Shown here: piece by piece, positions 1 to 64,000 of the stretch
Position numbering within the stretch: the stretch's first letter is position 1
Layout: each line of letters begins with the position of its first letter
NCBI RefSeq assembly: GCF_006716425.1
Contig: NZ_VFOZ01000002.1
Coordinates: 372,001-436,000 of the forward strand
Length of the DNA stretch: 64,000 bases
Direction: 5' to 3'
Source: Actinoallomurus bryophytorum
GTDB lineage: Bacteria > Actinomycetota > Actinomycetes > Streptosporangiales > Streptosporangiaceae
Translations under genes and position numbers: made by a program
Notes under the pieces: model-generated
The model's database searches: none
Told to the model about the DNA's origin: nothing
The model's input: the letters and a program-made list of their open reading frames with translations, nothing else

Positions 1-539
1 AGAGAGGTCAGGCGTGCGCCGATCGCGGTCGCCGGTCCCCGGCCGTCCCCGGCACGGACCGCGGCGCGCAACCCGGCCAGCCCCAGGTCGAAGGCGCTGC
101 CCTCGTCGCTGCCGAGGTATTCACAACCCCCCACCCGGCACACCTCGCCCCCGTCGCCGGCCGCGACGAACCCCGAACCGGTGCCGCAGACGACCACCAC
201 GCCGCGGCCCGCGAGCGGCGGGGCGGCCAGCCACGGCACGGAGTCGTTGGAGACGAGCAGCCGTCCGCGTACGCCCGCGGCGAGCGCCAGGTCGCGTAAG
301 CGGGCCGCCTCTCCGTCGTCGCCGGTGAGGTCGACGGCGGCGGTGGCGACCCATCCCGCGCCCGGCCGTCCGCCTAGCGCGGCGGCGACGTCGCCGAAGA
401 CGGCGCGCAGGGTGCGCGTCGCCGGGCCGGTGCCGACCGAGGCGGGGTTGACCGAGCCGTAGGTCTTGCGGGCGGTGGAGCCGGCCGCGATCACGGTCGT
501 CGTGCTGCCGCCCGCGTCCACCGCCCACAGTGGGATCAT
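1..539 (-). CDS. BadF/BadG-type sugar kinase, N-terminal part (runs off left edge)
   Basis: Partial gene; about 179 residues are visible and the C-terminus lies outside the window. Translated by eye, the protein begins with the phosphate-binding motif DAGGSTTTV near residues 8-16. It later shows a GTGSGFVA segment and an RVGGCEYLGSDEGS segment, which are typical of N-acetylglucosamine kinase-like proteins of the BadF/BadG/BcrA/BcrD ATPase family. These fold like actin/hexokinase and phosphorylate amino sugars or related substrates. The ATG at 539 overlaps the stop of the upstream cyclase gene as ATGA, so the two are probably translationally coupled. Given the neighbours, a cyclitol or amino-cyclitol is a reasonable substrate, but that is inference; a role in GlcNAc salvage cannot be excluded. 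Confidence 0.8.
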   Translation of the reverse strand, partial: MIPLWAVDAGGSTTTVIAAGSTARKTYGSVNPASVGTGPATRTLRAVFGDVAAALGGRPGAGWVATAAVDLTGDDGEAARLRDLALAAGVRGRLLVSNDSVPWLAAPPLAGRGVVVVCGTGSGFVAAGDGGEVCRVGGCEYLGSDEGSAFDLGLAGLRAAVRAGDGRGPATAIGARLTS

Positions 540-1708
540 CGGCCGCCCACCGGGACGTCATCGGCGACGTTGCGCAGGAGCGCGGCCCGCACCTCGTCCT
601 CGGTGACGTCATCGGCGATCAGTGTCGTGCCGAGCTCGACCGGGAGCACGAAGCGGAGACTGCCGTCCCGTATCTCCCGGATCTTGGACATCGCGGCCAG
701 CACGTCATCCACCGCGGGTACGGAACGTAGCCGATCCAGGCGTACCGGCAGGCCCAGGTCGGTGATCAACCGGACGATCCGCCGCGCCAGGCCGGGATCG
801 AGCAGGCCGCGTGCGCGAGAGATGTCCACCGCGATGGCCATGCCGACGGCGACGGCCTCGCCGTGCAGCACGGGGCCGTACCCGGTGGTCGTCTCGACGG
901 CGTGGCCGACGGTGTGGCCGAAGTTCAGCGGACGGCGCAGGTCCACCTCATAGGGGTCGCGGCCGACGAGTTCGGTCTTGATCGCACTGGCCGCGCGCAC
1001 GAGCGGCCCGACCGCCGACGAATGGCAGTGGACGAGTTCGTCGGTGTGCTGCTCGATATATTCGAAGAGTTCAGGAGAGGCTATTATCGCTTTTTTCAAT
1101 GCCTCGGCGAGACCGGCACGCGCCTGCCGAACGTCGAGGGTCTGAAGGAACTCCAGGCACGAAATTACGGCCCGTGGCTGGTAGAACGCGCCGACGAGGT
1201 TCTTGGCGGCATTGTGGTCGACCGCCACTTTTCCGCCGATGCCGGCGTCGACCTGCGCGAGCAGGGTCGTGGGGACGTTGACGTAGGGCACGCCGCGCAT
1301 GAAGGCGCTGGCGACCCAGCCGACCGTATCCATGATCATTCCGCCGCCGAGCGCCACGATCACGTCGCGGCGCGCCAGGCCGAGCTGGGCCAGCCAGTCG
1401 ATGAGCCGGTAGGCGGTGTCCATGCTCTTGCTCTGTTCACCTGCGTCGACGACCATGCTGCCCAGCAGCAGCCCGCGTTCGCGGAGCGTCTCGGTGATCC
1501 CGTACGCCGGCAGTCCGGCGACGGTCCGCTCGGTGATCACGGCGGCGCACCGCCCGTCCAGCTCGGCGAGCAGCACCTCGGTCGCCGCCGACATATCCGG
1601 CACCACGTGGATGCGATAGGTGTCCTGTCGTTCGAGGCTGACCTCGATGGCCGACGAGGTCACTGACAACGGGATCCGATCGCGAACGACATAGCTTTCC
1701 TCGGCCAT
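536..1708 (-). CDS. sugar phosphate cyclase, 3-dehydroquinate synthase superfamily
   Basis: Predicted NAD- and metal-dependent cyclase of 390 residues that closes a seven-carbon sugar phosphate into a carbocycle. Superfamily motifs are GGGMIMD (121-127), RGVPYVNVPTT (138-148), GGK (158-160), KN (169-170), GLAEALKK (199-206), K244, LNFGHTVGHAVE (261-272) and LHGEAVAVGM (281-290). The GGGMIMD..GWVAS segment resembles 2-epi-5-epi-valiolone synthases. The GGK, FYQP and LNxGHTxGHA segments look like 3-dehydroquinate synthase, and the usual valiolone-synthase GHTFSP motif is absent. Product identity is therefore open. The gene diverges from the reductase/VldE-like operon and is coupled to the kinase. 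Neighbours argue for a C7-cyclitol precursor rather than shikimate biosynthesis; a second shikimate-type enzyme is the alternative. Confidence 0.85.
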   Translation of the reverse strand: MAEESYVVRDRIPLSVTSSAIEVSLERQDTYRIHVVPDMSAATEVLLAELDGRCAAVITERTVAGLPAYGITETLRERGLLLGSMVVDAGEQSKSMDTAYRLIDWLAQLGLARRDVIVALGGGMIMDTVGWVASAFMRGVPYVNVPTTLLAQVDAGIGGKVAVDHNAAKNLVGAFYQPRAVISCLEFLQTLDVRQARAGLAEALKKAIIASPELFEYIEQHTDELVHCHSSAVGPLVRAASAIKTELVGRDPYEVDLRRPLNFGHTVGHAVETTTGYGPVLHGEAVAVGMAIAVDISRARGLLDPGLARRIVRLITDLGLPVRLDRLRSVPAVDDVLAAMSKIREIRDGSLRFVLPVELGTTLIADDVTEDEVRAALLRNVADDVPVGGR

Positions 1709-1778
1709 CCGTCTCCCTTACCAAGATCAACTGATCGGGTCAGGCCGCCACCCATACGGATGCGAGACTTATCTTCTC

Positions 1779-1794
1779 TGATAAATGTTTATCA
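1779..1794. promoter_or_regulatory. 16-bp inverted repeat in the divergent cyclase/reductase promoter
   Basis: TGATAAA-TG-TTTATCA has perfect 7-base arms and is AT-rich within GC-rich DNA. It lies about 70 bases before the cyclase start and 170 before the reductase start, inside the 252-base divergent intergenic region. A second overlapping dyad (TTATC then GATAA) sits just to its left. It is a plausible operator for a pathway regulator, but no regulator gene is next to it in the window. Confidence 0.45.
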
Positions 1795-1960
1795 AACACA
1801 ATATTTGGCCAGAGATCGTGATGATGCATGCCACGGAAGGCGCGGATCGCGGCGCCGAACGGATGATCTCAGCGACTCCCGGAACATTCACCCTGCCAGG
1901 TCAATACAGATGTCGATCTAGGAATGACGGCCGTACGCCGGCCCGTCCCGAGGGCGGGAC

Positions 1961-2881
1961 ATGCTGACGATGGTGGTCGGCAGCGGCTACCTCGGCGGCC
2001 GTATCGGCGCCCGGATGACCGCGCTCGGCGGCCGGGCGGTGCTCTGCTCCCGGCGGCGGCCGGCCACCCGCTCCCCGGCCGGCACCGAATGGCGGGAGCT
2101 GGACGTCCGCGACCCCCGGTCGTGCGCGAACGCGGTCCGTAGCGTCGGGCCGGACGCCGTGGTGGTCGTGCACGGGCCCTCCGACATCACCTGGTGTGAG
2201 CGGCACGCCGAGGAGACGATGGCGGTGCACGGCACCGGGGCCGCGAACCTCGCGGCGGCCGCCGCCGGGCTGCCCATCCTGCTGGTCTCGACGGACAACG
2301 TCTTCGCCGGATCCCGGCACAGCTACGGCGAGTCCGACGAGGTCGCACCGGCCAACGCGTACGGCCGGGCGAAACTGGCGGGCGAGCGGACCCTGCTCGA
2401 GACCGGCACGGCGCTGGTGCTGCGGGTCAGCCTCGTCTACGGCTGGGATCCCGACGGGCACCGGCCCAACTACTTCACCACCTGCGTGCGCGGGCTGCGC
2501 GACGGGCGGCCGGTCGACGCACCCGTCGACCACTGGAACACCCCCGTTCTGGTGGACGACGTCGCCGCCTGGTCCGGCGCGCTGCTGCGAGCCGGGCGGA
2601 CGGGCGTGCTCCACCTGGGCGGGCCCGACCGCCTGTCCCGGCACGAGTGGGCCGGCCGCATCGCCAAGGGACTCGGGCTGGGCGACGGTCCCCTCCGCGC
2701 CGTCTCCAAGGCGGGCACGGCCTACGCCTGCCGCCCCGACAACGCCTGCCTGCACAGCGAGCGGGCGGGGAGTCTCCCCGAACTCGACGGACTGCGCCCG
2801 GTGGACGTCGACGAGGGCACCCGCCGCCTGGCGACCGCGGCACTTCCGGCCGCCCCCCGATCTTTGGAGGATCGACAGTGA
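1961..2881 (+). CDS. NAD(P)-dependent sugar reductase, RmlD-like extended SDR
   Basis: A 306-residue Rossmann-fold protein with an N-terminal VVGSGYLGGRIG dinucleotide motif. It has an STDNVFAG segment (serine of the SDR triad) and a YGRAKLAGE segment (catalytic Tyr-xxx-Lys), the arrangement seen in dTDP-4-dehydrorhamnose reductases. In this setting it may reduce a keto-cyclitol or nucleotide-linked intermediate of the pseudosugar pathway; the exact substrate cannot be read from the sequence. It is the first gene of the rightward operon, and its stop overlaps the GTG start of the VldE-like gene as GTGA. The ATG at 1961 follows a GGGCGGG stretch; an in-frame ATG at 1970 is also possible. Confidence 0.78.
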   Translation: MLTMVVGSGYLGGRIGARMTALGGRAVLCSRRRPATRSPAGTEWRELDVRDPRSCANAVRSVGPDAVVVVHGPSDITWCERHAEETMAVHGTGAANLAAAAAGLPILLVSTDNVFAGSRHSYGESDEVAPANAYGRAKLAGERTLLETGTALVLRVSLVYGWDPDGHRPNYFTTCVRGLRDGRPVDAPVDHWNTPVLVDDVAAWSGALLRAGRTGVLHLGGPDRLSRHEWAGRIAKGLGLGDGPLRAVSKAGTAYACRPDNACLHSERAGSLPELDGLRPVDVDEGTRRLATAALPAAPRSLEDRQ

Positions 2882-4302
2882 GCAAGCGCGTCTTCCTCGC
2901 CAGCAAGCGCGCCGTGGTCAGCTACGCGCCCGAGCCGGATACGGGACAGCTGCGCGCGTGGCTGGCCCCCGGCGGCACCGGCAACGTGGTCGCCGAGCAG
3001 GCCGGATACCTGGACGTGGCGTGGATCGTCAGCGCGGACAGCGACGACGACCACCGCGCGGCCCTGGAGAATCCGGACGGCATGCGGATCGAGCTGCCCT
3101 CGGGGCGCGGAGTGCGGCTCCACCAGCTGCGCCACGACCGCGAGACGTTCCGCGTCGTGCAGAACTTCCTGACCGCCGAGCTCATGTGGGCCGGGAACAA
3201 CTACGGCTGGGACCGCTGGACACAGCCGTCCTTCGGTGCGGAGACCCGTGCGGCGTGGGAGCGGTTCGGTGAGTTCACCGAGGACTTCGCCGCCGAGATG
3301 CTGCGGCGCTCCGAGGGCGAGCCCGACCCGGTCTTCCTGGTGCACGACTACCAGCTCGTCTGCGTGCCGGCGCGGTTGCGGGCCCAACGGCCCAACGCGC
3401 CGATCCTGCTGTTCGTGCACATCCCCTGGCCGTCGGCGGACTACTGGCGCATCCTGCCGCGCGCGATCCGTACGGGCGTGATCGAGGGCATGCTCGCCGC
3501 CGACACGATCGGATTCTTCGCCGCCCGCTGGACCACGAACTTCCTGGCGTGCGTGGCCGACCTGCTGCCCGGCGCCGAGGTCGACGTCGTGGCCGGCACG
3601 GTACGGCGCGACGGCCACGTGACGCGGGTGCGCACCCAGCCGCTCGGCTACAGCCCCGAGACGCTGCACCGCCGCGACGCACGGCTGCCCGAGGGCATCG
3701 CCGAGTGGGCCGGCGACCGGCCGCTCGTGGTGCACTCCGGGCGTACCGACCCGATCAAGAACGGGGAGCGTGCCGTACGGGCCTTCGTCCTCGCGGTCCA
3801 GGGCGACGAACGGCTGCGCGAGGCCCGGATGCTGGTGCGGATGAACCCCAACCGGCTCTACGTCGAGGCCAACGCGGCCTACCGGCGCCGGGTCGAGTCG
3901 GCGGTCGCCGAGGCCAACGCCGAACTGGGGCCGGACACCGTGCGCACGCACTGCGACAACGAGGTCGGGCACACGTTCGGCTGTTTCGAACGCGCCGACC
4001 TGCTGGTGTTCAACTCCACGGTGGACGGCCAGAATCTCAGCGTCTTCGAGGCACCGCTGGTGAACGAGCGCGGCGCAGACGTGGTGCTGTCGGAGATGGC
4101 AGGCGCGGCCGAGATCCTCGGCCCGGTGTGCCGTACGGTCAACCCCTACGACCTCCTCGAACAGGCCGAGGCGATCGCCGCCGGGCTGCTGGCCGCCCCT
4201 GCGGAGCGCGCCGAGTCGGCCCGCGCACGGCGCGAGGCCGCGCGGCCGTGGACGCTGGAGTCCTGGGTCACCGCGCAGCTCGCGAGCCTGGAAGTGGGCT
4301 GA
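2878..4302 (+). CDS. vldE: VldE/ValL-type pseudo-glycosyltransferase (GT20 fold)
   Basis: In the validamycin pathway the characterised homologue joins GDP-valienol to validamine 7-phosphate through a C-N bond, giving a validoxylamine phosphate; trehalose-6-phosphate synthases share the fold. This 474-residue protein carries LAPGGTGNVVAEQAG (29-43), SADSDDD, NNYGWDRWTQPSFG (107-120), HDYQL (156-160), HIPWPSADYW (181-190), SGRTDPIKN (287-295) and DGQNLSVFEAPLVNER near residue 395. The GGTGNVVAE and SGRTDPIKN segments match VldE as I recall it, and differ from the RLDYSKG of true trehalose-6-phosphate synthases. GTG at 2878 is preferred because TTTGGAGG precedes it by eight bases. It sits between the reductase and aminotransferase genes with overlapping stops and starts. 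The actual donor and acceptor are unknown. Confidence 0.88.
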   Translation: MSKRVFLASKRAVVSYAPEPDTGQLRAWLAPGGTGNVVAEQAGYLDVAWIVSADSDDDHRAALENPDGMRIELPSGRGVRLHQLRHDRETFRVVQNFLTAELMWAGNNYGWDRWTQPSFGAETRAAWERFGEFTEDFAAEMLRRSEGEPDPVFLVHDYQLVCVPARLRAQRPNAPILLFVHIPWPSADYWRILPRAIRTGVIEGMLAADTIGFFAARWTTNFLACVADLLPGAEVDVVAGTVRRDGHVTRVRTQPLGYSPETLHRRDARLPEGIAEWAGDRPLVVHSGRTDPIKNGERAVRAFVLAVQGDERLREARMLVRMNPNRLYVEANAAYRRRVESAVAEANAELGPDTVRTHCDNEVGHTFGCFERADLLVFNSTVDGQNLSVFEAPLVNERGADVVLSEMAGAAEILGPVCRTVNPYDLLEQAEAIAAGLLAAPAERAESARARREAARPWTLESWVTAQLASLEVG

Positions 4303-5561
4303 TGGAGGCGACGGACGCACGGGCCTTCGCGTACTACGAGCTCGGCGACGCGGAGCTGGTGCACGGCGAGGGGGTGCGGGTCTGGGACACCGAGGGCCGG
4401 GAGTACCTCGATTGCGTGTCCGGCACGTTCAACCTCGTGCTCGGCCACAACCACCCCGCCGTGATCGGGGCGGTCCGCGACCAGCTCGACGACCTGGTGT
4501 TCGCCAGCTCCTCGTTCCGCACGACGGCCACGGACCGGGTGATGGAGTTGCTCGTCGAGATGAGCCCGCCCGCACTCACACGGGTGAACCTGCGCAGCTC
4601 GGGCGGCTCGACCGCCAACGAGGGCGCCATCAAGATCGCCCAGTGGCTCACGGGCAAGCGGGACGTCATCGTGCCCTTCCGCGGTCATGTCGGCCAGAGC
4701 ATCGCCGCCACCAGCTACAACGGCACGTCCCGCATGCGCGAGCCGTTCCCGTACCACCTGCCCGGCGCCGTGCACGTGCCCGAGCCGTACTGCTTCCGCT
4801 GCTTCTACCGGCAGACCCCGGACACGTGCGGGATGTGGTGCGTCGACCGCATCGAGGACTTCATCGCCTACGCCAGCTCCGGCAGCGTGGCGGCCATGAT
4901 CATCGAACCGATCAGCGGCGTGGGCGGCAACGTCGTGCCGCCCCCGGGCTACCTCCAGCGGCTCAAGGAGTTCTGCGAGGAGCGCGAGATCATCCTGATC
5001 TTCGACGAGAACCAGACCGGGCTGGGCCGTACCGGCCGGCTGTTCGCCGCCGACCACTTCGGCGTGACGCCGCACGTCATGACGCTGTCCAAGGGGCTGA
5101 CCGGGAGCGGTTTCCCGCTCGCGGCGATCCTCACCGAGGAGCGGCTGGTCGGCATGCCGCGCTCGATGCACGGCTTCACCTACGGCGGCCACACCCTGTC
5201 GGCGGCGGCCGCGGTCGCGACGCTCAATGAGGTACGCCGTCCGGAGTTCCTCGCCGGGGTGCGCGCGACCGGCGACGTGCTGCTGCGGCGGCTGCGCGCG
5301 CTGCGGGCCGGCTTCCCGTGCGTGGGCGACGTACGCGGTGTCGGGCTGATGCTGGGGGTCGAGCTGGTCGAGCCGGACGGCTCCCGCTCGAACCGGCTGG
5401 CGACCGCACTCAACAACGCCCTTGCGGGTCTGCGGGTGCTCACCCGGGTGTCCGAGCACGGTCAGGGCAACGTGATCGAGCTGCGCCCGCCGCTGGTCCT
5501 GTCCATCGAGGACGCGAACCTGGTCGCGGACCGGTTCGGCGAGGCGCTGGAGACGCTTTGA
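4302..5561 (+). CDS. class III PLP-dependent aminotransferase (cyclitol amination candidate)
   Basis: Predicted 419-residue fold-type I aminotransferase. It shows the PLP-phosphate region RSSGGSTANEGAIK (98-111), FDENQTGLGRTG (234-245) with the pyridine-binding aspartate, and the Schiff-base lysine K264 in TLSKGLTGSG. Four cysteines cluster at 164-180, a feature of some GABA-aminotransferase-like enzymes. In pseudosugar pathways such an enzyme aminates a keto-cyclitol to the amine that VldE-type enzymes accept, which fits its position here. Its ATG shares one base with the stop of the vldE-like gene, so translation is coupled. A general diamine or amino-acid aminotransferase is the alternative, but the operon makes the cyclitol role more likely. 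Confidence 0.83.
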   Translation: MEATDARAFAYYELGDAELVHGEGVRVWDTEGREYLDCVSGTFNLVLGHNHPAVIGAVRDQLDDLVFASSSFRTTATDRVMELLVEMSPPALTRVNLRSSGGSTANEGAIKIAQWLTGKRDVIVPFRGHVGQSIAATSYNGTSRMREPFPYHLPGAVHVPEPYCFRCFYRQTPDTCGMWCVDRIEDFIAYASSGSVAAMIIEPISGVGGNVVPPPGYLQRLKEFCEEREIILIFDENQTGLGRTGRLFAADHFGVTPHVMTLSKGLTGSGFPLAAILTEERLVGMPRSMHGFTYGGHTLSAAAAVATLNEVRRPEFLAGVRATGDVLLRRLRALRAGFPCVGDVRGVGLMLGVELVEPDGSRSNRLATALNNALAGLRVLTRVSEHGQGNVIELRPPLVLSIEDANLVADRFGEALETL

Positions 5562-5587
5562 CCCCGGAGACGCGGGAGGCGGCGGCG

Positions 5588-6589
5588 ATGTGCGTCGAGC
5601 TGACGCCGGCGGGGCCGCGGCTGTCCCACGCACCGCCCCGGCGCCCGGACACCTCCGACGCCGTACTGGTGTCGCCGTCGCTGGTGGGGATCTGCCGCTC
5701 GGACCTGAAGGAGATCGGGGGACGGCGGCCGGGGCCCAGCCAGTTCGGTCACGAGCTGGTCGGCGTGGTGACGAGGAGTTCGACGCCGATGCTGCCGGCC
5801 GGCTCGCGCGTCTGCCTCGACCCGAACGTGCCGCTGCGCCGTGGCACCGGTTTCGCCCGCCGCATGTGGGCGGGCGGCGAGGCCGGCGCGCTGGTCCGCG
5901 CCCTGCCACCGGCCCCGGACGGGATCGGCGAGCGGCGCCTGGTCTTCGCCGAACCCCTCGCGTGCGCCGCGCACTGCCTGACCATGACCCGGCGGCACCG
6001 GGGCTCACCGGACCTGCGCGGCGTCTCGGTGTGCGTGCTGGGTGCCGGGATCGCGGGCGTGCTGATCGCCCGGCTGGCCGAGACGGCCGGCGCCCGCGCA
6101 CTCATCGTGAACCGCGACACCGACCGCCTGGACTTCCTCGCCGCCCGGCGCCTGCTGCCGGGATCCGGCGGCGCACGGCTGTCGTCGGCGCCCGGCGGCC
6201 ACGACGTCGTGGTCGTGGCGACCAGCTTCGTGCTGCCGCCGCTGCTCGAACGCGCGCTGAGCCTCGTACGCCGCGACGGGCTGGTCATGCTGTACGGCGG
6301 GACCGCGGCCGGGGACCGGCTGCCCGGCCTCGACTGCGACCTGGACCGGGTACGGCGGGCCGAGCAGGTGAGGTCCACCTCGTGGCGGGACTCACCGGTG
6401 CTGGTCGGCGGCAGTTACGGGACCACGCGCGATGACTTCGAACACGCGCTGCGCACCCTGTCCGGCGCGCCGGACGGACTGGGCGTCGAGCGGCTGATCA
6501 CCGAGGAGGTGTCGCTGCCCGAACTGCCCGCCACCCTGCACCGCCTGACGACCGAGCGCTCCTTCGGGAAGGTGCTGATGCGCCCTTAG
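5588..6589 (+). CDS. medium-chain zinc-type alcohol dehydrogenase (cyclitol dehydrogenase candidate)
   Basis: A 333-residue medium-chain dehydrogenase. The N-terminal catalytic domain has GICRSDLKEIGG, with the usual zinc-ligand cysteine, and FGHELVGVV with the conserved His-Glu. The Rossmann domain carries CVLGAGIAGVLIARLAE. The four-cysteine structural zinc lobe is shortened or missing. In the validamycin pathway a comparable enzyme (ValN type) reduces a C7-cyclitol ketone, and the position at the end of this operon suggests the same kind of role. ATG 5588 is chosen for its GGGAGG site eight bases upstream; a TTG at 5558 overlapping the aminotransferase stop is an alternative start adding ten residues. 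Confidence 0.75.
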   Translation: MCVELTPAGPRLSHAPPRRPDTSDAVLVSPSLVGICRSDLKEIGGRRPGPSQFGHELVGVVTRSSTPMLPAGSRVCLDPNVPLRRGTGFARRMWAGGEAGALVRALPPAPDGIGERRLVFAEPLACAAHCLTMTRRHRGSPDLRGVSVCVLGAGIAGVLIARLAETAGARALIVNRDTDRLDFLAARRLLPGSGGARLSSAPGGHDVVVVATSFVLPPLLERALSLVRRDGLVMLYGGTAAGDRLPGLDCDLDRVRRAEQVRSTSWRDSPVLVGGSYGTTRDDFEHALRTLSGAPDGLGVERLITEEVSLPELPATLHRLTTERSFGKVLMRP

Positions 6590-6617
6590 CCATCGGGCCG
6601 AGCCTGGAGCCGATGAG

Positions 6618-7526
6618 TCAGCGGCCGGTGAACTCGCGGACCAGGCCGAAGACGGCTTGGGGTTCCTCGACGTGGGAGAAGGAGCCGCTCCTCTCCAGGA
6701 ACTCCAGCCGGATCTGCGGTGCGTACTCGGTGAACTGCCGCTGCAGTGCCGGATACAGCGCCCGGTCGTAGCGGCCGGCGAGCACCATGACCGGGACGGT
6801 GATCTCCTTCAGCCGTGGCCGGAAGTCGGGAATTCGCGCGACCTGACCGCCGATGATGAAATCGACATCGGCCCCGGCGAACAGCGGGTACAGCTCGAGA
6901 TTGCGTGCGCCCGGCTCGCTCGCCAGCAGCCGCGCGTTGTCGGGGTTGTAGAAGCGCACCAGCCGCGCGGCGACCGCGAACTCCGTGGCCATCTCCGGGT
7001 CTGTGGCCTTCAGGCCCTGGGAGCGCAGAGTGGTGATCCTGTCCCACACCTGCGGGTGCTGCCTGGCCAGCTCGGCGTTGATGTTGGCGTGGTTGGCCTG
7101 CCACATCTCCGGGCCGTGCAGGCTGTTGGCGATGGTCAGCGACAGCAGCGACTCCGGGTGGTCCAGGGCGAGCGCCTGGCCGAGGAGCCCACCGTAGGAG
7201 AACCCGTAGACGTGCACCGGTCCCAGTCCCAGCTCGTCGATGAGTGCCGCGATGTCCGCCACGTCCTCGGCGAAGGTGATGTCGGCGAGGTCGGCGGGAT
7301 GTTCCGAGCGTCCCCGCCCGTGCAGGTCGACGTAGATCAGCCGGTGGGTGCCGGCGAGCCCGGTGAAGAACGGATGGAAAATCACATGGGACCCGGCCGG
7401 GCCGAGCCCGGCGAGCAGCAACAGCGGGCTCCCGTCTCCCTCGGTCTCCACCCACAGCCGGTGCCCTCGTACGTCGTAGTGACGGCCGGGCGGGTGGCCG
7501 ACCTGCGTGGCGTTCTCCTGGGACAT
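6618..7526 (-). CDS. alpha/beta hydrolase, proline iminopeptidase-like
   Basis: A 302-residue alpha/beta hydrolase with a nucleophile elbow YGFSYGG (Ser), an acid in AGRYDRA and the histidine in GSFSHVEEPQ. Together these give a complete catalytic triad. An HGRGRS oxyanion-side segment is also present. Substrate is unknown; the family includes peptidases, esterases and lactonases. It is the second gene of a leftward pair with the MFS exporter, whose reading frame runs 145 bases into this gene. The end is only 28 bases from the convergent dehydrogenase gene. Confidence 0.8.
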   Translation of the reverse strand: MSQENATQVGHPPGRHYDVRGHRLWVETEGDGSPLLLLAGLGPAGSHVIFHPFFTGLAGTHRLIYVDLHGRGRSEHPADLADITFAEDVADIAALIDELGLGPVHVYGFSYGGLLGQALALDHPESLLSLTIANSLHGPEMWQANHANINAELARQHPQVWDRITTLRSQGLKATDPEMATEFAVAARLVRFYNPDNARLLASEPGARNLELYPLFAGADVDFIIGGQVARIPDFRPRLKEITVPVMVLAGRYDRALYPALQRQFTEYAPQIRLEFLERSGSFSHVEEPQAVFGLVREFTGR

Positions 7527-8965
7527 TCGTCCTGCCTTTCTTTTGGTGGGGGGATCACGTGCTCACCGTCGACCGTCACCTTGCGGACGGCCAGGTAGGC
7601 CATGAGGGCGGCGGCGACCGCGGTGCCGGCAAGCGCGAGGGCGACCGTGGCGAATCCGGTGACCGCGGCGGACCGGCCCGGTCCGGGTGCCATGGCCAGG
7701 TAGGCCGTGCCGAACACGGCCACCCCGATCACCCCGCCGATCCGCGACGTCGTGTTGAACAGCCCGCTGATGTCCGCGGCATGGCGGGAGGACGCGACGC
7801 CGGTGAGGTGGTCGAGTGTGCCGCTGAACGTGGCGCCCAGTCCGAACCCGCCGAGCCCCAGGAAGGTCATCAGCACGGCACCGGCGGTCCTCCCGGAGAG
7901 CAGGCCGGCCGCGATGCCCGCGAAGGCGACGGCCATGATGGCCGCTCCGGCGGGTGCGGCCAGGCGTTTACGTGATCCGGACAGCCGGCCGAGGATCGGG
8001 CCGGCCACGCCGAAGGCCGCGACCCAGAACACCAGCGCCAGACCCGAGTACGCCGCGCTGGCGCCGAGTCCCCGCTGCAGGTAAAGGGCGAGGACGAACA
8101 GGATCGCGAAGTAGGCGGCGGTGGCCACCGCCTGGGAGCTCAGGGCCCAGAAGATCGCCGGCCTCGCCAGCAGGTGCAGGTCGACCATCGGGTGACCACC
8201 TCGTGCGGTCGACCGCCGCTGCACCAGCACGAAAGCCGCGAACGCGAGGGGGCTCGCGGCAAGGCTCGCCCACGTCCACCCTGGCCAGCCGAGATCACGC
8301 CCGAGGATGAGCGGCAGCACGAGCAGCAGGATCGCGGCGGACAGGGCGATGACACCGCCCAGGTCAAGACGTCGCGACCGGCGCATCGGGTCGGCGGGCA
8401 GCGCCCGCCGGCCGACGGCGAGAAGCAGGACACCCAGCGGCACGTTGATCAGAAACACCGGCCGCCACGTCGCACCGAACAGGTTCGCCGAGACCAGCAC
8501 GCCGCCGAGGATCTGCCCCGCCACGGCGCTGCCGGACAGCACCGCCGCGTACAGCCCGAGGGCCCGCCCACGTGCCCCGCCGTCGAAGCCGAGCTGGATG
8601 CTGGTCAGGACCTGCGCGACCATCAGCGCCGCCGCACCGCCCTGGATGATTCGCGCCAGCACGAGCACGACCGCGCTCGGCGCGAGACCGCAGACCAGCG
8701 AGCTCAGCGTGAACACTCCCATGCCGAGCAGGAACACCCGCCGGTAGCCGCACATCTCGCCGAGCCGGGCGCTGATGATCAGCAGCATGGCGTAGGCGAG
8801 GGTGTAACCGGAGACGACGAGTTCGAGCGCACTGCCGGAGGCGTGCAGACCGGCCCCGATCGAGGGAGCGGCGACGTTGGCGATGGCCGTGTCCACGTTG
8901 CCCAGGCACATCCCGCCGAGCAGCGCGGCCAGTGACCAGTACGGCCGCGGTCGTGGTGAAGGCAT
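7382..8965 (-). CDS. MFS transporter, DHA2 (14-TM) drug exporter type
   Basis: A 527-residue integral membrane protein with about 14 hydrophobic segments over residues 10-460. It carries the DHA2 hallmarks: an N-terminal LGNVDTAIANVAAPSI motif C-like start, ARLGEMCGYRR (motif A) and an ARIIQGGAAALM segment. It probably exports small hydrophobic compounds by proton antiport. The last 45 or so residues are arginine/cysteine-rich and come from a frame that overlaps the downstream hydrolase, so the natural C-terminus may be near residue 480 if a frameshift has occurred. The gap to the upstream HAD gene is 166 bases, enough for its own promoter. Confidence 0.85.
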   Translation of the reverse strand: MPSPRPRPYWSLAALLGGMCLGNVDTAIANVAAPSIGAGLHASGSALELVVSGYTLAYAMLLIISARLGEMCGYRRVFLLGMGVFTLSSLVCGLAPSAVVLVLARIIQGGAAALMVAQVLTSIQLGFDGGARGRALGLYAAVLSGSAVAGQILGGVLVSANLFGATWRPVFLINVPLGVLLLAVGRRALPADPMRRSRRLDLGGVIALSAAILLLVLPLILGRDLGWPGWTWASLAASPLAFAAFVLVQRRSTARGGHPMVDLHLLARPAIFWALSSQAVATAAYFAILFVLALYLQRGLGASAAYSGLALVFWVAAFGVAGPILGRLSGSRKRLAAPAGAAIMAVAFAGIAAGLLSGRTAGAVLMTFLGLGGFGLGATFSGTLDHLTGVASSRHAADISGLFNTTSRIGGVIGVAVFGTAYLAMAPGPGRSAAVTGFATVALALAGTAVAAALMAYLAVRKVTVDGEHVIPPPKERQDECPRRTPRRSATRPAVTTTYEGTGCGWRPRETGARCCCSPGSARPGPM

Positions 8966-9131
8966 GAGCCGTCGAACTCCCGATGAATGGATGGCCCTGA
9001 TTCCCGGTGGGCGGGCAGGAAGTCAGCCAACTCGATGCGCCGGACCGGCGCTGGCGAGTTCTCGCCATCACGTTGCACACGTCAGGACCTGCGGGACAGT
9101 CGGTCCGAGTCCCGGGAGACGGCCCGTTTCT

Positions 9132-9833
9132 TCAGCGGACCAGGCGCAGGACCGCCGCGAGCCCGCGGGGCATGCGGACGTTCCGGTCGCTGGGCAGGAG
9201 GTAGACCGGGAGTCCGGCGCGTACCGCCGCGCCGTCCTTGACCGGGTCGTCGCCCACGTAGAGCACCTGCCCGGGGTCGGTGCCCAGCCGCTCGCAGGCG
9301 AGGGCGAACAGGGCCGGGTCGGGCTTGGCCAGGCCGTGCTCGCACGAGAGCACGACGGAGTGCAGCGACTCCAGCACCCCCACGCGGTCGAAGGCCGGGC
9401 GGATGTCCCAGCCGATGTTGCTGAGCACGCCGAGGCGTACGCCCCTGTCGCGCAGTGTCGTCAGGACCGGCACGGTGTCGGGGTACGGATGCCAGGCGCC
9501 GGGGTCGGTCAGGCATTCGTAGAGGGCCTCGGTCAGGTCGGGGCCGAACGGCCCGGCCTCGGCGATCAGCGTGGTCCAGGTCGAACGGTGCGCCTCACGT
9601 GACAGGTCGCAGCCTTCGCGCGCCTTGAGGCCCTCGGGCGAGTCGACGTGGCGCAGGGTCCGCCGGATGATGCCGGCGGCCTCGCGTTCGCCGAGTGGTA
9701 CGTGGTGACGCTCGGCCGCGGCGACCAGCGCCGGCGGGTCGAGCACCCCGGTGTCGTCGAACAGCGTCCCGGAGAAGTCGAACAGGACCGCTTCTACGCG
9801 TGCGTCAGCCGGTTCGTCCACGGCCGACAGCAT
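9132..9833 (-). CDS. HAD superfamily hydrolase (phosphatase)
   Basis: A 233-residue HAD-like hydrolase. Motif I is present as DFSGTLFDD, in which the usual second aspartate (DxD) is a serine-glycine pair (DFSGT). Motif II is the LSNIG serine, motif III the lysine in GLAKPDP and motif IV the VGDDPVKD acids. Such enzymes dephosphorylate sugar phosphates or other small phosphoesters. The ATG at 9833 is preferred to an upstream one at 9983 because the extra 50 residues have no domain character and a GAGGG site precedes 9833. The gene is divergent from the small membrane protein at 10007. Confidence 0.8.
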   Translation of the reverse strand: MLSAVDEPADARVEAVLFDFSGTLFDDTGVLDPPALVAAAERHHVPLGEREAAGIIRRTLRHVDSPEGLKAREGCDLSREAHRSTWTTLIAEAGPFGPDLTEALYECLTDPGAWHPYPDTVPVLTTLRDRGVRLGVLSNIGWDIRPAFDRVGVLESLHSVVLSCEHGLAKPDPALFALACERLGTDPGQVLYVGDDPVKDGAAVRAGLPVYLLPSDRNVRMPRGLAAVLRLVR

Positions 9834-9970
9834 AGATCCCTCGGTCTCCGGTTCGACTGACCAGACGGAACAAGCCGAACCTTTGGCCGAGGCGTAAACG
9901 GCTTTGTCCGGGGTATCTTGAGGGATTCGAGTTTTATCGAATGGCCTTTTTTCGGGTCGACCGAACTGGT

Positions 9971-10000
9971 TTGAAAGGTTCACTCAAAACGGTCTATATT
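9971..10000 (+). promoter_or_regulatory. sigma-70-like promoter for a probably leaderless mRNA
   Basis: TTGAAA at 9971-9976 and TATATT at 9995-10000 are separated by 18 bases. A start site six or seven bases further on would fall at or next to the ATG at 10007, so the transcript would have essentially no 5' leader. No Shine-Dalgarno sequence precedes that ATG, which agrees with leaderless translation. Confidence 0.5.
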
Positions 10001-10006
10001 GTCACT

Positions 10007-10501
10007 ATGAGTGCCTCACCGGATGACGGTCTGCCATCAGCCCCGCCTATCGCCACCTCCACCGAACCCAAAGCCAAGCCGCCCGGCTCGATCACCGCAT
10101 CGTTCTGGCTGTACATCATCAGTGCCCTGGTCGGGATCGTCGGCGGCATCCTCGTGTTCTCCGACAAGCAGCGGGTCATCGACGCCGTGCACAAGTCCAA
10201 TCCCAAGCTCACGGACACCCAGCTCCACAATACGGCGAACGTCGCGGTCGCGATCGCACTGGGCTTCTCCGTCGTCGCCTTCCTGCTTTATCTGCTGTTC
10301 GCGGCCAAACTGCGGGCCGGCCGCAACTGGGCACGCATCGTGCTGACGGTCCTGGTCATTCTCAACGCGCTTTCCCTGGTGACCAACAAGGGCACGCTGG
10401 GAGTGGAGTACGTGGGAACGGCTCTCCTGGTCATCGCCACCGTCCTCGCCTACCTGCCCGCGTCCAACGCCTACATCAAGGCGACCAGGGCGCGCACCTG
10501 A
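10007..10501 (+). CDS. small multi-pass membrane protein, function unknown
   Basis: A 164-residue protein with a proline-rich cytoplasmic N-terminus (about 30 residues) followed by hydrophobic segments near 38-58, 83-103, 113-131 and 138-155. The intervening loop QRVIDAVHKSNPKLTD is polar. No enzymatic motif is recognised. Actinomycete genomes carry many proteins of this architecture with no known role. The ATG at 10007 is chosen because it lies next to a good promoter. It is a single-gene unit, convergent with the aldo-keto reductase. Confidence 0.7.
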   Translation: MSASPDDGLPSAPPIATSTEPKAKPPGSITASFWLYIISALVGIVGGILVFSDKQRVIDAVHKSNPKLTDTQLHNTANVAVAIALGFSVVAFLLYLLFAAKLRAGRNWARIVLTVLVILNALSLVTNKGTLGVEYVGTALLVIATVLAYLPASNAYIKATRART

Positions 10502-10607
10502 CAGCCGCCCGGAGAAGCGGCCCCGGCACGGGAGACCAGGCATCACTTGACGCCGCTCACGCGCCGGGCCGCCTTCGGTCCCGCCGCCGCCGCTGCGGCG
10601 GCTCGGC

Positions 10608-11693
10608 TCAGCCGGCCGTGATGGTGGTACCGGCGTTGATCACGGGTCCCATGGCCGTACCGGAGAAGTAGTACGGATAGACCGGCTCCGGAAGGCTGAC
10701 CTCCTCGATGCGTTCCGCCATCCCGGCGGGGATCTCGAAGTCGAGGGCGCGGAGGTCGTCGTCGAGCTGCGCCAGGCGTGTCACGCTGATCAGCGTCGAA
10801 ACGACGCCGGGCCGCCGGGCCACCCAGTTGAGGGCCACTTGTGCCGGAGTACGGCCGAGTTCGCGTGCGCACTCGCGCAGGACCGCCACGATGGCCTCGT
10901 TCCGTTCGGTGAGCAGCTTGGATATCGCCGGGTTGCCGGTGGCGTCCAGCGCGTCGAGGGTGCCGTCGGCCGCCATCCGGGTCAGGCGTCCATCGCCCTG
11001 GAGCTCTCCCTGTTGTCCCCGGGTGTACTTCCCGGCCAGCAGCCCGTTCGCCAGTGGTGACCACGGGACGATGCCGATGCCCAGGTCGAGGGCGGCCGGG
11101 ACGTGCTCGCGCTCGATGGCACGTTCGGCGACGGAGTACTCCAGTTGCAGGGCGGCGACCGGCTCCCAGTGGCGGGAACGGGCGATCATCTGAGCCTTGG
11201 CGGCGTACCAGGCGGGGACGTTGCTCAGCCCGATGGCGCGGACCTTGCCGCTGCGCACCAGCGCGTCGAGCGTCGACATGACCTCCTCGACGGGCGTCAT
11301 CGCGTCCCACATGTGCAGCCAGTACAGGTCGACGTAGTCGGTCTGGAGACGCCGCAGAGAGGTGTCGAGCGAGGCCAGGATGTTCTTGCGGCCGTTGCCC
11401 CCGGAGTTGGGGTCTCCGGGCCGTGTGGCGACGGCGAACTTGGTCGCGACCACGAGGCCTTCCCGCACCCCGGTCTCCTTGATGAACGTTCCCAGCATCT
11501 CCTCGCTGCGGCCGCCCGCGTAGTTGATCGCGGTGTCGACGAAGTTGCCGCCCGCCTCCACGTAGCGGACGAAGACGGAGCGTGCGGTGTCCTCGCCCGT
11601 GTGCCAGCCGCCCTCACCGAACGTCAGGGCGCCCAGCGCGATCGGTGAGACCCGCAGTCCCGTACTCCCGAGCAACCGATAGTGCGTTGTCAT
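10608..11693 (-). CDS. aldo/keto reductase (MerR-controlled)
   Basis: A 361-residue TIM-barrel oxidoreductase of the AKR superfamily. It has an N-terminal LGSTGLRVSPIALGA segment, the catalytic aspartate/tyrosine segment FVDTAINYAGG, lysine in VATKF and a YVDLYWLHMWD strand with the active-site histidine. It uses NADPH to reduce aldehydes or ketones; substrate unknown. It is transcribed away from a merR family gene, and the 83-base gap holds two inverted repeats, one suitably placed for each gene. It is therefore probably induced by the ligand of that regulator. Confidence 0.87.
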   Translation of the reverse strand: MTTHYRLLGSTGLRVSPIALGALTFGEGGWHTGEDTARSVFVRYVEAGGNFVDTAINYAGGRSEEMLGTFIKETGVREGLVVATKFAVATRPGDPNSGGNGRKNILASLDTSLRRLQTDYVDLYWLHMWDAMTPVEEVMSTLDALVRSGKVRAIGLSNVPAWYAAKAQMIARSRHWEPVAALQLEYSVAERAIEREHVPAALDLGIGIVPWSPLANGLLAGKYTRGQQGELQGDGRLTRMAADGTLDALDATGNPAISKLLTERNEAIVAVLRECARELGRTPAQVALNWVARRPGVVSTLISVTRLAQLDDDLRALDFEIPAGMAERIEEVSLPEPVYPYYFSGTAMGPVINAGTTITAG

Positions 11694-11709
11694 GGCGCCA
11701 CCTTGCGGT

Positions 11710-11725
11710 CTGGAGCGCGCTCCAG
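11710..11725 (-). promoter_or_regulatory. MerR-type operator on the reductase side
   Basis: CTGGAGCGCGCTCCAG is a perfect 16-base palindrome 17 bases upstream of the aldo-keto reductase start. On the minus strand it is preceded by TTGACC, giving the same element arrangement as the operator on the regulator side. Confidence 0.65.
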
Positions 11726-11743
11726 GTCAAATCCGGGCCTTGA

Positions 11744-11761
11744 CCTGGAGCCCACTCCAGG
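11744..11761 (+). promoter_or_regulatory. MerR-type operator in the regulator's own promoter
   Basis: CCTGGAG-CCCA-CTCCAGG has perfect 7-base arms and follows TTGACC (11740-11745), so the dyad fills the spacer between the -35 and -10 elements, as in MerR-controlled promoters. The predicted transcript would begin close to the ATG at 11777. Confidence 0.65.
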
Positions 11762-11776
11762 TGTGATGCTCGGCGC

Positions 11777-12202
11777 ATGGACTTCTACTCGCCCGGCGAG
11801 GTCGCCGAGCGGACGGGTTTCAGCCTGGACACGCTCCGGTACTACGAGCGGATCGGCCTGCTCCACGAGATCGACCGCACACCGGGCGGGCAGCGCCGCT
11901 TCACGGAACACGACGTGCTGTGGCTGCTGATGTTCCGCTGCCTGCGTGAGTCCGGCATGCCGATCGCACAGATGCTCCGCTTCGCCGAACTGGCCCGCGG
12001 CAGCGACGACACCGTGCCCGAACGCCTCGCCCTGCTCGAAGCACACGACCAGAGAATCGAGGAGCGGATCGCCGGGCTCCGCGCACACCAGAGACAGATC
12101 CGGCGCAAGATCCTCATCTACCGGACGAAGCCCCGCCCGCCCGGGCGGCCCAGCGCGGAACCGGGAAAGAACCTCCGTCCGACGGGTGATGCCCGGGGCT
12201 AG
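11777..12202 (+). CDS. MerR family transcriptional regulator
   Basis: A 141-residue regulator. Residues 4-70 form the MerR winged helix-turn-helix: SPGEVAERTGFSLDTLRYYE followed by the GGQRRF wing. A coiled-coil dimerisation helix lies around residues 75-120. The C-terminus is short, proline-rich and has no cysteines, so it is not a metal or redox sensor of the classical type. Members of this group often sit beside aldo-keto reductases and respond to small electrophiles or drugs; that is family knowledge, not visible here. The last four bases overlap the end of the convergent TPR protein gene. Confidence 0.88.
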   Translation: MDFYSPGEVAERTGFSLDTLRYYERIGLLHEIDRTPGGQRRFTEHDVLWLLMFRCLRESGMPIAQMLRFAELARGSDDTVPERLALLEAHDQRIEERIAGLRAHQRQIRRKILIYRTKPRPPGRPSAEPGKNLRPTGDARG

Positions 12203-14253
12203 GCGTGGGCGGTGGCTCGGTGGCGGTCGCAGCGGCGGCGGCCGGCCTCGTCGCCGATGCGGGCCCACAGCTCGCCCGCGGCCTGCCACTCGCGGAGGGC
12301 GGCCTGGGTCCTCTGCTGCCGGGCCAGTACGACGCCGATCATCTCGCGTGCGTGGGCCTGTCCGCTGATCTCGCCGATGTCCTCGGCCAGGTCGAGGGCC
12401 TGGATGAAATGGCGGTACGCGCGTTCGAGACTCTCCGCGCGGTGCTTCTCCGGCTCGGACGGCTCGACGCCGTACGCGCCCTCGCCCTCACGTGTGGCCA
12501 CGACGCCCAGGTTGATCTCGTCCCCGATGCGGCCGCGCGCGTCGCCGGGCGGGCGGGCCGCGATGCACCGCTCGATGTCGTCGCGGGCGGCGGGCAGATC
12601 GTCGCGGTGGAGGCTCTGCAACGCCGCCTCGGTGTGCCACTGCGGCAGGCCACGCGGGGGCATGAGGGCCGTCGCCTGGTGCAGGTGACCGGCGGCCGTG
12701 TCCGCGTCGCCGCGCGTACGTGCCATGGCGGCCAGCCGGAGGTGGCCGACGGATGCGGCGGGTTCGGTCTCCAGCTCGACGAGTGTCCGTGCGACGGCCT
12801 CGCGCTCGGGATTACGCCCCTCCTGGGCGTACCAGACCTCCAGCGCGTCGGCGATCGCGACGATCTCGTCCGTCGGATCGTCCTCGCGGGTGAGCCGCTT
12901 CAGCACGGCGTCGGAGGCGGCGAACCAGGTACGCGCCTCCGCGTAGCGTTCGGTGCCGAGCCGGTCGGCGTGTTCGGCGGCCAGCTCCGCGTAGTAGGTG
13001 AACAGCCGGCGCCGCGCACGCGCCCGGCTCCGGCGGCCGGTGTCCAGGCCCAGTGCCCCGGCCTGTTCGGACAGCCGTACGCCGCCCGGGCCGCGGTGCA
13101 CCAGGGTGCGCGCGGCGAGGTCGGACAGGCACGCGTCGGCACGCGCGACCGGCCACCCGGCCAGGGCCGCGAGCGCGGTGACCTCGTAGGCGGCGTACGG
13201 CACGATCGTCATCAGCGCGAGCAGCCGGCGCCCCTCCTTCGGCACCCCGGCCAGCAGCGACCGGAACACGTCGCGGAACCGGTCCGACAGCTCCGATGGC
13301 GCGCTCTGCCGCAGGAGGCCGAGGAGTTCGGAGACCGGCAGGTCCGGATTCGCGTCGAAGACCCGGCCCGCCTCCTTCACGACGCGCGGGAGCAGCAGGT
13401 AGTTACGCGCCAGCTCGGCGGCCGGGCCGGGCTCGGCGGCGACCCGCTCCTCGATCGTGTTGGGCGGCGGCGGCCGGCGGTGCGGCCGGCGCAGCCGTCG
13501 CCATCGCCGCCGGAACCCCGGCACCGGCACCAGTCCGTACGGATTGCAGAACAGCTCGAGCCCCTCGCCGGGTGTCAGGCCGCCGACGGACGCCTCGGCG
13601 ACGCCGCGCAGGTCGTCCGGTCCCAGGTCACCGGCGACGATGACGTACGCCTTGGAGATCGGGCGTGCGAGCCACCGCACCTGCCCGGGGTCGGTGACGT
13701 TGTCGATGAGCAGCGCCTCGCCGCTGTTGTGCAGCCGGTTGGCGATGAGGTCGGCGGAGCCGTCGCCGGCGTGCGCCACCGGCAGGCCGAGCGTGCGCAG
13801 CACGCTGAGCCGTATCTCCCGCTCGTCCTGGCCGAACGCGTCGACCCAGTGCCGCTGCCCCGGCGCGGGCACCAGGCTCAGCAGTGCCTCGATCGCGACC
13901 GCCGAGGTGCCGATGCCGCGCGGGCCGCGCACCAGCACGCACCGGTGCGCCCTCGCCTTGCGCACCGTCTCGTCGATGGCGTCCTCGCGGCCGACCAGCG
14001 GGCTGCGATCGGTGAGGCTGCGCCGTTCGACGATCTCCGGCATCGGAGGCTCGCGGTGTGCGAGCGCCCACATGGCCACGGCCCCTGCGGTGCAGAGCAC
14101 CGTGAACGTCCAGGACACGCGCTGACCCAGCGCGCCGATCTGGTTGGCGGTCACGTCCAGGACGAACGCCGTCGCGCCACCGGCGAGGGCGACGCTGCCG
14201 GTGAGGCGGGACCCGATCCGCAGGGGCCGCCGCGCTCCGCTCCCGCCGATCAT
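12199..14253 (-). CDS. membrane-anchored NTPase-like/TPR protein with degenerate P-loop
   Basis: A 684-residue protein. Two hydrophobic segments near 18-36 and 46-64 are followed by a LVGRED linker and a nucleotide-binding-like region with RGPRGIGTSAVA (109-120). Here the invariant Walker A lysine is threonine. A LLIDN Walker B-like strand follows. The C-terminal half (about 400-680) is helical and reads as TPR-like repeats, for example IALQDL-type pairs and a final segment with YRHFIQALDLAEDIG. The fold suggests a STAND-type signalling ATPase that may no longer hydrolyse nucleotide. Its ATG overlaps the stop of the fused permease gene as ATGA, making it the last gene of the ABC-like operon. 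No function is assigned. Confidence 0.7.
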   Translation of the reverse strand: MIGGSGARRPLRIGSRLTGSVALAGGATAFVLDVTANQIGALGQRVSWTFTVLCTAGAVAMWALAHREPPMPEIVERRSLTDRSPLVGREDAIDETVRKARAHRCVLVRGPRGIGTSAVAIEALLSLVPAPGQRHWVDAFGQDEREIRLSVLRTLGLPVAHAGDGSADLIANRLHNSGEALLIDNVTDPGQVRWLARPISKAYVIVAGDLGPDDLRGVAEASVGGLTPGEGLELFCNPYGLVPVPGFRRRWRRLRRPHRRPPPPNTIEERVAAEPGPAAELARNYLLLPRVVKEAGRVFDANPDLPVSELLGLLRQSAPSELSDRFRDVFRSLLAGVPKEGRRLLALMTIVPYAAYEVTALAALAGWPVARADACLSDLAARTLVHRGPGGVRLSEQAGALGLDTGRRSRARARRRLFTYYAELAAEHADRLGTERYAEARTWFAASDAVLKRLTREDDPTDEIVAIADALEVWYAQEGRNPEREAVARTLVELETEPAASVGHLRLAAMARTRGDADTAAGHLHQATALMPPRGLPQWHTEAALQSLHRDDLPAARDDIERCIAARPPGDARGRIGDEINLGVVATREGEGAYGVEPSEPEKHRAESLERAYRHFIQALDLAEDIGEISGQAHAREMIGVVLARQQRTQAALREWQAAGELWARIGDEAGRRRCDRHRATAHA

Positions 14254-15950
14254 TCCGCCTCCCCGGTACGGCGGACGCGTGCCGGTCGCCGGGTCTCCGC
14301 GGGGGGCACCCGGCGTACGCCGGAGGTGAAGCCCCGCACCAGCCAGTTGCCGGTGGCGATGACGAGGCCCAGCGGGATGATCGTCGCGACGATCGCGCCG
14401 GCGGCCATCACGCTCTCCGACGTGACGAACTGCCGCGCCTGGTCGGACAGCACGAAGGTGACCTGGCCGGCCTCCGGGCCACCCAGCAGCAGCCCGACCA
14501 CGTAGTCGTTCCACACGAGGACGAACTCCAGCACCGCCACGGTGACCAGCGCGGGGAGGCTTTCGCGCACGACCGCGAACAGCGGCGACCCCGGCTCGGC
14601 GTCGTAGCGGCGGGCGTGCACGACCTCGCGCGGCACCGACGCGAACGCCGCGCGCAACAGCAGCACCGCGAGCGGTACGCCGAACGCCGTGTGCACCACC
14701 GTCAGCGCGGTCGGCGCGCCCAGGAGATGCATCCGGTCGAACACCCTGCCCAGCTCGACGATCACGGTCTGCGGCGGCACCACCGCCACCACCGTGGTGA
14801 CCGCGATCAGCGCGCGGTTCGCCCCGCGCGGCAGCCCGCCCCAGGCCAGCGCGTACGCCGCCGGCACCGCGACGACCAGCAGCAACACAGCCGCGAACAC
14901 CGAACGCGCGCCGGTGTTGACCAGCGCCGCGGTCAGCTCCCCGCCCTCGAACGCCCGCCGGTAGGACTCGAACCCGAACCCGCGCGACCACCAGCCGCCG
15001 GCCGCGGCGGCGCGCGGTGTGTGCAGGGACGTCATCAGCAGGACGAACAGCGGCAGCACCCAGACGGCGCCGGCCACCACCACGGCGACCCGGCCGAGCC
15101 TGCGCTTGCGCGGCGGCGCCGGCGGCTCCGAGCGCGTCGGCCACTCGCGGCTCAGCCCCCACAGGCCGGCCAGCGCCGCGATGGCGGCGATCGCGAACTG
15201 CATCACGGTCAGCGCCGCGGACTCACCGGCCCCCAGGTCTTCGCGGAACCGCCACCAGTGCAGCCCGATCACGTCGACCTCGGCCTGGTCCGAGCCGGGC
15301 GCGGCGATCAGGATCAGGTCGAAGACGCGGGCGGCGGCCACCAGCACGATGATCAGGACCAGCGCGCCGGCCGGGAACAGCGCCGGGCCGATGACGGTGC
15401 GCAGCCTCCGTCGGCGGCTCACCCCGAACGCCGTCGCCATCCGCACGAGGCCGGCCGGGATCGCGTTCAGGCCGCTGCGGAAGACCACGACCGCGAGCCC
15501 CGCCCACTGCCAGGCGAACGCCAGGCCGAGCACCAGCCAGATCCCCGTCGGGCCGAGCAGGAAGTCACCGGGCTGCGCGATCAGCCGGAACGCCAGCCCG
15601 GTCACCAGTGCCGACACGGCGATCGGCGCGGCGAGCACGCCGACCCTGCGGTGCGCCCCGACCGTCCACGCCATCAGCAGGCCGAAGACACAGACCACCG
15701 GGGCCAGGACCAGCCAGAACAGGCTGTTGCGCAGCGCGTGCCGCACCTGCCCGTCGCGGAGCACCTCGGCGTAGTTGCCCAGCCCGCCGTGCAGGCTGTC
15801 GACCACCGCCCATGTCAGCGGGAGGACCAGCACCGCCCCGACGAGCAGTCCGGCGGGCGTCAGGTACAGGAGGGGCCGCCACGGCCGGGGCCGGTGCCCG
15901 CGTACCGGCGCGCGCGTGTCCTCACGTGGGATCAGTCCCGCATCGTTCAC
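14250..15950 (-). CDS. fused double permease of a carbohydrate-type ABC transporter
   Basis: A 566-residue protein containing two consecutive permease domains. The first (about 30-270) resembles MalF/UgpA-type permeases; the second (about 295-550) resembles MalG/UgpE-type and begins again after the linker EPPAPPRKRR. These are normally separate proteins. The cytoplasmic EAA loops are weakly conserved: MATAFGVSRRRRLRTVI in the first half, and a YDAEPGSPLFAVVRESLP region in the second. The GTG at 15950 overlaps the stop of the binding-protein gene as GTGA. Substrate would be a sugar or sugar derivative by family, but the partner ATPase looks inactive, so transport itself is doubtful. Confidence 0.72.
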   Translation of the reverse strand: MNDAGLIPREDTRAPVRGHRPRPWRPLLYLTPAGLLVGAVLVLPLTWAVVDSLHGGLGNYAEVLRDGQVRHALRNSLFWLVLAPVVCVFGLLMAWTVGAHRRVGVLAAPIAVSALVTGLAFRLIAQPGDFLLGPTGIWLVLGLAFAWQWAGLAVVVFRSGLNAIPAGLVRMATAFGVSRRRRLRTVIGPALFPAGALVLIIVLVAAARVFDLILIAAPGSDQAEVDVIGLHWWRFREDLGAGESAALTVMQFAIAAIAALAGLWGLSREWPTRSEPPAPPRKRRLGRVAVVVAGAVWVLPLFVLLMTSLHTPRAAAAGGWWSRGFGFESYRRAFEGGELTAALVNTGARSVFAAVLLLVVAVPAAYALAWGGLPRGANRALIAVTTVVAVVPPQTVIVELGRVFDRMHLLGAPTALTVVHTAFGVPLAVLLLRAAFASVPREVVHARRYDAEPGSPLFAVVRESLPALVTVAVLEFVLVWNDYVVGLLLGGPEAGQVTFVLSDQARQFVTSESVMAAGAIVATIIPLGLVIATGNWLVRGFTSGVRRVPPAETRRPARVRRTGEAE

Positions 15951-17176
15951 GACGCCCCCCGTGAGGCAATGTCGAGTGCGGTGACCGCGCGGCCTACGGC
16001 GGCGGTGACGGCGGACGGGTGCCCGGCGACCGCGGTGAAGAACTCCTGGAAGATCCTCCACGTGCCGCGCCCGTCACTGCCCGCGAGCCTGCCGCCGAGC
16101 TGGTCGGACAGGTCGAACGTGACGCCCCCGGCCGTCTCCTCACGGAGCTGCGCCGCCAGCGGCCCCAGGTCGCGCGGGTAGTCGTTCACGCTCGGGTCCA
16201 GCGAGAGCAGCCCGCCCGTCGACGCCCAGGGCCGTACGGCCTCCGGGGAGGCGAGCCAGTCGACGAGGGCGCGCCCGGCCGCGCTGGCGGGCCGCAGCAG
16301 CACGGCGGCATCGCCCCCCGTGAGCAGTGGCGGGCGCTCGCCGCGCCGGCTCGGGAAACGGAACCAGCGGGCGGGTGCGGAGCCGTTCTGCCGGATGATC
16401 GGGTAGTAGAAGTCGGCGCCGGGCACCATCACGGCCGAGCCGTGCTCGAACACGTCGACCAGGGCCTCGTCGAACTGGGTCAGCAGCGCCCGCCGTGACC
16501 CGCCCGCGAACACCCCCGGGATGCTCCACATCTCGCCGATCCGTGCCAGTGCGGCCGCCACGCTGGGGTGCCGCCACAGCGCGGCCCCGCTCGCCAGCCG
16601 CCCGTACGTCCCCGGGTCGATGCTGAGCAGCGCGTTCTCGAACCAGTCGGTGAGCACCCAGCCGTCGGCGGCGCCGAGCGCCAGCGGCGGCCGCCCGCGG
16701 CCCGCCAGGTCCCGGCAGATCGCCACCCAGTCGTCCCAGTCCCTCGGCTCGCGTAAGAGCAGGTCGGGCCGGTACCAGACGATCGACTTGTGCGCGACCT
16801 TGAACCACGAGCCGTAGACGCGGCCGTCGAAGGTGAGCAGCCGCGTCCAGCCGGCCGGGACGCCCGGCGGGGCCTCCTGCGGCACGAGCCTCCGCCGGGC
16901 GGCGGCCACCAGTTGCGGCCGCTGCACGAGCGCGACGTCGGGTACGGCGGTCCTGGCCACCCGGTTGCCGACCAGCGCACCGACGTCGTTGCCGGCCGAG
17001 AGCAGGCTGACCTTCCACGGGCCACGCCGCGAGAACGCGCTCAGCACGTCGTGGAACCGCGTCAGCTCCCAGCCGTTCCAGACCGCCACGACCCGCAGGT
17101 CGTCGCGCCCGGCGCCGCAGCCGGCGTCGGCGAGCGTGAACAGCGCGAGCGTCGCCAGCGCCTCCCTACGACGCAT
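15947..17176 (-). CDS. extracellular solute-binding lipoprotein, ABC carbohydrate family
   Basis: A 409-residue protein with a short twin-arginine-like start (MRRREALATLALF) and a lipobox LADAGC, so it is probably anchored to the outer face of the membrane through C20. The body resembles family 1 carbohydrate-binding proteins: a VYGSWFKVAHKSIVWYRPDL region typical of the first lobe, a WVAICRDLAGRG hinge region, then a long helical second lobe. It overlaps the upstream ATPase-like gene by 11 bases and the permease gene by four. The ligand cannot be read from the sequence. Confidence 0.75.
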   Translation of the reverse strand: MRRREALATLALFTLADAGCGAGRDDLRVVAVWNGWELTRFHDVLSAFSRRGPWKVSLLSAGNDVGALVGNRVARTAVPDVALVQRPQLVAAARRRLVPQEAPPGVPAGWTRLLTFDGRVYGSWFKVAHKSIVWYRPDLLLREPRDWDDWVAICRDLAGRGRPPLALGAADGWVLTDWFENALLSIDPGTYGRLASGAALWRHPSVAAALARIGEMWSIPGVFAGGSRRALLTQFDEALVDVFEHGSAVMVPGADFYYPIIRQNGSAPARWFRFPSRRGERPPLLTGGDAAVLLRPASAAGRALVDWLASPEAVRPWASTGGLLSLDPSVNDYPRDLGPLAAQLREETAGGVTFDLSDQLGGRLAGSDGRGTWRIFQEFFTAVAGHPSAVTAAVGRAVTALDIASRGAS

Positions 17177-17753
17177 GGGACGCCTCCCTCTGCCCCGCTG
17201 AGACCAGCCGGACTCCGCCGAGCGCGACGCCGCGCGCCTCCGAGTCGGTGATCACCAGCACCGCGGCGTGCCCGCGGGCCTCGGCGACCGCCGTACGGCA
17301 GGGCACGTGGCCGTCGCGGTCCTCGAAGACGACCGCGGCGGGTTCGGTGGACAGCGCGCGGGCCAGCGCAACCTGGAGGCGCTGCACCGGGGAGAGCTCG
17401 TGCGGGCGGAACCGGCCGATGCCCTCCAGCCGCAGCCGCCGCATCCACCGGGGCGCGTCGCCGCCGGCGTACTCGACGTTGCGCTCGACCGTGAGGTGCG
17501 GCAGCAGCCCGCCACCGGCCGGGACCAGCGCGATGCCGCGCCGTCCGGGCGGCAGGCCCGTCACGTCACGGTCGCCGGCGCGGACCGTGCCGTCCTCGGC
17601 CGGCGCGAGGCCGAGCAGCACGTCGGCCAGTGACGCGGCGGCTCGCCGGTGGGTGAGGACGACCGCGACGTCCCCGGACTCGACGGTCAGGTCCAGAACG
17701 AATAACGCACCCGCGACCTTCCAGCCAAGACCGTCCAGTCTCAGGCTCGCCAC
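17166..17753 (-). CDS. catalytically dead ABC ATPase homologue
   Basis: A 195-residue protein that aligns by eye along a MalK-type ATPase but has lost every catalytic motif. The Walker A site reads LTHRRAAAS (33-41) instead of GxSGSGKST. The Q-loop is PAGGGLLPHL with no glutamine. The signature is LSPVQ (120-124) rather than LSGGQ, Walker B is VVFEDR with no catalytic glutamate, and the H-loop is VITD with no histidine. Framework segments such as GDRDVTGLPPGRRGIALV and QVALARAL remain. It cannot be expected to hydrolyse ATP. GTG 17753 follows GAGGGAG; the extension to 17852 is low-complexity. First gene of a four-gene overlapping operon with the binding protein, fused permease and TPR protein. 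Confidence 0.72.
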   Translation of the reverse strand: MASLRLDGLGWKVAGALFVLDLTVESGDVAVVLTHRRAAASLADVLLGLAPAEDGTVRAGDRDVTGLPPGRRGIALVPAGGGLLPHLTVERNVEYAGGDAPRWMRRLRLEGIGRFRPHELSPVQRLQVALARALSTEPAAVVFEDRDGHVPCRTAVAEARGHAAVLVITDSEARGVALGGVRLVSAGQREASHAS

Positions 17754-17934
17754 GTCTCTCCCTCGGCTGCGGGGGCGGCTCCGGGGCGGTCGCTCCGTGT
17801 TCGGGACACGGGGCGTGAAAGGCCCGTGCTCATTCGTAAAAGGGCTTCTCACCCTATCCCGCGGCCTCGCTCATTTGCCGGGCACGCGGCCCTGCCAGCG
17901 CATATCCGCGTGGCCGTGACCGGCCATTCCGCGC

Positions 17935-18894
17935 TCAGCCGCCGGGACGTCGCATGGTGCGGCGGTACGCGGACGGGGTCGTGGCGTAGTGGTCGTTGAA
18001 GGCCTGCCGCAGGGTCTCCTCGGTGCCGAACCCGCACCGTCGTGCGATCGCGCCGAGCGGCAGCCGGGTGGAGGTCAGCAGGTGGGCGGCGGTCTCGGTC
18101 CGTACCGCGCGCACGTGCCTGGCCGGCGTGGTCCCGAGGTGGGTACGGAACAGCCGGGTGAGGTGCCGCGGGCTGACTCCGGCGACGCGGGCGAGCGCGG
18201 CGGCGTCCAGGCGGGTGCCGAGGTGGGCGGTGACGTGGTCGCAGACCGCGCGTACGGTCCGGTGGTCCGGCGTGGGCGCGGCGATGTGCACGCTGACCTG
18301 TGCCTGGTTGCCGGGCCGCTGCAGATAGGTGACCAGGGTCCGCGCGACACGGCGCGCGAGAGCGGGTCCGTGGTCGTCCTCGACGAGTGCGAGCGCGAGG
18401 TCGAGCGCGCTGGTGACGCCGGCCGAGGTGTGCACGTTGCCGTCCGCGACGAACAGCGGGGCCGGGTCCACGGTCACGGCCGGATATGCCGCGGACAGCT
18501 CCTCGGCCCACATCCAGTGCGTGGTGACCCGGCGGCCGTCGAGCAGGCCCGCGGCGGCGAGCAGGGTCGCGCCGGTGCACACCGAGGCGATCCGGCGGCT
18601 CTGCCCGGCGAGCCTGCGCAGGTGGGTGAGCAGGCGCGCGTCCTCGGCGGCGCGCCGGTGCCCGAGGCCGCCGGAGACGATGACGGTGTCCAGCGGCCCC
18701 GCGACGCGCTCGACGGCGCCGGCGGCGAGCGTGATGCCGCTCGTGGTGACGATGGGGCGGCCGCCGAGTGAGGTGAGCTCCACCCGGTACGGCGGGTCCG
18801 CGCCCCAGCGCGTGGCGCTGTCGAACACGTCGGCCGGGCAGGCGATGTCCAGAAGCTCGGCGTCGGCGAACCCGACGACCACCACACGGCGCAT
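17935..18894 (-). CDS. GlxA-type AraC family regulator with DJ-1/PfpI sensor domain
   Basis: A 319-residue regulator. Residues 1-165 form a DJ-1/PfpI-like domain with the nucleophile-elbow segment SVCTGATLLAAAGLLDGRR and a TTHW segment. Residues about 215-310 are an AraC double helix-turn-helix ending in FGTEETLRQAFNDHYATTPSAYRR. Such regulators sense small metabolites through the DJ-1 domain. ATG 18894 is chosen because a GGGAGA site precedes it; an earlier ATG would add 36 unconvincing residues. The gene is divergent from another DJ-1 family gene at 18983 with only 88 bases between, so it probably controls that neighbour. Confidence 0.87.
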   Translation of the reverse strand: MRRVVVVGFADAELLDIACPADVFDSATRWGADPPYRVELTSLGGRPIVTTSGITLAAGAVERVAGPLDTVIVSGGLGHRRAAEDARLLTHLRRLAGQSRRIASVCTGATLLAAAGLLDGRRVTTHWMWAEELSAAYPAVTVDPAPLFVADGNVHTSAGVTSALDLALALVEDDHGPALARRVARTLVTYLQRPGNQAQVSVHIAAPTPDHRTVRAVCDHVTAHLGTRLDAAALARVAGVSPRHLTRLFRTHLGTTPARHVRAVRTETAAHLLTSTRLPLGAIARRCGFGTEETLRQAFNDHYATTPSAYRRTMRRPGG

Positions 18895-18982
18895 CAGGGT
18901 CTCCCGTGTCCTGGAGGACAGGCTTCCCAGGATTCCGGACGCGTCCGGCGTCGTCCACCCACGGCCGGGCGAAGCTGGCGGC

Positions 18983-19696
18983 ATGACGGACAAGAAGACC
19001 ATCGCGTTCGTGCTCTACCCGGGCCTCACCGCCCTGGACTTCGTCGGCCCGCTACAGGTGCTGGCCGTGCTGGAGTCCTTCGGCCTGCCCTATGAGGCGG
19101 TGACGGTGGCCGCCGGCCGTGACGCGTTCCGTGCCGACTCATCGGTGTGGTTCACCGCGTCGCACACCTTCGCGGAGGTCACCGAACCGTACGGGCTGAT
19201 CGTCCCCGGCGGCGGGGGCCCGACGTTCACCGCGATGACCGACGAGACACTGCTCGGGTACGTGCGCGACGCCGCCCGTACGGCGGCGGTCGTCGGGTCG
19301 GTCTGCACGGGGTCGCTGATCCTGGGGGCCGCGGGGCTGCTGACCGGCAGGCGGGCGACGACCCATTGGGCGGCGATGCCGATGCTGGCCGCGTTCGGCG
19401 CGGAACCCGTCACGCGCCGGTGGGTCAGGGACGGACCCGTCCTGACCGCGGCGGGCGTGTCCGCGGGCATCGACATGGCGCTGCACCTGGTCGGCGAGCT
19501 GGCCGGGGAGGATGCCGCGCGGCAGGTCCAGCTCGCCATCGAGTACGACCCGCGGCCGCCCTTCGGCCCCATCGACTGGGACACCACGGACCGTGCGCTC
19601 GTGGAGGCGTGGATGACCCAGGAGGCGACGGCCGCCCTGGAGGCCCATCCGGACCTGCGGTCCCGTCTGCTCACGGGTGGACGAGCGCCTCGGTGA
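18983..19696 (+). CDS. DJ-1/PfpI family protein (isonitrile hydratase-like)
   Basis: A 237-residue single-domain DJ-1/PfpI protein. It has the nucleophile-elbow cysteine in VGSVCTGSLILGAAGLL and an acidic residue in the early LTALDFVGPLQV segment. A TTHWAAMP region and a C-terminal IEYDPRPPFG segment are also shared with isonitrile hydratase-type proteins. Function could be hydratase, glyoxalase-like or chaperone-like; the sequence does not settle it. It shares a promoter region with the GlxA-type regulator and overlaps the convergent serine hydrolase gene by 26 bases. Confidence 0.83.
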   Translation: MTDKKTIAFVLYPGLTALDFVGPLQVLAVLESFGLPYEAVTVAAGRDAFRADSSVWFTASHTFAEVTEPYGLIVPGGGGPTFTAMTDETLLGYVRDAARTAAVVGSVCTGSLILGAAGLLTGRRATTHWAAMPMLAAFGAEPVTRRWVRDGPVLTAAGVSAGIDMALHLVGELAGEDAARQVQLAIEYDPRPPFGPIDWDTTDRALVEAWMTQEATAALEAHPDLRSRLLTGGRAPR

Positions 19697-20801
19697 CCAC
19701 CTTGGCGGCCTCCGCCGGGCCGAACGTCGGCGGCCTGGGGCGCGGCTCGGGGGTGCCCAGCCGTACCACGACCGTCCCGGACCCGGGGTCGACCTGGACG
19801 AGCTGGTTGCCGAGGCCAAGGGCCCAGAACATGTTCTGCGGAGCGCCGTGGACGAGCGGTCCCTTGACCGTCGTGGGATGACCGGCCGCGCCGAGGTCGG
19901 TCGCCGAGAGCGGCCCGGCTACGGTGCCGGGGCGGTTCAGCCACCACAGATACCCGTACGCCGCGTTGAGCCGGGTCGAGGAGTGCCCGGTCGCCTGCTC
20001 GACCCAGCCCGCGGACACGATCCGCCGACCGTTCCACGTGCCGTGGTCGAGCATCAGCGAACCCAGGCGGGCCATGTCGCGGCAGGTCGACCGCACACCC
20101 ATGAACATCTGCGCGTTGCCGGCGCGGTCCGTGGTCATCGCGGTCCGCGCCATTCCCAGCGGCTCGAACAGGCGTTCTCGCGCGTACTCGGCGACGTCCT
20201 GGCCGGTCGCCTTCTGGAGCACGCGCTGGAGTGTCTGGACCGCGGAGTTGTTGTAGGCCCAGACCTGCCCCGGTGGACGCTGCTGCTTCAGCCCGACCGC
20301 GAACGCCGTACGGTCCCTGGCGCGCAGGAGTTGTGCGTAGTCGACGCGTACGCTCCATTCGCGGCCCGAGTCCATGCTGAGCAGGTCGCGGACCGTCACC
20401 GCCTGGGCCGGCGTCCCCTTCCATTCGGGGATCCATTTCGAGGCGCTGTCGCCGACGTGCAGGACTCCGTCGTCCTGGGCGATGCCGACCAGAACACTCG
20501 TGACGGACTTCGTGGCCGAGTAGATGTTCTGGGTGGAGTCCGGGCCGGTCCCGCGGAAATACCATTCGCGGGCCAGTTTCCCGTTCCGTACGACGGCGAG
20601 GCAGTTCGACTTGCCCTTCCCGGCCTGGGCGGCGATCGCGTCGAGTCTTTTAACGTCCAGGCCGGCCGCGGCGGGTGACACGCTCGGCCATTCCGGCCCT
20701 CCGGTGGGCCGCGCGTCGTGACCGGCCCGGCCGCCGCCGCGTACGCACGCGGCGGTGAGCAGGAGTGCGCAGCAGATACCGACGATGCGTTCATGGCCCA
20801 T
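19671..20801 (-). CDS. beta-lactamase-like serine hydrolase, lipoprotein
   Basis: A 376-residue protein of the class C beta-lactamase/esterase superfamily. The N-terminus has a signal with lipobox TAAC (C19), so it is probably a lipoprotein. The catalytic SxxK motif is SATKSV near residue 105, and the YxN motif is YNN near 185. A late HGA segment replaces KTG. Related proteins are D-aminopeptidases, esterases or transpeptidase-like cell wall enzymes rather than true beta-lactamases. It is divergent from the LuxR-type gene at 20877 with a palindrome in the gap. Confidence 0.8.
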   Translation of the reverse strand: MGHERIVGICCALLLTAACVRGGGRAGHDARPTGGPEWPSVSPAAAGLDVKRLDAIAAQAGKGKSNCLAVVRNGKLAREWYFRGTGPDSTQNIYSATKSVTSVLVGIAQDDGVLHVGDSASKWIPEWKGTPAQAVTVRDLLSMDSGREWSVRVDYAQLLRARDRTAFAVGLKQQRPPGQVWAYNNSAVQTLQRVLQKATGQDVAEYARERLFEPLGMARTAMTTDRAGNAQMFMGVRSTCRDMARLGSLMLDHGTWNGRRIVSAGWVEQATGHSSTRLNAAYGYLWWLNRPGTVAGPLSATDLGAAGHPTTVKGPLVHGAPQNMFWALGLGNQLVQVDPGSGTVVVRLGTPEPRPRPPTFGPAEAAKVVTEALVHP

Positions 20802-20836
20802 GGGGCGATCCTGGCGAGTCACGATCTCCCATGTAA

Positions 20837-20852
20837 GTAGGGATCCCCCTAC
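20837..20852. promoter_or_regulatory. palindrome between serine hydrolase and LuxR-type genes
   Basis: GTAGGG-ATCC-CCCTAC has perfect 6-base arms. It lies 36 bases before the serine hydrolase start and 25 before the LuxR-type start, so a bound protein could affect both promoters. The downstream regulator is a natural candidate binder. Confidence 0.4.
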
Positions 20853-20876
20853 AAACCGGCGCAGTACGGTGACGCA

Positions 20877-21971
20877 ATGGTCGACCGCGAAGGGACGCTG
20901 ATTCCGGACCTGCCCGGTACGGGCCGCTGGTTCAGGGTGGCGGCGCTGGGGCGCGCCGCGGGCCTGGCGTGGCTCCGGGGCGACGCCGCCGGCTGCCGTG
21001 CGGCGCTCGACCGTCAGCAGAGTCTGGCCGGCGGTCATCCGCCGTCGGAGGTCACCGCCTTCACGTCGTCCGCCCTCCTCACGGCGGCCTCGGGAAACCC
21101 GGGCCCGGCACGCCACCACCTGGCGGAGGCCGGGTCACGGTTGCACGCGGCGGGGATCGCCGCGCTGGCTCCCCAGTGGGAACAGGCCGCGCTCGTGTGC
21201 GACTGGGTGGCCGGAGACCGGAGCGCGGCCCAGGCCCGTACGGCACGGCTGGAGGCGATGCCGCCGCCGGTGCCGGCCGCCGTCACGCTCAGCCTCAGGG
21301 TCGAACTGCTGCGCGGGACCGGACGGACCGACGCCGCGCGGCTGGTCGCCGTCCGTCTCACCGCCGCCGCCCCGAAGGCGCTGGCCGCCTGGGCGCTGGC
21401 CGGGCTGGACGCCGAACCCGCCGTGGCCCTGGCCCGGCTGCGGACCGCGACCGACGCGGCATGGCGGGACGGCCACCAGGGCCTGATCCCGCTGCTGCTG
21501 CACCGGATGGCCAGGATCGCCGTCGACGCGGGCGAGCCGGAGACCGCGGCCGAGGCGCACGCGGGGTTCGCACGGCTGGAGGACCAGGGCCCGCTGGCGC
21601 GTGTCCTCGCCGGGCTGACCGAGGCCCGCGCCACCGGGTCCGTCGAGCCCGCGCGTCTCGCCCACCGCCTGGCCGGGTCGGCGGGACTGTCCGCGCTGGC
21701 CGCCGACGCGCTGGACCTCCGTGACCGTCTCGGCGGCGTCGCCGCTCCGCCACCGGCCGGCGCGGGAGAACGGCGGGCGCCCGCCCTCACTCCACGGGAG
21801 CGCGAACTCGCCGGGCTCGTCCGTACCGGCCGCACCAACCGCCAGATCGCCGAGGTCATGCACCTCAGCGTGAAGTCGGTGGAGGCCTACCTGACTCGCG
21901 TGTACGCCAAGACGGGCTGCGCGACGCGTCTGGAGCTCGCCCTCGCCGTGTCCGAGGGACGCGTCGAGTAA
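20877..21971 (+). CDS. LuxR-type regulator resembling the C-terminal half of a LAL protein
   Basis: A 364-residue protein with no N-terminal ATPase. Residues 20-280 are an alanine-rich helical region like the TPR-like part of large ATP-binding LuxR regulators. Residues about 298-355 are the LuxR helix-turn-helix: LTPRERELAGLV, TNRQIAEVMHLSVKSVEAYL and RVYAKTGC. It is thus an orphan LAL C-terminal half. Whether this is a natural domain arrangement or a truncated gene cannot be told; no P-loop coding sequence lies upstream on this strand, which is occupied by the divergent hydrolase gene. Confidence 0.75.
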   Translation: MVDREGTLIPDLPGTGRWFRVAALGRAAGLAWLRGDAAGCRAALDRQQSLAGGHPPSEVTAFTSSALLTAASGNPGPARHHLAEAGSRLHAAGIAALAPQWEQAALVCDWVAGDRSAAQARTARLEAMPPPVPAAVTLSLRVELLRGTGRTDAARLVAVRLTAAAPKALAAWALAGLDAEPAVALARLRTATDAAWRDGHQGLIPLLLHRMARIAVDAGEPETAAEAHAGFARLEDQGPLARVLAGLTEARATGSVEPARLAHRLAGSAGLSALAADALDLRDRLGGVAAPPPAGAGERRAPALTPRERELAGLVRTGRTNRQIAEVMHLSVKSVEAYLTRVYAKTGCATRLELALAVSEGRVE

Positions 21972-22077
21972 CCGCCTACGTCACGGAGCGCACGGCGGGA
22001 GCCGCCGTGGACACTACGGCCGTCGCCACGCCGGCGCCGATGATGATGCGAATCATCCGGCACCGGAGGGAACCAGC

Positions 22078-22491
22078 ATGATCAGCCAGCACCTCACGTC
22101 GTCCACCGTCCGCCGGGTCACCGGCACCGGACTGGTGCTCGCGGCCGCGAGCATTCCGGTCCAGATCGCCGGTGGCGTGAACTATCCCGTCGTGCCGCCC
22201 GGACTGGTGATCCTGGCGGCAGCGGCGGCACTGGTCCTGTTCGCGCCCTGGCGGTGGACCCTCATCCCGGCCGCGCTGGCGACGTTGTTCATCGGCATCG
22301 GCGGCACCGTCGCCCCGAACTTCCGGCACCAGCTCGGCACCCCGGGTGACACCGTGGCGTTCACCGGCAGCGTCGTACAGGCGATCGGTCTCGTCATCGC
22401 GCTGGTCTTCCTCGTACCCGTGCTCATCGAGGCGTTCCGCGGCACCGCCGGGAGGGCACCCGCCTCCCCGGCCGGGCAGCGGAATCCGTAG
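22078..22491 (+). CDS. small membrane protein, function unknown
   Basis: A 137-residue protein with four predicted membrane helices near 14-33, 40-55, 60-76 and 98-116, and short loops. The C-terminus is soluble and proline/glycine-rich. An ACCGGAGGGAACCAGC ribosome-binding region precedes the ATG at 22078. No recognised domain. It stands between the LuxR-type gene and the ABC exporter operon and may be transcribed alone. The preceding 106 bases hold nothing I can name. Confidence 0.65.
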   Translation: MISQHLTSSTVRRVTGTGLVLAAASIPVQIAGGVNYPVVPPGLVILAAAAALVLFAPWRWTLIPAALATLFIGIGGTVAPNFRHQLGTPGDTVAFTGSVVQAIGLVIALVFLVPVLIEAFRGTAGRAPASPAGQRNP

Positions 22492-22639
22492 CCTGATGCC
22501 GGCCGTACGGTCGCCGGATCGGCGGCACATAGACCGGATTATTGACATTTCTCCTAATGTTCCACTGCGCGCTCTACCCAAGTAAACCGCGACCTCTAAG
22601 TTCTCCTCTTGGCTGACGATCAAGCTGAGGGAGACCGAC

Positions 22640-23641
22640 ATGCAGAGGAGCCCCGCGGTCCGGGGTCGCGGGATCACCAAGTCCTTCGGTGAGGTGATCG
22701 CGCTCGACGGCGTCGACCTCGACGTGGCGAGCGGGCAGGTCCACGGCCTGGTCGGCCCGAACGGCGCGGGCAAGACGACGCTCCTCGGTCTGCTGCTGGG
22801 CCTGGCGGTCGCGGACGGTGGCCGCCTCGAGATCCTGGGTACGCCGGTCGGGCGGACGCTCGCCGTCCCCGACGGCGTCGCGGGCTTCGTGGACGGCCCC
22901 GGGCTCTATCCGTCGCTCACCGCCCGGCAGAACCTCTCGGCCCTGGCCTCACTGCGCGGGTACGACACCGGTCGCACCGCCGGCGTCGACGACGCACTGG
23001 AGCAGGTCGGGCTCACCGACGTCGCCGACGACCGCATACGGGGATTCTCGCTGGGCATGCGCCAGCGGCTCGGGCTGGCCGCCGCGCTGCTCACCACGCC
23101 GCGGCTGCTCGTCCTCGATGAACCGGCCAACGGCCTGGACCCGGCCGGCAAGCACCACGTGCACCGCGTCATCGCCGGGCTCGCCGCGGAGGGCACCGCG
23201 GTGGTGCTCTCCAGCCACCGGATGGACGACCTCGCCGCGCTGTGCTCCGAGGTCACCCTCCTCGCCACCGGGCGGGTCGTCTTCTCCGGGCCGGTGAGCA
23301 AGCTCGCCGCCGAGAGCGGCGAGCTCGACTACCGGCTGCGCACCTCCGACCCGGCGGCCGCGCACCAGGTGGCGCTGGACACGTCGGGGCTCCGTGTCGT
23401 GCCCGGTCGCGACCGCGTCGAGCCGGACGCCGACGTCCTCGTGGTCCACGGGCCCGTCACCGCCCTCGACGAACTGGTGAGACGGCTGGTACGGGCCGAC
23501 GTGGCGGTACGAGAGCTGGCTCCCGTCGTGCCACCGCTCGAGGCGGCGTACCTGGCCCTGACCGGAGCCGCGCAGGAGGACCTCGTGGCCGAGCAGAGCG
23601 ACAGCACCCTGGTCGTCAGCCCGACGCAGGAGGTCCCGTGA
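22640..23641 (+). CDS. ABC transporter ATP-binding protein
   Basis: A 333-residue ATPase with intact motifs: Walker A GPNGAGKTT near 43-51, a degenerate Q-loop at GFVDGPGLYPSL, signature SLGMRQRL near 137-144, Walker B LLVLDEPANGLD and the H-loop SSHR. About 100 further residues follow the core, as in drug or bacitracin-type export ATPases such as the CcmA/DrrA group. It is paired with the permease gene downstream; together they should form an ABC-2-type exporter. GAGGGAGACCGAC precedes the ATG. Confidence 0.87.
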   Translation: MQRSPAVRGRGITKSFGEVIALDGVDLDVASGQVHGLVGPNGAGKTTLLGLLLGLAVADGGRLEILGTPVGRTLAVPDGVAGFVDGPGLYPSLTARQNLSALASLRGYDTGRTAGVDDALEQVGLTDVADDRIRGFSLGMRQRLGLAAALLTTPRLLVLDEPANGLDPAGKHHVHRVIAGLAAEGTAVVLSSHRMDDLAALCSEVTLLATGRVVFSGPVSKLAAESGELDYRLRTSDPAAAHQVALDTSGLRVVPGRDRVEPDADVLVVHGPVTALDELVRRLVRADVAVRELAPVVPPLEAAYLALTGAAQEDLVAEQSDSTLVVSPTQEVP

Positions 23642-23706
23642 CGGAGCGGAGCGAGGGAAGCGGCGAGCACGGCACCTTGGCCACCACTCCGACGAAGGAG
23701 GTCCCC

Positions 23707-25062
23707 ATGACCACGACCGAAGCACCGCCGGAGGTCGCGGCCCGGCCGACGCCGGTGATGCGTGGCTACCGGTTCGAGCTGGTCAAGCTGGTCTCCCAGT
23801 GGCGGATCCGCGTACTGCTGGTCGCCTGCTGGATCGCCCCCGCGGCCTTCGTGGCCCTGGTGAGCCTGCAGAGCCAACTGCCCACCGACACGGTCTTCGG
23901 CCGCTCGATGCACGCGACGGGCTGGGCGGGGTCGCTGGTCGTGCTGGTCTTCTCGTGCACCTGGGCGCTCCCGCTGCTGACCTCGCTCGTCGCCGGCGAC
24001 GTCTTCGCGGCCGAGGACCGGCTGGGCACCTGGCGCCACCTCCTCGTCGCGGTCCGCTCACCGAGGCGGATCTTCGTGGCGAAGGGCCTCGCCAGCCTCA
24101 CCGTGCTCCTGCTGCTGCTCGCCGGGCTGACCGTGTCGGGCATCGCCGGCGGCCTGGCCGCGGCCGGTAACCGGCCGCTCGTCGGCCTGGACGGCCATCT
24201 CCTCACGCCGGGGGACGCGGCCGGCACGGTCCTGCTGGCGTGGGCCTGTGTAGTGGCGCCGACGCTGGCGTTCGCCGCGGTCGGCCTCCTCGGCTCGGTC
24301 GCGCTGGGCCGCTCCCCCATGGGGCTGCTGGTGCCCGCACTCCTCGCCTTCGCGCTGCAGCTCGCGCAGTTGCTTCCTCTGCCGGTGGCCGTGCAGCTGG
24401 CGCTGCCGAGCCACGCCTTCATCGCCTGGCGCGGGCTCTTCACCAGCCCGGCGCAGACGGGTCCCCTCCTCATCGGCCTCGTCGTGAGCCTGGCGTGGGC
24501 GGTCGTCGCCACCGCGCTGGCGTACCGCCTGTTCCTGCGCCGCGACTTCACCGACCTCGCGTACGAGGGGTCGGGCCGGCGCGTCCTCGTGGCGGGAGCG
24601 CTGCCGCTGGCCGGCCTGGTCGCCCTCACCTTCGTCGTGGTCATCGGCGCGACCCCGGCCAAGGGTTCCGGGATCGAGCAGGCCAAGGTGCAGAACTCGC
24701 TCGCCACGGCGTACGCCCATCTCTACCGCCAGCAGACGCGAGAGCTCCACCGCCCCGACGTCACCGAGGCACGGCTGCGGGCCACCGCGTCCTGCGACAA
24801 GGGCGGCTCCCGGGTCGCCGACCACGGACCGGGCAACGACTGGCGGTGCGTCGTGTACTGGCACCTCCCCGGCACGAGCGCCGTTGGGAACGCCATCTAC
24901 CAGCTCGACGTCACCGCGGACGGGCGGTACGTCGCCGACGGAGACGGGCCGAAGGAGGTGAACGGCTACTTCCAGGTGCACACCTCGATGGGGGACGCAC
25001 CTAACCCTCTGTGGCAGTTCGACGGGAACGTCGACCTGCTCGCGAGAAATCCGAAGGAATAG
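23707..25062 (+). CDS. ABC-2-type permease with extracytoplasmic C-terminal domain
   Basis: A 451-residue permease with six predicted membrane helices between about 35 and 330. A 120-residue hydrophilic domain (about 335-451) follows after the last helix and contains two cysteines; it is probably outside the cell. The partner ATPase is encoded immediately upstream. Two starts are each preceded by a good GGAGG: the ATG at 23707 chosen here and a GTG at 23638 that overlaps the ATPase stop and would add 23 residues. The region around both starts is a near-exact direct repeat. Confidence 0.78.
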   Translation: MTTTEAPPEVAARPTPVMRGYRFELVKLVSQWRIRVLLVACWIAPAAFVALVSLQSQLPTDTVFGRSMHATGWAGSLVVLVFSCTWALPLLTSLVAGDVFAAEDRLGTWRHLLVAVRSPRRIFVAKGLASLTVLLLLLAGLTVSGIAGGLAAAGNRPLVGLDGHLLTPGDAAGTVLLAWACVVAPTLAFAAVGLLGSVALGRSPMGLLVPALLAFALQLAQLLPLPVAVQLALPSHAFIAWRGLFTSPAQTGPLLIGLVVSLAWAVVATALAYRLFLRRDFTDLAYEGSGRRVLVAGALPLAGLVALTFVVVIGATPAKGSGIEQAKVQNSLATAYAHLYRQQTRELHRPDVTEARLRATASCDKGGSRVADHGPGNDWRCVVYWHLPGTSAVGNAIYQLDVTADGRYVADGDGPKEVNGYFQVHTSMGDAPNPLWQFDGNVDLLARNPKE

Positions 25063-25065
25063 TTC

Positions 25066-27810
25066 ATGCATGTCACCCGCCAGCGCGTCGCGAAGCCCCG
25101 GTCCGGGCTCTTCGGTAGACGTAACGGCCGCCGGATCCGCCTGGTAGCGGGCGGTACGGCGACCCTCGCCCTTGCCAGTGGAGGCATCGCTTACGCCTCG
25201 ACACAGGAGTTCGGCAAGGACCAGGTCGGCCAGACCACCCACAAGGGCCAGGTCGTGTCCAGCGACCAGTACATCAACCCGATCGGCAAGCGCCTCGTCA
25301 TCAACAACGGCAAGATCATGTCGTCCTCGGTCAGCCCGGACGGCACCCACATGGCGGCCTCGATCACCGATGGTGGAGAGGCGCTCGCCATCGTGGACCT
25401 GAAGAACTGGAAGGTCCAGCAGCTCGTCGGCAACAACGCGGCGGCGAACCTGAGGATCAGCGGCAACGACGTGGGCCAGGAGGGCCCCACGTACTCGCCC
25501 GACGGTTCGCAGCTCTGGCTGGGCCAGACCGACGGCTACACCAAGTTCACCGTGAACGCGGACGGCACCCTCGCCGCCCCGGCGTCCATCAAGATCCCGG
25601 CGGACGGGCCCAAGCACGCGCTGGTGGCCCAGCCGGTGTTCTCTCCCGACGGCAAGACCGTGTACGTCGCCGTCAACGGCCAGAACCGCGTGGTCTCCAT
25701 GGACGCGGCGACCGGGACCATCCAGCAGAGCTGGGCCGTGGGCAACGCCCCACGCGGCATGGTCGTGGTCGGGAACAGGCTCTACGTCAGCAACGAGGGC
25801 GGGCGTCCGGCCAAGCCCGGCGACACGACGATCAACTCCTACAACACCCAGGTGCCGGCCGACCCGAAGACCGGTGCCACCACCACCGGCACGGTCAGCG
25901 TCATCGACCTGGCGAACCCGGGGGCGGCTCCCGCGAGCATCGACGTCGGCCTGCACCCGACCGCCCTGTACGCCAAGAACGGGGCGGTGTTCGTCACCAA
26001 CACCGCCACCAACAACGTGTCGGTCATCGACACCGCTCGCGACAAGGTCGTCCAGACCATCGCCACCCAGCCGTGGCCGGAGGCGTCGGTGGGCTACGAG
26101 CCCAACGCGGTGACGCTCACCAACGACGGTCACCTGCTGGTGACGCTCGGCCGCGCCAACGCCGTCGCCGTCTACCGGTACACGAGGCCGCTGGAGCCGG
26201 TCAGCTACGTCGGCCTGCTTCCGACGGACTACTTCCCCGCGGAGATCACCACCGTCGGCAAGGACGTACTGGTCTCCAACACCCGAGGTATCGACGCCCG
26301 CCGCCTCGCCGACAGCGCGCCCCACGGCACCCACGACACGACGTCGAGCCTGCAGCGGTTCACGCTGCCGAACGACCGTGTCATCAAGTCGTACACGGCC
26401 AAGGTCTTCCAGCAGAACGGCTGGACCAAGAACTCGGTCCAGCTGGCCAAGGGCAGGGGCGACAAGAACCCGGTGCCGGTCCCCCAGCGGCTCGGCGACC
26501 CCTCGACGATCAAGCACGTCTTCCTGCTCGTCAAGGAGAACCGGACCTACGACCAGCTCTACGGTGACATCCCGAAGGGCAACGGCGACCCGACGCTGGC
26601 GGAGTTCGGCGAGAACGTGACGCCGAACCAGCACGCGCTGGCCGACCAGTTCGGGCTGTACGACAACACCTACGACATCGGCACGAACTCCGCCGAGGGT
26701 CACAACTGGCTGATGCAGGCCGACGACCCGGAGTACACCGAGTCCTCGGCCGGGGAGTACCTGCGCAGCTACGACACCGAGGACGACGCCCTCGGCCACC
26801 AGCGGACCGGTTTCATCTGGACCGGTGCGCAGGCGGCGGGCAAGACCGTACGTGACTTCGGTGAGTTCCAGCAGTTCCTTACCAAGCCGGCCGGTGCGAC
26901 CTGGCAGAACCTGTACTGCGACACCAAGACCATGGTGTCGACGGGGCAGGACACCGCCTATCCCCTGGACTCGTCCTCGCCGATCCCGTCACTGAACAAC
27001 GTGTCGGTGCACGGCTTCCCGAAGTTCGACACCAGCGTCCCGGACATCTACCGGTCCGAGATCTGGAAGCGTGACTTCGAGAAGAACGGGCCGGCGAACC
27101 TCAACATGTTCTGGCTGTCCAGCGACCACACCGGTGGCCCGCCGAACGCGGCCGCCCAGGTCGCCGACAACGATCTGGCCGTCGGCCAGATCGTGGACGA
27201 GATCTCGCACAGCAAGTACTGGAAGGACTCGGCGATCTTCGTTGCCGAGGACGACTCCCAGGCCGGCCTCGACCACGTCGACGGGCACCGTGCCCCGATC
27301 CAGATCATCAGCCCCTGGGCCGATCACGGCACCGTCGACAGCCACTACTACTCACAGATCACGATGATCCGCACCATCGAGCAGATCCTCGGGATCCACC
27401 CGATGAACCAGAAGGACAGCGCCGCCACCCCGATGGCCACGGCGTTCGCCAAGAGGCCTAACTACGCGCCGTTCACCGTCGTACCGAACCGCACCTCGCT
27501 GACCCTGGGGCTGCCGACCCAGCCGACCTGTGGCGCGGACACGGTCCCGCCGCAGTTCGCCAAGGCCCAGCCGTCCACCACGGTGCCGGCGGACCGGCAG
27601 CAGGTCGCGGCGCAGTGGCAGCAGTGGAAGGCACACCAGCGCCTGACCGGACCGAACGCCACGGCCGACTACGCCAACCCCGCGCAGATGAACCACTTCA
27701 CGTGGTACCAGACACACGCGTGGAACAAGCCCTACCCGGGTGAGACCAAGGTCTACACACCGGACCAGGTGCCGGGCGCCTACATCCCGCCCGCGGGATC
27801 CGACGACTGA
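25066..27810 (+). CDS. secreted YncE-like beta-propeller/phosphoesterase fusion
   Basis: A 914-residue exported protein. Residues 20-42 form a signal or anchor segment. Residues about 75-440 are a YVTN/YncE-type beta-propeller with repeats such as YSPDGSQLWLG, FSPDGKTVYVAV and VSVIDTARDKVVQTI. Residues about 480-800 are a phosphoesterase-like domain beginning VFLLVKENRTYDQLYGD and including GHNWL and AEDDSQAGLDHVDGHR, which hold likely metal ligands. The phosphoesterase part belongs to the alkaline phosphatase/phospholipase C superfamily. It follows the ABC permease by three bases after AAGGA, so it may belong to that operon. Substrate unknown. Confidence 0.82.
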   Translation: MHVTRQRVAKPRSGLFGRRNGRRIRLVAGGTATLALASGGIAYASTQEFGKDQVGQTTHKGQVVSSDQYINPIGKRLVINNGKIMSSSVSPDGTHMAASITDGGEALAIVDLKNWKVQQLVGNNAAANLRISGNDVGQEGPTYSPDGSQLWLGQTDGYTKFTVNADGTLAAPASIKIPADGPKHALVAQPVFSPDGKTVYVAVNGQNRVVSMDAATGTIQQSWAVGNAPRGMVVVGNRLYVSNEGGRPAKPGDTTINSYNTQVPADPKTGATTTGTVSVIDLANPGAAPASIDVGLHPTALYAKNGAVFVTNTATNNVSVIDTARDKVVQTIATQPWPEASVGYEPNAVTLTNDGHLLVTLGRANAVAVYRYTRPLEPVSYVGLLPTDYFPAEITTVGKDVLVSNTRGIDARRLADSAPHGTHDTTSSLQRFTLPNDRVIKSYTAKVFQQNGWTKNSVQLAKGRGDKNPVPVPQRLGDPSTIKHVFLLVKENRTYDQLYGDIPKGNGDPTLAEFGENVTPNQHALADQFGLYDNTYDIGTNSAEGHNWLMQADDPEYTESSAGEYLRSYDTEDDALGHQRTGFIWTGAQAAGKTVRDFGEFQQFLTKPAGATWQNLYCDTKTMVSTGQDTAYPLDSSSPIPSLNNVSVHGFPKFDTSVPDIYRSEIWKRDFEKNGPANLNMFWLSSDHTGGPPNAAAQVADNDLAVGQIVDEISHSKYWKDSAIFVAEDDSQAGLDHVDGHRAPIQIISPWADHGTVDSHYYSQITMIRTIEQILGIHPMNQKDSAATPMATAFAKRPNYAPFTVVPNRTSLTLGLPTQPTCGADTVPPQFAKAQPSTTVPADRQQVAAQWQQWKAHQRLTGPNATADYANPAQMNHFTWYQTHAWNKPYPGETKVYTPDQVPGAYIPPAGSDD

Positions 27811-27830
27811 CACCGAGGGGCCCGGCCCCT

Positions 27831-27864
27831 GGCCCCTGGCCGGCATCACCGCCGGCCAGGGGCC
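27831..27864. terminator. strong bidirectional hairpin terminator
   Basis: Perfect 14-base arms (GGCCCCTGGCCGGC and its complement) around the loop ATCACC. It lies between the convergent phosphoesterase and XRE regulator genes, 20 and 11 bases from their stops. No T-run follows, which is usual in actinomycetes. Confidence 0.8.
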
Positions 27865-27875
27865 CTCTGCGCTGT

Positions 27876-28718
27876 TCACCCATCCCCTGCCCTCGCGAGG
27901 AGGCGCAGGGCCCGCTCAGAGGGAGACCCGGGTGCGGCGCTGTGCAGTCCGAGGAACTGCTCCGGATCGGCGGTGTGGGCGAGTGCCTCGTAGTCGAGAG
28001 TCATCTCGCCGCCGATGGGGTGGCGGAAACGGTAGGCACCATGGCTGTGCCGGTGCACGTCGTGGTCGGCCCACCAGCGGCGGAAGTCCCTGTCACGTAC
28101 GGACAACTCGTCGACCAGCTCGGTGAGCCGGGCGTCGTGCGGATTGCGCCCGGCGTAGAGATGCAGTCCGGCGACGGCACTGCGGGCCGCGTCCGGCCAG
28201 TCGAGATAGAGCTCTCGCGCCGCGTCCTCGAGGAAGAGGAAACGGACGATATTGCGCTCGCGGCGGGGCAGAGCGTCGAAGTCGGTGTAAATGGCACGGG
28301 CGAGCGCGTTGGTGGCCAGTACGTCACAGCGGCGGCCGATCACCAGCGCCGGCACGTCGGTGAGTGCGTTCAGGGCGTGCAGCAGGCCCGGGCGCACGCG
28401 CTGTTCCGGCATCGGCCGGTGGCCCGACGGGGACCGCCCGAGTCGTGCCAGCGTGAGGAGGTGGGTGCGCTCGGTGTCGTTCAGCCGCAGTGCCCGTGCC
28501 AGTGCCTTCAGCACCGACTCGGAGACGTTCAGGTTCCGGCCGCGCTCCAGCAGGATGTAGTAGTCGGTGCTCACCCCGGCGAGCCGTGCGACTTCCTCGC
28601 GGCGCAGCCCCGGCACGCGGCGGATGCCCGGCTGAGCGGGCAGGCCGACCTGCTCCGGCGCCAGCCGCGCCCGTCGCGTCCGCAGGAATGCCCGGAGCTC
28701 CGCGTTCCCCTCGCTCAT
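27876..28718 (-). CDS. XRE family regulator with MmyB-like ligand-binding domain
   Basis: A 280-residue regulator. The N-terminal XRE helix-turn-helix spans about 35-85 with the family motif GLRREEVARLAGVSTDYYILLERG. Residues 105-265 form an MmyB-like domain (ALVIGRRCDVLATNALARAI, FRHPIGGEMTLDYE). Many relatives sit next to and repress an oxidoreductase gene, and here the divergent neighbour is an aldo-keto reductase 146 bases away. A dyad in the gap could be its operator. Confidence 0.88.
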   Translation of the reverse strand: MSEGNAELRAFLRTRRARLAPEQVGLPAQPGIRRVPGLRREEVARLAGVSTDYYILLERGRNLNVSESVLKALARALRLNDTERTHLLTLARLGRSPSGHRPMPEQRVRPGLLHALNALTDVPALVIGRRCDVLATNALARAIYTDFDALPRRERNIVRFLFLEDAARELYLDWPDAARSAVAGLHLYAGRNPHDARLTELVDELSVRDRDFRRWWADHDVHRHSHGAYRFRHPIGGEMTLDYEALAHTADPEQFLGLHSAAPGSPSERALRLLARAGDG

Positions 28719-28761
28719 GACCGCCAGACTATTCGCTCGGATACGTCCCCCACCTGGCGTA

Positions 28762-28779
28762 ATCCCCCCGTGAGGGGAT
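28762..28779. promoter_or_regulatory. inverted repeat in the XRE/aldo-keto reductase gap
   Basis: ATCCCC-CCGTGA-GGGGAT, perfect 6-base arms, about 45 bases from the XRE start and 86 from the reductase start. Candidate operator for the MmyB-type regulator; placement is suggestive only. Confidence 0.35.
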
Positions 28780-28864
28780 CTATTGGTACCCCCCGGACCC
28801 CAGGATGTCGGTTCGATCCGGTGCTTAGCTGGACCGAGGCAGTCACACCAGTGGAGAACACACC

Positions 28865-29884
28865 ATGAAACGCAGAATCCTCGGTGGTACGGGCATGTCG
28901 GTGAGCGAGTTCGCGCTGGGCACCATGATGCTCGGCGCGATGGGCAACACCGATCACGACGAAGCCGTGGGCATGATCCACACCGCGCTGGACGCGGGCG
29001 TCGACTTCATCGACACCGCGGACGTCTACTCCGCCGGCGAGAGCGAGGAGATCGTCGGCAAGGCGCTGAAGGGACGGCGCGACGAGGTCGTCCTCGCCAC
29101 CAAGTTCGCGCTGCCGATGGGGTCGGACGCCAACCAGCGGGGCGGATCCCGCAAGTGGATCACGCGGGCGGTGGAGGCGAGCCTGCGCCGTCTCGGCACC
29201 GACCACATCGACCTCTACCAGATGCACCGCTGGGATCCGGTCACGGACCTCGACGAGACGCTCTCGGCGCTCTCGGACCTGGTCCGGGCCGGCAAGGTGA
29301 ACGCGATCGGCTCGTCACTGTTCCACCCGGAGCAGATGGTCGAAGCACAGTGGGTCGCCGAGCGGCGCAACCACCAGCGCTTCCGGTCCGAGCAGCCGCC
29401 GTACAACATCCTGCTGCGCGGCGTCGAGGCCACGACACTGCCGACCGCCCAGAGGTACGGCATGGGCGTGCTGACCTTCGGCCCGCTCGGCTCCGGCTGG
29501 CTCTCCGGCCGTGCCGACCCGACGGCGGGTCACCGTAACGCGGGAGCCGCCACGCCGCTCTTCGACCAGACGGAACCGGGAAACCAGGCGAAGGCGAAGG
29601 CCGTCGGAGAGCTCACCGAGCTGGCGAACGAAGCGGGCCTGAAGATGTCCCATCTGGCCATCGCCTTCGTCCTGACCCATCCGGCGATCACCTCGGTCCT
29701 CATCGGCCCACGCACCCCCGCACAGCTCACCGACCTCCTGGCCGGCGCCGACGTCGAACTCGACACCGACGTGCTGGACCGGATCGACGAGATCGTTCCG
29801 CCGGGGGTCAACCTCAACCAGAAGGACATCCTCTTCCTGCCCTCCACCCTCGGAGACAAGCAGACCCGCCGCCGTCCTCGCTGA
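28865..29884 (+). CDS. aldo/keto reductase
   Basis: A 339-residue AKR superfamily TIM-barrel protein. Visible motifs are ILGGTGMSVSEFALGTMML at the N-terminus, DFIDTADVYSAG with the catalytic aspartate and tyrosine, VLATKFALPMG with the lysine, and HIDLYQMHRWDP with the histidine. The C-terminal NADP-binding segment is TSVLIGPRTPAQLTD. It resembles the YajO/Tas type that reduces small carbonyls with NADPH. It is probably repressed by the divergent XRE regulator. GGAG stands nine bases before the ATG. Confidence 0.87.
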   Translation: MKRRILGGTGMSVSEFALGTMMLGAMGNTDHDEAVGMIHTALDAGVDFIDTADVYSAGESEEIVGKALKGRRDEVVLATKFALPMGSDANQRGGSRKWITRAVEASLRRLGTDHIDLYQMHRWDPVTDLDETLSALSDLVRAGKVNAIGSSLFHPEQMVEAQWVAERRNHQRFRSEQPPYNILLRGVEATTLPTAQRYGMGVLTFGPLGSGWLSGRADPTAGHRNAGAATPLFDQTEPGNQAKAKAVGELTELANEAGLKMSHLAIAFVLTHPAITSVLIGPRTPAQLTDLLAGADVELDTDVLDRIDEIVPPGVNLNQKDILFLPSTLGDKQTRRRPR

Positions 29885-29943
29885 CACCACACGCCGGCCT
29901 CGGCGCAAATCGCGCTCCTCGCCGTATATCGCTGTCGACCCTG

Positions 29944-30921
29944 TTATGCCGGTTCTCGCACGGCGTCGCTGCGCGTGAGGTGCTGGTAATCCCTGGGTGA
30001 GATGCCGTAGGCGGTACGGAAGACCCGGCTGAAGTGCGCGTTGTTGGTGAATCCCCAGCGCGCCGCGATGGCGTGGATCGGGACGCGGCTCAGTTCGGGT
30101 CTGGTGAGGTCGTGACGGCAGCGTTCTAGCCGGCGTTGGCGTATCCAGGCGGCGACGGTCAGTCCTTGGCCTTGGAAGATCTTGTACAGGGACCGGGTGG
30201 AGATCCGGTGGGCTGCGGCGATGCATTCCGGCGTGAGATCGGGGTCGCCGAGCCGCTGCTGGATGAAGTCGTGGATCTGCGCGCACAGTGCCTGTTGACG
30301 GGTCTCCAACGGCAGCAGGGTGTCGGCCTCGAGGTGGTGGGCGTACAGGGCGGCCAGTAGATCCAGGGTGATGCCGGACAGGCGGGCGGTGTCGGCCGGT
30401 CGATAGTGGGCCGCCTCTGCGGCGAGTCCGGTGAGGTGGCGGGAGAGCAGGGCGCCCAGCCCCTCGCCTGCCGGCAGACGGACCACGGCGAGTTCACGGA
30501 GGGCGTCGGGATTGATGGGCATCAGTACGCGGGGAAACTCCAGCACGATGCCTGCTACCGCGTCCGTCCGGCCGTTGTAGGGCCGCCAGGTGTCGAAGAG
30601 CACCAGGTCCTGCGGGCCGAGTTCGGCGCTACGGCCTCCCTGGTTGATGACGATCGTTCCCTTGAGGTTGAGCCATAACTGGAACCTCTCGGGATCGAAC
30701 TGGCGGATGAGCTTGGGGGTTCGGCTCACCTGTATCGGCGGATAGGTCAGCGCGGACACCTGGACGGCACCGAGGTGCAGATTCCGCACCGTGGCCCGAA
30801 AATCCGCCTCGTGATCACTGCGTATCATCGTCGGCGTATGCGCACGGGTTGCCATCTCCTGCCAATAGGCGAACCGCTCCGCCGGAGGCACGTCCTCACT
30901 CCGGAACACGGTCTCGATCAT
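29944..30921 (-). CDS. AraC family regulator (AraC_binding_2 type)
   Basis: A 325-residue regulator. Residues 1-190 form the cupin-like AraC-binding-2 domain, beginning MIETVFRSEDVPPAERFAYWQ. Residues about 215-315 form the double helix-turn-helix: IAAAHRISTRSLYKIFQGQG, then HAIAARWGFTNNAHFSRVF and FRTAYGISPRDY. The ATG at 30921 has AAAGG eight bases before it and gives the family-typical start; ATG 30936 is the alternative. It is divergent from the AfsR-like gene and convergent with the aldo-keto reductase. Its target is unknown. Confidence 0.87.
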   Translation of the reverse strand: MIETVFRSEDVPPAERFAYWQEMATRAHTPTMIRSDHEADFRATVRNLHLGAVQVSALTYPPIQVSRTPKLIRQFDPERFQLWLNLKGTIVINQGGRSAELGPQDLVLFDTWRPYNGRTDAVAGIVLEFPRVLMPINPDALRELAVVRLPAGEGLGALLSRHLTGLAAEAAHYRPADTARLSGITLDLLAALYAHHLEADTLLPLETRQQALCAQIHDFIQQRLGDPDLTPECIAAAHRISTRSLYKIFQGQGLTVAAWIRQRRLERCRHDLTRPELSRVPIHAIAARWGFTNNAHFSRVFRTAYGISPRDYQHLTRSDAVREPA

Positions 30922-31121
30922 GCCGATACCTTTCATATTCAACCCACGGTCAATCCACTTGTCACGATGATCCGGATCGACTCGTCCACCGCGATGTCTC
31001 CACATATTCCAGATGGATTGAGATCCACTGTGCGCACCTTTATGTGCGAGAATCTTGGGCGAACCTTGAATCAGCTGCTCAAGCCCGCTACGTCTGGTTC
31101 AAGGCGCGGGGGGACACGGTG

Positions 31122-33932
31122 GTGGTGGAGTTCGGCTTGCTCGGCGATATCCGGGCGCGGGTCGATGGCCGGTCGCTGGATCTGGGGCATGCGCGACAGC
31201 GGTGCGTGCTAGCGGTCCTGCTCGTCGAGGCGAATCGCGTGGTGCCGGTCGACCAGCTCGTTGAACGAGTGTGGGGTGAGCGTTCTCCGCAACGGGCTCA
31301 GGAGACGCTGTACAGCTACCTGTCCCGTATTCGCCAGGCGTTATCCATTGCCGGCGATGAGGTGGAAATAGCGCGGCGGTCCGGTGGTTACGCCCTTGCG
31401 GTTGATAAGAACGCCGTCGACCTGCACCGTTTTCGCCGAATGATCGCCCAGACCCGTACCGCCTGGGATGACGATCACGCTGCGCCCCTGTTCGAGCAGG
31501 CGCTCGAGCTCTGGCAGGGGGAACCGTTCGCCGGCGTGGACACGCCGTGGTTCAACTCGGTGCGGGAAGCTCTCCTGTGGGAGAAGCTCGCCGCCGAGCT
31601 GGCCTTGGGCGACCTCCAGCTGCGGCTAGGCCGACATTCCGAGCTGATGGCCGAGCTGTCCATCCGCATCCAGGCGCATCCGCTGGACGAACGCCTGGCC
31701 GGCCAGCTGATGCTGGCCTTGTACCGCAGCGGGCGTGCCGGCGAGGCCCTGGCCCAGTATCGACACATCCGGAAGCGCCTGGCCGAGGAGGTGGGCGCTG
31801 ACCCCGGCCCGCCGCTTCAGCACCTGCACCAGCAGATCCTCACCGCCGACCCGGCGCTTACCGTACCCATCCGGTCCAGGGCAAGGACGGCACCGGCTTT
31901 CGCTCCGGCACCGCGACAGCTTCCTGCTCCGCCGCCCCTCTTCGTCGGCCGGAATCGCGAACTCGCCCACCTTGACCGCCTGCTGGGGCCACGGGCCGAG
32001 CGGGGCGACACGATGACGATCTCAACGATCGGTGGTGCCGGCGGTAGCGGTAAGACCTGGCTGGCGCTGCACTGGGCCCACACTCAACAGCAACATTTTC
32101 CCGATGGGCAGCTGTACGCCGACCTGCGAGGTTTCTCCGCCTCAGCGGAACCGATACCACCGACGGTGGCGGTGCGCACTTTTCTCGATGCCCTCGACGT
32201 GGCCCCTGCGGAGATCCCCGCAGACCCGGACGCCCAGGCCGCGCTCTACCGGAGCCTTACCGCGGGCAAGCGCCTGCTCATCATCCTCGACAACGCCCGT
32301 GACTCCACTCAGGTCCTGCCCCTGCTCCCGGGCAGCCCCAGATGCATCGTCCTGGTCACCAGTCGCCACCAACTCACCGGTTTGATCACCGGCCACGGCG
32401 GAATCCCCCTCACGTTGGACGTGCTGACCGAGTCCGAGTCACAGGAATTGCTCAGCCTGCGCCTCGGCCCCGACAGGATCGCCGCTCAACCCGACGCCGC
32501 CGCCACACTCCTCAGGCACTGTGCGGGCCTGCCCCTGGCCATCAGCATCCTGGCGGCCCGCGCCACCATGAACCGCGCACTCTCCCTCACCGCACTGGCC
32601 ACAGAACTGCGCGAGGCCACGACCCGGCTCGACGTCCTGGACGCCGGGGAGACGACCGCCGATCTACGTGCGGTCTTCGCCACGTCCTACCGCGCCCTCG
32701 ACGCCCAGACCGCCAAGGTCTTCCGGCAGCTCGCCCTGGCACCAGGCCCGGACGTCGGCCTGCCCGCGGCCGCCAGCCTCACCGCGCTCCCCCTTCCCCG
32801 CCTCCGCACTCACGTGCGCAAGCTGCAGGCCGCACATCTGATCCAGGAACACACGCCCGGCCGCCACACCTGCCACGACCTGCTGCGCACGTACGCCACC
32901 GAACTCGCCCACACCCTCGATTCCGACGCCGAACGGCACACAGCGCTCGGGCGGATACTCGACCATTACCTGCACACCGCGCGCACTGCCGAGAGACTGA
33001 TCCAACCTCACCGGGACCCCATCACCCTGGCGCCGGCGGCCGATGGTGTTTCGCCCGAGCGGCTCACCACCCATGACCAGGCCATGGAATGGCTCACACG
33101 CGAAAGCGCACCCCTGCTCACGGCCGTCGAACACGCCGCCCGCACCGGCCTCGACACTCACGCCTGGCAACTGGCGTGGACGGCCACCACCTACCTCTGC
33201 CGACGCGGACGATGGCATGACGTCGAGGCCCTGCAGCGCACGGCACTCGCCGCCGCCACCCGGCTCGGTGACCGCTCGGCACAGACCGAGTGCCACCGGC
33301 CATTGGCGTACGCCCTCATCGAAACGCATCGCTTCCCCGAGGCGCGCCACGAACTCGTGAGGGCACTCGAGCTATCCACAGATCTCGGCGACAGCCGGGG
33401 CCAAGCACACACCCACCTCGCCTTGGGCTGGATGTACGAGCGCCAAGGCGACCAGCAGACGGCTCTCCACCACGACCTCAAGGCCCTCGATCTCTTCACC
33501 TCGCTCGGCCACCGGTCAGGACGCGCCAGAGCCCTCAACGCGGTCGGATGGGACCACACCAAACTCGGCCTCTACCAGCAGGCCATCGCCCACTGCCGCG
33601 AGGCCCTGACCCTGCAACAAGAACTCGAGGACGAACGCGGTCAAGCCAGCACATGGGACAGCCTCGGCTACGCATACCAGCAGATCAGTGATTACCGGTA
33701 CGCGATCGACTGCTACCGGCGCAGCCTGGAACTCAACCGGGCACTGGGCCACCGTTTTAACGAGGCAGAGACCCTCGTCCACCTCGGAGAAGCCCGTCGC
33801 GCGACGGGCGATGACCACGCCGCCCAAGACGCCTGGCGCAAAGCCATCAACATCCTCGTCGACATAGGTCACGACGCCGAGCTGGACCGGATCCACGCCC
33901 TGCTCAACGACCTCGGCCAAACGCCGACATAG
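31122..33932 (+). CDS. AfsR/SARP-type regulator: DNA-binding, BTAD, NB-ARC and TPR domains
   Basis: A regulator of about 936 residues. Residues 1-90 are an OmpR-like winged helix (FGLLGDIRARVDGRSLDLG, QLVERVWGE, RIRQAL). Residues 95-240 are the bacterial transcriptional activation domain. The NB-ARC ATPase follows with Walker A IGGAGGSGKTW near 303-313 and Walker B LLIILDN. The C-terminal third has TPR repeats (GQAHTHLALGWMYERQGDQQ, ARALNAVGWDHTKLGLY). This architecture is that of AfsR-like activators of secondary metabolism. GTG codons at 31119, 31122 and 31125 are all possible starts behind GGGGGGA; 31122 has the best spacing. The six-cysteine peptide gene begins 171 bases downstream on the same strand and is the obvious candidate target. 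Confidence 0.87.
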   Translation: MVEFGLLGDIRARVDGRSLDLGHARQRCVLAVLLVEANRVVPVDQLVERVWGERSPQRAQETLYSYLSRIRQALSIAGDEVEIARRSGGYALAVDKNAVDLHRFRRMIAQTRTAWDDDHAAPLFEQALELWQGEPFAGVDTPWFNSVREALLWEKLAAELALGDLQLRLGRHSELMAELSIRIQAHPLDERLAGQLMLALYRSGRAGEALAQYRHIRKRLAEEVGADPGPPLQHLHQQILTADPALTVPIRSRARTAPAFAPAPRQLPAPPPLFVGRNRELAHLDRLLGPRAERGDTMTISTIGGAGGSGKTWLALHWAHTQQQHFPDGQLYADLRGFSASAEPIPPTVAVRTFLDALDVAPAEIPADPDAQAALYRSLTAGKRLLIILDNARDSTQVLPLLPGSPRCIVLVTSRHQLTGLITGHGGIPLTLDVLTESESQELLSLRLGPDRIAAQPDAAATLLRHCAGLPLAISILAARATMNRALSLTALATELREATTRLDVLDAGETTADLRAVFATSYRALDAQTAKVFRQLALAPGPDVGLPAAASLTALPLPRLRTHVRKLQAAHLIQEHTPGRHTCHDLLRTYATELAHTLDSDAERHTALGRILDHYLHTARTAERLIQPHRDPITLAPAADGVSPERLTTHDQAMEWLTRESAPLLTAVEHAARTGLDTHAWQLAWTATTYLCRRGRWHDVEALQRTALAAATRLGDRSAQTECHRPLAYALIETHRFPEARHELVRALELSTDLGDSRGQAHTHLALGWMYERQGDQQTALHHDLKALDLFTSLGHRSGRARALNAVGWDHTKLGLYQQAIAHCREALTLQQELEDERGQASTWDSLGYAYQQISDYRYAIDCYRRSLELNRALGHRFNEAETLVHLGEARRATGDDHAAQDAWRKAINILVDIGHDAELDRIHALLNDLGQTPT

Positions 33933-34103
33933 GTCAACTCAACAGATGATCTTGATATCCGGCGGTGTGGTTTCGACATTGTGCAGGAATCTGCAACAAC
34001 AGTGCACATAACGTCAATGACTTCCCTAGGGGCTCGCGGCATTCTGGGCGAAGAACGGCCGTCACATACCGGGTGGACGGCAAAAACGCTCGAAGGAGAG
34101 TCC

Positions 34104-34289
34104 ATGCGTATCCGGCTCCAGGTGATCTCCGAACGTGTTCTCGAGAAGGTCGCGCCAAAGGCGACCGCTTCGGCCATCAACTGTTGGCAGCGCGAGTGCC
34201 AGGTACGGAGTTGCCTCGGCCAGAAGACCACAATGATGGATCTCGACCCGTGCAACGACCGGCAGAGGGTTCTCTGGTGCGGCTGCTGA
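34104..34289 (+). CDS. six-cysteine precursor peptide candidate, 61 residues
   Basis: A small gene with a near-ideal AAGGAGAG site four bases before ATG 34104. The 61-residue product has a charged amphipathic N-terminus (MRIRLQVISERVLEKVAPKA), an A-S-A triplet at 22-24, then a C-terminal part holding six cysteines at 27, 32, 37, 50, 59 and 61 (CX4CX4CX12CX8CXC), ending in cysteine. The leader is not hydrophobic enough for an ordinary Sec signal. It is followed by MauE-like, S26 peptidase, thioredoxin-fold and ABC exporter genes, which suggests a secreted peptide with three disulfides. This is inference; the family is not one I recognise. An in-frame ATG at 33981 exists but has no ribosome-binding site. 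Confidence 0.65.
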   Translation: MRIRLQVISERVLEKVAPKATASAINCWQRECQVRSCLGQKTTMMDLDPCNDRQRVLWCGC

Positions 34290-34306
34290 CGAATTAGTGC
34301 AGCACG

Positions 34307-34350
34307 TGATCCGTGTCCAGTACGGCGACGACCGGGCTGGACACGGATCA
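34307..34350 (+). terminator. hairpin 1 downstream of the peptide gene
   Basis: Arms of 14 perfectly paired bases (TGATCCGTGTCCAG and complement) around a 16-base loop, 18 bases after the peptide stop. It probably terminates or attenuates transcription so the peptide mRNA exceeds that of the processing genes, or protects its 3' end. Confidence 0.65.
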
Positions 34351-34364
34351 GAACACGCTTCCCA

Positions 34365-34399
34365 GCTTCGCCCCGGTGGGCTCCGGGCCGGGGCGAAGC
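34365..34399 (+). terminator. hairpin 2 downstream of the peptide gene
   Basis: Arms of 12 paired bases (GCTTCGCCCCGG and complement) around an 11-base loop; the stem extends by CCCA/TGGG past one bulged base. It follows hairpin 1 by 14 bases and precedes the MauE-like start by 51. Confidence 0.62.
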
Positions 34400-34450
34400 C
34401 TGGGCATCCCCTGCGTACGGACATCGCGCCGTCTGGGAGGTTCAGGTTCG

Positions 34451-34999
34451 GTGATTTACGTTATCGATAGCGGCCGAATATTCCTCGGCCTTGTCTTTTT
34501 GTGTTCTGTGGTCAGCAAGCTGAGGGGCGCCTCGGCGTTCACGTCCTTTCACGACGCGATAGGGCAACTCGCCCCGTTATTGCGGGGCAGGTCGATGACC
34601 ACCGCTGTCCTGGTGGTCACGGCCGAGACCGTGGTGGTCGTCGCACTCGCAGTCCCCGGGGCCGTGACCATGGGCTTCGCACTGGCCGCGATGTTGCTTC
34701 TGGCGTTCACCGGCGGACTCGTCGGGGTCCTGCGCAGAAAGGCGAGCACGTTGTGCCACTGCTTCGGTGGAGGCAGTGATCCGGTCGCGCCCCGGCACGT
34801 CGTACGCAATGTGGCCTTGCTGACCGTGGCCCTGGTCGGGCTGGCCGCCCGGCTCGGCACCGCGGACGGCGGTACTGCCTCACCCCCCGGGCTGCTGCTG
34901 GCCGCGGGTGTTGCGGTGATCCTCACCTTGTTCACCGTGACTCTCGACGACCTGGCGGGTCTGTTCCCACCGGCCGGCGCGAAGGGATCTCAATGGTGA
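34451..34999 (+). CDS. MauE/DoxX-like membrane redox protein
   Basis: A 182-residue integral membrane protein with about four to five helices (near 8-22, 52-70, 74-94, 115-132 and 142-162). A Cys-His-Cys motif is found at C102-C104 (TLCHCFGGG), the conserved CxCFG site of MauE-like proteins. MauE, with MauD, is needed to form the disulfides of methylamine dehydrogenase; related proteins pass reducing equivalents across the membrane. The GTG at 34451 follows GGGAGG at a ten-base spacing. It overlaps the signal peptidase gene by seven bases. There is no methylamine dehydrogenase here, so the nearby six-cysteine peptide is the likely client. Confidence 0.75.
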   Translation: MIYVIDSGRIFLGLVFLCSVVSKLRGASAFTSFHDAIGQLAPLLRGRSMTTAVLVVTAETVVVVALAVPGAVTMGFALAAMLLLAFTGGLVGVLRRKASTLCHCFGGGSDPVAPRHVVRNVALLTVALVGLAARLGTADGGTASPPGLLLAAGVAVILTLFTVTLDDLAGLFPPAGAKGSQW

Positions 35000-35505
35000 T
35001 CTACATGCTGTTGGGCGCCATGCCGCCTGCGCTGGCCTGCCTCGTGATCATCACCTTGGCCCGCCGCCGGTACCTCGTCGTGACGGTCGAGGGTGCCAGC
35101 ATGACGCCTGCTCTCACCGATGGCGACCGAGTGCTGGTCCGCCGGACCGATCTTGCCGGGATCGGCGTCGGCCGACTCGTCGTGGCCGCACCGCCGGAAG
35201 GCGGGCACTGGGACGCCATGAGCCTCCCAACCTGGCTGATCAAGCGTGCGGCCGCGGTACCGGGAGACCCAGTGCCCCGCGATCGCGGGCCGGCGCTGCG
35301 GGACATCCTCGGGAACCAGGTGCCGGACGGCCGGATCGTGCTACTCGGCGACAACCCGGAAGAGAGCCTGGACTCGCGGTTCTGCGGCTACTTCCACGAG
35401 GAGCAGATCCTCGGTGTCGTCGTCCGCGAGCTGCCACGTGCCGTTCCGCGTCCTGCCGGCTCTCATCAGTTCGCGACCACCGGATCGCTCCAGAAAGAGA
35501 CATGA
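34993..35505 (+). CDS. S26 family signal peptidase
   Basis: A 170-residue protein with one N-terminal membrane helix (7-24) and the S26 catalytic dyad: the serine S36 in EGASMTPAL and the lysine K84 in LIKRAAAVPGD. The conserved late box GDNPEESLDSR (119-129) is also present. These enzymes cut exported proteins after small residues, usually A-x-A. Its place between the MauE-like and thioredoxin-fold genes, all overlapping or nearly so, suggests a dedicated role in cleaving the peptide precursor rather than general secretion. Its stop overlaps a dispensable ATG two bases before the next gene's start. Confidence 0.83.
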   Translation: MVIYMLLGAMPPALACLVIITLARRRYLVVTVEGASMTPALTDGDRVLVRRTDLAGIGVGRLVVAAPPEGGHWDAMSLPTWLIKRAAAVPGDPVPRDRGPALRDILGNQVPDGRIVLLGDNPEESLDSRFCGYFHEEQILGVVVRELPRAVPRPAGSHQFATTGSLQKET

Positions 35506-35506
35506 C

Positions 35507-36052
35507 ATGGCGTATCTGACCGCCGGCCTTCTCCTTGTAGGGCTGGTTTGCATCTTCGATCTGCTGCTGACGTTCGGGCTCATCCGGCGGCTGCGTCAAC
35601 GCCCCGTCGACCCGAGCGCCGGCGAGCCGATCCCCGAGTCGGTTCTCGCCACCGGCGCGGTCGTCGGCCGCTTCACCACGACCGATACGGAGGGCAGGGA
35701 ACTCACTCAAGACGGCCTGGCCGAGGGACTCATAGTGACGTTCCTGTCCCCTGGGTGCCCGGCATGTGGAGAGATCCTCCCGTTGGTCGTCGAGCGGGCT
35801 CGCGAGCACGGTCCGGGCCGCGTCCTGGCGGTCGTCGTACGGGACGACGAGAAGGACACCGATCCGGGCGAGTACATCGATCGGTTGTCGCCGGTGGCCA
35901 GGGTGGTCGTCACGTCCCTCGGCCATGAGGTGACGCAGGCGTTCGCCGTCCGTGGCCTTCCTGCCTACGTCGAGATGGGCGCCGAGGGACGCGTCGTGAG
36001 CAGCGGCCGTGCTCTGCCTCGCGGGATGAAGACGGCAGAGGTGGGTGCATGA
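35507..36052 (+). CDS. membrane-anchored thioredoxin-fold protein (TlpA/MauD-like)
   Basis: A 181-residue protein with an N-terminal membrane helix (5-25) and a thioredoxin-like domain from about 50. The active-site CxxC is CPAC at C84-C87 (LSPGCPACGEI), and a cis-proline-like GLPAYVEM segment lies near 155. With the helix in the membrane, the CxxC should face outside, where it can oxidise, reduce or isomerise disulfides. It pairs naturally with the MauE-like protein as an electron partner. The downstream exporter gene starts within its stop (ATGA). Confidence 0.82.
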   Translation: MAYLTAGLLLVGLVCIFDLLLTFGLIRRLRQRPVDPSAGEPIPESVLATGAVVGRFTTTDTEGRELTQDGLAEGLIVTFLSPGCPACGEILPLVVERAREHGPGRVLAVVVRDDEKDTDPGEYIDRLSPVARVVVTSLGHEVTQAFAVRGLPAYVEMGAEGRVVSSGRALPRGMKTAEVGA

Positions 36053-37893
36053 CCGGTTCGGGCGACAGACTGACCTGGAGGGCCGCGCTCGCCGCCGTAC
36101 GCGGAGCCACCGCCCTCGCCTGGCGGGGAGCGCCCGGGAGTACGGTCGCAGTGATCACCATCGCAGTGGTCACAGCGGGCGTACCTGTCGCACTGGCCTG
36201 GCTGACGAGGCTCGTCCTGGACCGTCTCGCCGGGGCAAACGGCGCCGCACTGCTCGGGCTCGCCGTGGGCCTGGCGGCCCTCGGCCTGGGAGCAGCCCTC
36301 CTGCCGCACCTCAACCAGTACTTCAGCAGCCGTCTGAACAGGGCGGCGGGAGCACTCGCCGTGGACCGGCTCTACACGGTGGTCAATTCCTTCAGCGGGC
36401 TGGCCCGGTTCGAAGACCCAGTTTTCCAGGACCGATTGCAGATGGCACAGACCGCCGGCAGCCGGACCATCGGACGTGTCGTCGACGGCGGAATGCGGAT
36501 CGCCGGTGGTGCGCTCACGAGCATCGGCTTCAGCGTCGCCCTCTTCGTGGTGAGCCCGGCGATGACCGTGCTCGTCCTGGTCTCGGCCACGCCGGCGCTC
36601 GTGGCGGAGCTGAAGCTGTCGCACCGGAGGGCCGCGAGCGCTTGGCGCATCAGCTCGGCGCAACGGCGGGAGTACTTCTACCAGATGCTGGTCTCCAGCC
36701 TGGACGCGGCCAAGGAGATCCGACTGTTCGCTGCCGGTGGTTTTCTGAAAGAACGGATGCTTGCCGAGCGGCGCGACGCCGATGCCGAGCGCCAAAAGGT
36801 GGATCGGCGCGAGGTCGTGAGTCAGGGCGTCCTCGCGCTGCTCAGCGCACTCCTCTCCGGCGCGGGCCTGGTCTGGGCCGCGCTCGCGGCGCGGCGTGGC
36901 GCGCTGACGATCGGTGACGTGTCAATGTTCGTGGCCGCCGTCGTCGGCGTCCAGGGCGCGTTGTCCGGTCTGGTTCAATCCATAGCCGAAGGCCACCAAG
37001 AGCTACTGATGATGCGGCATTATCTGGCGATAATGCATGAAGGACCCGACCTGACGCCTCCAGCAGAGGACAGTCGACTCACCGCCCTTCCCGATCTGCG
37101 TAAAGGCATCGAGTTCCGGGACGTATGGTTCCGCTATGACCACGACCATTCCTGGGTATTGTGCGGTGTGAACCTGTACGTCCCGCACGGAGAGACCGTC
37201 GCCCTCATCGGGCGCAATGGGGCGGGCAAGAGCACTCTCGTCAAGCTGCTCTGCCGATTCTATGACCCGACCAGAGGCTCGATTCTGTGGGACGGCATCG
37301 ACATACGCCGGGTCCCCGTGGAAGAGGTACGCCGCCGACTCGGTGCCGTTTTCCAGGATTACATGCATTACGACCTTACCGCGGCAGAGAACATCGCCAT
37401 CGGCGATATACAGGCACTTGGAGACCGGCCACGACTGGGGGCCGCGGCCCGGGAAGCAGGCATCGACCACGTACTGTCAGGCCTGCCGCGGGGTTACGAC
37501 ACCATGCTGAGCAGGATCTTCCCCAGCCGGACCCAGGGCGACTCCCCGACTGGCGCTCTGCTCTCGGGCGGACAGTGGCAGCGCCTGGCCCTGGCGAGGG
37601 CATTCCTGCGTACGGAGCCTGACCTGCTGATCCTCGATGAGCCCAGCTCGGGGTTGGACGCCGAAGCCGAACATGACCTCCACACGCGACTCAAGCGTTA
37701 CCGGGCGGGCCGGACCAGCCTGCTGATTTCCCATCGGCTCAACGCCGTCAATGACGCGGACCGGATCATCGTGCTGGCGGAGGGCCGTATTACCGAGGAA
37801 GGTACCCACGAGACCCTCCTTGGCAAAAGCGGCATATACGCCCGCCTGTTCACCCTCCAGGCCAGCGGCTACCAGGAGAGTCGCCATACGTAG
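36049..37893 (+). CDS. ABC exporter, fused permease-ATPase, no peptidase domain
   Basis: A 614-residue half-transporter: six membrane helices over residues 25-320, then an ATPase domain with Walker A GRNGAGKST (388-396), Q-loop VFQDYMHY, signature LLSGGQ (504-509), Walker B LLILDEPSSGLD and H-loop ISHR, all intact. It should dimerise to export a substrate. There is no N-terminal C39 protease domain as in bacteriocin PCAT exporters, so leader removal must be done by another enzyme; the S26 peptidase two genes upstream would fit. It is the last gene of the operon; the ice-binding-like gene follows after 166 bases. Confidence 0.87.
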   Translation: MTGSGDRLTWRAALAAVRGATALAWRGAPGSTVAVITIAVVTAGVPVALAWLTRLVLDRLAGANGAALLGLAVGLAALGLGAALLPHLNQYFSSRLNRAAGALAVDRLYTVVNSFSGLARFEDPVFQDRLQMAQTAGSRTIGRVVDGGMRIAGGALTSIGFSVALFVVSPAMTVLVLVSATPALVAELKLSHRRAASAWRISSAQRREYFYQMLVSSLDAAKEIRLFAAGGFLKERMLAERRDADAERQKVDRREVVSQGVLALLSALLSGAGLVWAALAARRGALTIGDVSMFVAAVVGVQGALSGLVQSIAEGHQELLMMRHYLAIMHEGPDLTPPAEDSRLTALPDLRKGIEFRDVWFRYDHDHSWVLCGVNLYVPHGETVALIGRNGAGKSTLVKLLCRFYDPTRGSILWDGIDIRRVPVEEVRRRLGAVFQDYMHYDLTAAENIAIGDIQALGDRPRLGAAAREAGIDHVLSGLPRGYDTMLSRIFPSRTQGDSPTGALLSGGQWQRLALARAFLRTEPDLLILDEPSSGLDAEAEHDLHTRLKRYRAGRTSLLISHRLNAVNDADRIIVLAEGRITEEGTHETLLGKSGIYARLFTLQASGYQESRHT

Positions 37894-38059
37894 GTGACGC
37901 ACCCGCAGGCGGTCGGCGGCACGCGAGCTCTCCGGAGACGCCGTCCGACTCGCCAATCGTCGATGTCATCCCGTGGTACGCCGATTGGACACAGTACGAT
38001 CAGCAGGCTCCATGAGCTCTTGACCAGGGGAGATGTTCCGGCAAAGGAGACGTCCGGAA

Positions 38060-39199
38060 ATGGCGGCCAATGTCGTTCGAGCCTTCCGCGGATCGGCCGG
38101 ATCCGCATTACTCGCGGTCGGGATGACGCTGGCGTTCATACCCGCCTTCGCCGTCCCGCCGTCGAGCGCGGCGACGGCTCCGGTGGCACTCGGAACGGCC
38201 GCCGACTTCTCGGTTCTGGGCGCCTCGACGGTCACCAACACCGGGCCCACCGTCATCTCCACGAACCTCGGCCTGAGCCCGGGCACCTCGGTGACCGGGT
38301 TCCCCCCCGGCGCGGTGGGCGGCACGATCCACGCCGCCGACGCCACAGCCGCCCAGGCCCAAGCGGACCAGATCGCCGCCTACAACGACGCCGCCGGGCG
38401 TACCCCCACCACCACCCTCGCAGGGGACATCGGCGGGACGACACTCACACCCGGCGTGTACGGCTCCACCTCGTCCCTGGGAATCACCGGGACGCTCACC
38501 CTCAACGGCCAGGGCGATCCCAACGCCGTGTTCATCATCCAGATGGGCTCCACCCTCACCACGGCGACCGCCAGCACGGTGAACCTCACCAACGGCGCCC
38601 AGGCATGCAACGTGTTCTGGCAGGTGGGCAGCTCCGCGACATTGGGTACCGGCTCCACCTTCAAGGGCACCATCCTGGCCCTGACCTCGATCACCGTCAC
38701 CACCGGCGTGAGCATCACCGGCCGTACGCTGGCCCACAACGGAGCGGTCACCCTCGACACCAACGCCATCGACGGCACCACCTGCGAGCCCGGGTCCCTG
38801 TCGATCTCGACACCGAGCGCGAGAAGCCTCGGCTCCGGCACGGCCGACACCACGATCACCAACACGCTTGGCGAGGTGACCGTGGACGACACACGCGGCA
38901 CCGGCCCGTCCGACTGGATCGCCACCGTTACCTCCACGGACTTCACCGAACCGGGAGCACCCCACATCCCGCCCAGCGCCATGACCTACAGGCCCGGAGC
39001 ACCGATCAGCGGCACCGGCGACGGGCTGTTCACCCCGGGAACAACCGGCACCCTGAGCTCGACCCCGAGAACCGCCTACTCCCACACGGCCGGGACCGGC
39101 ACCAACCACCTCACCTGGAACCCGACCCTGAGCATCGCGATCCCCTTCACCGCGCCGGGAGGCACCTACACCGGGACCGTCACACATTCCGTGGCGTGA
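38060..39199 (+). CDS. secreted ice-binding-like (DUF3494) protein
   Basis: A 379-residue exported protein. A signal peptide (about 1-37, ending PPSSAATA) is followed by the DUF3494 beta-solenoid domain (about 40-235). Recognisable segments are LGTAADFSVLGASTVTNTG, TSVTGFPPG, LTPGVYGS, AVFIIQMGS, NVFWQVGSSATLGTGS and FKGTILA. DUF3494 proteins include ice-binding and adhesin-like surface proteins. A Thr/Ser/Gly-rich C-terminal domain (240-379) has no clear identity. ATG 38060 follows AAAGGAGA; an upstream ATG at 38033 lacks a site. No cell-wall anchor is seen. In a mesophilic actinomycete an adhesive role may be likelier than ice binding. Confidence 0.85.
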   Translation: MAANVVRAFRGSAGSALLAVGMTLAFIPAFAVPPSSAATAPVALGTAADFSVLGASTVTNTGPTVISTNLGLSPGTSVTGFPPGAVGGTIHAADATAAQAQADQIAAYNDAAGRTPTTTLAGDIGGTTLTPGVYGSTSSLGITGTLTLNGQGDPNAVFIIQMGSTLTTATASTVNLTNGAQACNVFWQVGSSATLGTGSTFKGTILALTSITVTTGVSITGRTLAHNGAVTLDTNAIDGTTCEPGSLSISTPSARSLGSGTADTTITNTLGEVTVDDTRGTGPSDWIATVTSTDFTEPGAPHIPPSAMTYRPGAPISGTGDGLFTPGTTGTLSSTPRTAYSHTAGTGTNHLTWNPTLSIAIPFTAPGGTYTGTVTHSVA

Positions 39200-39345
39200 C
39201 CATGGCGGCTGAGTTACACGCCGCAGGCGGGGAGAGCTACCTCCCTCCTCTCAACCCACCAATGACGTCGAGATCCCGATGTTCGGCTCATCCCCGGCCG
39301 GTCCGGTTCGCGCCATTCGGACGACACCGCCGTGACCGAACGGAC

Positions 39346-39382
39346 GGCGTCCTCGCCGACCGGGCCAGCCGACGAGGACGCC
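39346..39382 (+). terminator. hairpin after the DUF3494 gene
   Basis: GGCGTCCTCG and its complement form 10 perfect pairs around a 17-base GC-rich loop. It lies about 150 bases past the DUF3494 stop and before the next gene; probable terminator. Confidence 0.5.
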
Positions 39383-39446
39383 CTATGTTGAGAAGTCAGC
39401 AAGCGACGCACTCTGTACGGCCGCCCTCGACAAGGACGCGAAGGTC

Positions 39447-39908
39447 ATGGTGACCGCCAAAGACGTGCTCATCGCGGGTACGGTCCTCACCGGCGTCGCG
39501 GCACTGGCCGGCAGGCTGCTCCCGCGACGCGAACCTCCGGCCGGCCGGCCCGTCTCCGAGAGATCCCCGGACGCGGCCGATGGCGACCACCGTTACGTGC
39601 GAACGATGACCGAGCTCAACCACACCTTCGCCCTGCTCGGCGTGGCCTCCACCCCCTTCATCAACTTCGCGCTGTTCGACTCCTACCATCCCCACCCGCT
39701 GCGCAGCTTCTTCTCGCTCTGGTGGCAGGGCCGTACGAGACGGCACGGGCGCGGCTGGATCGTCACTGGCCGGACGAGGTCACGGCGGGTTCGGCCTGCG
39801 CCGGCGGCGGGTCCTCCTCGGACGACGCCTCGGCCCGACCGCCGGCGACCAGACGCTCGGTCGGCAGGAAGCAGAAGATCAGGCAGAGCACATGCGGCCA
39901 GAACATGA
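39447..39908 (+). CDS. hypothetical membrane-anchored protein, possibly frameshifted
   Basis: The first 90 or so residues look like a real protein: a membrane helix (6-22), then RTMTELNHTFALLGVASTPFINFALFDSYHPH and LRSFFSLWW. From about residue 94 the sequence becomes arginine-rich and reads antisense to the convergent membrane protein gene, overlapping it by 146 bases. A protein-like continuation (PYETARARLDRHWPDE) lies in the next frame, so an indel or truncation near 39725 is likely. Function unknown. Confidence 0.4.
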   Translation: MVTAKDVLIAGTVLTGVAALAGRLLPRREPPAGRPVSERSPDAADGDHRYVRTMTELNHTFALLGVASTPFINFALFDSYHPHPLRSFFSLWWQGRTRRHGRGWIVTGRTRSRRVRPAPAAGPPRTTPRPDRRRPDARSAGSRRSGRAHAART

Positions 39909-40665
39909 TGGTGATCATGGCGAACACGGACAGGTGGAAGAGGACGAAGGCGGCCACCAGCAGGTGCCGATACCGGGGCTTCACGAAAAGAATCACCGGC
40001 GAGGAGAATTCCATCGCCATGATGCCCCACTGCGCCCAGTGCAGCAGCTCGGCATGGTGGAGCAGCGGATCCGCGATGAACGTGCCACGTCGTAGCACCG
40101 CGCGGACGAGCGTGGCACTGTTCACCCACCCCCAGCCGCCGAACCGGACCTTGGCCCACGCGGCGAGGAAGTACGTGGCGACCACCGCGAGCTGTACGCA
40201 GCGCATGGCCCAGCCCGCGGACTCCGACGGCGTTCGATCGCGGAACGCCGCCCTGCCGACCGTGGGCAGGACGGCCAGGGCGACCAGGTAGGCGAAGCGG
40301 TCGTGATCGACCTTGCCGAACGAGAAGGCGATGACGATCCACTCGAAATAGAGCACCGCGATCGTCCCGCCGAGCAGACGTGGCAGCCGGCCGGTCGCCG
40401 CCACCGGCGACAGGATGAGCAGCGACCAGCGCACCACCTCGATCAGCGCGGCGGCCGGATGCGGCAGGTGCAGCAGCTTGCCGACGATCAGCGGCTGGTA
40501 CAGCGACGCGGCACTGGCGTGTTCGCTGCTCACCGGGTGCAGTAGCAGCACGTCGAGCGGGACGAAGAGGTATGCCGCCGCGCGGAAGACCGCGATCCGC
40601 GCCTTCGGCACAGGGGCGAACCACCACGACGCGAACGCCACGCCGGGTTTCACGAGCGCGTCCAC
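39763..40665 (-). CDS. multi-pass membrane protein, HTTM-like
   Basis: A 300-residue protein with eight or so hydrophobic segments and features of the HTTM (vitamin K-dependent carboxylase-like membrane) group. These include an early RIAVFRAAAYLFVPLD helix, histidine-rich turns around residues 55-60, and LHWAQWGIMAMEF and HLLVAAFVLFHLSVF helices. The assignment to HTTM is tentative. The last 25 residues are soluble and acidic. It overlaps the upstream gene by 16 bases and is co-transcribed with it. Confidence 0.65.
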   Translation of the reverse strand: MDALVKPGVAFASWWFAPVPKARIAVFRAAAYLFVPLDVLLLHPVSSEHASAASLYQPLIVGKLLHLPHPAAALIEVVRWSLLILSPVAATGRLPRLLGGTIAVLYFEWIVIAFSFGKVDHDRFAYLVALAVLPTVGRAAFRDRTPSESAGWAMRCVQLAVVATYFLAAWAKVRFGGWGWVNSATLVRAVLRRGTFIADPLLHHAELLHWAQWGIMAMEFSSPVILFVKPRYRHLLVAAFVLFHLSVFAMITIMFWPHVLCLIFCFLPTERLVAGGRAEASSEEDPPPAQAEPAVTSSGQ

Positions 40666-41150
40666 TGAGCGATCGTGAACTCCCGGGTTCCGACGTACAA
40701 GCGGTGCCGGAGCATGTAGTACTGCTGGATCAGCCTGACGCCCGTCCAGCGCGGCTCCCGGGGTTTCAGCCGGTCGTGTGCTTCGACCAGCCGTTCCAGC
40801 AGCCCGGGATCGACCTTGAACCGGGTCCCTTGCCCCTCCGCCTCGGCACGGGTGATGCCCACCTCGCCGGCGTCCAGCCTCACCCGCTTCCAGGTCCCGT
40901 CCGGCATGCGTGCGTCGAGAGCCATGACGTTGACATTGCCGTTCGGTGGCGTGCTCGTCGAGTACATCCGGAAGGGTCCGAAGGGGAACGCGTCATCGTC
41001 ACCGAATGCCGTACCGGCCAGCAGCAGTGTCAGGCAGACCGCCGTCACCAGTATCCGGATCGCGCGTGCCCTGGGGCGCAGCCGCTGGATGCTCATCAGA
41101 GCCCATTTGATCATGTGGACGCCGATGAGGAACATGACGGGGCCGAACAA
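40650..41150 (-). CDS. membrane-anchored protein of unknown function, partner of the HTTM-like protein
   Basis: A 166-residue protein with a membrane helix near residues 30-48, after a basic stretch QRLRPRARAIR. The rest is an extracytoplasmic domain starting DDDAFPFGPFRMYSTS. No catalytic motif is seen. Small single-helix proteins of this type commonly accompany HTTM-like membrane proteins, and the 16-base overlap supports a functional pair. The start could be the ATG at 41150 or internal ATGs at 41114 or 41096. Confidence 0.6.
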   Translation of the reverse strand: MFGPVMFLIGVHMIKWALMSIQRLRPRARAIRILVTAVCLTLLLAGTAFGDDDAFPFGPFRMYSTSTPPNGNVNVMALDARMPDGTWKRVRLDAGEVGITRAEAEGQGTRFKVDPGLLERLVEAHDRLKPREPRWTGVRLIQQYYMLRHRLYVGTREFTIAQWTRS

Positions 41151-41180
41151 CCCGGCCTCAAGAGGACAGGAGCCGCGTGG

Positions 41181-41855
41181 TCAGCAACCGGGATCGGTGA
41201 TGACCTCCACCCAGAGCGCATCGGGATCATCGGCATCGATCGCCGGGTCGATCGCCGCCACCTCCGCCAGTACGACCCGCTCACACGCCTTGATCCGGGC
41301 GAAGTGGGCATGCTGCTCTTCCTCCGGCCGTGAGTGATGGGGCTCCTGGAGGTGAAGATCCCTGAAGATCGCGACCGCGGATCGCCACCGCCACGCCAGT
41401 TCGACGAGTTGCGCCATCGAGGAGTTGAGGAACATGACCGCCGGCTGGTACAGGTCCGCGTAGACCTCGCGCAGATCGGGATGGAGGTCGGCGGCCGTCA
41501 CCGGGGCGTCTCGGATGCCCAGCACCCGCCCGTCGCCGGCGACCGCCCCCATCTTCGGGGTCAGATCGTGACTCCCCCACCACCCGAGGTGGTACAACCG
41601 CTGATCGGCGGCGATCAGGCGGCGCTCCTGCTCCGCTGCCACGTTCGGAACCAGGAGCGGCTCGGTCGCGTGCTGAAACTCCGGCTTCATGATCAGGTCC
41701 GTCGGCAGGCCCCATTCCGCGAGGGCGAGCCGGTCCTTTTCCGGTATCTCCCAGCGTTCCACCGCCGCGGCGGGAGGCCGTTTCCGCTGATCGGGTGCGA
41801 CGATGCGCTCCAACGGCGCCACCATCACCGCCTGTAGACGTTCTTCAATCGACAT
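41181..41855 (-). CDS. SUKH-4-like immunity-type protein
   Basis: A 224-residue soluble protein. The segment GLPTDLI near 50, the YHLGWWGSHDLTPKMGAVAGDGRVLGI strand pair near 85-115, and FLNSSMAQLVELAW near 145 follow the usual pattern of SMI1/KNR4 (SUKH) family members, especially SUKH-4. These often act as antidotes to contact-dependent or polymorphic toxins. No toxin gene with a recognisable nuclease or deaminase domain is adjacent. The start ATG 41855 gives the family-like N-terminus; the gene lies 147 bases from the divergent methyltransferase gene. Confidence 0.6.
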   Translation of the reverse strand: MSIEERLQAVMVAPLERIVAPDQRKRPPAAAVERWEIPEKDRLALAEWGLPTDLIMKPEFQHATEPLLVPNVAAEQERRLIAADQRLYHLGWWGSHDLTPKMGAVAGDGRVLGIRDAPVTAADLHPDLREVYADLYQPAVMFLNSSMAQLVELAWRWRSAVAIFRDLHLQEPHHSRPEEEQHAHFARIKACERVVLAEVAAIDPAIDADDPDALWVEVITDPGC

Positions 41856-42002
41856 TCGCGCCCAATCGCTGGTTCTCGGAGGAAGTTCCACACACGAATA
41901 CCGCACTCTCGCGACCTGGCGGCGGATTGTCGTATCGCGCGGATTTTCCGGACGCCAGGCCATTAGATTGGGTCGCTCGTGGTGACACGCGAGAGGACCG
42001 CC

Positions 42003-42845
42003 GTGACCGACAGGGAGCGGGCGCTGCAGGGCGTCGATACGAACGTGCCCAGCGTGGCTCGCGTTTATGACTATCTGCTCGGCGGCAAGGACAACTTCGC
42101 CGTCGACCGGCAGGTGGCCGAGCTGATTCTGGAGATCTCCCCGGACGCGCCGGCAACGGGCCGCGCCAACCGGGAGTTCCTCGAGCGCGTCGTGCGCTAC
42201 CTCGCCGGCGAGGCCGGCGTCCGGCAGTTCATCGACCTGGGGTCGGGCCTGCCCACGCAAGGCAACGTGCACCAGATCGCCCAGGGCGTCGATCCGGCGG
42301 CGCGCGTGGTGTACGTCGACAACGACCCGATCGTCCTTACGCATGGCCAGGCCCTGCTCGCCGAAGACGGGGCCACGACCATCGTGCAGGGCGACATCCG
42401 CGAACCGAAAGCGCTCCTCGACCACGCCGGGCTCCGGCAGTTCATCGATTTCAGCCGGCCGGTCGGCCTGCTGCTCTTCGCGATCCTGCATCATCTGAAA
42501 GACGAGGAGGATCCGCGCGGCATCGCCACCCGGCTCCTGGCCGGGCTCCCCGCCGGCAGCTACATCGCCATCTCCCACTTTCACAATCCCGGCCCCGCGC
42601 TGCCGGCGGTCGCCGAGCAGGTCACCGCGGGCGAGAAGCTGTTCAACGAGCGGCTCGGCACCGGGCGCTGGCGGACACGCGAGGAGATCCTCGCCTACTT
42701 CGGCGGCCTGGAGCCGATCGAACCCGGCCTGGTGCCGCTCCTGCAGTGGCGCCCGTCCCCGTCGGCGGCGCCGCATGTGCGGACCGCTGCCGAGCTCGCA
42801 CCCCTCCACTACGCGTTCCTGGGTGGAGTCGCCCGCAAGCCCTGA
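42003..42845 (+). CDS. SAM-dependent methyltransferase, DUF574/PF04672 type
   Basis: A 280-residue protein. It begins with the family hallmark VPSVARVYDYLLGGKDNFAVD and has the SAM-binding motif FIDLGSGLPTQGNVHQIAQ. VYVDNDPIVLTHG and LLFAILHHLKDEEDP follow, and the protein ends PLHYAFLGGVARK. This actinomycete-specific family is large, and no physiological substrate is firmly known to me. GTG 42003 follows GAGAGGA; GTG codons at 41979 and 41982 are alternatives. Confidence 0.87.
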   Translation: MTDRERALQGVDTNVPSVARVYDYLLGGKDNFAVDRQVAELILEISPDAPATGRANREFLERVVRYLAGEAGVRQFIDLGSGLPTQGNVHQIAQGVDPAARVVYVDNDPIVLTHGQALLAEDGATTIVQGDIREPKALLDHAGLRQFIDFSRPVGLLLFAILHHLKDEEDPRGIATRLLAGLPAGSYIAISHFHNPGPALPAVAEQVTAGEKLFNERLGTGRWRTREEILAYFGGLEPIEPGLVPLLQWRPSPSAAPHVRTAAELAPLHYAFLGGVARKP

Positions 42846-42965
42846 CCGGCGGGCATACCGGGGCCCGGCGCCGGCCGACCTCCCGGGGCCGGCATTCAGA
42901 TCACCAGACGGTCCCCGGCAGACCGCCCTGGCGTGGCGCGGCTTCGTACCGCAGCGCGCGGCCGG

Positions 42966-43904
42966 TCACCGAAGTCGGCCGGCCAGCCAGTGGGCGACGG
43001 CGGTGAGCAGATCGTCGTCCACGGGGTCGCGGAGCAGCCGGCGGTAGGAGAGCACGGATGCCCGGCCGCCGGTGCGACGCAGGACGTGGGTCAGGCCGGG
43101 AATCCGCTGGGTCTCGGCCCCACCCGGCACCAGGCGCGCGATCACGTCCAGGTCGCCCGGGTCGACTTGGACGTCCTTGTCGCCGGTGATCGCCAGGACG
43201 GGAACCGCGATGCGGGCCAGGTCCGGCCGGGGGTCATAGGCCAGTTGCTCGCGCCACCACCGGGCGTTGACCCGTATGGCGCCGAAGCGGGCGCTGTCGG
43301 TGGTGGTGGCGGCCAGCCGGGTCAGCTGCCGGTTGCCGACGCGGCGCAGGAAGGGCAGGAGGGGGCGGATCGGACGTGGCAGCGTGTCGGCGAGCCGGGC
43401 GCCCTGCCAGCGTACGGCCTGGTCACCGGGGCGGGCGTAACCGGCGAGCAGGACCGCGGCGGCCGGCTGGGCGTGGGCGGCCAGCCACATCGCGTGCACC
43501 GCGCCTTCGCTGTGACCAAGCACGCCGACGGCACGCGGGTGGATCTCCGGATGGTCGCGCAGGGCACGCAGAGCGGCCGCGGCGTCGGCCCGGTTGTCCA
43601 GGAAGCCGACGGCGTGCCAGTCGCCCGGGGTGGCACCGACGCCGCGGCGGTCGTAGCGGAGCGAGGCGATGCCGTGCCGGGCCAGGGCGGTGGCCAGCGG
43701 GCGGCCGAGGTCCATGCGTACGTGCCTGGCGTTGGACTCGCGGTCGATCTTTCCGGAGCCGGGCAGGCAGAGCACGGCCGGGTGCGGGCCGGGGCCGGCG
43801 GGCAAAGTGAGCGTGCTCGCGAGGGCGAGGCCGTCGGCGGCCGGGACTGCCAGCTGGATCTCTCGCGCCAGGCCTGTTGCCGCCGTCGTGCCGGGGTTCG
43901 TCAT
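42966..43904 (-). CDS. alpha/beta hydrolase with dienelactone hydrolase/S9-like fold
   Basis: A 312-residue hydrolase with nucleophile GHSEGA (GVLGHSEGAVHAM), acid in ITGDKDVQVD and histidine in PGLTHVLRR, giving a complete triad. An LPGSGKIDRES segment near residue 40 provides the oxyanion-hole side. Related proteins include esterases and bile acid or S9-type hydrolases; substrate unknown. GAGGTGGAC precedes the ATG. It is divergent from the HTH regulator at 43963, with a 58-base AT-rich gap, and is probably controlled by it. Confidence 0.8.
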   Translation of the reverse strand: MTNPGTTAATGLAREIQLAVPAADGLALASTLTLPAGPGPHPAVLCLPGSGKIDRESNARHVRMDLGRPLATALARHGIASLRYDRRGVGATPGDWHAVGFLDNRADAAAALRALRDHPEIHPRAVGVLGHSEGAVHAMWLAAHAQPAAAVLLAGYARPGDQAVRWQGARLADTLPRPIRPLLPFLRRVGNRQLTRLAATTTDSARFGAIRVNARWWREQLAYDPRPDLARIAVPVLAITGDKDVQVDPGDLDVIARLVPGGAETQRIPGLTHVLRRTGGRASVLSYRRLLRDPVDDDLLTAVAHWLAGRLR

Positions 43905-43962
43905 GTCCACCTCTATTGTTATCAGTTTTGATATTAATACCATAAGGGGTAATGATGGGTCC

Positions 43963-44487
43963 ATGGCCACTCTCGACCTGCTGCTGCACCCCGTCCGGCT
44001 GCGCATCCTGCGGACGCTCCTGGACGGTCGCCCGGCCACGACCGCGCAGCTGCGCGAGCGGCTGCCCGACATCCCACCCGCGACCATGTACCGGCACGTC
44101 GCGGCGCTCGCGGCCGCAGGCGTGCTCGACGTACTCGGCGAGAAGCGGATACGCGGCACGGTCGAGCGCACCTACCGGGTCTGCTGGGACCGCGCCGAGA
44201 TCGACCCGGCCGACCGGGCCACCATGACCACCGACGATCACCGCAGGACGTTCACCGCGTTCATCGGCGGGCTACTGGCCGACTTCGATCAGTACCTCGC
44301 CTGCGAACCGGCCGACCCCACTGCCGACGGCGTGACCTACCAGCAGGTCGCGCTGTGGCTGACCGACACCGAGATGGCCGAACTACTGGTCGAGATACGC
44401 GCGGCCGTCACCGCCCGGATGGGCCGCGATCCCGGCCCGAACACCACCCGCCGCATGATCAGCCTGGTGGCCATGCCCGCGGAGTGA
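43963..44487 (+). CDS. ArsR-like winged helix-turn-helix regulator
   Basis: A 174-residue regulator. Residues 1-75 form a winged helix-turn-helix (LLLHPVRLRILRTLLDGR, TTAQLRERLPDIPPATMYRHVAAL). A helical C-terminal region (90-174) resembles the ligand-binding part found in ArsR-like (HTH_20) proteins. No metal-binding cysteine pair is seen. It is divergent from the hydrolase gene, and the AT-rich intergenic stretch (GATATTAATACC near 43930) is a likely binding region. Confidence 0.8.
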   Translation: MATLDLLLHPVRLRILRTLLDGRPATTAQLRERLPDIPPATMYRHVAALAAAGVLDVLGEKRIRGTVERTYRVCWDRAEIDPADRATMTTDDHRRTFTAFIGGLLADFDQYLACEPADPTADGVTYQQVALWLTDTEMAELLVEIRAAVTARMGRDPGPNTTRRMISLVAMPAE

Positions 44488-44661
44488 CTCCGTTCGGGCA
44501 GGTCAGAGCAGGATTGTGAGCATCCCCTGGCCCCAGCCCGCGACCAGACGGCAGGACCAGGTACCCCTTTAGGTAGTTCTCCGGATTCGCGGTGGCGGCT
44601 CCGCGTGCAAAGTGATGAGTGGAAGGACTCCTCGCACAACGGAAGAGGGGGCGAGAGTCCG

Positions 44662-44859
44662 ATGTGCAAGCATCAGCCACCATGCCCGGCGGCCGAGGCT
44701 GCTGATCATGGCGCGTCTCGTATGATCGCCTACCACCCAGAACAGGGGTGGGGGCTGCTGTGCAACGGTGTGATCATCTTCGACGACACCGGCGAGTTGC
44801 TCCCCAACGGGTGCAGCATCCCCATCCACAAGGCCATGTTCGAGCCGGCGGCCGCATAA
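44662..44859 (+). CDS. DUF5999 family small protein
   Basis: A 65-residue protein starting MCKHQPPCPAAEAADH, followed by HPEQGWGLLCNGVIIFDD and GELLPNG. This is the invariant pattern of a short actinomycete protein family (DUF5999) of unknown function that often lies near regulators. ATG 44662 with GGCGAGAG upstream gives the family start. It is a single-gene unit. Confidence 0.85.
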   Translation: MCKHQPPCPAAEAADHGASRMIAYHPEQGWGLLCNGVIIFDDTGELLPNGCSIPIHKAMFEPAAA

Positions 44860-45239
44860 GGCACGGTTCGGCGCTCGGTACGGGGCCGCCCCGACGGCCA
44901 CACCGCACTCCGCACCGAGCGTTCATAACGGAGGGCTTCGCCTCACGGCCCCCAACCACGAGGCACACACCCTGACCCCCAGGGCCCTTCCGTACTCCCC
45001 CGCCCAACCCGGCGCCGGGGCCGGGGCATTGATCCCGGTCCCGACGCCGGGTTGCGACGAGCAGAACAGACGGGGGCGCGCGGCCACCTCGGGCTGGTCG
45101 ATCGGGGTACGGGCCGTGCGCGCTCCGGCAGCGACCTCTCGTCATCGGGGCGCCGGCGGGCGCGAAACTCCCCGGCCCACCGCGGCTGAAGGCGGCAGAT
45201 GACCTCTCACCAGGGACGTTACCCTTGGACCGGAGGCTC
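44860..45239. other. 380-base gap without a recognised gene
   Basis: Apart from the hairpin at 44872-44921 and the presumed promoter of the downstream regulator, I see no coding sequence, repeat or RNA here. Open frames in the gap are short or antisense and lack ribosome-binding sites. Confidence 0.5.
44872..44921 (+). terminator. probable hairpin terminator of the DUF5999 gene
   Basis: CGCTCGGT and ACCGAGCG pair perfectly, with a few more pairs past one mismatch, around a 30-base GC-rich loop, starting 13 bases after the DUF5999 stop. Without a T-run it is a moderate candidate. Confidence 0.45.
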
Positions 45240-47570
45240 ATGAAGACGACGATGGACGAGCGCGATCGCGAAATCGGACGGCTGCCGGAGGATCTGACCA
45301 CCTTCGTGGGGCGTCGGCAGGCGGCTGCCGAAGCGCGGCGCTTGCTGACGGAGTCGCGGCTGGTGACGCTGACGGGTGTGGGGGGCGTCGGCAAGACCCG
45401 CCTGGCCCTCCACGTGGCGCGGCAGGTCCGGCGTTCGTTCCGTAACGGCGTCTGGCTGGTCGAACTGGCCGACCTGGAGGACCCGTCGCTGGTGCCCGCG
45501 GCGGTGGCCGCGACGATTCGGCTGCCGGACGCGTCCGGCCGTACGCCGACTGCCGTACTCGTCGACTACCTGGCCGACAAACAGTTCCTGCTCGTGCTCG
45601 ACAACTGCGAGCATCTGCTCCCGTCCTGCGCGCGCATGGCACGGGAGATCCTTGCGGCGGCCCCCGGTCTGCGAATCCTCGCGACCAGCCGTGAGCCGCT
45701 GACGGTTCGCGGCGGGCAGACACTCTCGGTCGCGCCGCTGACGGTGCCGAACGACAAGGCCGCCGTCGCGACAGGCGCCAGGGAGGAGTACGCGTCCCTG
45801 CGGCTCTTCCAGGATCGCGCCTCGGCGGTCGCGCCGGGCTTCGTCGTGAACAGCGCGAACGCGTCGATCGTCTCGGCCGTGTGCCGGAGGCTCGACGGGC
45901 TGCCGCTCGCGATCGAACTCGCGGCCGCGTGGATGCGCGTGCTCTCACCGGAGCAGTTGCTGGCACGGCTGGAGGACCGGTTCCGCCTGTTGCGCCGCAC
46001 CGAGTACGGCAGGCCGGAGCGGCACCATACTCTGCGCGCCACGGTGGAGTGGAGCTTCGGGCTGTGCTCTGAAGCCGAACGCCTGCTGTGGTCGCGGCTC
46101 TCGGTGTTCGCCGGGGAGTTCGACCTGGAGGCGGCCGAGGCGGTCGGCGCCGGCGGCGAACTGGATGTGATCAATGGGCTGGGCAGCCTGGTGGACCGGT
46201 CGATCCTGGTCCGTTCCGAGGACGGCCCGCGGGCGCGGTACCGCATGCTGGAGATCATCCGGCAGTTCGGATCCGAGCGGCTGGCCGCCACCGGTGAGGC
46301 CCCGCGCGTACGGCGCGCGCACCGTGACCACTATCTCCGTGAGGCCGTACGGGCGGAGGCGGACTGGTCAGGGCCTCGTCAGGGTGAGTGGGGCCGGCGG
46401 CTGGCGGCCGAACGGGGCAATCTGTGGGCGGCGCTGGACTACAGCCTCGGCCAGGCCTCCGAAGTCCGCACCGGGCTGCGAATGGCCGGGACCCTGTGGC
46501 CGTACTGGGTCGGCTGCGGGCTCGTCCGCGACGGCGCGCACTGGCTGGGGCGGGCGCTCGCGCTGGACACCGAGCCCAGCCGGGAGCGCGTACGCGCGCT
46601 GTGGGTCAACGGCTGGATCGCCTCCCTTCGCGGAGAGGCCGCCGCCAGCCTCGCGATGCTGCGCGAGGCCCGTGACCAGGCGACCACGCTCGGCGAGGAG
46701 ATCGAGCTGACGTATGCGCTGCAGTTCCTCGCCACGGCGGAGATGTTCGCGGGGAATCTCGCCCTGGCGGTCCCGATGCTGGACGAGGCGCTGGCCCGGC
46801 ATCGGACCTCCCCGCGGTGGACGGTACCGGCGCTGGCGGTCTTCAGTCTGCGAGCCCGCCCGGCCGTGCTGATGGGCGACAACGACACCGCGTTCGCGCT
46901 GCTCACCGAGTGCCTGTCGATCTGCGAGGCCCTGGACGAACGCTGGATACGGTCGTGGGCGGAGTGGAACCTCGGCGGCGCGTACTGGATGACCGGCGAG
47001 ATGGACGCGTCGGCGGCCCACCTACGGGCGTCTCTGCGTCTCAGGCAGGATGTCGGCGACCGGCTCGGCATCCCTTGCTGTGTCGAGATGCTGGGCTGGG
47101 TGGCGCATGCCACCGGCCGGTCCCGCCGGGCCGCCGTGCTGCTCGGCGCGGCCGACGCGGGCTGGGAGCTGATCGGCCGGCCGCTGTTCAGCTTCGAGAG
47201 CCTCCTGGCTCCGCACGAGCGCTGCCGTGCCGAGTGCCGTGAAGTGCTCGGCGACGCGGAGTATCGGGCAGCGCGTGAGGAGGGCGTCCGGATGTCTCAG
47301 CGCGAGTTGGTCGCCTACGCGCTGGGTGAGGAGCCGCCAAGGCCGGAGCCTGGCGTGCTGTCGACCGAGATCGCCGCCCAGGCGTTGACGAAGCGCGAAC
47401 GCGAGGTCGCCGCGATGGTCGCGCGGGGCATGACCGACCGGGAGATCGCTGCCGGCCTGGTGATCGCCCAGCGCACCGCCGAGGGCCACGTCGCACACAT
47501 TCTGACCAAGCTCGGTTTCACCTCGCGTACCCAGATCGCGGCCTGGATGGCCCGCCGCCCGAGGCGGTGA
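45240..47570 (+). CDS. NB-ARC/TPR regulator with LuxR C-terminal domain
   Basis: A 776-residue regulator. N-terminal linker LPEDLTTFVGRR leads into an ATPase with Walker A TGVGGVGKTRLA near 50-61, Walker B LLVLDNCEHLL near 122-132 and GLPLAIELAA. TPR-like helices fill 340-680. Residues about 715-770 form the LuxR helix-turn-helix: LTKREREVAAMV, TDREIAAGLVIAQRTAEGHV and HILTKLGF. Related actinomycete proteins are ATP-dependent activators. The ATG at 45240 is preceded by GGAGG; a second ATG at 45252 is possible. The gene overlaps the downstream MetE-like gene by four bases (GTGA), suggesting an operon. Confidence 0.87.
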   Translation: MKTTMDERDREIGRLPEDLTTFVGRRQAAAEARRLLTESRLVTLTGVGGVGKTRLALHVARQVRRSFRNGVWLVELADLEDPSLVPAAVAATIRLPDASGRTPTAVLVDYLADKQFLLVLDNCEHLLPSCARMAREILAAAPGLRILATSREPLTVRGGQTLSVAPLTVPNDKAAVATGAREEYASLRLFQDRASAVAPGFVVNSANASIVSAVCRRLDGLPLAIELAAAWMRVLSPEQLLARLEDRFRLLRRTEYGRPERHHTLRATVEWSFGLCSEAERLLWSRLSVFAGEFDLEAAEAVGAGGELDVINGLGSLVDRSILVRSEDGPRARYRMLEIIRQFGSERLAATGEAPRVRRAHRDHYLREAVRAEADWSGPRQGEWGRRLAAERGNLWAALDYSLGQASEVRTGLRMAGTLWPYWVGCGLVRDGAHWLGRALALDTEPSRERVRALWVNGWIASLRGEAAASLAMLREARDQATTLGEEIELTYALQFLATAEMFAGNLALAVPMLDEALARHRTSPRWTVPALAVFSLRARPAVLMGDNDTAFALLTECLSICEALDERWIRSWAEWNLGGAYWMTGEMDASAAHLRASLRLRQDVGDRLGIPCCVEMLGWVAHATGRSRRAAVLLGAADAGWELIGRPLFSFESLLAPHERCRAECREVLGDAEYRAAREEGVRMSQRELVAYALGEEPPRPEPGVLSTEIAAQALTKREREVAAMVARGMTDREIAAGLVIAQRTAEGHVAHILTKLGFTSRTQIAAWMARRPRR

Positions 47571-48628
47571 GGTTCTCGCCCATGCGACCGCGAACATCCA
47601 GGTCACTGCATTTCGTCGGCAGCATCCCCGCGGACGGCGCCGAAGAGGCGATGCGGTCCATGCTCAGCTGGGGCGGCCCGTACGTGCGGTCCGTCACCGA
47701 CGGCGAGGTCGGTGACCAGGGCCGCTGGATCGCCGACCTGGTGAACGGCTTCGCCGAGCACCCGGACCTCACGCTCGTGAGCAAGGGCGAATGGTCAAAC
47801 TACCGGGACATCCCCCGCTTCCGGGTTCGCCGCGGGCACCGGCTGGACGCCGGCCACCTGGACTTCCGGCGCGATACGGACGCGCTCGCGGCGCTCCCCG
47901 TGTTCCGCGCGCTGCGTGCCGAGTCGCGAAGGGATGACCTGTCCTTCCAGGTCGGCATCCCCGGCGACCTGGACCTGGCCCTGTTCACCTTCGGCCCGCT
48001 CGGAGCGCTCCGGCACCGCGCGGTCTTCCGCCAGGTGCTCGCCCGCGAGATACGACACGTCCACGCCGAAGCCGGCGACGACGTCATCTTCCAGATCGAG
48101 ATGCCCGCCGAGCTGATCGTCATGTGCCGAACCCCCAGGCCGCTGTGCGGCATCATGGCCGTCCTGCTGGCACGCGGCGTGACGAAACTGATCCGGCAAA
48201 CCCTCACCGGCACCCGCTTCGGCCTGCACCTGTGCCTCGGCGACCTCAACCACGAAAGCCTCGGAAAACCGCGAACCACACGCCCCCTCGTACAGATCGC
48301 CAACGCACTGGCCCGCCAGTGGCCCCCCGGCCGGCCGCTGGAATACCTGCACGCTCCCCTCACCGGCGGTGCCGACCCCGTCCCTGCCGAACCCGCCTAC
48401 TACACCCCCCTCCGCGACCTCCACCTCCACCCGCGAACCCGCTTCATCGCCGGCCTCGTGCAGGAGACCAGCACCACAGCCCGGCTACGACACGCCCTCG
48501 AACTCACCGAGACCGCCTACGGCGAACCCGTCGACATCGCCGCCGGCTGCGGCCTTGCCAGGCGCACGCCCGAAGCCGCGGCGGCCAACGCCGAACTGTC
48601 CCGGATGCTCTGCGAAGACGCTCCGTGA
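47567..48628 (+). CDS. MetE/UROD-like TIM-barrel protein
   Basis: A 353-residue protein resembling the C-terminal catalytic barrel of cobalamin-independent methionine synthase and related UROD/MetE-like enzymes: SLHFVGSIPA, SVTDGEVGDQGRW, FQVGIPGDLDLALF, HVHAEAGDDVIFQIEMPAEL and a late DIAAGCGLARR. In MetE the equivalents of the late cysteine and the early histidine bind zinc. The acceptor is unknown. GTG 47567 overlaps the stop of the regulator gene; an ATG at 47582 is an alternative. Confidence 0.7.
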   Translation: MRFSPMRPRTSRSLHFVGSIPADGAEEAMRSMLSWGGPYVRSVTDGEVGDQGRWIADLVNGFAEHPDLTLVSKGEWSNYRDIPRFRVRRGHRLDAGHLDFRRDTDALAALPVFRALRAESRRDDLSFQVGIPGDLDLALFTFGPLGALRHRAVFRQVLAREIRHVHAEAGDDVIFQIEMPAELIVMCRTPRPLCGIMAVLLARGVTKLIRQTLTGTRFGLHLCLGDLNHESLGKPRTTRPLVQIANALARQWPPGRPLEYLHAPLTGGADPVPAEPAYYTPLRDLHLHPRTRFIAGLVQETSTTARLRHALELTETAYGEPVDIAAGCGLARRTPEAAAANAELSRMLCEDAP

Positions 48629-48681
48629 GCACCCCGGCAGGCCGGTTTCGTAGCCGTACGGGCGCCGTACCGCGGCGCGCC

Positions 48682-49254
48682 TCAGCCCTGGCCGGCGTGC
48701 ATGCCTTTCCAGAGCAGGTCGGTGAGGTTCTCCGTCTGGTTCTGCCAGTCTTCGCTGGGGCTGAGTTGCAGCAGGCCGCTCAGCGCGCGCAAGACGGTCC
48801 GAGGTTCCACGCCGGCGCGGACCGATCCGGCGCGGACATTGGCCTCGATCAGTGTGGAGACCGCGCCGACCATGGACTCGTACGCCTTGGCGAAGAGTTC
48901 CTCCTGGGAGGTCGTGGCGGTGCGGAGGGCGTCGGCCAGGCCTCGCTTGGTCATCATGTAGCGCGCCAGGTGGACGGTCCACAGGCGGAAGGCCTGTTCG
49001 GGGGTGTTCGCCTCGAGCAAGGTCGGCACGACGTCGACGATGTGCTCGACCTCGCGCCGGTAGACGGCCAGGATCAGCCCCTCCGGCGTGGAGAAGTGCC
49101 GGTACACGGTGCCGACACCCACCTCGGCCCGTTTCGCGATGGCGTTGAAGGAGAGCTCGCCCGACGTGGTCAGCGACTCCAGCGCCGCCGCGAGAATGCG
49201 CTCGTGATTGTGCCGTGTGTCGGCGCGCCGGGGATTGACCGCTCCCGTCGTCAT
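48682..49254 (-). CDS. TetR family repressor
   Basis: A 190-residue regulator. The N-terminal helix-turn-helix covers about 10-60 (ILAAALESL, SFNAIAKRAEVGVGTVYRHF). The C-terminal ligand domain matches the common actinomycete group with YRREVEHIVDVVPTLL and a late LSGLLQLSPSED. ATG 49254 follows GGGAGGGACGGC; an upstream ATG at 49449 gives a low-complexity extension. It is divergent from the molybdenum oxidoreductase operon, and two similar dyads in the 268-base gap are the likely operators. Confidence 0.88.
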   Translation of the reverse strand: MTTGAVNPRRADTRHNHERILAAALESLTTSGELSFNAIAKRAEVGVGTVYRHFSTPEGLILAVYRREVEHIVDVVPTLLEANTPEQAFRLWTVHLARYMMTKRGLADALRTATTSQEELFAKAYESMVGAVSTLIEANVRAGSVRAGVEPRTVLRALSGLLQLSPSEDWQNQTENLTDLLWKGMHAGQG

Positions 49255-49359
49255 CGCCGTCCCTCCCCTGACACGTCCGGCATTCGTCCGGCGAATGTAC
49301 TGCACCCTGCGGGCTCGGCCCGGTCGGCGGGGACGCGGTGTGAGCCCGTCGTTGCCAAG

Positions 49360-49373
49360 CGGATAAGAATCCG
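49360..49373. promoter_or_regulatory. weaker TetR operator copy
   Basis: CGGAT-AAGA-ATCCG has 5-base arms that match the core of the stronger dyad 20 bases to the right, so it may be a second binding site for the TetR protein. Confidence 0.45.
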
Positions 49374-49391
49374 ATAGCGTCGACAGCATAT

Positions 49392-49409
49392 ACCGGATAG
49401 ATATCCGGT
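49392..49409. promoter_or_regulatory. probable TetR operator
   Basis: ACCGGATA-GA-TATCCGGT has perfect 8-base arms and lies in the gap between the TetR gene and the oxidoreductase operon. Length and symmetry are typical of TetR family operators. Confidence 0.65.
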
Positions 49410-49522
49410 TCAGCTCGGTGACGAGCCCCTGACGTGGACGCCGCCGCATCTCAGCCGGTGATCACACTCACCGTCAGAGCGGCGGACCAACATCCAAGGG
49501 CGGTTCGCGGGAAAGAGATTTG

Positions 49523-49975
49523 GTGGATATCTCCCTCGAGATCAATGGCAGTACCGAACAGCTGAGTATCGATCCCGGCGTGACACTACTGGACGCCTTG
49601 CGCGAGCGCCTCGGGATCATCGGCCCGAAGAAGGGCTGCGATCGCGGTCAGTGCGGCGCCTGTACCGTGCACGTCGACGGCAGACCCGTGCTCTCGTGTC
49701 TCACCTTGGCCGCGACGGTGAGGGCGCCGGTGACGACGGTGGACGGACTCGCCTCGGAAGACGGGTTGCACCCCGTCCAGCAGGCGTTCGTCGACCAGGA
49801 CGCCCTGCAGTGCGGGTTCTGCACGTCCGGCCAGATCATGTCGGCGGTCGCGGCGGTCGAGCAGGACGTCGAGGACGTCCGGGAGTTCATGTCCGGCAAC
49901 ATCTGCCGCTGCTCGGCGTACCCGAACATCGTGGCCGCCATCGACCAGGCGAGGCGGGCCGATGCGACCGTTTGA
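49523..49975 (+). CDS. 2Fe-2S subunit of molybdenum aldehyde oxidoreductase (PaoA/YagT-like)
   Basis: A 150-residue subunit with both 2Fe-2S sites of the xanthine oxidase family: GCDRGQCGACTVHVDG plus the later SC (plant-ferredoxin-type site), and QCGFCTSGQIM with NICRCSAYPNI (second site). No Tat leader is present, unlike E. coli PaoA, so the enzyme is probably cytoplasmic. GTG 49523 has GAAAGAGA upstream; TTG 49520 is an alternative. It overlaps the FAD subunit gene by 14 bases. Confidence 0.88.
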   Translation: MDISLEINGSTEQLSIDPGVTLLDALRERLGIIGPKKGCDRGQCGACTVHVDGRPVLSCLTLAATVRAPVTTVDGLASEDGLHPVQQAFVDQDALQCGFCTSGQIMSAVAAVEQDVEDVREFMSGNICRCSAYPNIVAAIDQARRADATV

Positions 49976-50912
49976 GCTGACCGCGCCCGCGACCGTACAG
50001 GACGCCCTCGCCTCTCCTGGGACCTTCCTCGCCGGCGGCACCACGCTCGTCGACCTGATGAAGCTCAACGTCATGACACCGCGGCACGTCATGGACATCA
50101 ACGCGTTGCCGTTGCGGGGCATCGACACCAGTGACGGCCTGCGGATCGGGGCGCTGGAGCGGATGAGCGACGTCGCCCGGCATCCCGGGGTGTACCCGGC
50201 CATCTCCCGCGCGCTGCTGCTGAGCGCCTCCCAGCAGCTGCGCAACATGGCCAGCATCGGAGGCAACCTGCTTCAGCGCACCCGTTGCGGCTACTTCCGC
50301 GACGTCAACACGCCCTGCAACAAACGCGAGCCTGGCAGCGGCTGTTCGGCCCTCACCGGGTCCAACCGGACGCATGCCCTGCTCGGCACGAGCGACGCGT
50401 GCGTGGCGACGCACGCCAGTGACCTGGCCGTCGCCCTCGTCGCCCTGGACGCGGAGGTCCGGCTGGCCGACTCCTCCGGCTCCCGTACGGTCCGGCTCGC
50501 CGACTTCTACCGCCTGCCGGGCGACACGCCGGAGGTGGAGAACGACCTGCGGCCCGGGGAACTGATCACCGAGATCGTGGTTCCGCGGCTGGACTGGGCC
50601 GCGCGCTCCACCTACGTGAAGGTACGCGACCGGCAGTCGTACGAGTTCGCGCTCTGCTCCGCGGCGGTCGCCCTGGACATCCGGGACTCGCGCGTCGTCG
50701 ACGCACGGGTGGCCGTCGGCGGCGTGGCGACCATGCCGTGGCGGCTGGCCGCGGTCGAGGCGGCCCTGCGCGGCGCGCCCGCGACGGAGGCGGCCTTCGA
50801 GGACGCGGCGTCCGTCGCCACCGAGGGAGCCAGGCCGCTGTCCGGTAACGACTTCAAGATGTCACTGCTGAAGCGAACCGTCGTACGCGCACTGATCGAG
50901 GGGAGTCGCTGA
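49962..50912 (+). CDS. FAD subunit with extra iron-sulfur loop (PaoB/YagS-like)
   Basis: A 316-residue FAD-binding subunit of the xanthine dehydrogenase family. FAD motifs are FLAGGTTLVDLMK and MASIGGNLLQ. Residues about 105-145 contain TRCGYFRD, PCNKREPGSGCSA and SDACVATHASD. This cysteine pattern binds an additional 4Fe-4S cluster in PaoB (YagS) and 4-hydroxybenzoyl-CoA reductase-like enzymes. That supports a PaoABC aldehyde oxidoreductase rather than a simple xanthine dehydrogenase. Its stop overlaps the next ATG. Confidence 0.87.
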   Translation: MRPFELTAPATVQDALASPGTFLAGGTTLVDLMKLNVMTPRHVMDINALPLRGIDTSDGLRIGALERMSDVARHPGVYPAISRALLLSASQQLRNMASIGGNLLQRTRCGYFRDVNTPCNKREPGSGCSALTGSNRTHALLGTSDACVATHASDLAVALVALDAEVRLADSSGSRTVRLADFYRLPGDTPEVENDLRPGELITEIVVPRLDWAARSTYVKVRDRQSYEFALCSAAVALDIRDSRVVDARVAVGGVATMPWRLAAVEAALRGAPATEAAFEDAASVATEGARPLSGNDFKMSLLKRTVVRALIEGSR

Positions 50913-53077
50913 TGACCAGTCGGCTGGACGGCCCGCTGAAAGTCACCGGCCAGGCCAAGTACGGGGCGGACAACAACTTCCCCGGCATGGCGTACGGCTA
51001 CGTGCTGGTCAGCACGATCGCCCACGGCGAGATCCAGGGCATCGACGTGACGGCGGTCAGGAGCGCGCCGGGGGTGATCGACGTGTACTCGCCGTTCGAC
51101 CCGCCGGTCCTGCGAACGCCGAACACCCAGTTCGGTGAGACGTGGGTCCCCCTGCAGGACAAGGAGATCACGTACTACGGCCAGCCCATCGGCCTCGTCG
51201 TGGCGGAGACGTACGAGCAGGCCCGCGACGCGGCGATGACCGTCGAGGTCACCTACCACGAACGCCCGGCCCTGACCTCGCTGGAGGACGGCCTCGCGAC
51301 CGCCGAGGACGCACCGCCCGGATTCGACGGATCACCCCAGACCTTCGACATCCTCGCGCCCGGCGTCTCCTCGATCGAGGAAGCCCTGCGGGCCAGCCCG
51401 GTGATGGTCGAGGCCACGTACTCCACCGCGACCCAGAACCACGCCGCGATGGAGCCGCACTCGGCCGTCGCGGTGTGGGACTCGGGCGGCCTGACGGTCT
51501 ACAGCGGAAACCAGGGGGCCCACCTCCAGGCGGCGGAGCTGGCCCAGGCGCTGGACACCGATCCGTCCTCGGTGCGGTCGGTCAACCCGTTCGTGGGCGG
51601 GGCGTTCGGCGGCAAGGCCCGTACGTCCGCCGCCGCGTTCCTGGCAGCGGCGGCGGCGCGGACGCTCGACCGGCCGGTCAAGGTCGTACTCAGCCGGGAA
51701 CAGGTCTTCACGGCCACCGCGGGCCGCGCCGCGACCGTTCAGAAGGTGGCTCTCGGCGCGGCCGCGGACGGCTCGCTGGTCGCGATCCGCCACGACGCGT
51801 GGTCCAGTACGCCGATGGACCGGTCGTTCGTCGAACCGGCCGCGCACAGCACCAGGGAGTACTACGCCACCCAGAACCTGGCCATCAGCCAGAAGATGGT
51901 GCCGCTGCACCTCCCGCCGGTCACGTTCATGCGAGCACCGGGCGAGGCCACCGGATCGTTCGCGCTGGAGAGCGCGATGGACGAGCTGGCGGTCGCGCTG
52001 AACATGGACCCGATCGAGCTGCGCATGAAGAACGACTCGACCGCTCCGGTGGGCAAGGATCTGTCCTGGTCGGGCAAGCATCTCGACGAGTGCTTTCGCA
52101 TCGGCGCGGAGCGGTTCGGCTGGGCGGACCGCACACCCCATGGTCGCGCGGACGGCGACTGGCTCGTCGGCCTCGGTACGGCCAGCGCGATGTTCCCCGC
52201 TCTGCGCTTCCCGGCCTCGGTAAGGATCACCCTGCGGGACGACGACACGGCCGAGGTCGCGACCAGCGGCGCGGATCCGGGCACCGGCCTGCTGACCGTG
52301 CTCTCCCTGGTGGGGGCCGAGTCGCTGGACATCCCGCAGGACCGGATCACACCGCGGCTGGGCGACTCCGCCTTGCCGCCGGGCGGGATGTCCGGCGGTT
52401 CGACCGGCACCGCCAGCGCGGGCTCGGCGATCATGCTCGCCGCCTCGCAGGTGATCGACGATCTGGTGGCCCTGGCGTCGTCCCCGGGCGCGCCGTTCGA
52501 GGGCAGGGATGTCGCGTACGCCGACGGCCGCGTACAGGCGGACGGCCAGACGATGACCTTCGGCGAGCTCCTCCGCGCGGTGAACCGCCCGTCGGTCGAC
52601 GCGATCGGCTCGTCGGCCCCCGGCGAGGAGATGACGAAGCACTCGTTCAGCTCCTTCGGCGCCCAGTTCTGCGAGGTCCGGGTGCACAGGTTGACGCGCG
52701 AGGCCCGCGTCTCCCGCATGCTCAGCGTCTTCGACGCCGGCCGGATCATCAACGCCAAGACGGCTCGCAGCCAGATCATCGGCGGCATGATCTGGGGTGT
52801 GTCCGCCGCGCTGCACGAGGGCCTGGAGGTCGAGGAGAACGGCCGGTTCGCCAACGCCGACCTCGCGGGCTACCTGCTCCCGGTCAACGCGGACATCTCC
52901 GACGTCGACGTTCACTTCGTGGAGCACCCGGACACCCTGCACAACTCCGTCGGAGCCAGAGGCGTCGGCGAGATCGGCATGGTGGGCATGGCGGCGGCGG
53001 TCGCCAACGCCATCTACAACGCCACCGGCACCCGGGTCCGGCACATCCCCATCATGATCGAGGATCTCCTGGACTAG
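50912..53077 (+). CDS. molybdenum cofactor-binding subunit (PaoC/YagR-like)
   Basis: A 721-residue large subunit that binds molybdopterin. It shows GQAKYGADNNFPGMAYGYVL at the start, HAAMEPHSAVAVWD, VGGAFGGKARTS, MRAPGEATGSFALE and the C-terminal GARGVGEIGMV segment with the conserved catalytic glutamate. It should oxidise aldehydes or purine-like heterocycles to acids, with electrons passed to the 2Fe-2S and FAD subunits. It is the last gene of a three-gene overlapping operon; the usual XdhC/PaoD cofactor-insertion protein is not adjacent. The convergent tannase-like gene ends 18 bases away. Confidence 0.88.
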   Translation: MTSRLDGPLKVTGQAKYGADNNFPGMAYGYVLVSTIAHGEIQGIDVTAVRSAPGVIDVYSPFDPPVLRTPNTQFGETWVPLQDKEITYYGQPIGLVVAETYEQARDAAMTVEVTYHERPALTSLEDGLATAEDAPPGFDGSPQTFDILAPGVSSIEEALRASPVMVEATYSTATQNHAAMEPHSAVAVWDSGGLTVYSGNQGAHLQAAELAQALDTDPSSVRSVNPFVGGAFGGKARTSAAAFLAAAAARTLDRPVKVVLSREQVFTATAGRAATVQKVALGAAADGSLVAIRHDAWSSTPMDRSFVEPAAHSTREYYATQNLAISQKMVPLHLPPVTFMRAPGEATGSFALESAMDELAVALNMDPIELRMKNDSTAPVGKDLSWSGKHLDECFRIGAERFGWADRTPHGRADGDWLVGLGTASAMFPALRFPASVRITLRDDDTAEVATSGADPGTGLLTVLSLVGAESLDIPQDRITPRLGDSALPPGGMSGGSTGTASAGSAIMLAASQVIDDLVALASSPGAPFEGRDVAYADGRVQADGQTMTFGELLRAVNRPSVDAIGSSAPGEEMTKHSFSSFGAQFCEVRVHRLTREARVSRMLSVFDAGRIINAKTARSQIIGGMIWGVSAALHEGLEVEENGRFANADLAGYLLPVNADISDVDVHFVEHPDTLHNSVGARGVGEIGMVGMAAAVANAIYNATGTRVRHIPIMIEDLLD

Positions 53078-53095
53078 CGGGCAGGCCGCCCGGGC

Positions 53096-54868
53096 TCAGC
53101 TCGGCCGTCGCGCCAGGGTGCAGGACCAGCGGCCGTCGTGCCAGCCGCAGGTCTGCTCGTAGCCGGAGCGGAACGATCCGAGCCAGGAGATGTCGTCCTC
53201 GTAGCGCGTGGGCGGCGGTGCCGGCGCGAAGTTCGCCGCGTCGTCGGTGCTGCCGCTCCCGCCGTAGCGTGCGACGGTCGGATAGGGGTAGACCGGCCGG
53301 GTCCGAACGACGGTGTCGTCCTGGCGCTTCGTGGCGACGAGCCGGTCGGGTGCGACGCCGTTCTCGACCCAGGCGAGCGTGGGGGTGAGCGCGTCGATCG
53401 CGTCCGGTCCCTGACCGTCACCGCAGTGGGAGACGCCCGGCAGCATGAACAGGCGGGCGAACCGCTGTGTGGCGTCCGTCCCGCCCATGCGCTCGGTGAG
53501 GGCGTGGTAGTAGGCGATCGTCCCGTACGGCGAGATCGCCGGGTCGGCCCAGCCGTGCCAGAGGAGGAGCTTCCCGCCCGCGGCGCGGAAGGCCGTCAGG
53601 TCGGGGTCGGTCGCGTCGTAGATACCGGCCCGCCGGTAGATCTCGCGGAAGGTCGCCGAGTCGTAGCGCAGGTCGTGCAGCGTGGCCGACGGCCGGGCGG
53701 ACGGGTAGGCGAGGTACTTCAGCGCGTTCGTCGCGTTGCCCTCGGTCGCGGACGGGGCGCCGGCCGCGGTCGGGGTGACCCAGCGTTCCCAGTTCGCCTC
53801 CGAGCCCACGGGCTCACCCCCCGGGTACATCAGCCGGCCCTTCTCGTCGCGTGGCCCGGCGTACAGCTTGCGTACGGCACCGATCTGCGCGTCGGTGAGG
53901 CAGTTCGCGCTGTCGGTTCCCGCCGCGCAGCGCAGGCTCTTCGGATCGAACGCGCAGGCACGCGGGTCGTCGATCTGGCCGTCGGCCAGGCCGTCCTTCG
54001 CGTCGCACTCGCGCAGGACGGCGGCGTGCAGCGCGGGAAGCTTGGCGGCGGTCAGGATGGGCCGGCCCCGCGCGTCGGTGTTGGCCGTGGCGTGCCAGCC
54101 CGCGGACCACACGATGAGCGACGTGAGCGACGACGCCGGGGCGCCGGCGACGATGCCGTCGAAGTCATGCGGGTAGCGCTGCGCCTCGGTCAGCCCCTCG
54201 TGGCCGCCCTGGGAGCAGCCGTCGAAGTAGGAGTAACGCGGGCCCTGTCCGTAGTAGAGCGCGATGAGCCGCTTGGCGACGAGCGCGACGACGTGGTCGG
54301 ACCGGTAGCCGAAGTCGACCCGGAGCTGCGGGTCGGCGCCGAACGTGGCGTCGAAGCCGGAGACGCCGACGTGCCCCTCGTTGTCGGTGGCCAGGACGAA
54401 GTCGCCGCGGTTCAGCGGCACGCACCCGTCCGTCGCGTCGGCGTAGAAGTCGATGTTCCCGCAGAACGACGCGCACCCGATCTGCAGATACCGCTGCCGC
54501 CAGGTCTTGGTGGGGAGGAACACGTCGAACTGGATCTGCGGCGCCACGGTTCCCTTGACCTCGCAGGCCGCCGAGCCGTCCGGCGAGGTCGTCGCGGCCG
54601 CGGACCCGATGACCGCCGGAGCGCCGGGCGTACCCGACAGGTCCTGCCCGGCGAGGGCCGCGCAGTCGGTCCTCGGCAGCACCACGGGAGGGCCGGCGGA
54701 CGAACCGCGCGCCTCGGCGGACGCCCCGGCCACGGCCGTACGGGGCGCGGCCTGACCGCCGCCGGCCATCACGAGCACGGCGAGGACGGCGAGCACGACC
54801 GGTAGCGCCCGGACTCCAGCGATGCGGCCGGTGCGTCCCGGCGTCCGGCCCCGTACACGATCACGCAT
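53096..54868 (-). CDS. secreted tannase/feruloyl esterase family protein
   Basis: A 590-residue exported esterase. A signal peptide lies at about 18-42. The nucleophile sits in YFDGCSQGGHEGL, the acid in LWHGWADPAISPYG and the histidine in LPGVSHCGDGQGPDA. Cysteines flanking the serine (CSQGG) and the histidine (HCG) fit the characteristic disulfide that joins these residues in tannase-family enzymes. It probably cleaves plant phenolic esters, releasing acids such as ferulic or gallic acid. Next to the aldehyde oxidoreductase operon it suggests use of plant aromatics, though the two are on opposite strands. Confidence 0.85.
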   Translation of the reverse strand: MRDRVRGRTPGRTGRIAGVRALPVVLAVLAVLVMAGGGQAAPRTAVAGASAEARGSSAGPPVVLPRTDCAALAGQDLSGTPGAPAVIGSAAATTSPDGSAACEVKGTVAPQIQFDVFLPTKTWRQRYLQIGCASFCGNIDFYADATDGCVPLNRGDFVLATDNEGHVGVSGFDATFGADPQLRVDFGYRSDHVVALVAKRLIALYYGQGPRYSYFDGCSQGGHEGLTEAQRYPHDFDGIVAGAPASSLTSLIVWSAGWHATANTDARGRPILTAAKLPALHAAVLRECDAKDGLADGQIDDPRACAFDPKSLRCAAGTDSANCLTDAQIGAVRKLYAGPRDEKGRLMYPGGEPVGSEANWERWVTPTAAGAPSATEGNATNALKYLAYPSARPSATLHDLRYDSATFREIYRRAGIYDATDPDLTAFRAAGGKLLLWHGWADPAISPYGTIAYYHALTERMGGTDATQRFARLFMLPGVSHCGDGQGPDAIDALTPTLAWVENGVAPDRLVATKRQDDTVVRTRPVYPYPTVARYGGSGSTDDAANFAPAPPPTRYEDDISWLGSFRSGYEQTCGWHDGRWSCTLARRPS

Positions 54869-55030
54869 GCGTGTCCTCCCCGTTTCGCGACGTACGCGTG
54901 AACGCGGGATCCCGGCGACGCCTGCGACCTCACGACACGAGCACCCGGAAGCTAAATGCGCCGCGAGTACGTGTCAATACCGAACCGGGTGCCGGAGACT
55001 CGGCCACTGTGCGATCGAGATGGAGGCCGG

Positions 55031-57895
55031 TCAGTAGACCTCCATCTCATAGAGCGAGTAGCCCCACTGGCCGGACAGCTGCTGGCCCTGCATTCGGACA
55101 TAGCGAGCCGACCCGCTGACCGGGATCTTCTCGTTGCCGCCGGACGAGTTCGTCCGGGTGTACAGATCGTGCCAGCTGGCACCGTCGGTGGAGGCCTGGA
55201 GCTTGTACGCCTTGGCGAACGAGGCCTCCCAGTGAAGGTCGACCTCGGACAGGTCGTACGTGTTGCCGAGGTCCACCTGGATCCAGTTGTTCGGGTCCTG
55301 GTCGGCGCTCCAGCGGGTGCCCAGGTCACCGTCGAACGCCTTCGAGGCGACCTGGTCGCCGTTGGACGACGACGAGGCGGCCGCCGTCCTGCCGAGGGCC
55401 AGGTTGGACCGGGGCGCGCTGAACGTCAGGTTGACGGTGACCGCCTTGCCCTTGGTCAGCGGCAGCACGCGGGCGATGTTGCCCAGTGGCGAGTTCTGGA
55501 TCGTGACGTCACCGCTGGTGATCGACGAGATGCCGGCGCGCTGGATGAGCGTCAGGTTCTGGTCGATGCTCGAGGTGAGCGTCACCTTGGCGGTGTGCGC
55601 GTCCAGGTCCCAGGTGAGGTTGTCGATGGTGAACCGGCTCTTGCCGAGCAGGCCGGAGACGGCACCCTTCTTGAGCCCGGGGGGAAGTGCGGGCAGCAGT
55701 TCGAGGGTGCCCGGCTTGGTGGCGGCCAGCATCTCCATCATCACCGTGGGCACGCCGTTGGCCACGTCGGTGGCGAACACGTTGTGGTTGTTGTAGTGCG
55801 ACGTGCCCATGCCGGTGTAGTAGTAGTCCTCCTTGGCGAAGCGCAGCAGCTTCGCGTTCACCGAACCGGCGTCGCCCAGATCGGCCGCGATCAGCGCGCC
55901 GTGCAGCAGACCGTGGCCGGCGTTCTCGTAGTTGCCGGTGTCCTTCTTCTGCAGGAAGACCTTGGCCGCGTTGTACTGCGCGAGGTTGGTCTCCGGCGTG
56001 ATCTCCCGGTACGGCCAGACCGGCATCAGGCCACTGCTGTGCCGGTGCTGGTAGTTGTTCTTGTTTGCCAGGCCGGGCCAGGCCCACTCGGCGAGGGCAC
56101 CGTCGTTGTTGATGATGTACGGCGGCAGGTGATCCAGCCGGTCCTGCCAAACCGGGATCTTGTCCGCGTCGCGGCCGAGCGTCTTGCTCGTCTGAATCAA
56201 CGTCGACAGGGCGAACCGCGCACCGGAGATGTCGTACACCGAGTTGACGGCCAGTGGCACCCCGCCGGGCGGCGTGTTCTCCGGTGAGATCGAGCCGGCG
56301 AAGATGTAGTTGCCGTTGGCGTCCTTCTTCTTGAGGAAGTCCTCGTAGAAGTCGCCCATGTCGCGGATCAGCGGGTAGTACTTGTTCGCCAGGAACGTCG
56401 TGTCGCCGGAGATCTCGTAGTACTCCCAGAACGGGTACAGCAACCATGACTCCCCACCGGTGACGTACTGGTAGGGGTAGTCGAAGTTGATGTTCGAGAT
56501 CAGGCCTTCCTCATTGGGCGTGTTGCCACCGGTGAGCATGCCCCGCGTGCCGAGGAGTTTGCCGGCGTTGGTGCGGAAGTCTTTTTGCCACTGTTGGTTC
56601 AGGTAGAAGTAGCCGGCCATCGCCTCCGGCATGTTGCCGATGTTCCCACTGGAGATCTGCAGGTTGAGGTTGGCGTCCAGGTGGTAGTAGCCGTCCCATC
56701 CGACGTTGCTGTCGCCGGTCCAGTTGCCCAGCAGATCGGGTGCCGACGTCTCGTCACTCGAGGCCAGCAGGTGGTACCGGCCGGCGTAGAACATCCGCTC
56801 GTACAGCGCCGGGACCGGCACCGAGGACGCCTTCTGCTCGGCGAAGAGCTGCTCGGTGGACTTGGCGCGGTCGGTGGCGCTCGCGCCGAAGTCGATGGAC
56901 ACCCGGCCGAAGATCTCGCGGTGCTCAGCGGTGTGCCGGCTGAGCAGTGTCGCGTAGTCCGACGTGATGCCCGACAGCTTGGACTGCAGCGGCTGCTTGT
57001 TCCACTCGGTCTCGGCGGTGACCCCGCCGTTGTACGTGCCGTTGTAGCGCTGGGTCAGCGACAGCAGCGTCACATAGCTCGCGTTGGACACCGCGACGTT
57101 GGTGCCGTCCATGGTCTTGGTGCCGTCGGTGACGATCCGCGTGACGCCCTCGTAGCCGGCGTTGTAGCTGCCGTTCGGGTACTTGGCCCGCAGGTCGAGG
57201 AAGTTGACGTTCGACGTGTTCGTGTACGTGATGCCTTTGCTGGTGAGGTTCATGCCCGGGTCGATGGACAGCCCGAGCGTGACGTTCAGCTTCTGTCCCG
57301 ACGGCGCGGGCATGTACTGCACGGCGACGCCGTCGGTTCGGGAGACGAATGAGTCGCGCTTCCAGGTGCCCTTGTTGTCGGCCCAGTTCACCGACACCAC
57401 GCCGCTTGCATAGTCGGTGGAGCGGGAGTAGTTGGTGACCGTACCGGCGTCCGGCATCGTCATGGTCATCTTGAAGCCGGGGTGCTTGCTGCCTTCGCCG
57501 CCGCCCTGGTAGCCCTGCACGTCGGCGGCGAGCTGGTTGGCCTGCTGGTACTGCCCGGCGACCAGCTCGTTCTGGATCGTCTGCAGGTTGGCCGCGCTTA
57601 CCGTGTTGAACGTTCGGTGCGGGTGGGCCTCGGTCCGGGCCATGAAGAACCGCTTGTCGTTGAAGACGACCGTTTCGTTGCGAGGGTTGCCGAAGACGAT
57701 GATGCCCTGCTTGCCGTTGCCGGCCAGCAGGCCGTTGGCCCAGTCGGCGTAGGACTGCGGATAAGTGGTGGAGATGGCGGTGGTGGGTGAGCCGGCGGCC
57801 GCGGCGGCGGCGTGATCCGCCGCCGCGCCCGCGGGCTGGATCATCCAGGTCAGCAGGAGGACGGCGGCGACGCCGGCCAGCCTTCGAGGGAACAT
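55031..57895 (-). CDS. secreted GH95-type alpha-fucosidase with C-terminal discoidin domain
   Basis: A 954-residue exported enzyme. After a signal peptide (1-24), residues about 40-290 form the N-terminal beta-domain (NGLLAGNGKQGIIVFGN). The (alpha/alpha)6 catalytic domain follows with YHLDANLNLQISSGN (asparagine pair), SPENTPPGG (general acid position) and HRHSSGLMPVWPYRE. These match key positions of GH95 fucosidases. Residues 820-954 are an F5/8 type C (discoidin) carbohydrate-binding module. It starts eight bases after the upstream beta-helix gene's stop, in one operon. Substrate by family is an alpha-1,2-linked fucose or L-galactose residue. Confidence 0.83.
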   Translation of the reverse strand: MFPRRLAGVAAVLLLTWMIQPAGAAADHAAAAAAGSPTTAISTTYPQSYADWANGLLAGNGKQGIIVFGNPRNETVVFNDKRFFMARTEAHPHRTFNTVSAANLQTIQNELVAGQYQQANQLAADVQGYQGGGEGSKHPGFKMTMTMPDAGTVTNYSRSTDYASGVVSVNWADNKGTWKRDSFVSRTDGVAVQYMPAPSGQKLNVTLGLSIDPGMNLTSKGITYTNTSNVNFLDLRAKYPNGSYNAGYEGVTRIVTDGTKTMDGTNVAVSNASYVTLLSLTQRYNGTYNGGVTAETEWNKQPLQSKLSGITSDYATLLSRHTAEHREIFGRVSIDFGASATDRAKSTEQLFAEQKASSVPVPALYERMFYAGRYHLLASSDETSAPDLLGNWTGDSNVGWDGYYHLDANLNLQISSGNIGNMPEAMAGYFYLNQQWQKDFRTNAGKLLGTRGMLTGGNTPNEEGLISNINFDYPYQYVTGGESWLLYPFWEYYEISGDTTFLANKYYPLIRDMGDFYEDFLKKKDANGNYIFAGSISPENTPPGGVPLAVNSVYDISGARFALSTLIQTSKTLGRDADKIPVWQDRLDHLPPYIINNDGALAEWAWPGLANKNNYQHRHSSGLMPVWPYREITPETNLAQYNAAKVFLQKKDTGNYENAGHGLLHGALIAADLGDAGSVNAKLLRFAKEDYYYTGMGTSHYNNHNVFATDVANGVPTVMMEMLAATKPGTLELLPALPPGLKKGAVSGLLGKSRFTIDNLTWDLDAHTAKVTLTSSIDQNLTLIQRAGISSITSGDVTIQNSPLGNIARVLPLTKGKAVTVNLTFSAPRSNLALGRTAAASSSSNGDQVASKAFDGDLGTRWSADQDPNNWIQVDLGNTYDLSEVDLHWEASFAKAYKLQASTDGASWHDLYTRTNSSGGNEKIPVSGSARYVRMQGQQLSGQWGYSLYEMEVY

Positions 57896-57903
57896 GAGCG
57901 CTC

Positions 57904-60123
57904 CTAAGCGGTACCGGCGCTGATCGGGGTGCCGTACACCTCGAACTCATAAAGCGAATAACCCCACTGCGTCGCCGGCGTCACGCCCTGCATGCGGACG
58001 TAGCGCGCCGCCCGGCCGACCGAGAGCGACTCGACGGCCCCCTTGCCCGCCGTGACCGACGTGACGTCCGTCCAGCTGGCCGCGTTGTCCGAGACCTGGA
58101 GCTTGTACGCCGAGGCGAACGCCGCTTCCCAGGACAGGCTCACCGAGGAGACGTTGTAGCGTGCGCCCAGGTCGACGTAGATCCACGCGTTCGGGTCGTT
58201 GCTGTGGTCGCTCGACCAGCGGGTGGCCGAGTTGCCGTCGATCGCGTTGCTCGCCAGGTACGTCCCGTCCTGATAGGACGCGACCGCCTTGGCCGAGGAG
58301 TTGAGCGACAGGTTCACCGGCACGTCCGCGGGGGGCGCGGGCGGGACCGGCACGGTCTGGCCGGCCGGCGGCCACAGGTTGAACGTGTTGGTGCCGTTCT
58401 TCGCGGCGGCGAACGGCCCGGCCATCATGTGCGAGGTGTTGATCGCGCCACCGAAGAAGTCGGTCGTCACGTCGGCGGCGATGCTCTGGTTCGCCTTCGG
58501 CATGACGCCCACACGAGCCTGGGTCACCGGGGTGAGCCCGGAGATCCCGGTGGCGCCCAGGTCGAAGGTCAGCGACATCGTGGTGCCGGTCGCCGTGGTG
58601 CGGACGTTGGAGACGACGTTGGTGAAGTCGCCCTCCTTCACCTGCGTGTGGTCGGTCGTACTGTCCGGCAGGGTCGAGCCCTGGACCAGGTTGTTGTACC
58701 AGAAGAACTTCTCCGGCGCGGTGAGCGCGGTCGTCTCGTTCATCGTGCCGGGCTGGAAGTAGTACGCGTCCCGGCCGGTGCCGTCGGTGTGGATCTGTCC
58801 GTCGTCGATGAACAGGTTGTTCGCGTACACGATGCCGGTGGCGTCCAGCGTACGGATGTCGCCGTCGCCGATGAAGACGTTGTTGTCCACCAGGATCGGC
58901 CCGAACACGGCCTCCGCGTAGTAGCCCCAGGGCGTGTTCAGCACGATGTTGCCGGTGACCCGGACGTTCTGGTTGCCCCAGTCGGTCCAGATGCCCGCCG
59001 AGTTGGTGCCCTTCGAGTTCTTGAGGTAGTTGCCCTTGATCAGGCCCTCGTTCATGTAGTGCACCTTGATCGGGGCCGTCTCCGCGCCGCTGAACTCGTT
59101 GCGGTAGTTGGTGTCCTCGATCCTGTTGTACATAATCTCTGAGTTCCACGAGAACACCCCGGCGATGCCGGACTGGCCGGCCTTGCCGATGTAGTTGTCG
59201 CGCACGATGTGCGAGCCGTACTTGGCGGTGTCGTGGAAGTTCGTCCGGGTGGTGCCGGGGCGGTTGCCGGCCCACTCGTCGCAGCCGAGCCCGATGTCGA
59301 CGGCGATCGTACGGGCGTTGAGGATGATGTTGTTCTCGATGATCCAGCGCAGGCCGCCGTTCACGGAGACCGCGCCGGCCTGGCGCCGCGACGGGCTGCT
59401 GGGAAAGTCGGAGTACGTGCCGGCCGCCTGGTTCATCGTGAAGCCGCGCACGGTGATGTATCCGAGGCCCCACGCGTCCGGCGCGAAGATCTGGCGGCGC
59501 ACGTTGATCTCGGCGAGCTTGGCGTTGGGGTCGGCGCCGTTGAAGTTCGCCCAGATCGTGGTGCTGCTCCCGGACACCTGGGAGAACCAGGTGTTCGGCC
59601 CCGCCTGCACGTCGGTCAGCGACGACTTCTCGTAGTACGCCTGCTCGCTCAGGTAGACGTCGCCCGCGGTGTACCCGGGAAAGAACCCGCCCTCGCCGCC
59701 CTGCGGCTGGCCGGTGGCATAGGGGTTGTAGTCACCGAAGAAGGTGCCCGGCAGCGTGACGCTCCAGACGTTGCCGCTGGATCGGACCCAGGTGTTGATC
59801 TCTTCGGAGCCCTTGATGGTCACTTCGCCGTCACCGGCGTTGGTGTAGGTGATGCGGGTGGACTCGCTCGTGCCGCCGCGCGCGGGCTTGACCGTCTCGC
59901 GGTAGAGCCCGGAGTGCACGACCACGGTGTCACCGGGCTCCGCGACCTGGGCCGCCTTGTTGATGGTCAGGTAGGGCGCGGACTGGGTGCCGGCATTGGC
60001 GTCGTTGCCGTTCTTCGCCACATGGATGGTGCGTGTGGCGAGGGCCGAACCGAGCGCCGGCACGCCGGCGAGGACGAGGAGCGGGATGATCGCCAACGTG
60101 ATCAGTCTGAGGGCGGGCTTCAT
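57904..60123 (-). CDS. secreted right-handed beta-helix enzyme with discoidin domain (GH141-like)
   Basis: A 739-residue exported protein. A signal peptide (1-29) precedes TRTIHVAKNGNDANAGTQ, the common start of parallel beta-helix polysaccharide enzymes. The helix runs over about 30-560 with many N-rich rungs (IIENNIILNARTIAVDIG, GLIKGNYLKNSKGTNSAG, ILVDNNVFIGDGDIR). A linker rich in proline leads to a discoidin module (610-735) closely similar to that of the next gene. The domain order resembles GH141 fucosidase/xylanase-type proteins, but a lyase of the same fold is possible. First gene of the two-gene operon. Confidence 0.72.
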   Translation of the reverse strand: MKPALRLITLAIIPLLVLAGVPALGSALATRTIHVAKNGNDANAGTQSAPYLTINKAAQVAEPGDTVVVHSGLYRETVKPARGGTSESTRITYTNAGDGEVTIKGSEEINTWVRSSGNVWSVTLPGTFFGDYNPYATGQPQGGEGGFFPGYTAGDVYLSEQAYYEKSSLTDVQAGPNTWFSQVSGSSTTIWANFNGADPNAKLAEINVRRQIFAPDAWGLGYITVRGFTMNQAAGTYSDFPSSPSRRQAGAVSVNGGLRWIIENNIILNARTIAVDIGLGCDEWAGNRPGTTRTNFHDTAKYGSHIVRDNYIGKAGQSGIAGVFSWNSEIMYNRIEDTNYRNEFSGAETAPIKVHYMNEGLIKGNYLKNSKGTNSAGIWTDWGNQNVRVTGNIVLNTPWGYYAEAVFGPILVDNNVFIGDGDIRTLDATGIVYANNLFIDDGQIHTDGTGRDAYYFQPGTMNETTALTAPEKFFWYNNLVQGSTLPDSTTDHTQVKEGDFTNVVSNVRTTATGTTMSLTFDLGATGISGLTPVTQARVGVMPKANQSIAADVTTDFFGGAINTSHMMAGPFAAAKNGTNTFNLWPPAGQTVPVPPAPPADVPVNLSLNSSAKAVASYQDGTYLASNAIDGNSATRWSSDHSNDPNAWIYVDLGARYNVSSVSLSWEAAFASAYKLQVSDNAASWTDVTSVTAGKGAVESLSVGRAARYVRMQGVTPATQWGYSLYEFEVYGTPISAGTA

Positions 60124-60202
60124 GGTGGCGAGACCTCCAGGAGGCAGCCGACCGGACAGCGCCGATCCGTCCAGGTCAAGCCTGAGCCGTGGATTCGCTG
60201 AG

Positions 60203-60214
60203 TTAAATTATTAA
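60203..60214. promoter_or_regulatory. AT-rich near-palindrome in front of the beta-helix operon
   Basis: TTAA-ATTA-TTAA in otherwise GC-rich DNA, 80 bases upstream of the beta-helix gene start. AT-rich inverted sites of this sort are used by ROK family repressors, and a ROK gene lies just upstream. Confidence 0.4.
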
Positions 60215-60313
60215 TCTATGCTGGACTGTGTGGCCGTCAATGTAAGCTCCTCGCTCCCGGGCGTCAACCCTGGCGGGCCTGGGCCGGCGTGCCCCTGCGC
60301 ACCGCCGGTCGTT

Positions 60314-61546
60314 CTACGACCGGGCGGGTACTTGCGGGCCATGACCAGGTGCGACGGAGCCCTGCAGCACCAGGGCGGCGCCGCCGATCGCGGCCGAGTC
60401 GCGCGGGTTGCTGGACAGGTCGACCTGGATGCCGTGCACGTCCCGGCCGAATGCGCACTCGGCCAGGCGACGGCGAATCTCGGTGACGTAGATCGAGCCC
60501 GCGATGGCGAACCCGGGCCCGGCCAGCACCAGCGTGTCCAGGTCCCACAGGTTGGCCAGCACCATCGCGCCCTCGGCGAGCAGCTCGGCCGACTCGTCGA
60601 CCAGCGCGCGAGCCTGCTCGTCGCCGTACAGCGCCGCGCGGGCGAGCACGTCGAACGCCCGCGCGTCGGGGTCGTCGGCGCGGATCCGCAGCCGCTCGAT
60701 CATTTTCTCGTCGGCGCGGGCCCGGCCGACCAGCACACCCGACGCCGCGTACCGCTCCAGGCAGCCCCGGTTGCCGCAGGCGCACGGCGCGCCGTCGCGC
60801 ACCACCGCGATGTGCCCGATCTTCCCCGCGTTCGAGCTGGCGCCGCGATGCAGCGCACCGTCGAGCACCACGCCGGAGCCGATGCCGGAGTTCATGTACA
60901 GGCAGCCGAATGTGCGGTCGCGGGAGACCTGCCGGCCCCAGAACTCCCCGACCGTGGCCGCCGCCGCGTCGCCGTCCACCAGCACCGGCACCCCGAGCTC
61001 TGCGGTCAGCGCGGCGGCGAGGTCGAGCTCGGCCGACCCGGTGAGGCCGGGAAGCGTCAGGAACCGGCCGCGCGCGACGTCGACCGGTCCGGGACCCACC
61101 ACCGCCATACCGGCCACGCTCCGCGGCGGCAGCCCGAGGCCGCCGGTCACGTCGCGGTACAGCGCGGCGAGCCGTTCGACCACGTCGCCGGGCTTACCGC
61201 CGGTCGGTGCCGCGACGAGCTGGCGGCCCACGGTGCCGCCCCGGGTGTCGGTGACCACGCAGGTCAGCGTGTCCGCACCGACATGGATCCCCACTCCGTA
61301 CGCGGCCCGAGAGTTGATCACCAGCATGGTGCGCGGCTTGCCCCGGGTGGCGATGGTGTCGCCGGTCTCGCGGACGACGCCGTCCTCGATCAGCCGGCGG
61401 ACGATGTTGGAGATGGTCGGCTGGGTCAGCCGGGTGGCCTTGACCAGCTCGACCCGGCTGATCGGCCCGGACGAGCGGATCAGGTCCACGATGAGCGCGC
61501 GGCTGCCGGGTCCCGCGGCCGCGGACTCGTGTCGCGCCACGCCCAA
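60314..61546 (-). CDS. ROK family transcriptional repressor
   Basis: A 410-residue ROK protein with an N-terminal winged helix-turn-helix (GPISRVELVKATRLTQPTISNIVRRL, residues 28-53). The sugar kinase-like ROK domain contains GIHVGADTLTCVVTD, VVGPGPVD, VDGDAAAATVGEFW and the zinc site HIAVVRDGAPCACGNRGCLE. Sugar binding to this domain usually releases the repressor from DNA. It lies upstream of the beta-helix/GH95 operon on the same strand, separated by 190 bases with an AT-rich near-palindrome, and is likely to control it. It is divergent from the LacI-like sensor gene. Confidence 0.87.
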   Translation of the reverse strand: MGVARHESAAAGPGSRALIVDLIRSSGPISRVELVKATRLTQPTISNIVRRLIEDGVVRETGDTIATRGKPRTMLVINSRAAYGVGIHVGADTLTCVVTDTRGGTVGRQLVAAPTGGKPGDVVERLAALYRDVTGGLGLPPRSVAGMAVVGPGPVDVARGRFLTLPGLTGSAELDLAAALTAELGVPVLVDGDAAAATVGEFWGRQVSRDRTFGCLYMNSGIGSGVVLDGALHRGASSNAGKIGHIAVVRDGAPCACGNRGCLERYAASGVLVGRARADEKMIERLRIRADDPDARAFDVLARAALYGDEQARALVDESAELLAEGAMVLANLWDLDTLVLAGPGFAIAGSIYVTEIRRRLAECAFGRDVHGIQVDLSSNPRDSAAIGGAALVLQGSVAPGHGPQVPARS

Positions 61547-61641
61547 CCGCCTCTCATCTCGCCGTACGCCGTCGCACCATCACGTTACGGGGACGCATGA
61601 CTACGGTATGGGGACGAAGGCTAGCCGACGAGGAGGACGTC

Positions 61642-62523
61642 ATGCCGACACGGACCGGCCCGGCACAGCGCCACCGGAACGGCACGCCGGTCGGCCTCGC
61701 CCTGGTCCGCGACGCCGAGGTGCTCGGCGCCGAGCCGTTCTTCCACGAGTTCATCGCGGGCATGGAGCGCGTGCTGGCGCCGCTGGACGTGCCGGTGCTG
61801 CTGCAGGTGGTGGCCACGGTGGCGAAGGCGGGTGAGCGGATGCGCACCTGGGCGCGGCACGGTCAGGTGCAGGGGCTGATCCTCATCGACCTGCTGCCCG
61901 GGGACGAGCGGGTGGCCCTGGTGCGGGAGCTCGGACTGCCGGCCGTGGTGATCGGCGATCCGGTGACCGCGGGCGGGCTGCCGGCGGTGTGGACGCAGGA
62001 CGAGGTGGCCATGCGCGACGTGGTGACAGCCCTGGTCGCCGCGGGGCACACGCACCTCGGGCACGTCTGCGGCCCGGCCCAGATGGCTCACACGATCATC
62101 CGCCGGCGCAGGTTCGAGGCGGTCGCGGCCGAGCACGGGGCCCGCACGACGACGTTCGACGGCGACTACTCCCAGGCGGCCGGTGTCCGCGCGGTGGGCG
62201 ACCTCGCCGCGCTGGAGACCGAGCACGACCGGCCCACCGCGCTCGTGTTCGACAACGACGTGATGGCGCTCGGCGCGCTGATCGAGGCCGGCCGTCTCGG
62301 CCTGGCCGTCCCGGCCGACCTGTCGCTCGTGGCCTGGGACGACTCCGCACTGTGCCAGTTGGCCGAGCCGCCGCTGAGTGCGGTCAGCCACGACGTGCAG
62401 GAACTCGGCGAACTCGTCGGCCAGGTTCTGGCCGGCCAGCTCGGCGGCACGGAGTACCCGCCCGGGGAAAGCGTTGTCACCGCCGCCCCGGCACGATTGA
62501 TCGCGCGCGGGTCGAGTATCTAG
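61642..62523 (+). CDS. LacI/PBP1-like sugar sensor without DNA-binding domain
   Basis: A 293-residue protein that matches the periplasmic-binding-protein-like sensor domain of LacI family repressors: PVGLALVRDAEVLGAEPFFHEFIAGM, GLILIDLLPGDE, HLGHVCGP, RPTALVFDNDVMALGALIEAG, LSLVAWDDSALCQLAEPPLSAVSHD. The roughly 60-residue helix-turn-helix that precedes this domain in LacI proteins is missing. The upstream DNA up to the ROK start (95 bases) has no room for it in this frame. It has no signal peptide, so it is not an ABC binding protein. It may modulate the ROK repressor or be a decayed regulator. GAGGAGGAC precedes the ATG. Confidence 0.75.
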   Translation: MPTRTGPAQRHRNGTPVGLALVRDAEVLGAEPFFHEFIAGMERVLAPLDVPVLLQVVATVAKAGERMRTWARHGQVQGLILIDLLPGDERVALVRELGLPAVVIGDPVTAGGLPAVWTQDEVAMRDVVTALVAAGHTHLGHVCGPAQMAHTIIRRRRFEAVAAEHGARTTTFDGDYSQAAGVRAVGDLAALETEHDRPTALVFDNDVMALGALIEAGRLGLAVPADLSLVAWDDSALCQLAEPPLSAVSHDVQELGELVGQVLAGQLGGTEYPPGESVVTAAPARLIARGSSI

Positions 62524-62559
62524 TAGATCGAATAGCCCATCTCGGCAGCCCCAAATCGA

Positions 62560-63426
62560 TCACAGCGGCACCTCAGACGCCTGGTCTGTATTTCTCAAAA
62601 GGCGCGCAAGTTCGATCATCGCGCCTGGATGGCCTTGCTGCGCCGCTTCACGCAACCAAGATTCCGCTTCCGTGGACTCTTCCTGCTCGAAGAGAAGACG
62701 ACCCAAGCTGTACGAGGCATCAGCATCACCGCCGCTGGCCGCTTGCAAATACCAGGACTTCGCTTCGTTGTCACGACCTGACCTCTGAAGCAAACCACCA
62801 AGATTATATGCGGCTATGATATTTCCTTCTGAAGCCGCCCGTCGCCACCAATTTTCAGCTTCTTCGGTACGGCCTGACTCATCGAGAATTATTGCCAGAT
62901 CATTCATTGCCGATGTGTCACCGACATCGGCAGCGCGACGAAACCACGTCTCGGCCTCGCCCACGTTTCCCATCCATTTGAGGTCGCTGGCCAGAGCCAG
63001 CATGGCTTGCAGATGACCCAACTCCGCCGCTTTCCGATACCATTCGTCGGATTCTTCCCATTGGTCCTTATCGCCTAGCCAGCGGCCGAGCTCATACATC
63101 GCTTCAAGATGCCCTGCTCGAGCAGCTGACTCGTACCACCGGCCAGCCTCGGCGTCTCGCTCAAAAACAATTTCGAGCAGAAGCCCGAGGTGGAGCATGG
63201 CCGAGAGATTTCCCGCGCCAGCAGCTTTCAGATACCAGGCCTCAGCCTCAGAATGCCCTCCTTCGTCGTCAAGGAGTAAACCCAGCTCGAACATCGCCGC
63301 GGCGGCGCCATCTTCCATGAGCACCTGAGATATCTTGCTCGTTTCCTCGCGCCGGCCCTGCTCTCTGAGTTTCTCTACCGCTCGCAATATTTCGTCGTCA
63401 TCCACGTGCTCGTAAGTTTCGTCCAT
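62560..63426 (-). CDS. Sel1-like repeat protein of low GC content
   Basis: A 288-residue protein made almost wholly of about six 36-residue Sel1/TPR-like repeats with the pattern AxxxLGxLLxxxGxxxEAExWYxxAAxxGxxxA. Examples are SAMLHLGLLLEIVFERDAEA and AAYNLGGLLQRSGRDNEAKS. Repeats of this kind form helical scaffolds for protein binding. There is no signal peptide. Its coding DNA is close to half G+C in many lines, well below the roughly 70% of its neighbours, which suggests transfer from a lower-GC source. Function unknown. Confidence 0.82.
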   Translation of the reverse strand: MDETYEHVDDDEILRAVEKLREQGRREETSKISQVLMEDGAAAAMFELGLLLDDEGGHSEAEAWYLKAAGAGNLSAMLHLGLLLEIVFERDAEAGRWYESAARAGHLEAMYELGRWLGDKDQWEESDEWYRKAAELGHLQAMLALASDLKWMGNVGEAETWFRRAADVGDTSAMNDLAIILDESGRTEEAENWWRRAASEGNIIAAYNLGGLLQRSGRDNEAKSWYLQAASGGDADASYSLGRLLFEQEESTEAESWLREAAQQGHPGAMIELARLLRNTDQASEVPL

Positions 63427-63723
63427 TCTCCGTGATCCGACCGTGTGCCGCGCGAATACTAAGTTACGCGGTCTGAGTTGAGGTTAAGCGGCGTGACGAT
63501 ATCCGCTGCTCACTCCCGTGACGACGGGTTTTCGGCGGACGGCTCACGGGTTGGCCGCGTCCCGGACGGGCTGCGTCTCGAGGTCCGTGGCGAGATTCCG
63601 GGCCTGCCGCACCGCCGTCAGAAGGGCATCCAGGGCGGGGGAAAGGGTCTGTCCGGCATTCGGTTACCTCCCTGATCCCCACGGCTTGATACAGAGAGGT
63701 GCCGAACGTCTTACAGACCCGTC
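63427..63723. other. 297-base gap with a possible coding remnant
   Basis: On the minus strand 63547-63663 is open in one frame for 39 codons and reads like a protein fragment (TLSPALDALLTAVRQAR, then DLETQPVRDAANP). It is bounded by stops and has no good start near its beginning. It could be the remains of a gene or chance. Nothing else is recognised in the gap. Confidence 0.25.
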
Positions 63724-64000
63724 TCAGGCAGCCAGGAACGCCTGGATGTCCAGGGCGATGTCGATCTTGTCGGCGACGACGATCTTGGTGCCATCGGCGA
63801 CCAGGCCGAGGGTGATTCCGAAGTCGCGGCGGCTGATGGTCGTCTGGGCCGAAAAACCGATTCGCGGCTCGCCCTGGAGCCCGGTCGGGTCGGAGCCGAG
63901 GAACTCGACCTCAAGGTCCACCGGCCGGGTGACGTCGCGGATCGTCAGCTCGCCCGACAGCACCCAGGAGCCGGCCTCCGGGCGCAGTGTCCGGCTGACG
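63724..64000 (-). CDS. YceI family protein, C-terminal part (runs off right edge)
   Basis: About 91 residues are visible, beginning outside the window. The segments VSRTLRPEAGSWVLSGELT, IRDVTRPVDLEVEFLG and RDFGITLG, and the ending KIDIALDIQAFLAA, match the second half of the YceI lipocalin-like fold, which binds polyisoprenoid or other long hydrophobic molecules. The N-terminus, and so any signal peptide, is not in the window. Confidence 0.85.
   Translation of the reverse strand, partial: VSRTLRPEAGSWVLSGELTIRDVTRPVDLEVEFLGSDPTGLQGEPRIGFSAQTTISRRDFGITLGLVADGTKIVVADKIDIALDIQAFLAA

What the first reader, a model, noticed from the sequence alone, without database searches (positions are those of the whole stretch)
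34104..37893. Candidate system for a six-cysteine, disulfide-bonded secreted peptide
Seen: a 61-residue peptide gene with a strong ribosome-binding site and CX4CX4CX12CX8CXC spacing is followed by MauE-like, S26 peptidase, CxxC thioredoxin-fold and intact ABC exporter genes. The last four overlap or nearly overlap. Known: MauD/MauE set disulfides in methylamine dehydrogenase, and sublancin clusters carry thiol oxidoreductases with an exporter. Inference: these genes form, cut and export a three-disulfide peptide. I do not recognise this combination as a described peptide class, but I cannot search for it. No classical RiPP-modifying enzyme (lanthionine, lasso or radical SAM) is present.
Basis: partly seen in the sequence, partly recalled or inferred. 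Interest (0 to 1): 0.9.

Follow-up and report, generated by a model that had tools for sequence, protein, structure and literature searches.

The report
Disulfide-rich secreted peptide family with cassette
This actinomycete carries one member of a large, almost undescribed family of small cysteine-rich peptides, each made with a conserved detachable leader next to its own exporter, protease and disulfide-chemistry genes, much as animals make venom peptides or defensins, so it may be a source of new secreted bioactive peptides.

Summary
The 61-residue frame (34104-34289) is a real gene: relatives with the same cysteine framework occur in Embleya and several Streptomyces, beside the same genes. 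It belongs to a larger family. A model of its 24-residue leader alone finds 110 distinct precursors in 100 redoxin-anchored actinomycete loci; 108 of 110 lie within 4 kb of a redoxin, and reversed frames give none. Ala at -3 and -1 is found in 107 and 109 of 110, as at a signal-peptidase site; no leader has cysteine. Cores vary greatly (71 cysteine spacings) yet have an even cysteine number in 109 of 110, and related cores differ only by even numbers, as paired disulfides predict. ABC exporter (86), S26 peptidase (86) and MauE (74) lie within 5 kb in the 100 loci; an AfsR/SARP-like regulator family recurs in 57. Best reading: export by the ABC protein, leader removal by S26, disulfides set by redoxin plus MauE. 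Activity is unknown. The only precedent found is decRiPPter (2020): three mauE-containing Streptomyces candidate families, not characterised.

The parts
31044..33932 (+). AfsR/SARP-type regulator (BTAD, NB-ARC, TPR), probable cluster regulator; start codon not settled
   Evidence: Pfam PF03704, PF00931, PF13424; a related regulator family lies within 6 kb of the redoxin in 57 of 100 loci; not found in the Embleya locus
34093..34098 (+). ribosome-binding site AAGGAG of the precursor gene
   Evidence: read from sequence
34104..34175 (+). precursor leader, residues 1-24, ending AxA (A22-S-A24)
   Evidence: alignments A1, A4, A5; leader columns in 110 precursors
34176..34289 (+). precursor core, residues 25-61, six cysteines, plus stop codon
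34307..34350 (+). hairpin with a 15-bp outer stem between precursor and mauE
   Evidence: RNA fold of 34287-34450, -83.3 kcal/mol, z -3.45
34365..34399 (+). second hairpin, 13-bp stem
   Evidence: centroid of the same fold
34451..34999 (+). MauE/DoxX-family membrane protein with CxC motif; ORF opens at GTG 34313, likelier start GTG 34451
   Evidence: PF07291 76.9 bits; CxC cysteines kept in 27 and 26 of 28
34993..35505 (+). S26 signal-peptidase-like protease, Ser36 and Lys84 present
   Evidence: PF10502 67.6 bits, TIGR02227 65.9 bits; Ser and Lys in 36 of 36
35507..36052 (+). membrane-anchored thioredoxin-fold redoxin, CPAC
   Evidence: weak ResA/MauD and AhpC-TSA similarity; Cys84 44 of 44, Cys87 43 of 44, Pro152 44 of 44
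36049..37893 (+). ABC exporter, permease fused to ATPase, no C39 peptidase domain
   Evidence: PF00005 over cut-off, PF00664 25.1 bits just under its cut-off of 28, no C39 hit

Best explanation
The locus makes a small secreted peptide whose structure is held by three disulfide bonds. The precursor has a 24-residue, cysteine-free leader without a strongly hydrophobic run, ending in Ala-x-Ala, and a 37-residue six-cysteine core. The dedicated ABC exporter most likely recognises the leader and moves the precursor across the membrane. The dedicated S26 peptidase most likely cuts after AxA on the outer face. The membrane-anchored CxxC redoxin, with electrons passed through MauE, most likely sets or proofreads the disulfides outside the cell. 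A SARP-type regulator probably controls the cassette. Shown here: the family, its leader, the AxA pattern, even cysteine number, gene linkage and intact catalytic residues. Inferred: every biochemical step and its order. The natural role (antimicrobial or signalling peptide) is a guess.
For: Leader-only model: at E<=0.1, 108 hits within 4 kb of a redoxin and 2 farther (0.79 Mb near, 1.00 Mb far), none in reversed frames. 110 precursors, all different: Ala -3 in 107, Ala -1 in 109, Pro -7 in 108, no leader cysteine, even core cysteine number in 109; in the 60 loci not used for training, 57 of 58 even. Related cores (291 pairs at >=45% identity) differ in cysteine number by 0 (244), 2 (36), 4 (10) or 6 (1), never by an odd number. 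In close pairs cysteines are kept in 736 of 756 positions, other core residues in 2573 of 3433. Searches with precursor models alone gave seven hits outside the own genome; the five stronger (E <= 6e-6) all sit at the full operon, the two weakest (E 6e-4, 8e-4) are leader-like stretches with no operon gene in the 3 kb held. Catalytic residues intact. The ABC protein lacks C39, so another leader protease is needed. Leader hydrophobicity, best 10-residue mean: window 0.47, median 1.23, 90th percentile 1.93, against 2.35 for the N-terminus of the neighbouring ice-binding-like protein.
Against: No expression, mass or activity data. MauE is not detected within 5 kb in 26 of 100 loci, ABC in 14 and S26 in 14 (some contigs end there). 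Seven of 100 loci have no precursor by any model. One of these, in the window's own genome (L045), pairs mauE, redoxin and ABC with an MvdD-type ATP-grasp and lacks S26, so the redox-export module is not exclusive to this peptide. A few leaders are as hydrophobic as a signal peptide (maximum 2.38). The redox direction is not shown; ResA-like proteins can reduce disulfides (recalled). The predicted structure is weak (mean pLDDT 65.9, pTM 0.39) and matches no solved fold at E<=0.001. Phylum-wide searches found few carriers, so the cassette is patchy.
Confidence: 0.78

Rival explanations
1. Redoxin and MauE work in the reducing direction (ResA/CcdA-like), keeping or reshuffling thiols so that the cysteines can receive another modification or a metal; the end product is not a simple disulfide peptide.
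For: The redoxin's best NCBIfam hit is ResA (21.3 bits, cut-off 170) and MauD is only 15.8 bits (cut-off 188.6). The same module serves an ATP-grasp cluster in the same genome.
Against: No modifying-enzyme family was seen to recur beside the 100 operons, by a crude gene caller that itself found the redoxin in only 56 of them. An even cysteine number in 109 of 110 cores and paired changes fit disulfides; cysteine-ligated metal sites or thioether chemistry do not require an even number.
Confidence: 0.12
2. The peptide is an ordinary Sec substrate with an atypical signal peptide; the ABC and S26 proteins serve another cargo.
For: The AxA ending is what housekeeping signal peptidase recognises (recalled); a few leaders reach the hydrophobicity of the reference signal peptide.
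Against: Most leaders lack a strongly hydrophobic run and keep charged residues (Asp -15 in 105 of 110, Arg or Lys -14 in 102 of 110) in the middle. Precursor, ABC and S26 occur together within 5 kb in 73 of 100 loci.
Confidence: 0.06
3. Chance short frame: the 61-aa gene is not translated.
For: None beyond its shortness; no match in Pfam, NCBIfam or PHROGs, and none for its family profile in the PDB.
Against: All six cysteines and the leader pattern conserved between genera, ribosome-binding site, pN/pS below 1 in family leader (0.49) and core (0.33) over 102 pairs.
Confidence: 0.01

Closest known systems
decRiPPter mauE/mauD candidate RiPP families in Streptomyces (Kloosterman et al. 2020, PMC7794033; section 7 read in both parts)
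   Same: mauE, a mauD-like gene in one of three families, filters requiring transporter, peptidase and regulator, cysteine-rich precursor; Streptomyces viridosporus T7A is named there and a S. viridosporus NRRL 2414 locus (L132, precursor with 10 Cys) is in my set
   Different: There: three machine-predicted candidates in one genus, precursors with at least 8 Cys, no leader or cleavage site described in the section read, no characterisation. Here: one leader-defined family across many actinomycete genera, 4-12 Cys, even-number rule, S26/AxA link.
Methylamine dehydrogenase maturation, MauD/MauE
   Same: membrane MauE plus a thioredoxin-fold partner
   Different: redoxin scores 15.8 bits against the MauD cut-off of 188.6; MauD/MauE serve one enzyme (per the decRiPPter text), here exported small peptides
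Sublancin and other glycocins (recalled)
   Same: disulfide-bonded exported peptide with dedicated thiol oxidoreductases
   Different: those have a glycosyltransferase and a C39-type exporter; neither seen here
TMcins (PMC13252029; outline, abstract and passages seen)
   Same: ABC export and a DsbA-like disulfide enzyme in the cluster
   Different: one disulfide, transmembrane core, S2P-type protease
Graspetides (MvdD-type ATP-grasp)
   Same: one such locus in this genome shares the mauE-redoxin-ABC module
   Different: no ATP-grasp ligase among the 16 window neighbours scanned; different precursor

Membership tests
RiPP (leader-core peptide with dedicated maturation) | conserved leader joined to a variable core | tested here: met
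   leader columns against 71 distinct cysteine spacings in 110 precursors
RiPP (leader-core peptide with dedicated maturation) | core modified after translation by enzymes of the cluster | not testable with these tools
   disulfides predicted from even cysteine number and linked redoxin/MauE, not measured
decRiPPter mauE candidate families | mauE, transporter, peptidase and cysteine-rich precursor together | tested here: met
   loci counts
decRiPPter mauE candidate families | precursor with at least 8 cysteines | tested here: not met
   window precursor has 6; in the family 55 of 110 have 6, 53 of 110 have 8-12, one has 4 and one 3
MauD/MauE methylamine dehydrogenase maturation | redoxin belongs to MauD equivalog TIGR02661 | tested here: not met
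   15.8 bits against cut-off 188.6
Glycocin (sublancin type) | glycosyltransferase beside the precursor | tested here: not met
   none among the 16 window neighbours scanned; relatives were only clustered, with a crude gene caller
Double-glycine bacteriocins | ABC exporter with C39 peptidase domain | tested here: not met
   only permease and ATPase domains
Lanthipeptide, lasso, sactipeptide, graspetide | class-defining modifying enzyme in the cassette | tested here: not met
   16 window neighbours scanned against Pfam show none; the two overlapping frames at 41181-42845 were not scanned
Signal peptidase I (S26) | Ser/Lys catalytic dyad | tested here: met
   Ser36 and Lys84 in 36 of 36, window included
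Signal peptidase I (S26) | small residues at -3/-1 of the presumed substrate | tested here: met
   Ala -3 107 of 110, Ala -1 109 of 110; cleavage itself not tested
Sec signal peptide | hydrophobic core region in the leader | tested here: not met
   window leader best 10-residue mean 0.47; family median 1.23, maximum 2.38

The most novel reading that the evidence does not exclude
A distinct class of bacterial ribosomal peptides in actinomycetes whose only maturation is enzyme-guided oxidative folding: one conserved leader presents endlessly varied cysteine cores to a common exporter, protease and disulfide machine, a bacterial counterpart of the conotoxin or defensin strategy. The machinery would be indifferent to the core and could be used to fold and secrete designed disulfide-rich peptides.
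Probability: 0.55. Interest if true: 0.88.

Novelty: new variant of a known kind. Interest (0 to 1): 0.78.

Why it matters
If true, actinomycetes hold a large pool of genetically encoded, disulfide-stabilised peptides that the annotation seen here does not name: in the S. clavuligerus record opened, both precursors and the redoxin are recorded as 'hypothetical protein'. The pairing rule gives a simple genome-mining test, the leader model gives a search key, and S. clavuligerus is a workable experimental host. It would also give MauE-type membrane proteins a peptide-maturation role that can be tested directly.

Tried and rejected
The precursor alone as a query found no credible relative in the other seven genomes of the genus: three hits with E 0.5-0.7; the one I inspected (L010) lies, by eye, in an mce-type locus and I take it as chance. 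Pfam, NCBIfam, PHROGs and PDB searches gave no family; the few weak Pfam and NCBIfam hits each concerned one of 32 members. Structure models: window precursor mean pLDDT 65.9 (core about 80, three strands), Microbispora relative 58.8; Foldseek with the window model had no match at E<=0.001, so no fold class is claimed.

The phylum-wide precursor search found 4 of 396 genomes (the own, one at an operon, two chance) but scored only 16 candidates per genome, so it is a lower bound. The redoxin profile found 7 of 396 (8 scored per genome), five of them weak matches to the C-terminal part that I take to be unrelated redoxins without looking further. I looked for positive selection in cores: pN/pS was 0.33, so close pairs are under purifying selection. 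Single-linkage clusters at 35-40% core identity merge nearly all cores, so the count of independent clusters (53 at 50%) depends on the threshold. I considered methylamine metabolism, glycocin, double-glycine bacteriocin and Sec-only secretion and rejected them for the reasons in the membership table.

Rows dropped before counts: 16 of 76 named loci that duplicate earlier ones. Of the remaining 100 loci one pair, L138/L142, still shares over 1 kb of identical DNA; all 110 precursors differ in sequence, two share a core. The single odd-cysteine precursor, L162, loses its frame after a run of C just before the AxA site; it is counted as odd and was not mended.
Full report
What is in the window. 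The described genes are present and intact. The 61-aa frame at 34104-34289 encodes MRIRLQVISERVLEKVAPKATASA followed by a 37-residue core with six cysteines. MauE, S26 peptidase, a CPAC redoxin and an ABC exporter follow with overlaps or a one-base gap. The window lies in a 9.47 Mb genome. The genus is probably that of Actinoallomurus spadix: a contig of a same-genus genome (L083, G007) and the named record L128 overlap in sequence and have the same length. Between the precursor stop and MauE lie two strong hairpins (34307-34350 and 34365-34399; fold z -3.45). They make GTG 34451, behind GGGAGG, the more likely MauE start. An AfsR/SARP-type regulator lies just upstream.

Finding the family. 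I fetched 40 stretches around relatives of the redoxin, 38 from other genomes of the window's family and two from the own genome. Tblastn with the 61-aa peptide gave six matches in five of them, chiefly in the leader. An iterated profile found 53 precursors, window included. To avoid circularity I then built a model from the 24 leader columns of 32 precursors only and applied it to 100 loci: the 40 plus 60 new ones left from a scan of named genomes after 16 duplicates were removed. At E<=0.1 it gave 108 hits within 4 kb of a redoxin and 2 farther away, although the farther DNA was larger (1.00 against 0.79 Mb); reversed frames gave none. 87 of 100 loci have such a precursor within 4 kb, and 93 of 100 have one by any model. 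The 60 loci not used in training gave 58 precursors in 52 loci. All 110 precursors differ in sequence, and only one pair of the 100 loci shares more than 1 kb of identical DNA.

What the family looks like. In the 110 leader-only precursors the leader has Asp at -15 in 105, Pro at -7 in 108, Ala at -3 in 107, Ala at -1 in 109, and never a cysteine. The cores are 28-53 residues with 71 different cysteine spacings. Their cysteine numbers are 4 (1), 6 (55), 8 (37), 10 (14), 12 (2) and 3 (1). The single odd one, in Fodinicola, has lost its frame after a run of C before the AxA. Nine more precursors found only by the other models are all even. Among 291 pairs with at least 45% core identity the cysteine number differs by 0, 2, 4 or 6, never by an odd number. 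At 50% identity there are 53 core clusters, 52 all even; looser thresholds merge most of them, so I do not quote a probability. Cysteines that come and go in pairs are what disulfide pairing predicts. In close pairs both leader and core are under purifying selection (pN/pS 0.49 and 0.33).

The window's own branch. The nearest relative is Embleya scabrispora L089. It has the same five genes in the same order, with identities of 47% (precursor), 48% (MauE), 61% (S26), 48% (redoxin) and 69% (ABC); the window's flanking regulator and ice-binding gene have no match in that locus. Streptomyces atratus, S. varsoviensis and three further Streptomyces genomes carry precursors of the same framework ending in CGC. 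All six cysteines are invariant in the first four aligned; with seven aligned, the first cysteine falls in a shifted column in one member. S. clavuligerus carries two on a large plasmid, both annotated only as hypothetical protein, beside annotated MauE/DoxX, ABC and S26 genes and a redoxin recorded as hypothetical protein. In a tree of 85 ABC proteins the window protein pairs with Embleya (SH-aLRT 100), while the other two copies of the own genome fall in two other parts of the tree. The cassettes therefore have separate histories within one genome; transfer between families is likely but not proven.

Does it go both ways? The loci above were collected through the redoxin. In the opposite direction I searched genomes with precursor models alone. 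Four of 295 Streptomyces genomes matched, and three of 396 genomes of the phylum sample beyond the own. The five stronger hits all have mauE, redoxin, ABC and S26 around the precursor. The two weakest (E 6e-4 and 8e-4) are leader-like stretches without operon genes in the 3 kb held and I count them as chance.

The machinery. In proteins from the first 40 loci plus the window, S26 keeps its Ser and Lys in 36 of 36 sequences, the redoxin its two CxxC cysteines in 44 and 43 of 44 and Pro152 in 44 of 44, MauE its CxC in 27 and 26 of 28. The ABC protein has no C39 protease domain, so the leader must be cut by something else, and the AxA rule points to S26. Most leaders are not Sec-like by hydrophobicity, though a few reach the level of a signal peptide. 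Within 5 kb of the redoxin, 86 of 100 loci have the ABC gene, 86 the S26 gene and 74 mauE. I clustered neighbours found by a crude gene caller (it called the redoxin in only 56 of 100 loci, so it misses genes). Apart from the cassette genes, one family was common: AfsR/SARP-like regulators, 57 of 100 loci, 59 of its 61 members related to the window regulator; the next family occurred in 10 loci. I did not measure how often such regulators occur near random genes. No classical RiPP-modifying enzyme is among the 16 window neighbours scanned; two overlapping frames at 41181-42845 were not scanned.

Mechanism. Most likely the leader directs the precursor to the ABC exporter, S26 cuts after AxA outside, and the redoxin, coupled to MauE, sets the disulfides. 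Only the sequence patterns are shown. Redox direction, order of steps and biological activity are inferred. The main caution is the third copy of the module in the same genome (L045): mauE, redoxin and ABC accompany an MvdD-type ATP-grasp gene and a different precursor-like frame with three cysteines, without S26. The redox-export module is thus shared with another peptide type.

Known or new. Nine searches of the held library (most subscription journals are not in it) gave one direct precedent: decRiPPter (PMC7794033). I read its section 7: three of 42 candidate RiPP families in Streptomyces contain mauE, one also mauD, each with a precursor of at least eight cysteines, and no characterisation. 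One species named there, S. viridosporus, is in my set with a ten-cysteine precursor (L132), so at least part of this family was probably glimpsed. No Pfam, NCBIfam, PHROGs or PDB entry was found for the precursor. I therefore call it a new variant of a known kind: a leader-core ribosomal peptide family whose apparent maturation is oxidative folding by a dedicated machine.

Noticed in passing
L045 (own genome, C1:7262000-7280000), about 7057-11700: A mauE-redoxin-ABC module beside an MvdD-type ATP-grasp gene and a graspetide-like precursor frame with three cysteines near its end, without S26: the redox-export module is shared with another peptide type.
   Followed up: partly
L044 (own genome, C2:510000-528000), 8118-11702: A second full cassette of the same family in the same genome, with a six-cysteine precursor and order P-mauE-redoxin-ABC-S26.
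   Followed up: partly
window 34307-34399: Two strong hairpins between precursor and mauE; possibly an attenuator or processing site that lets the precursor be made in excess. The terminator scan did not list them.
   Followed up: partly
window 38033-39199: Ice-binding-like protein (PF11999, 221 bits) directly after the cassette; no match in the Embleya locus.
   Followed up: no
window 31044-33932: The upstream AfsR-like regulator also scores 338.6 bits with the cyclophane-RiPP TPR protein model HaaT (cut-off 1125), a hint that such regulators attend several RiPP types.
   Followed up: no
L082 9000-9542: A second redoxin, beside a ten-cysteine precursor, has lost the second cysteine of its CxxC (aligned ICPEAVER), perhaps a non-catalytic partner.
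   Followed up: no
window 39763-41135: Two adjacent minus-strand genes (300 and 161 aa) without a Pfam match at E<=0.001.
   Followed up: no
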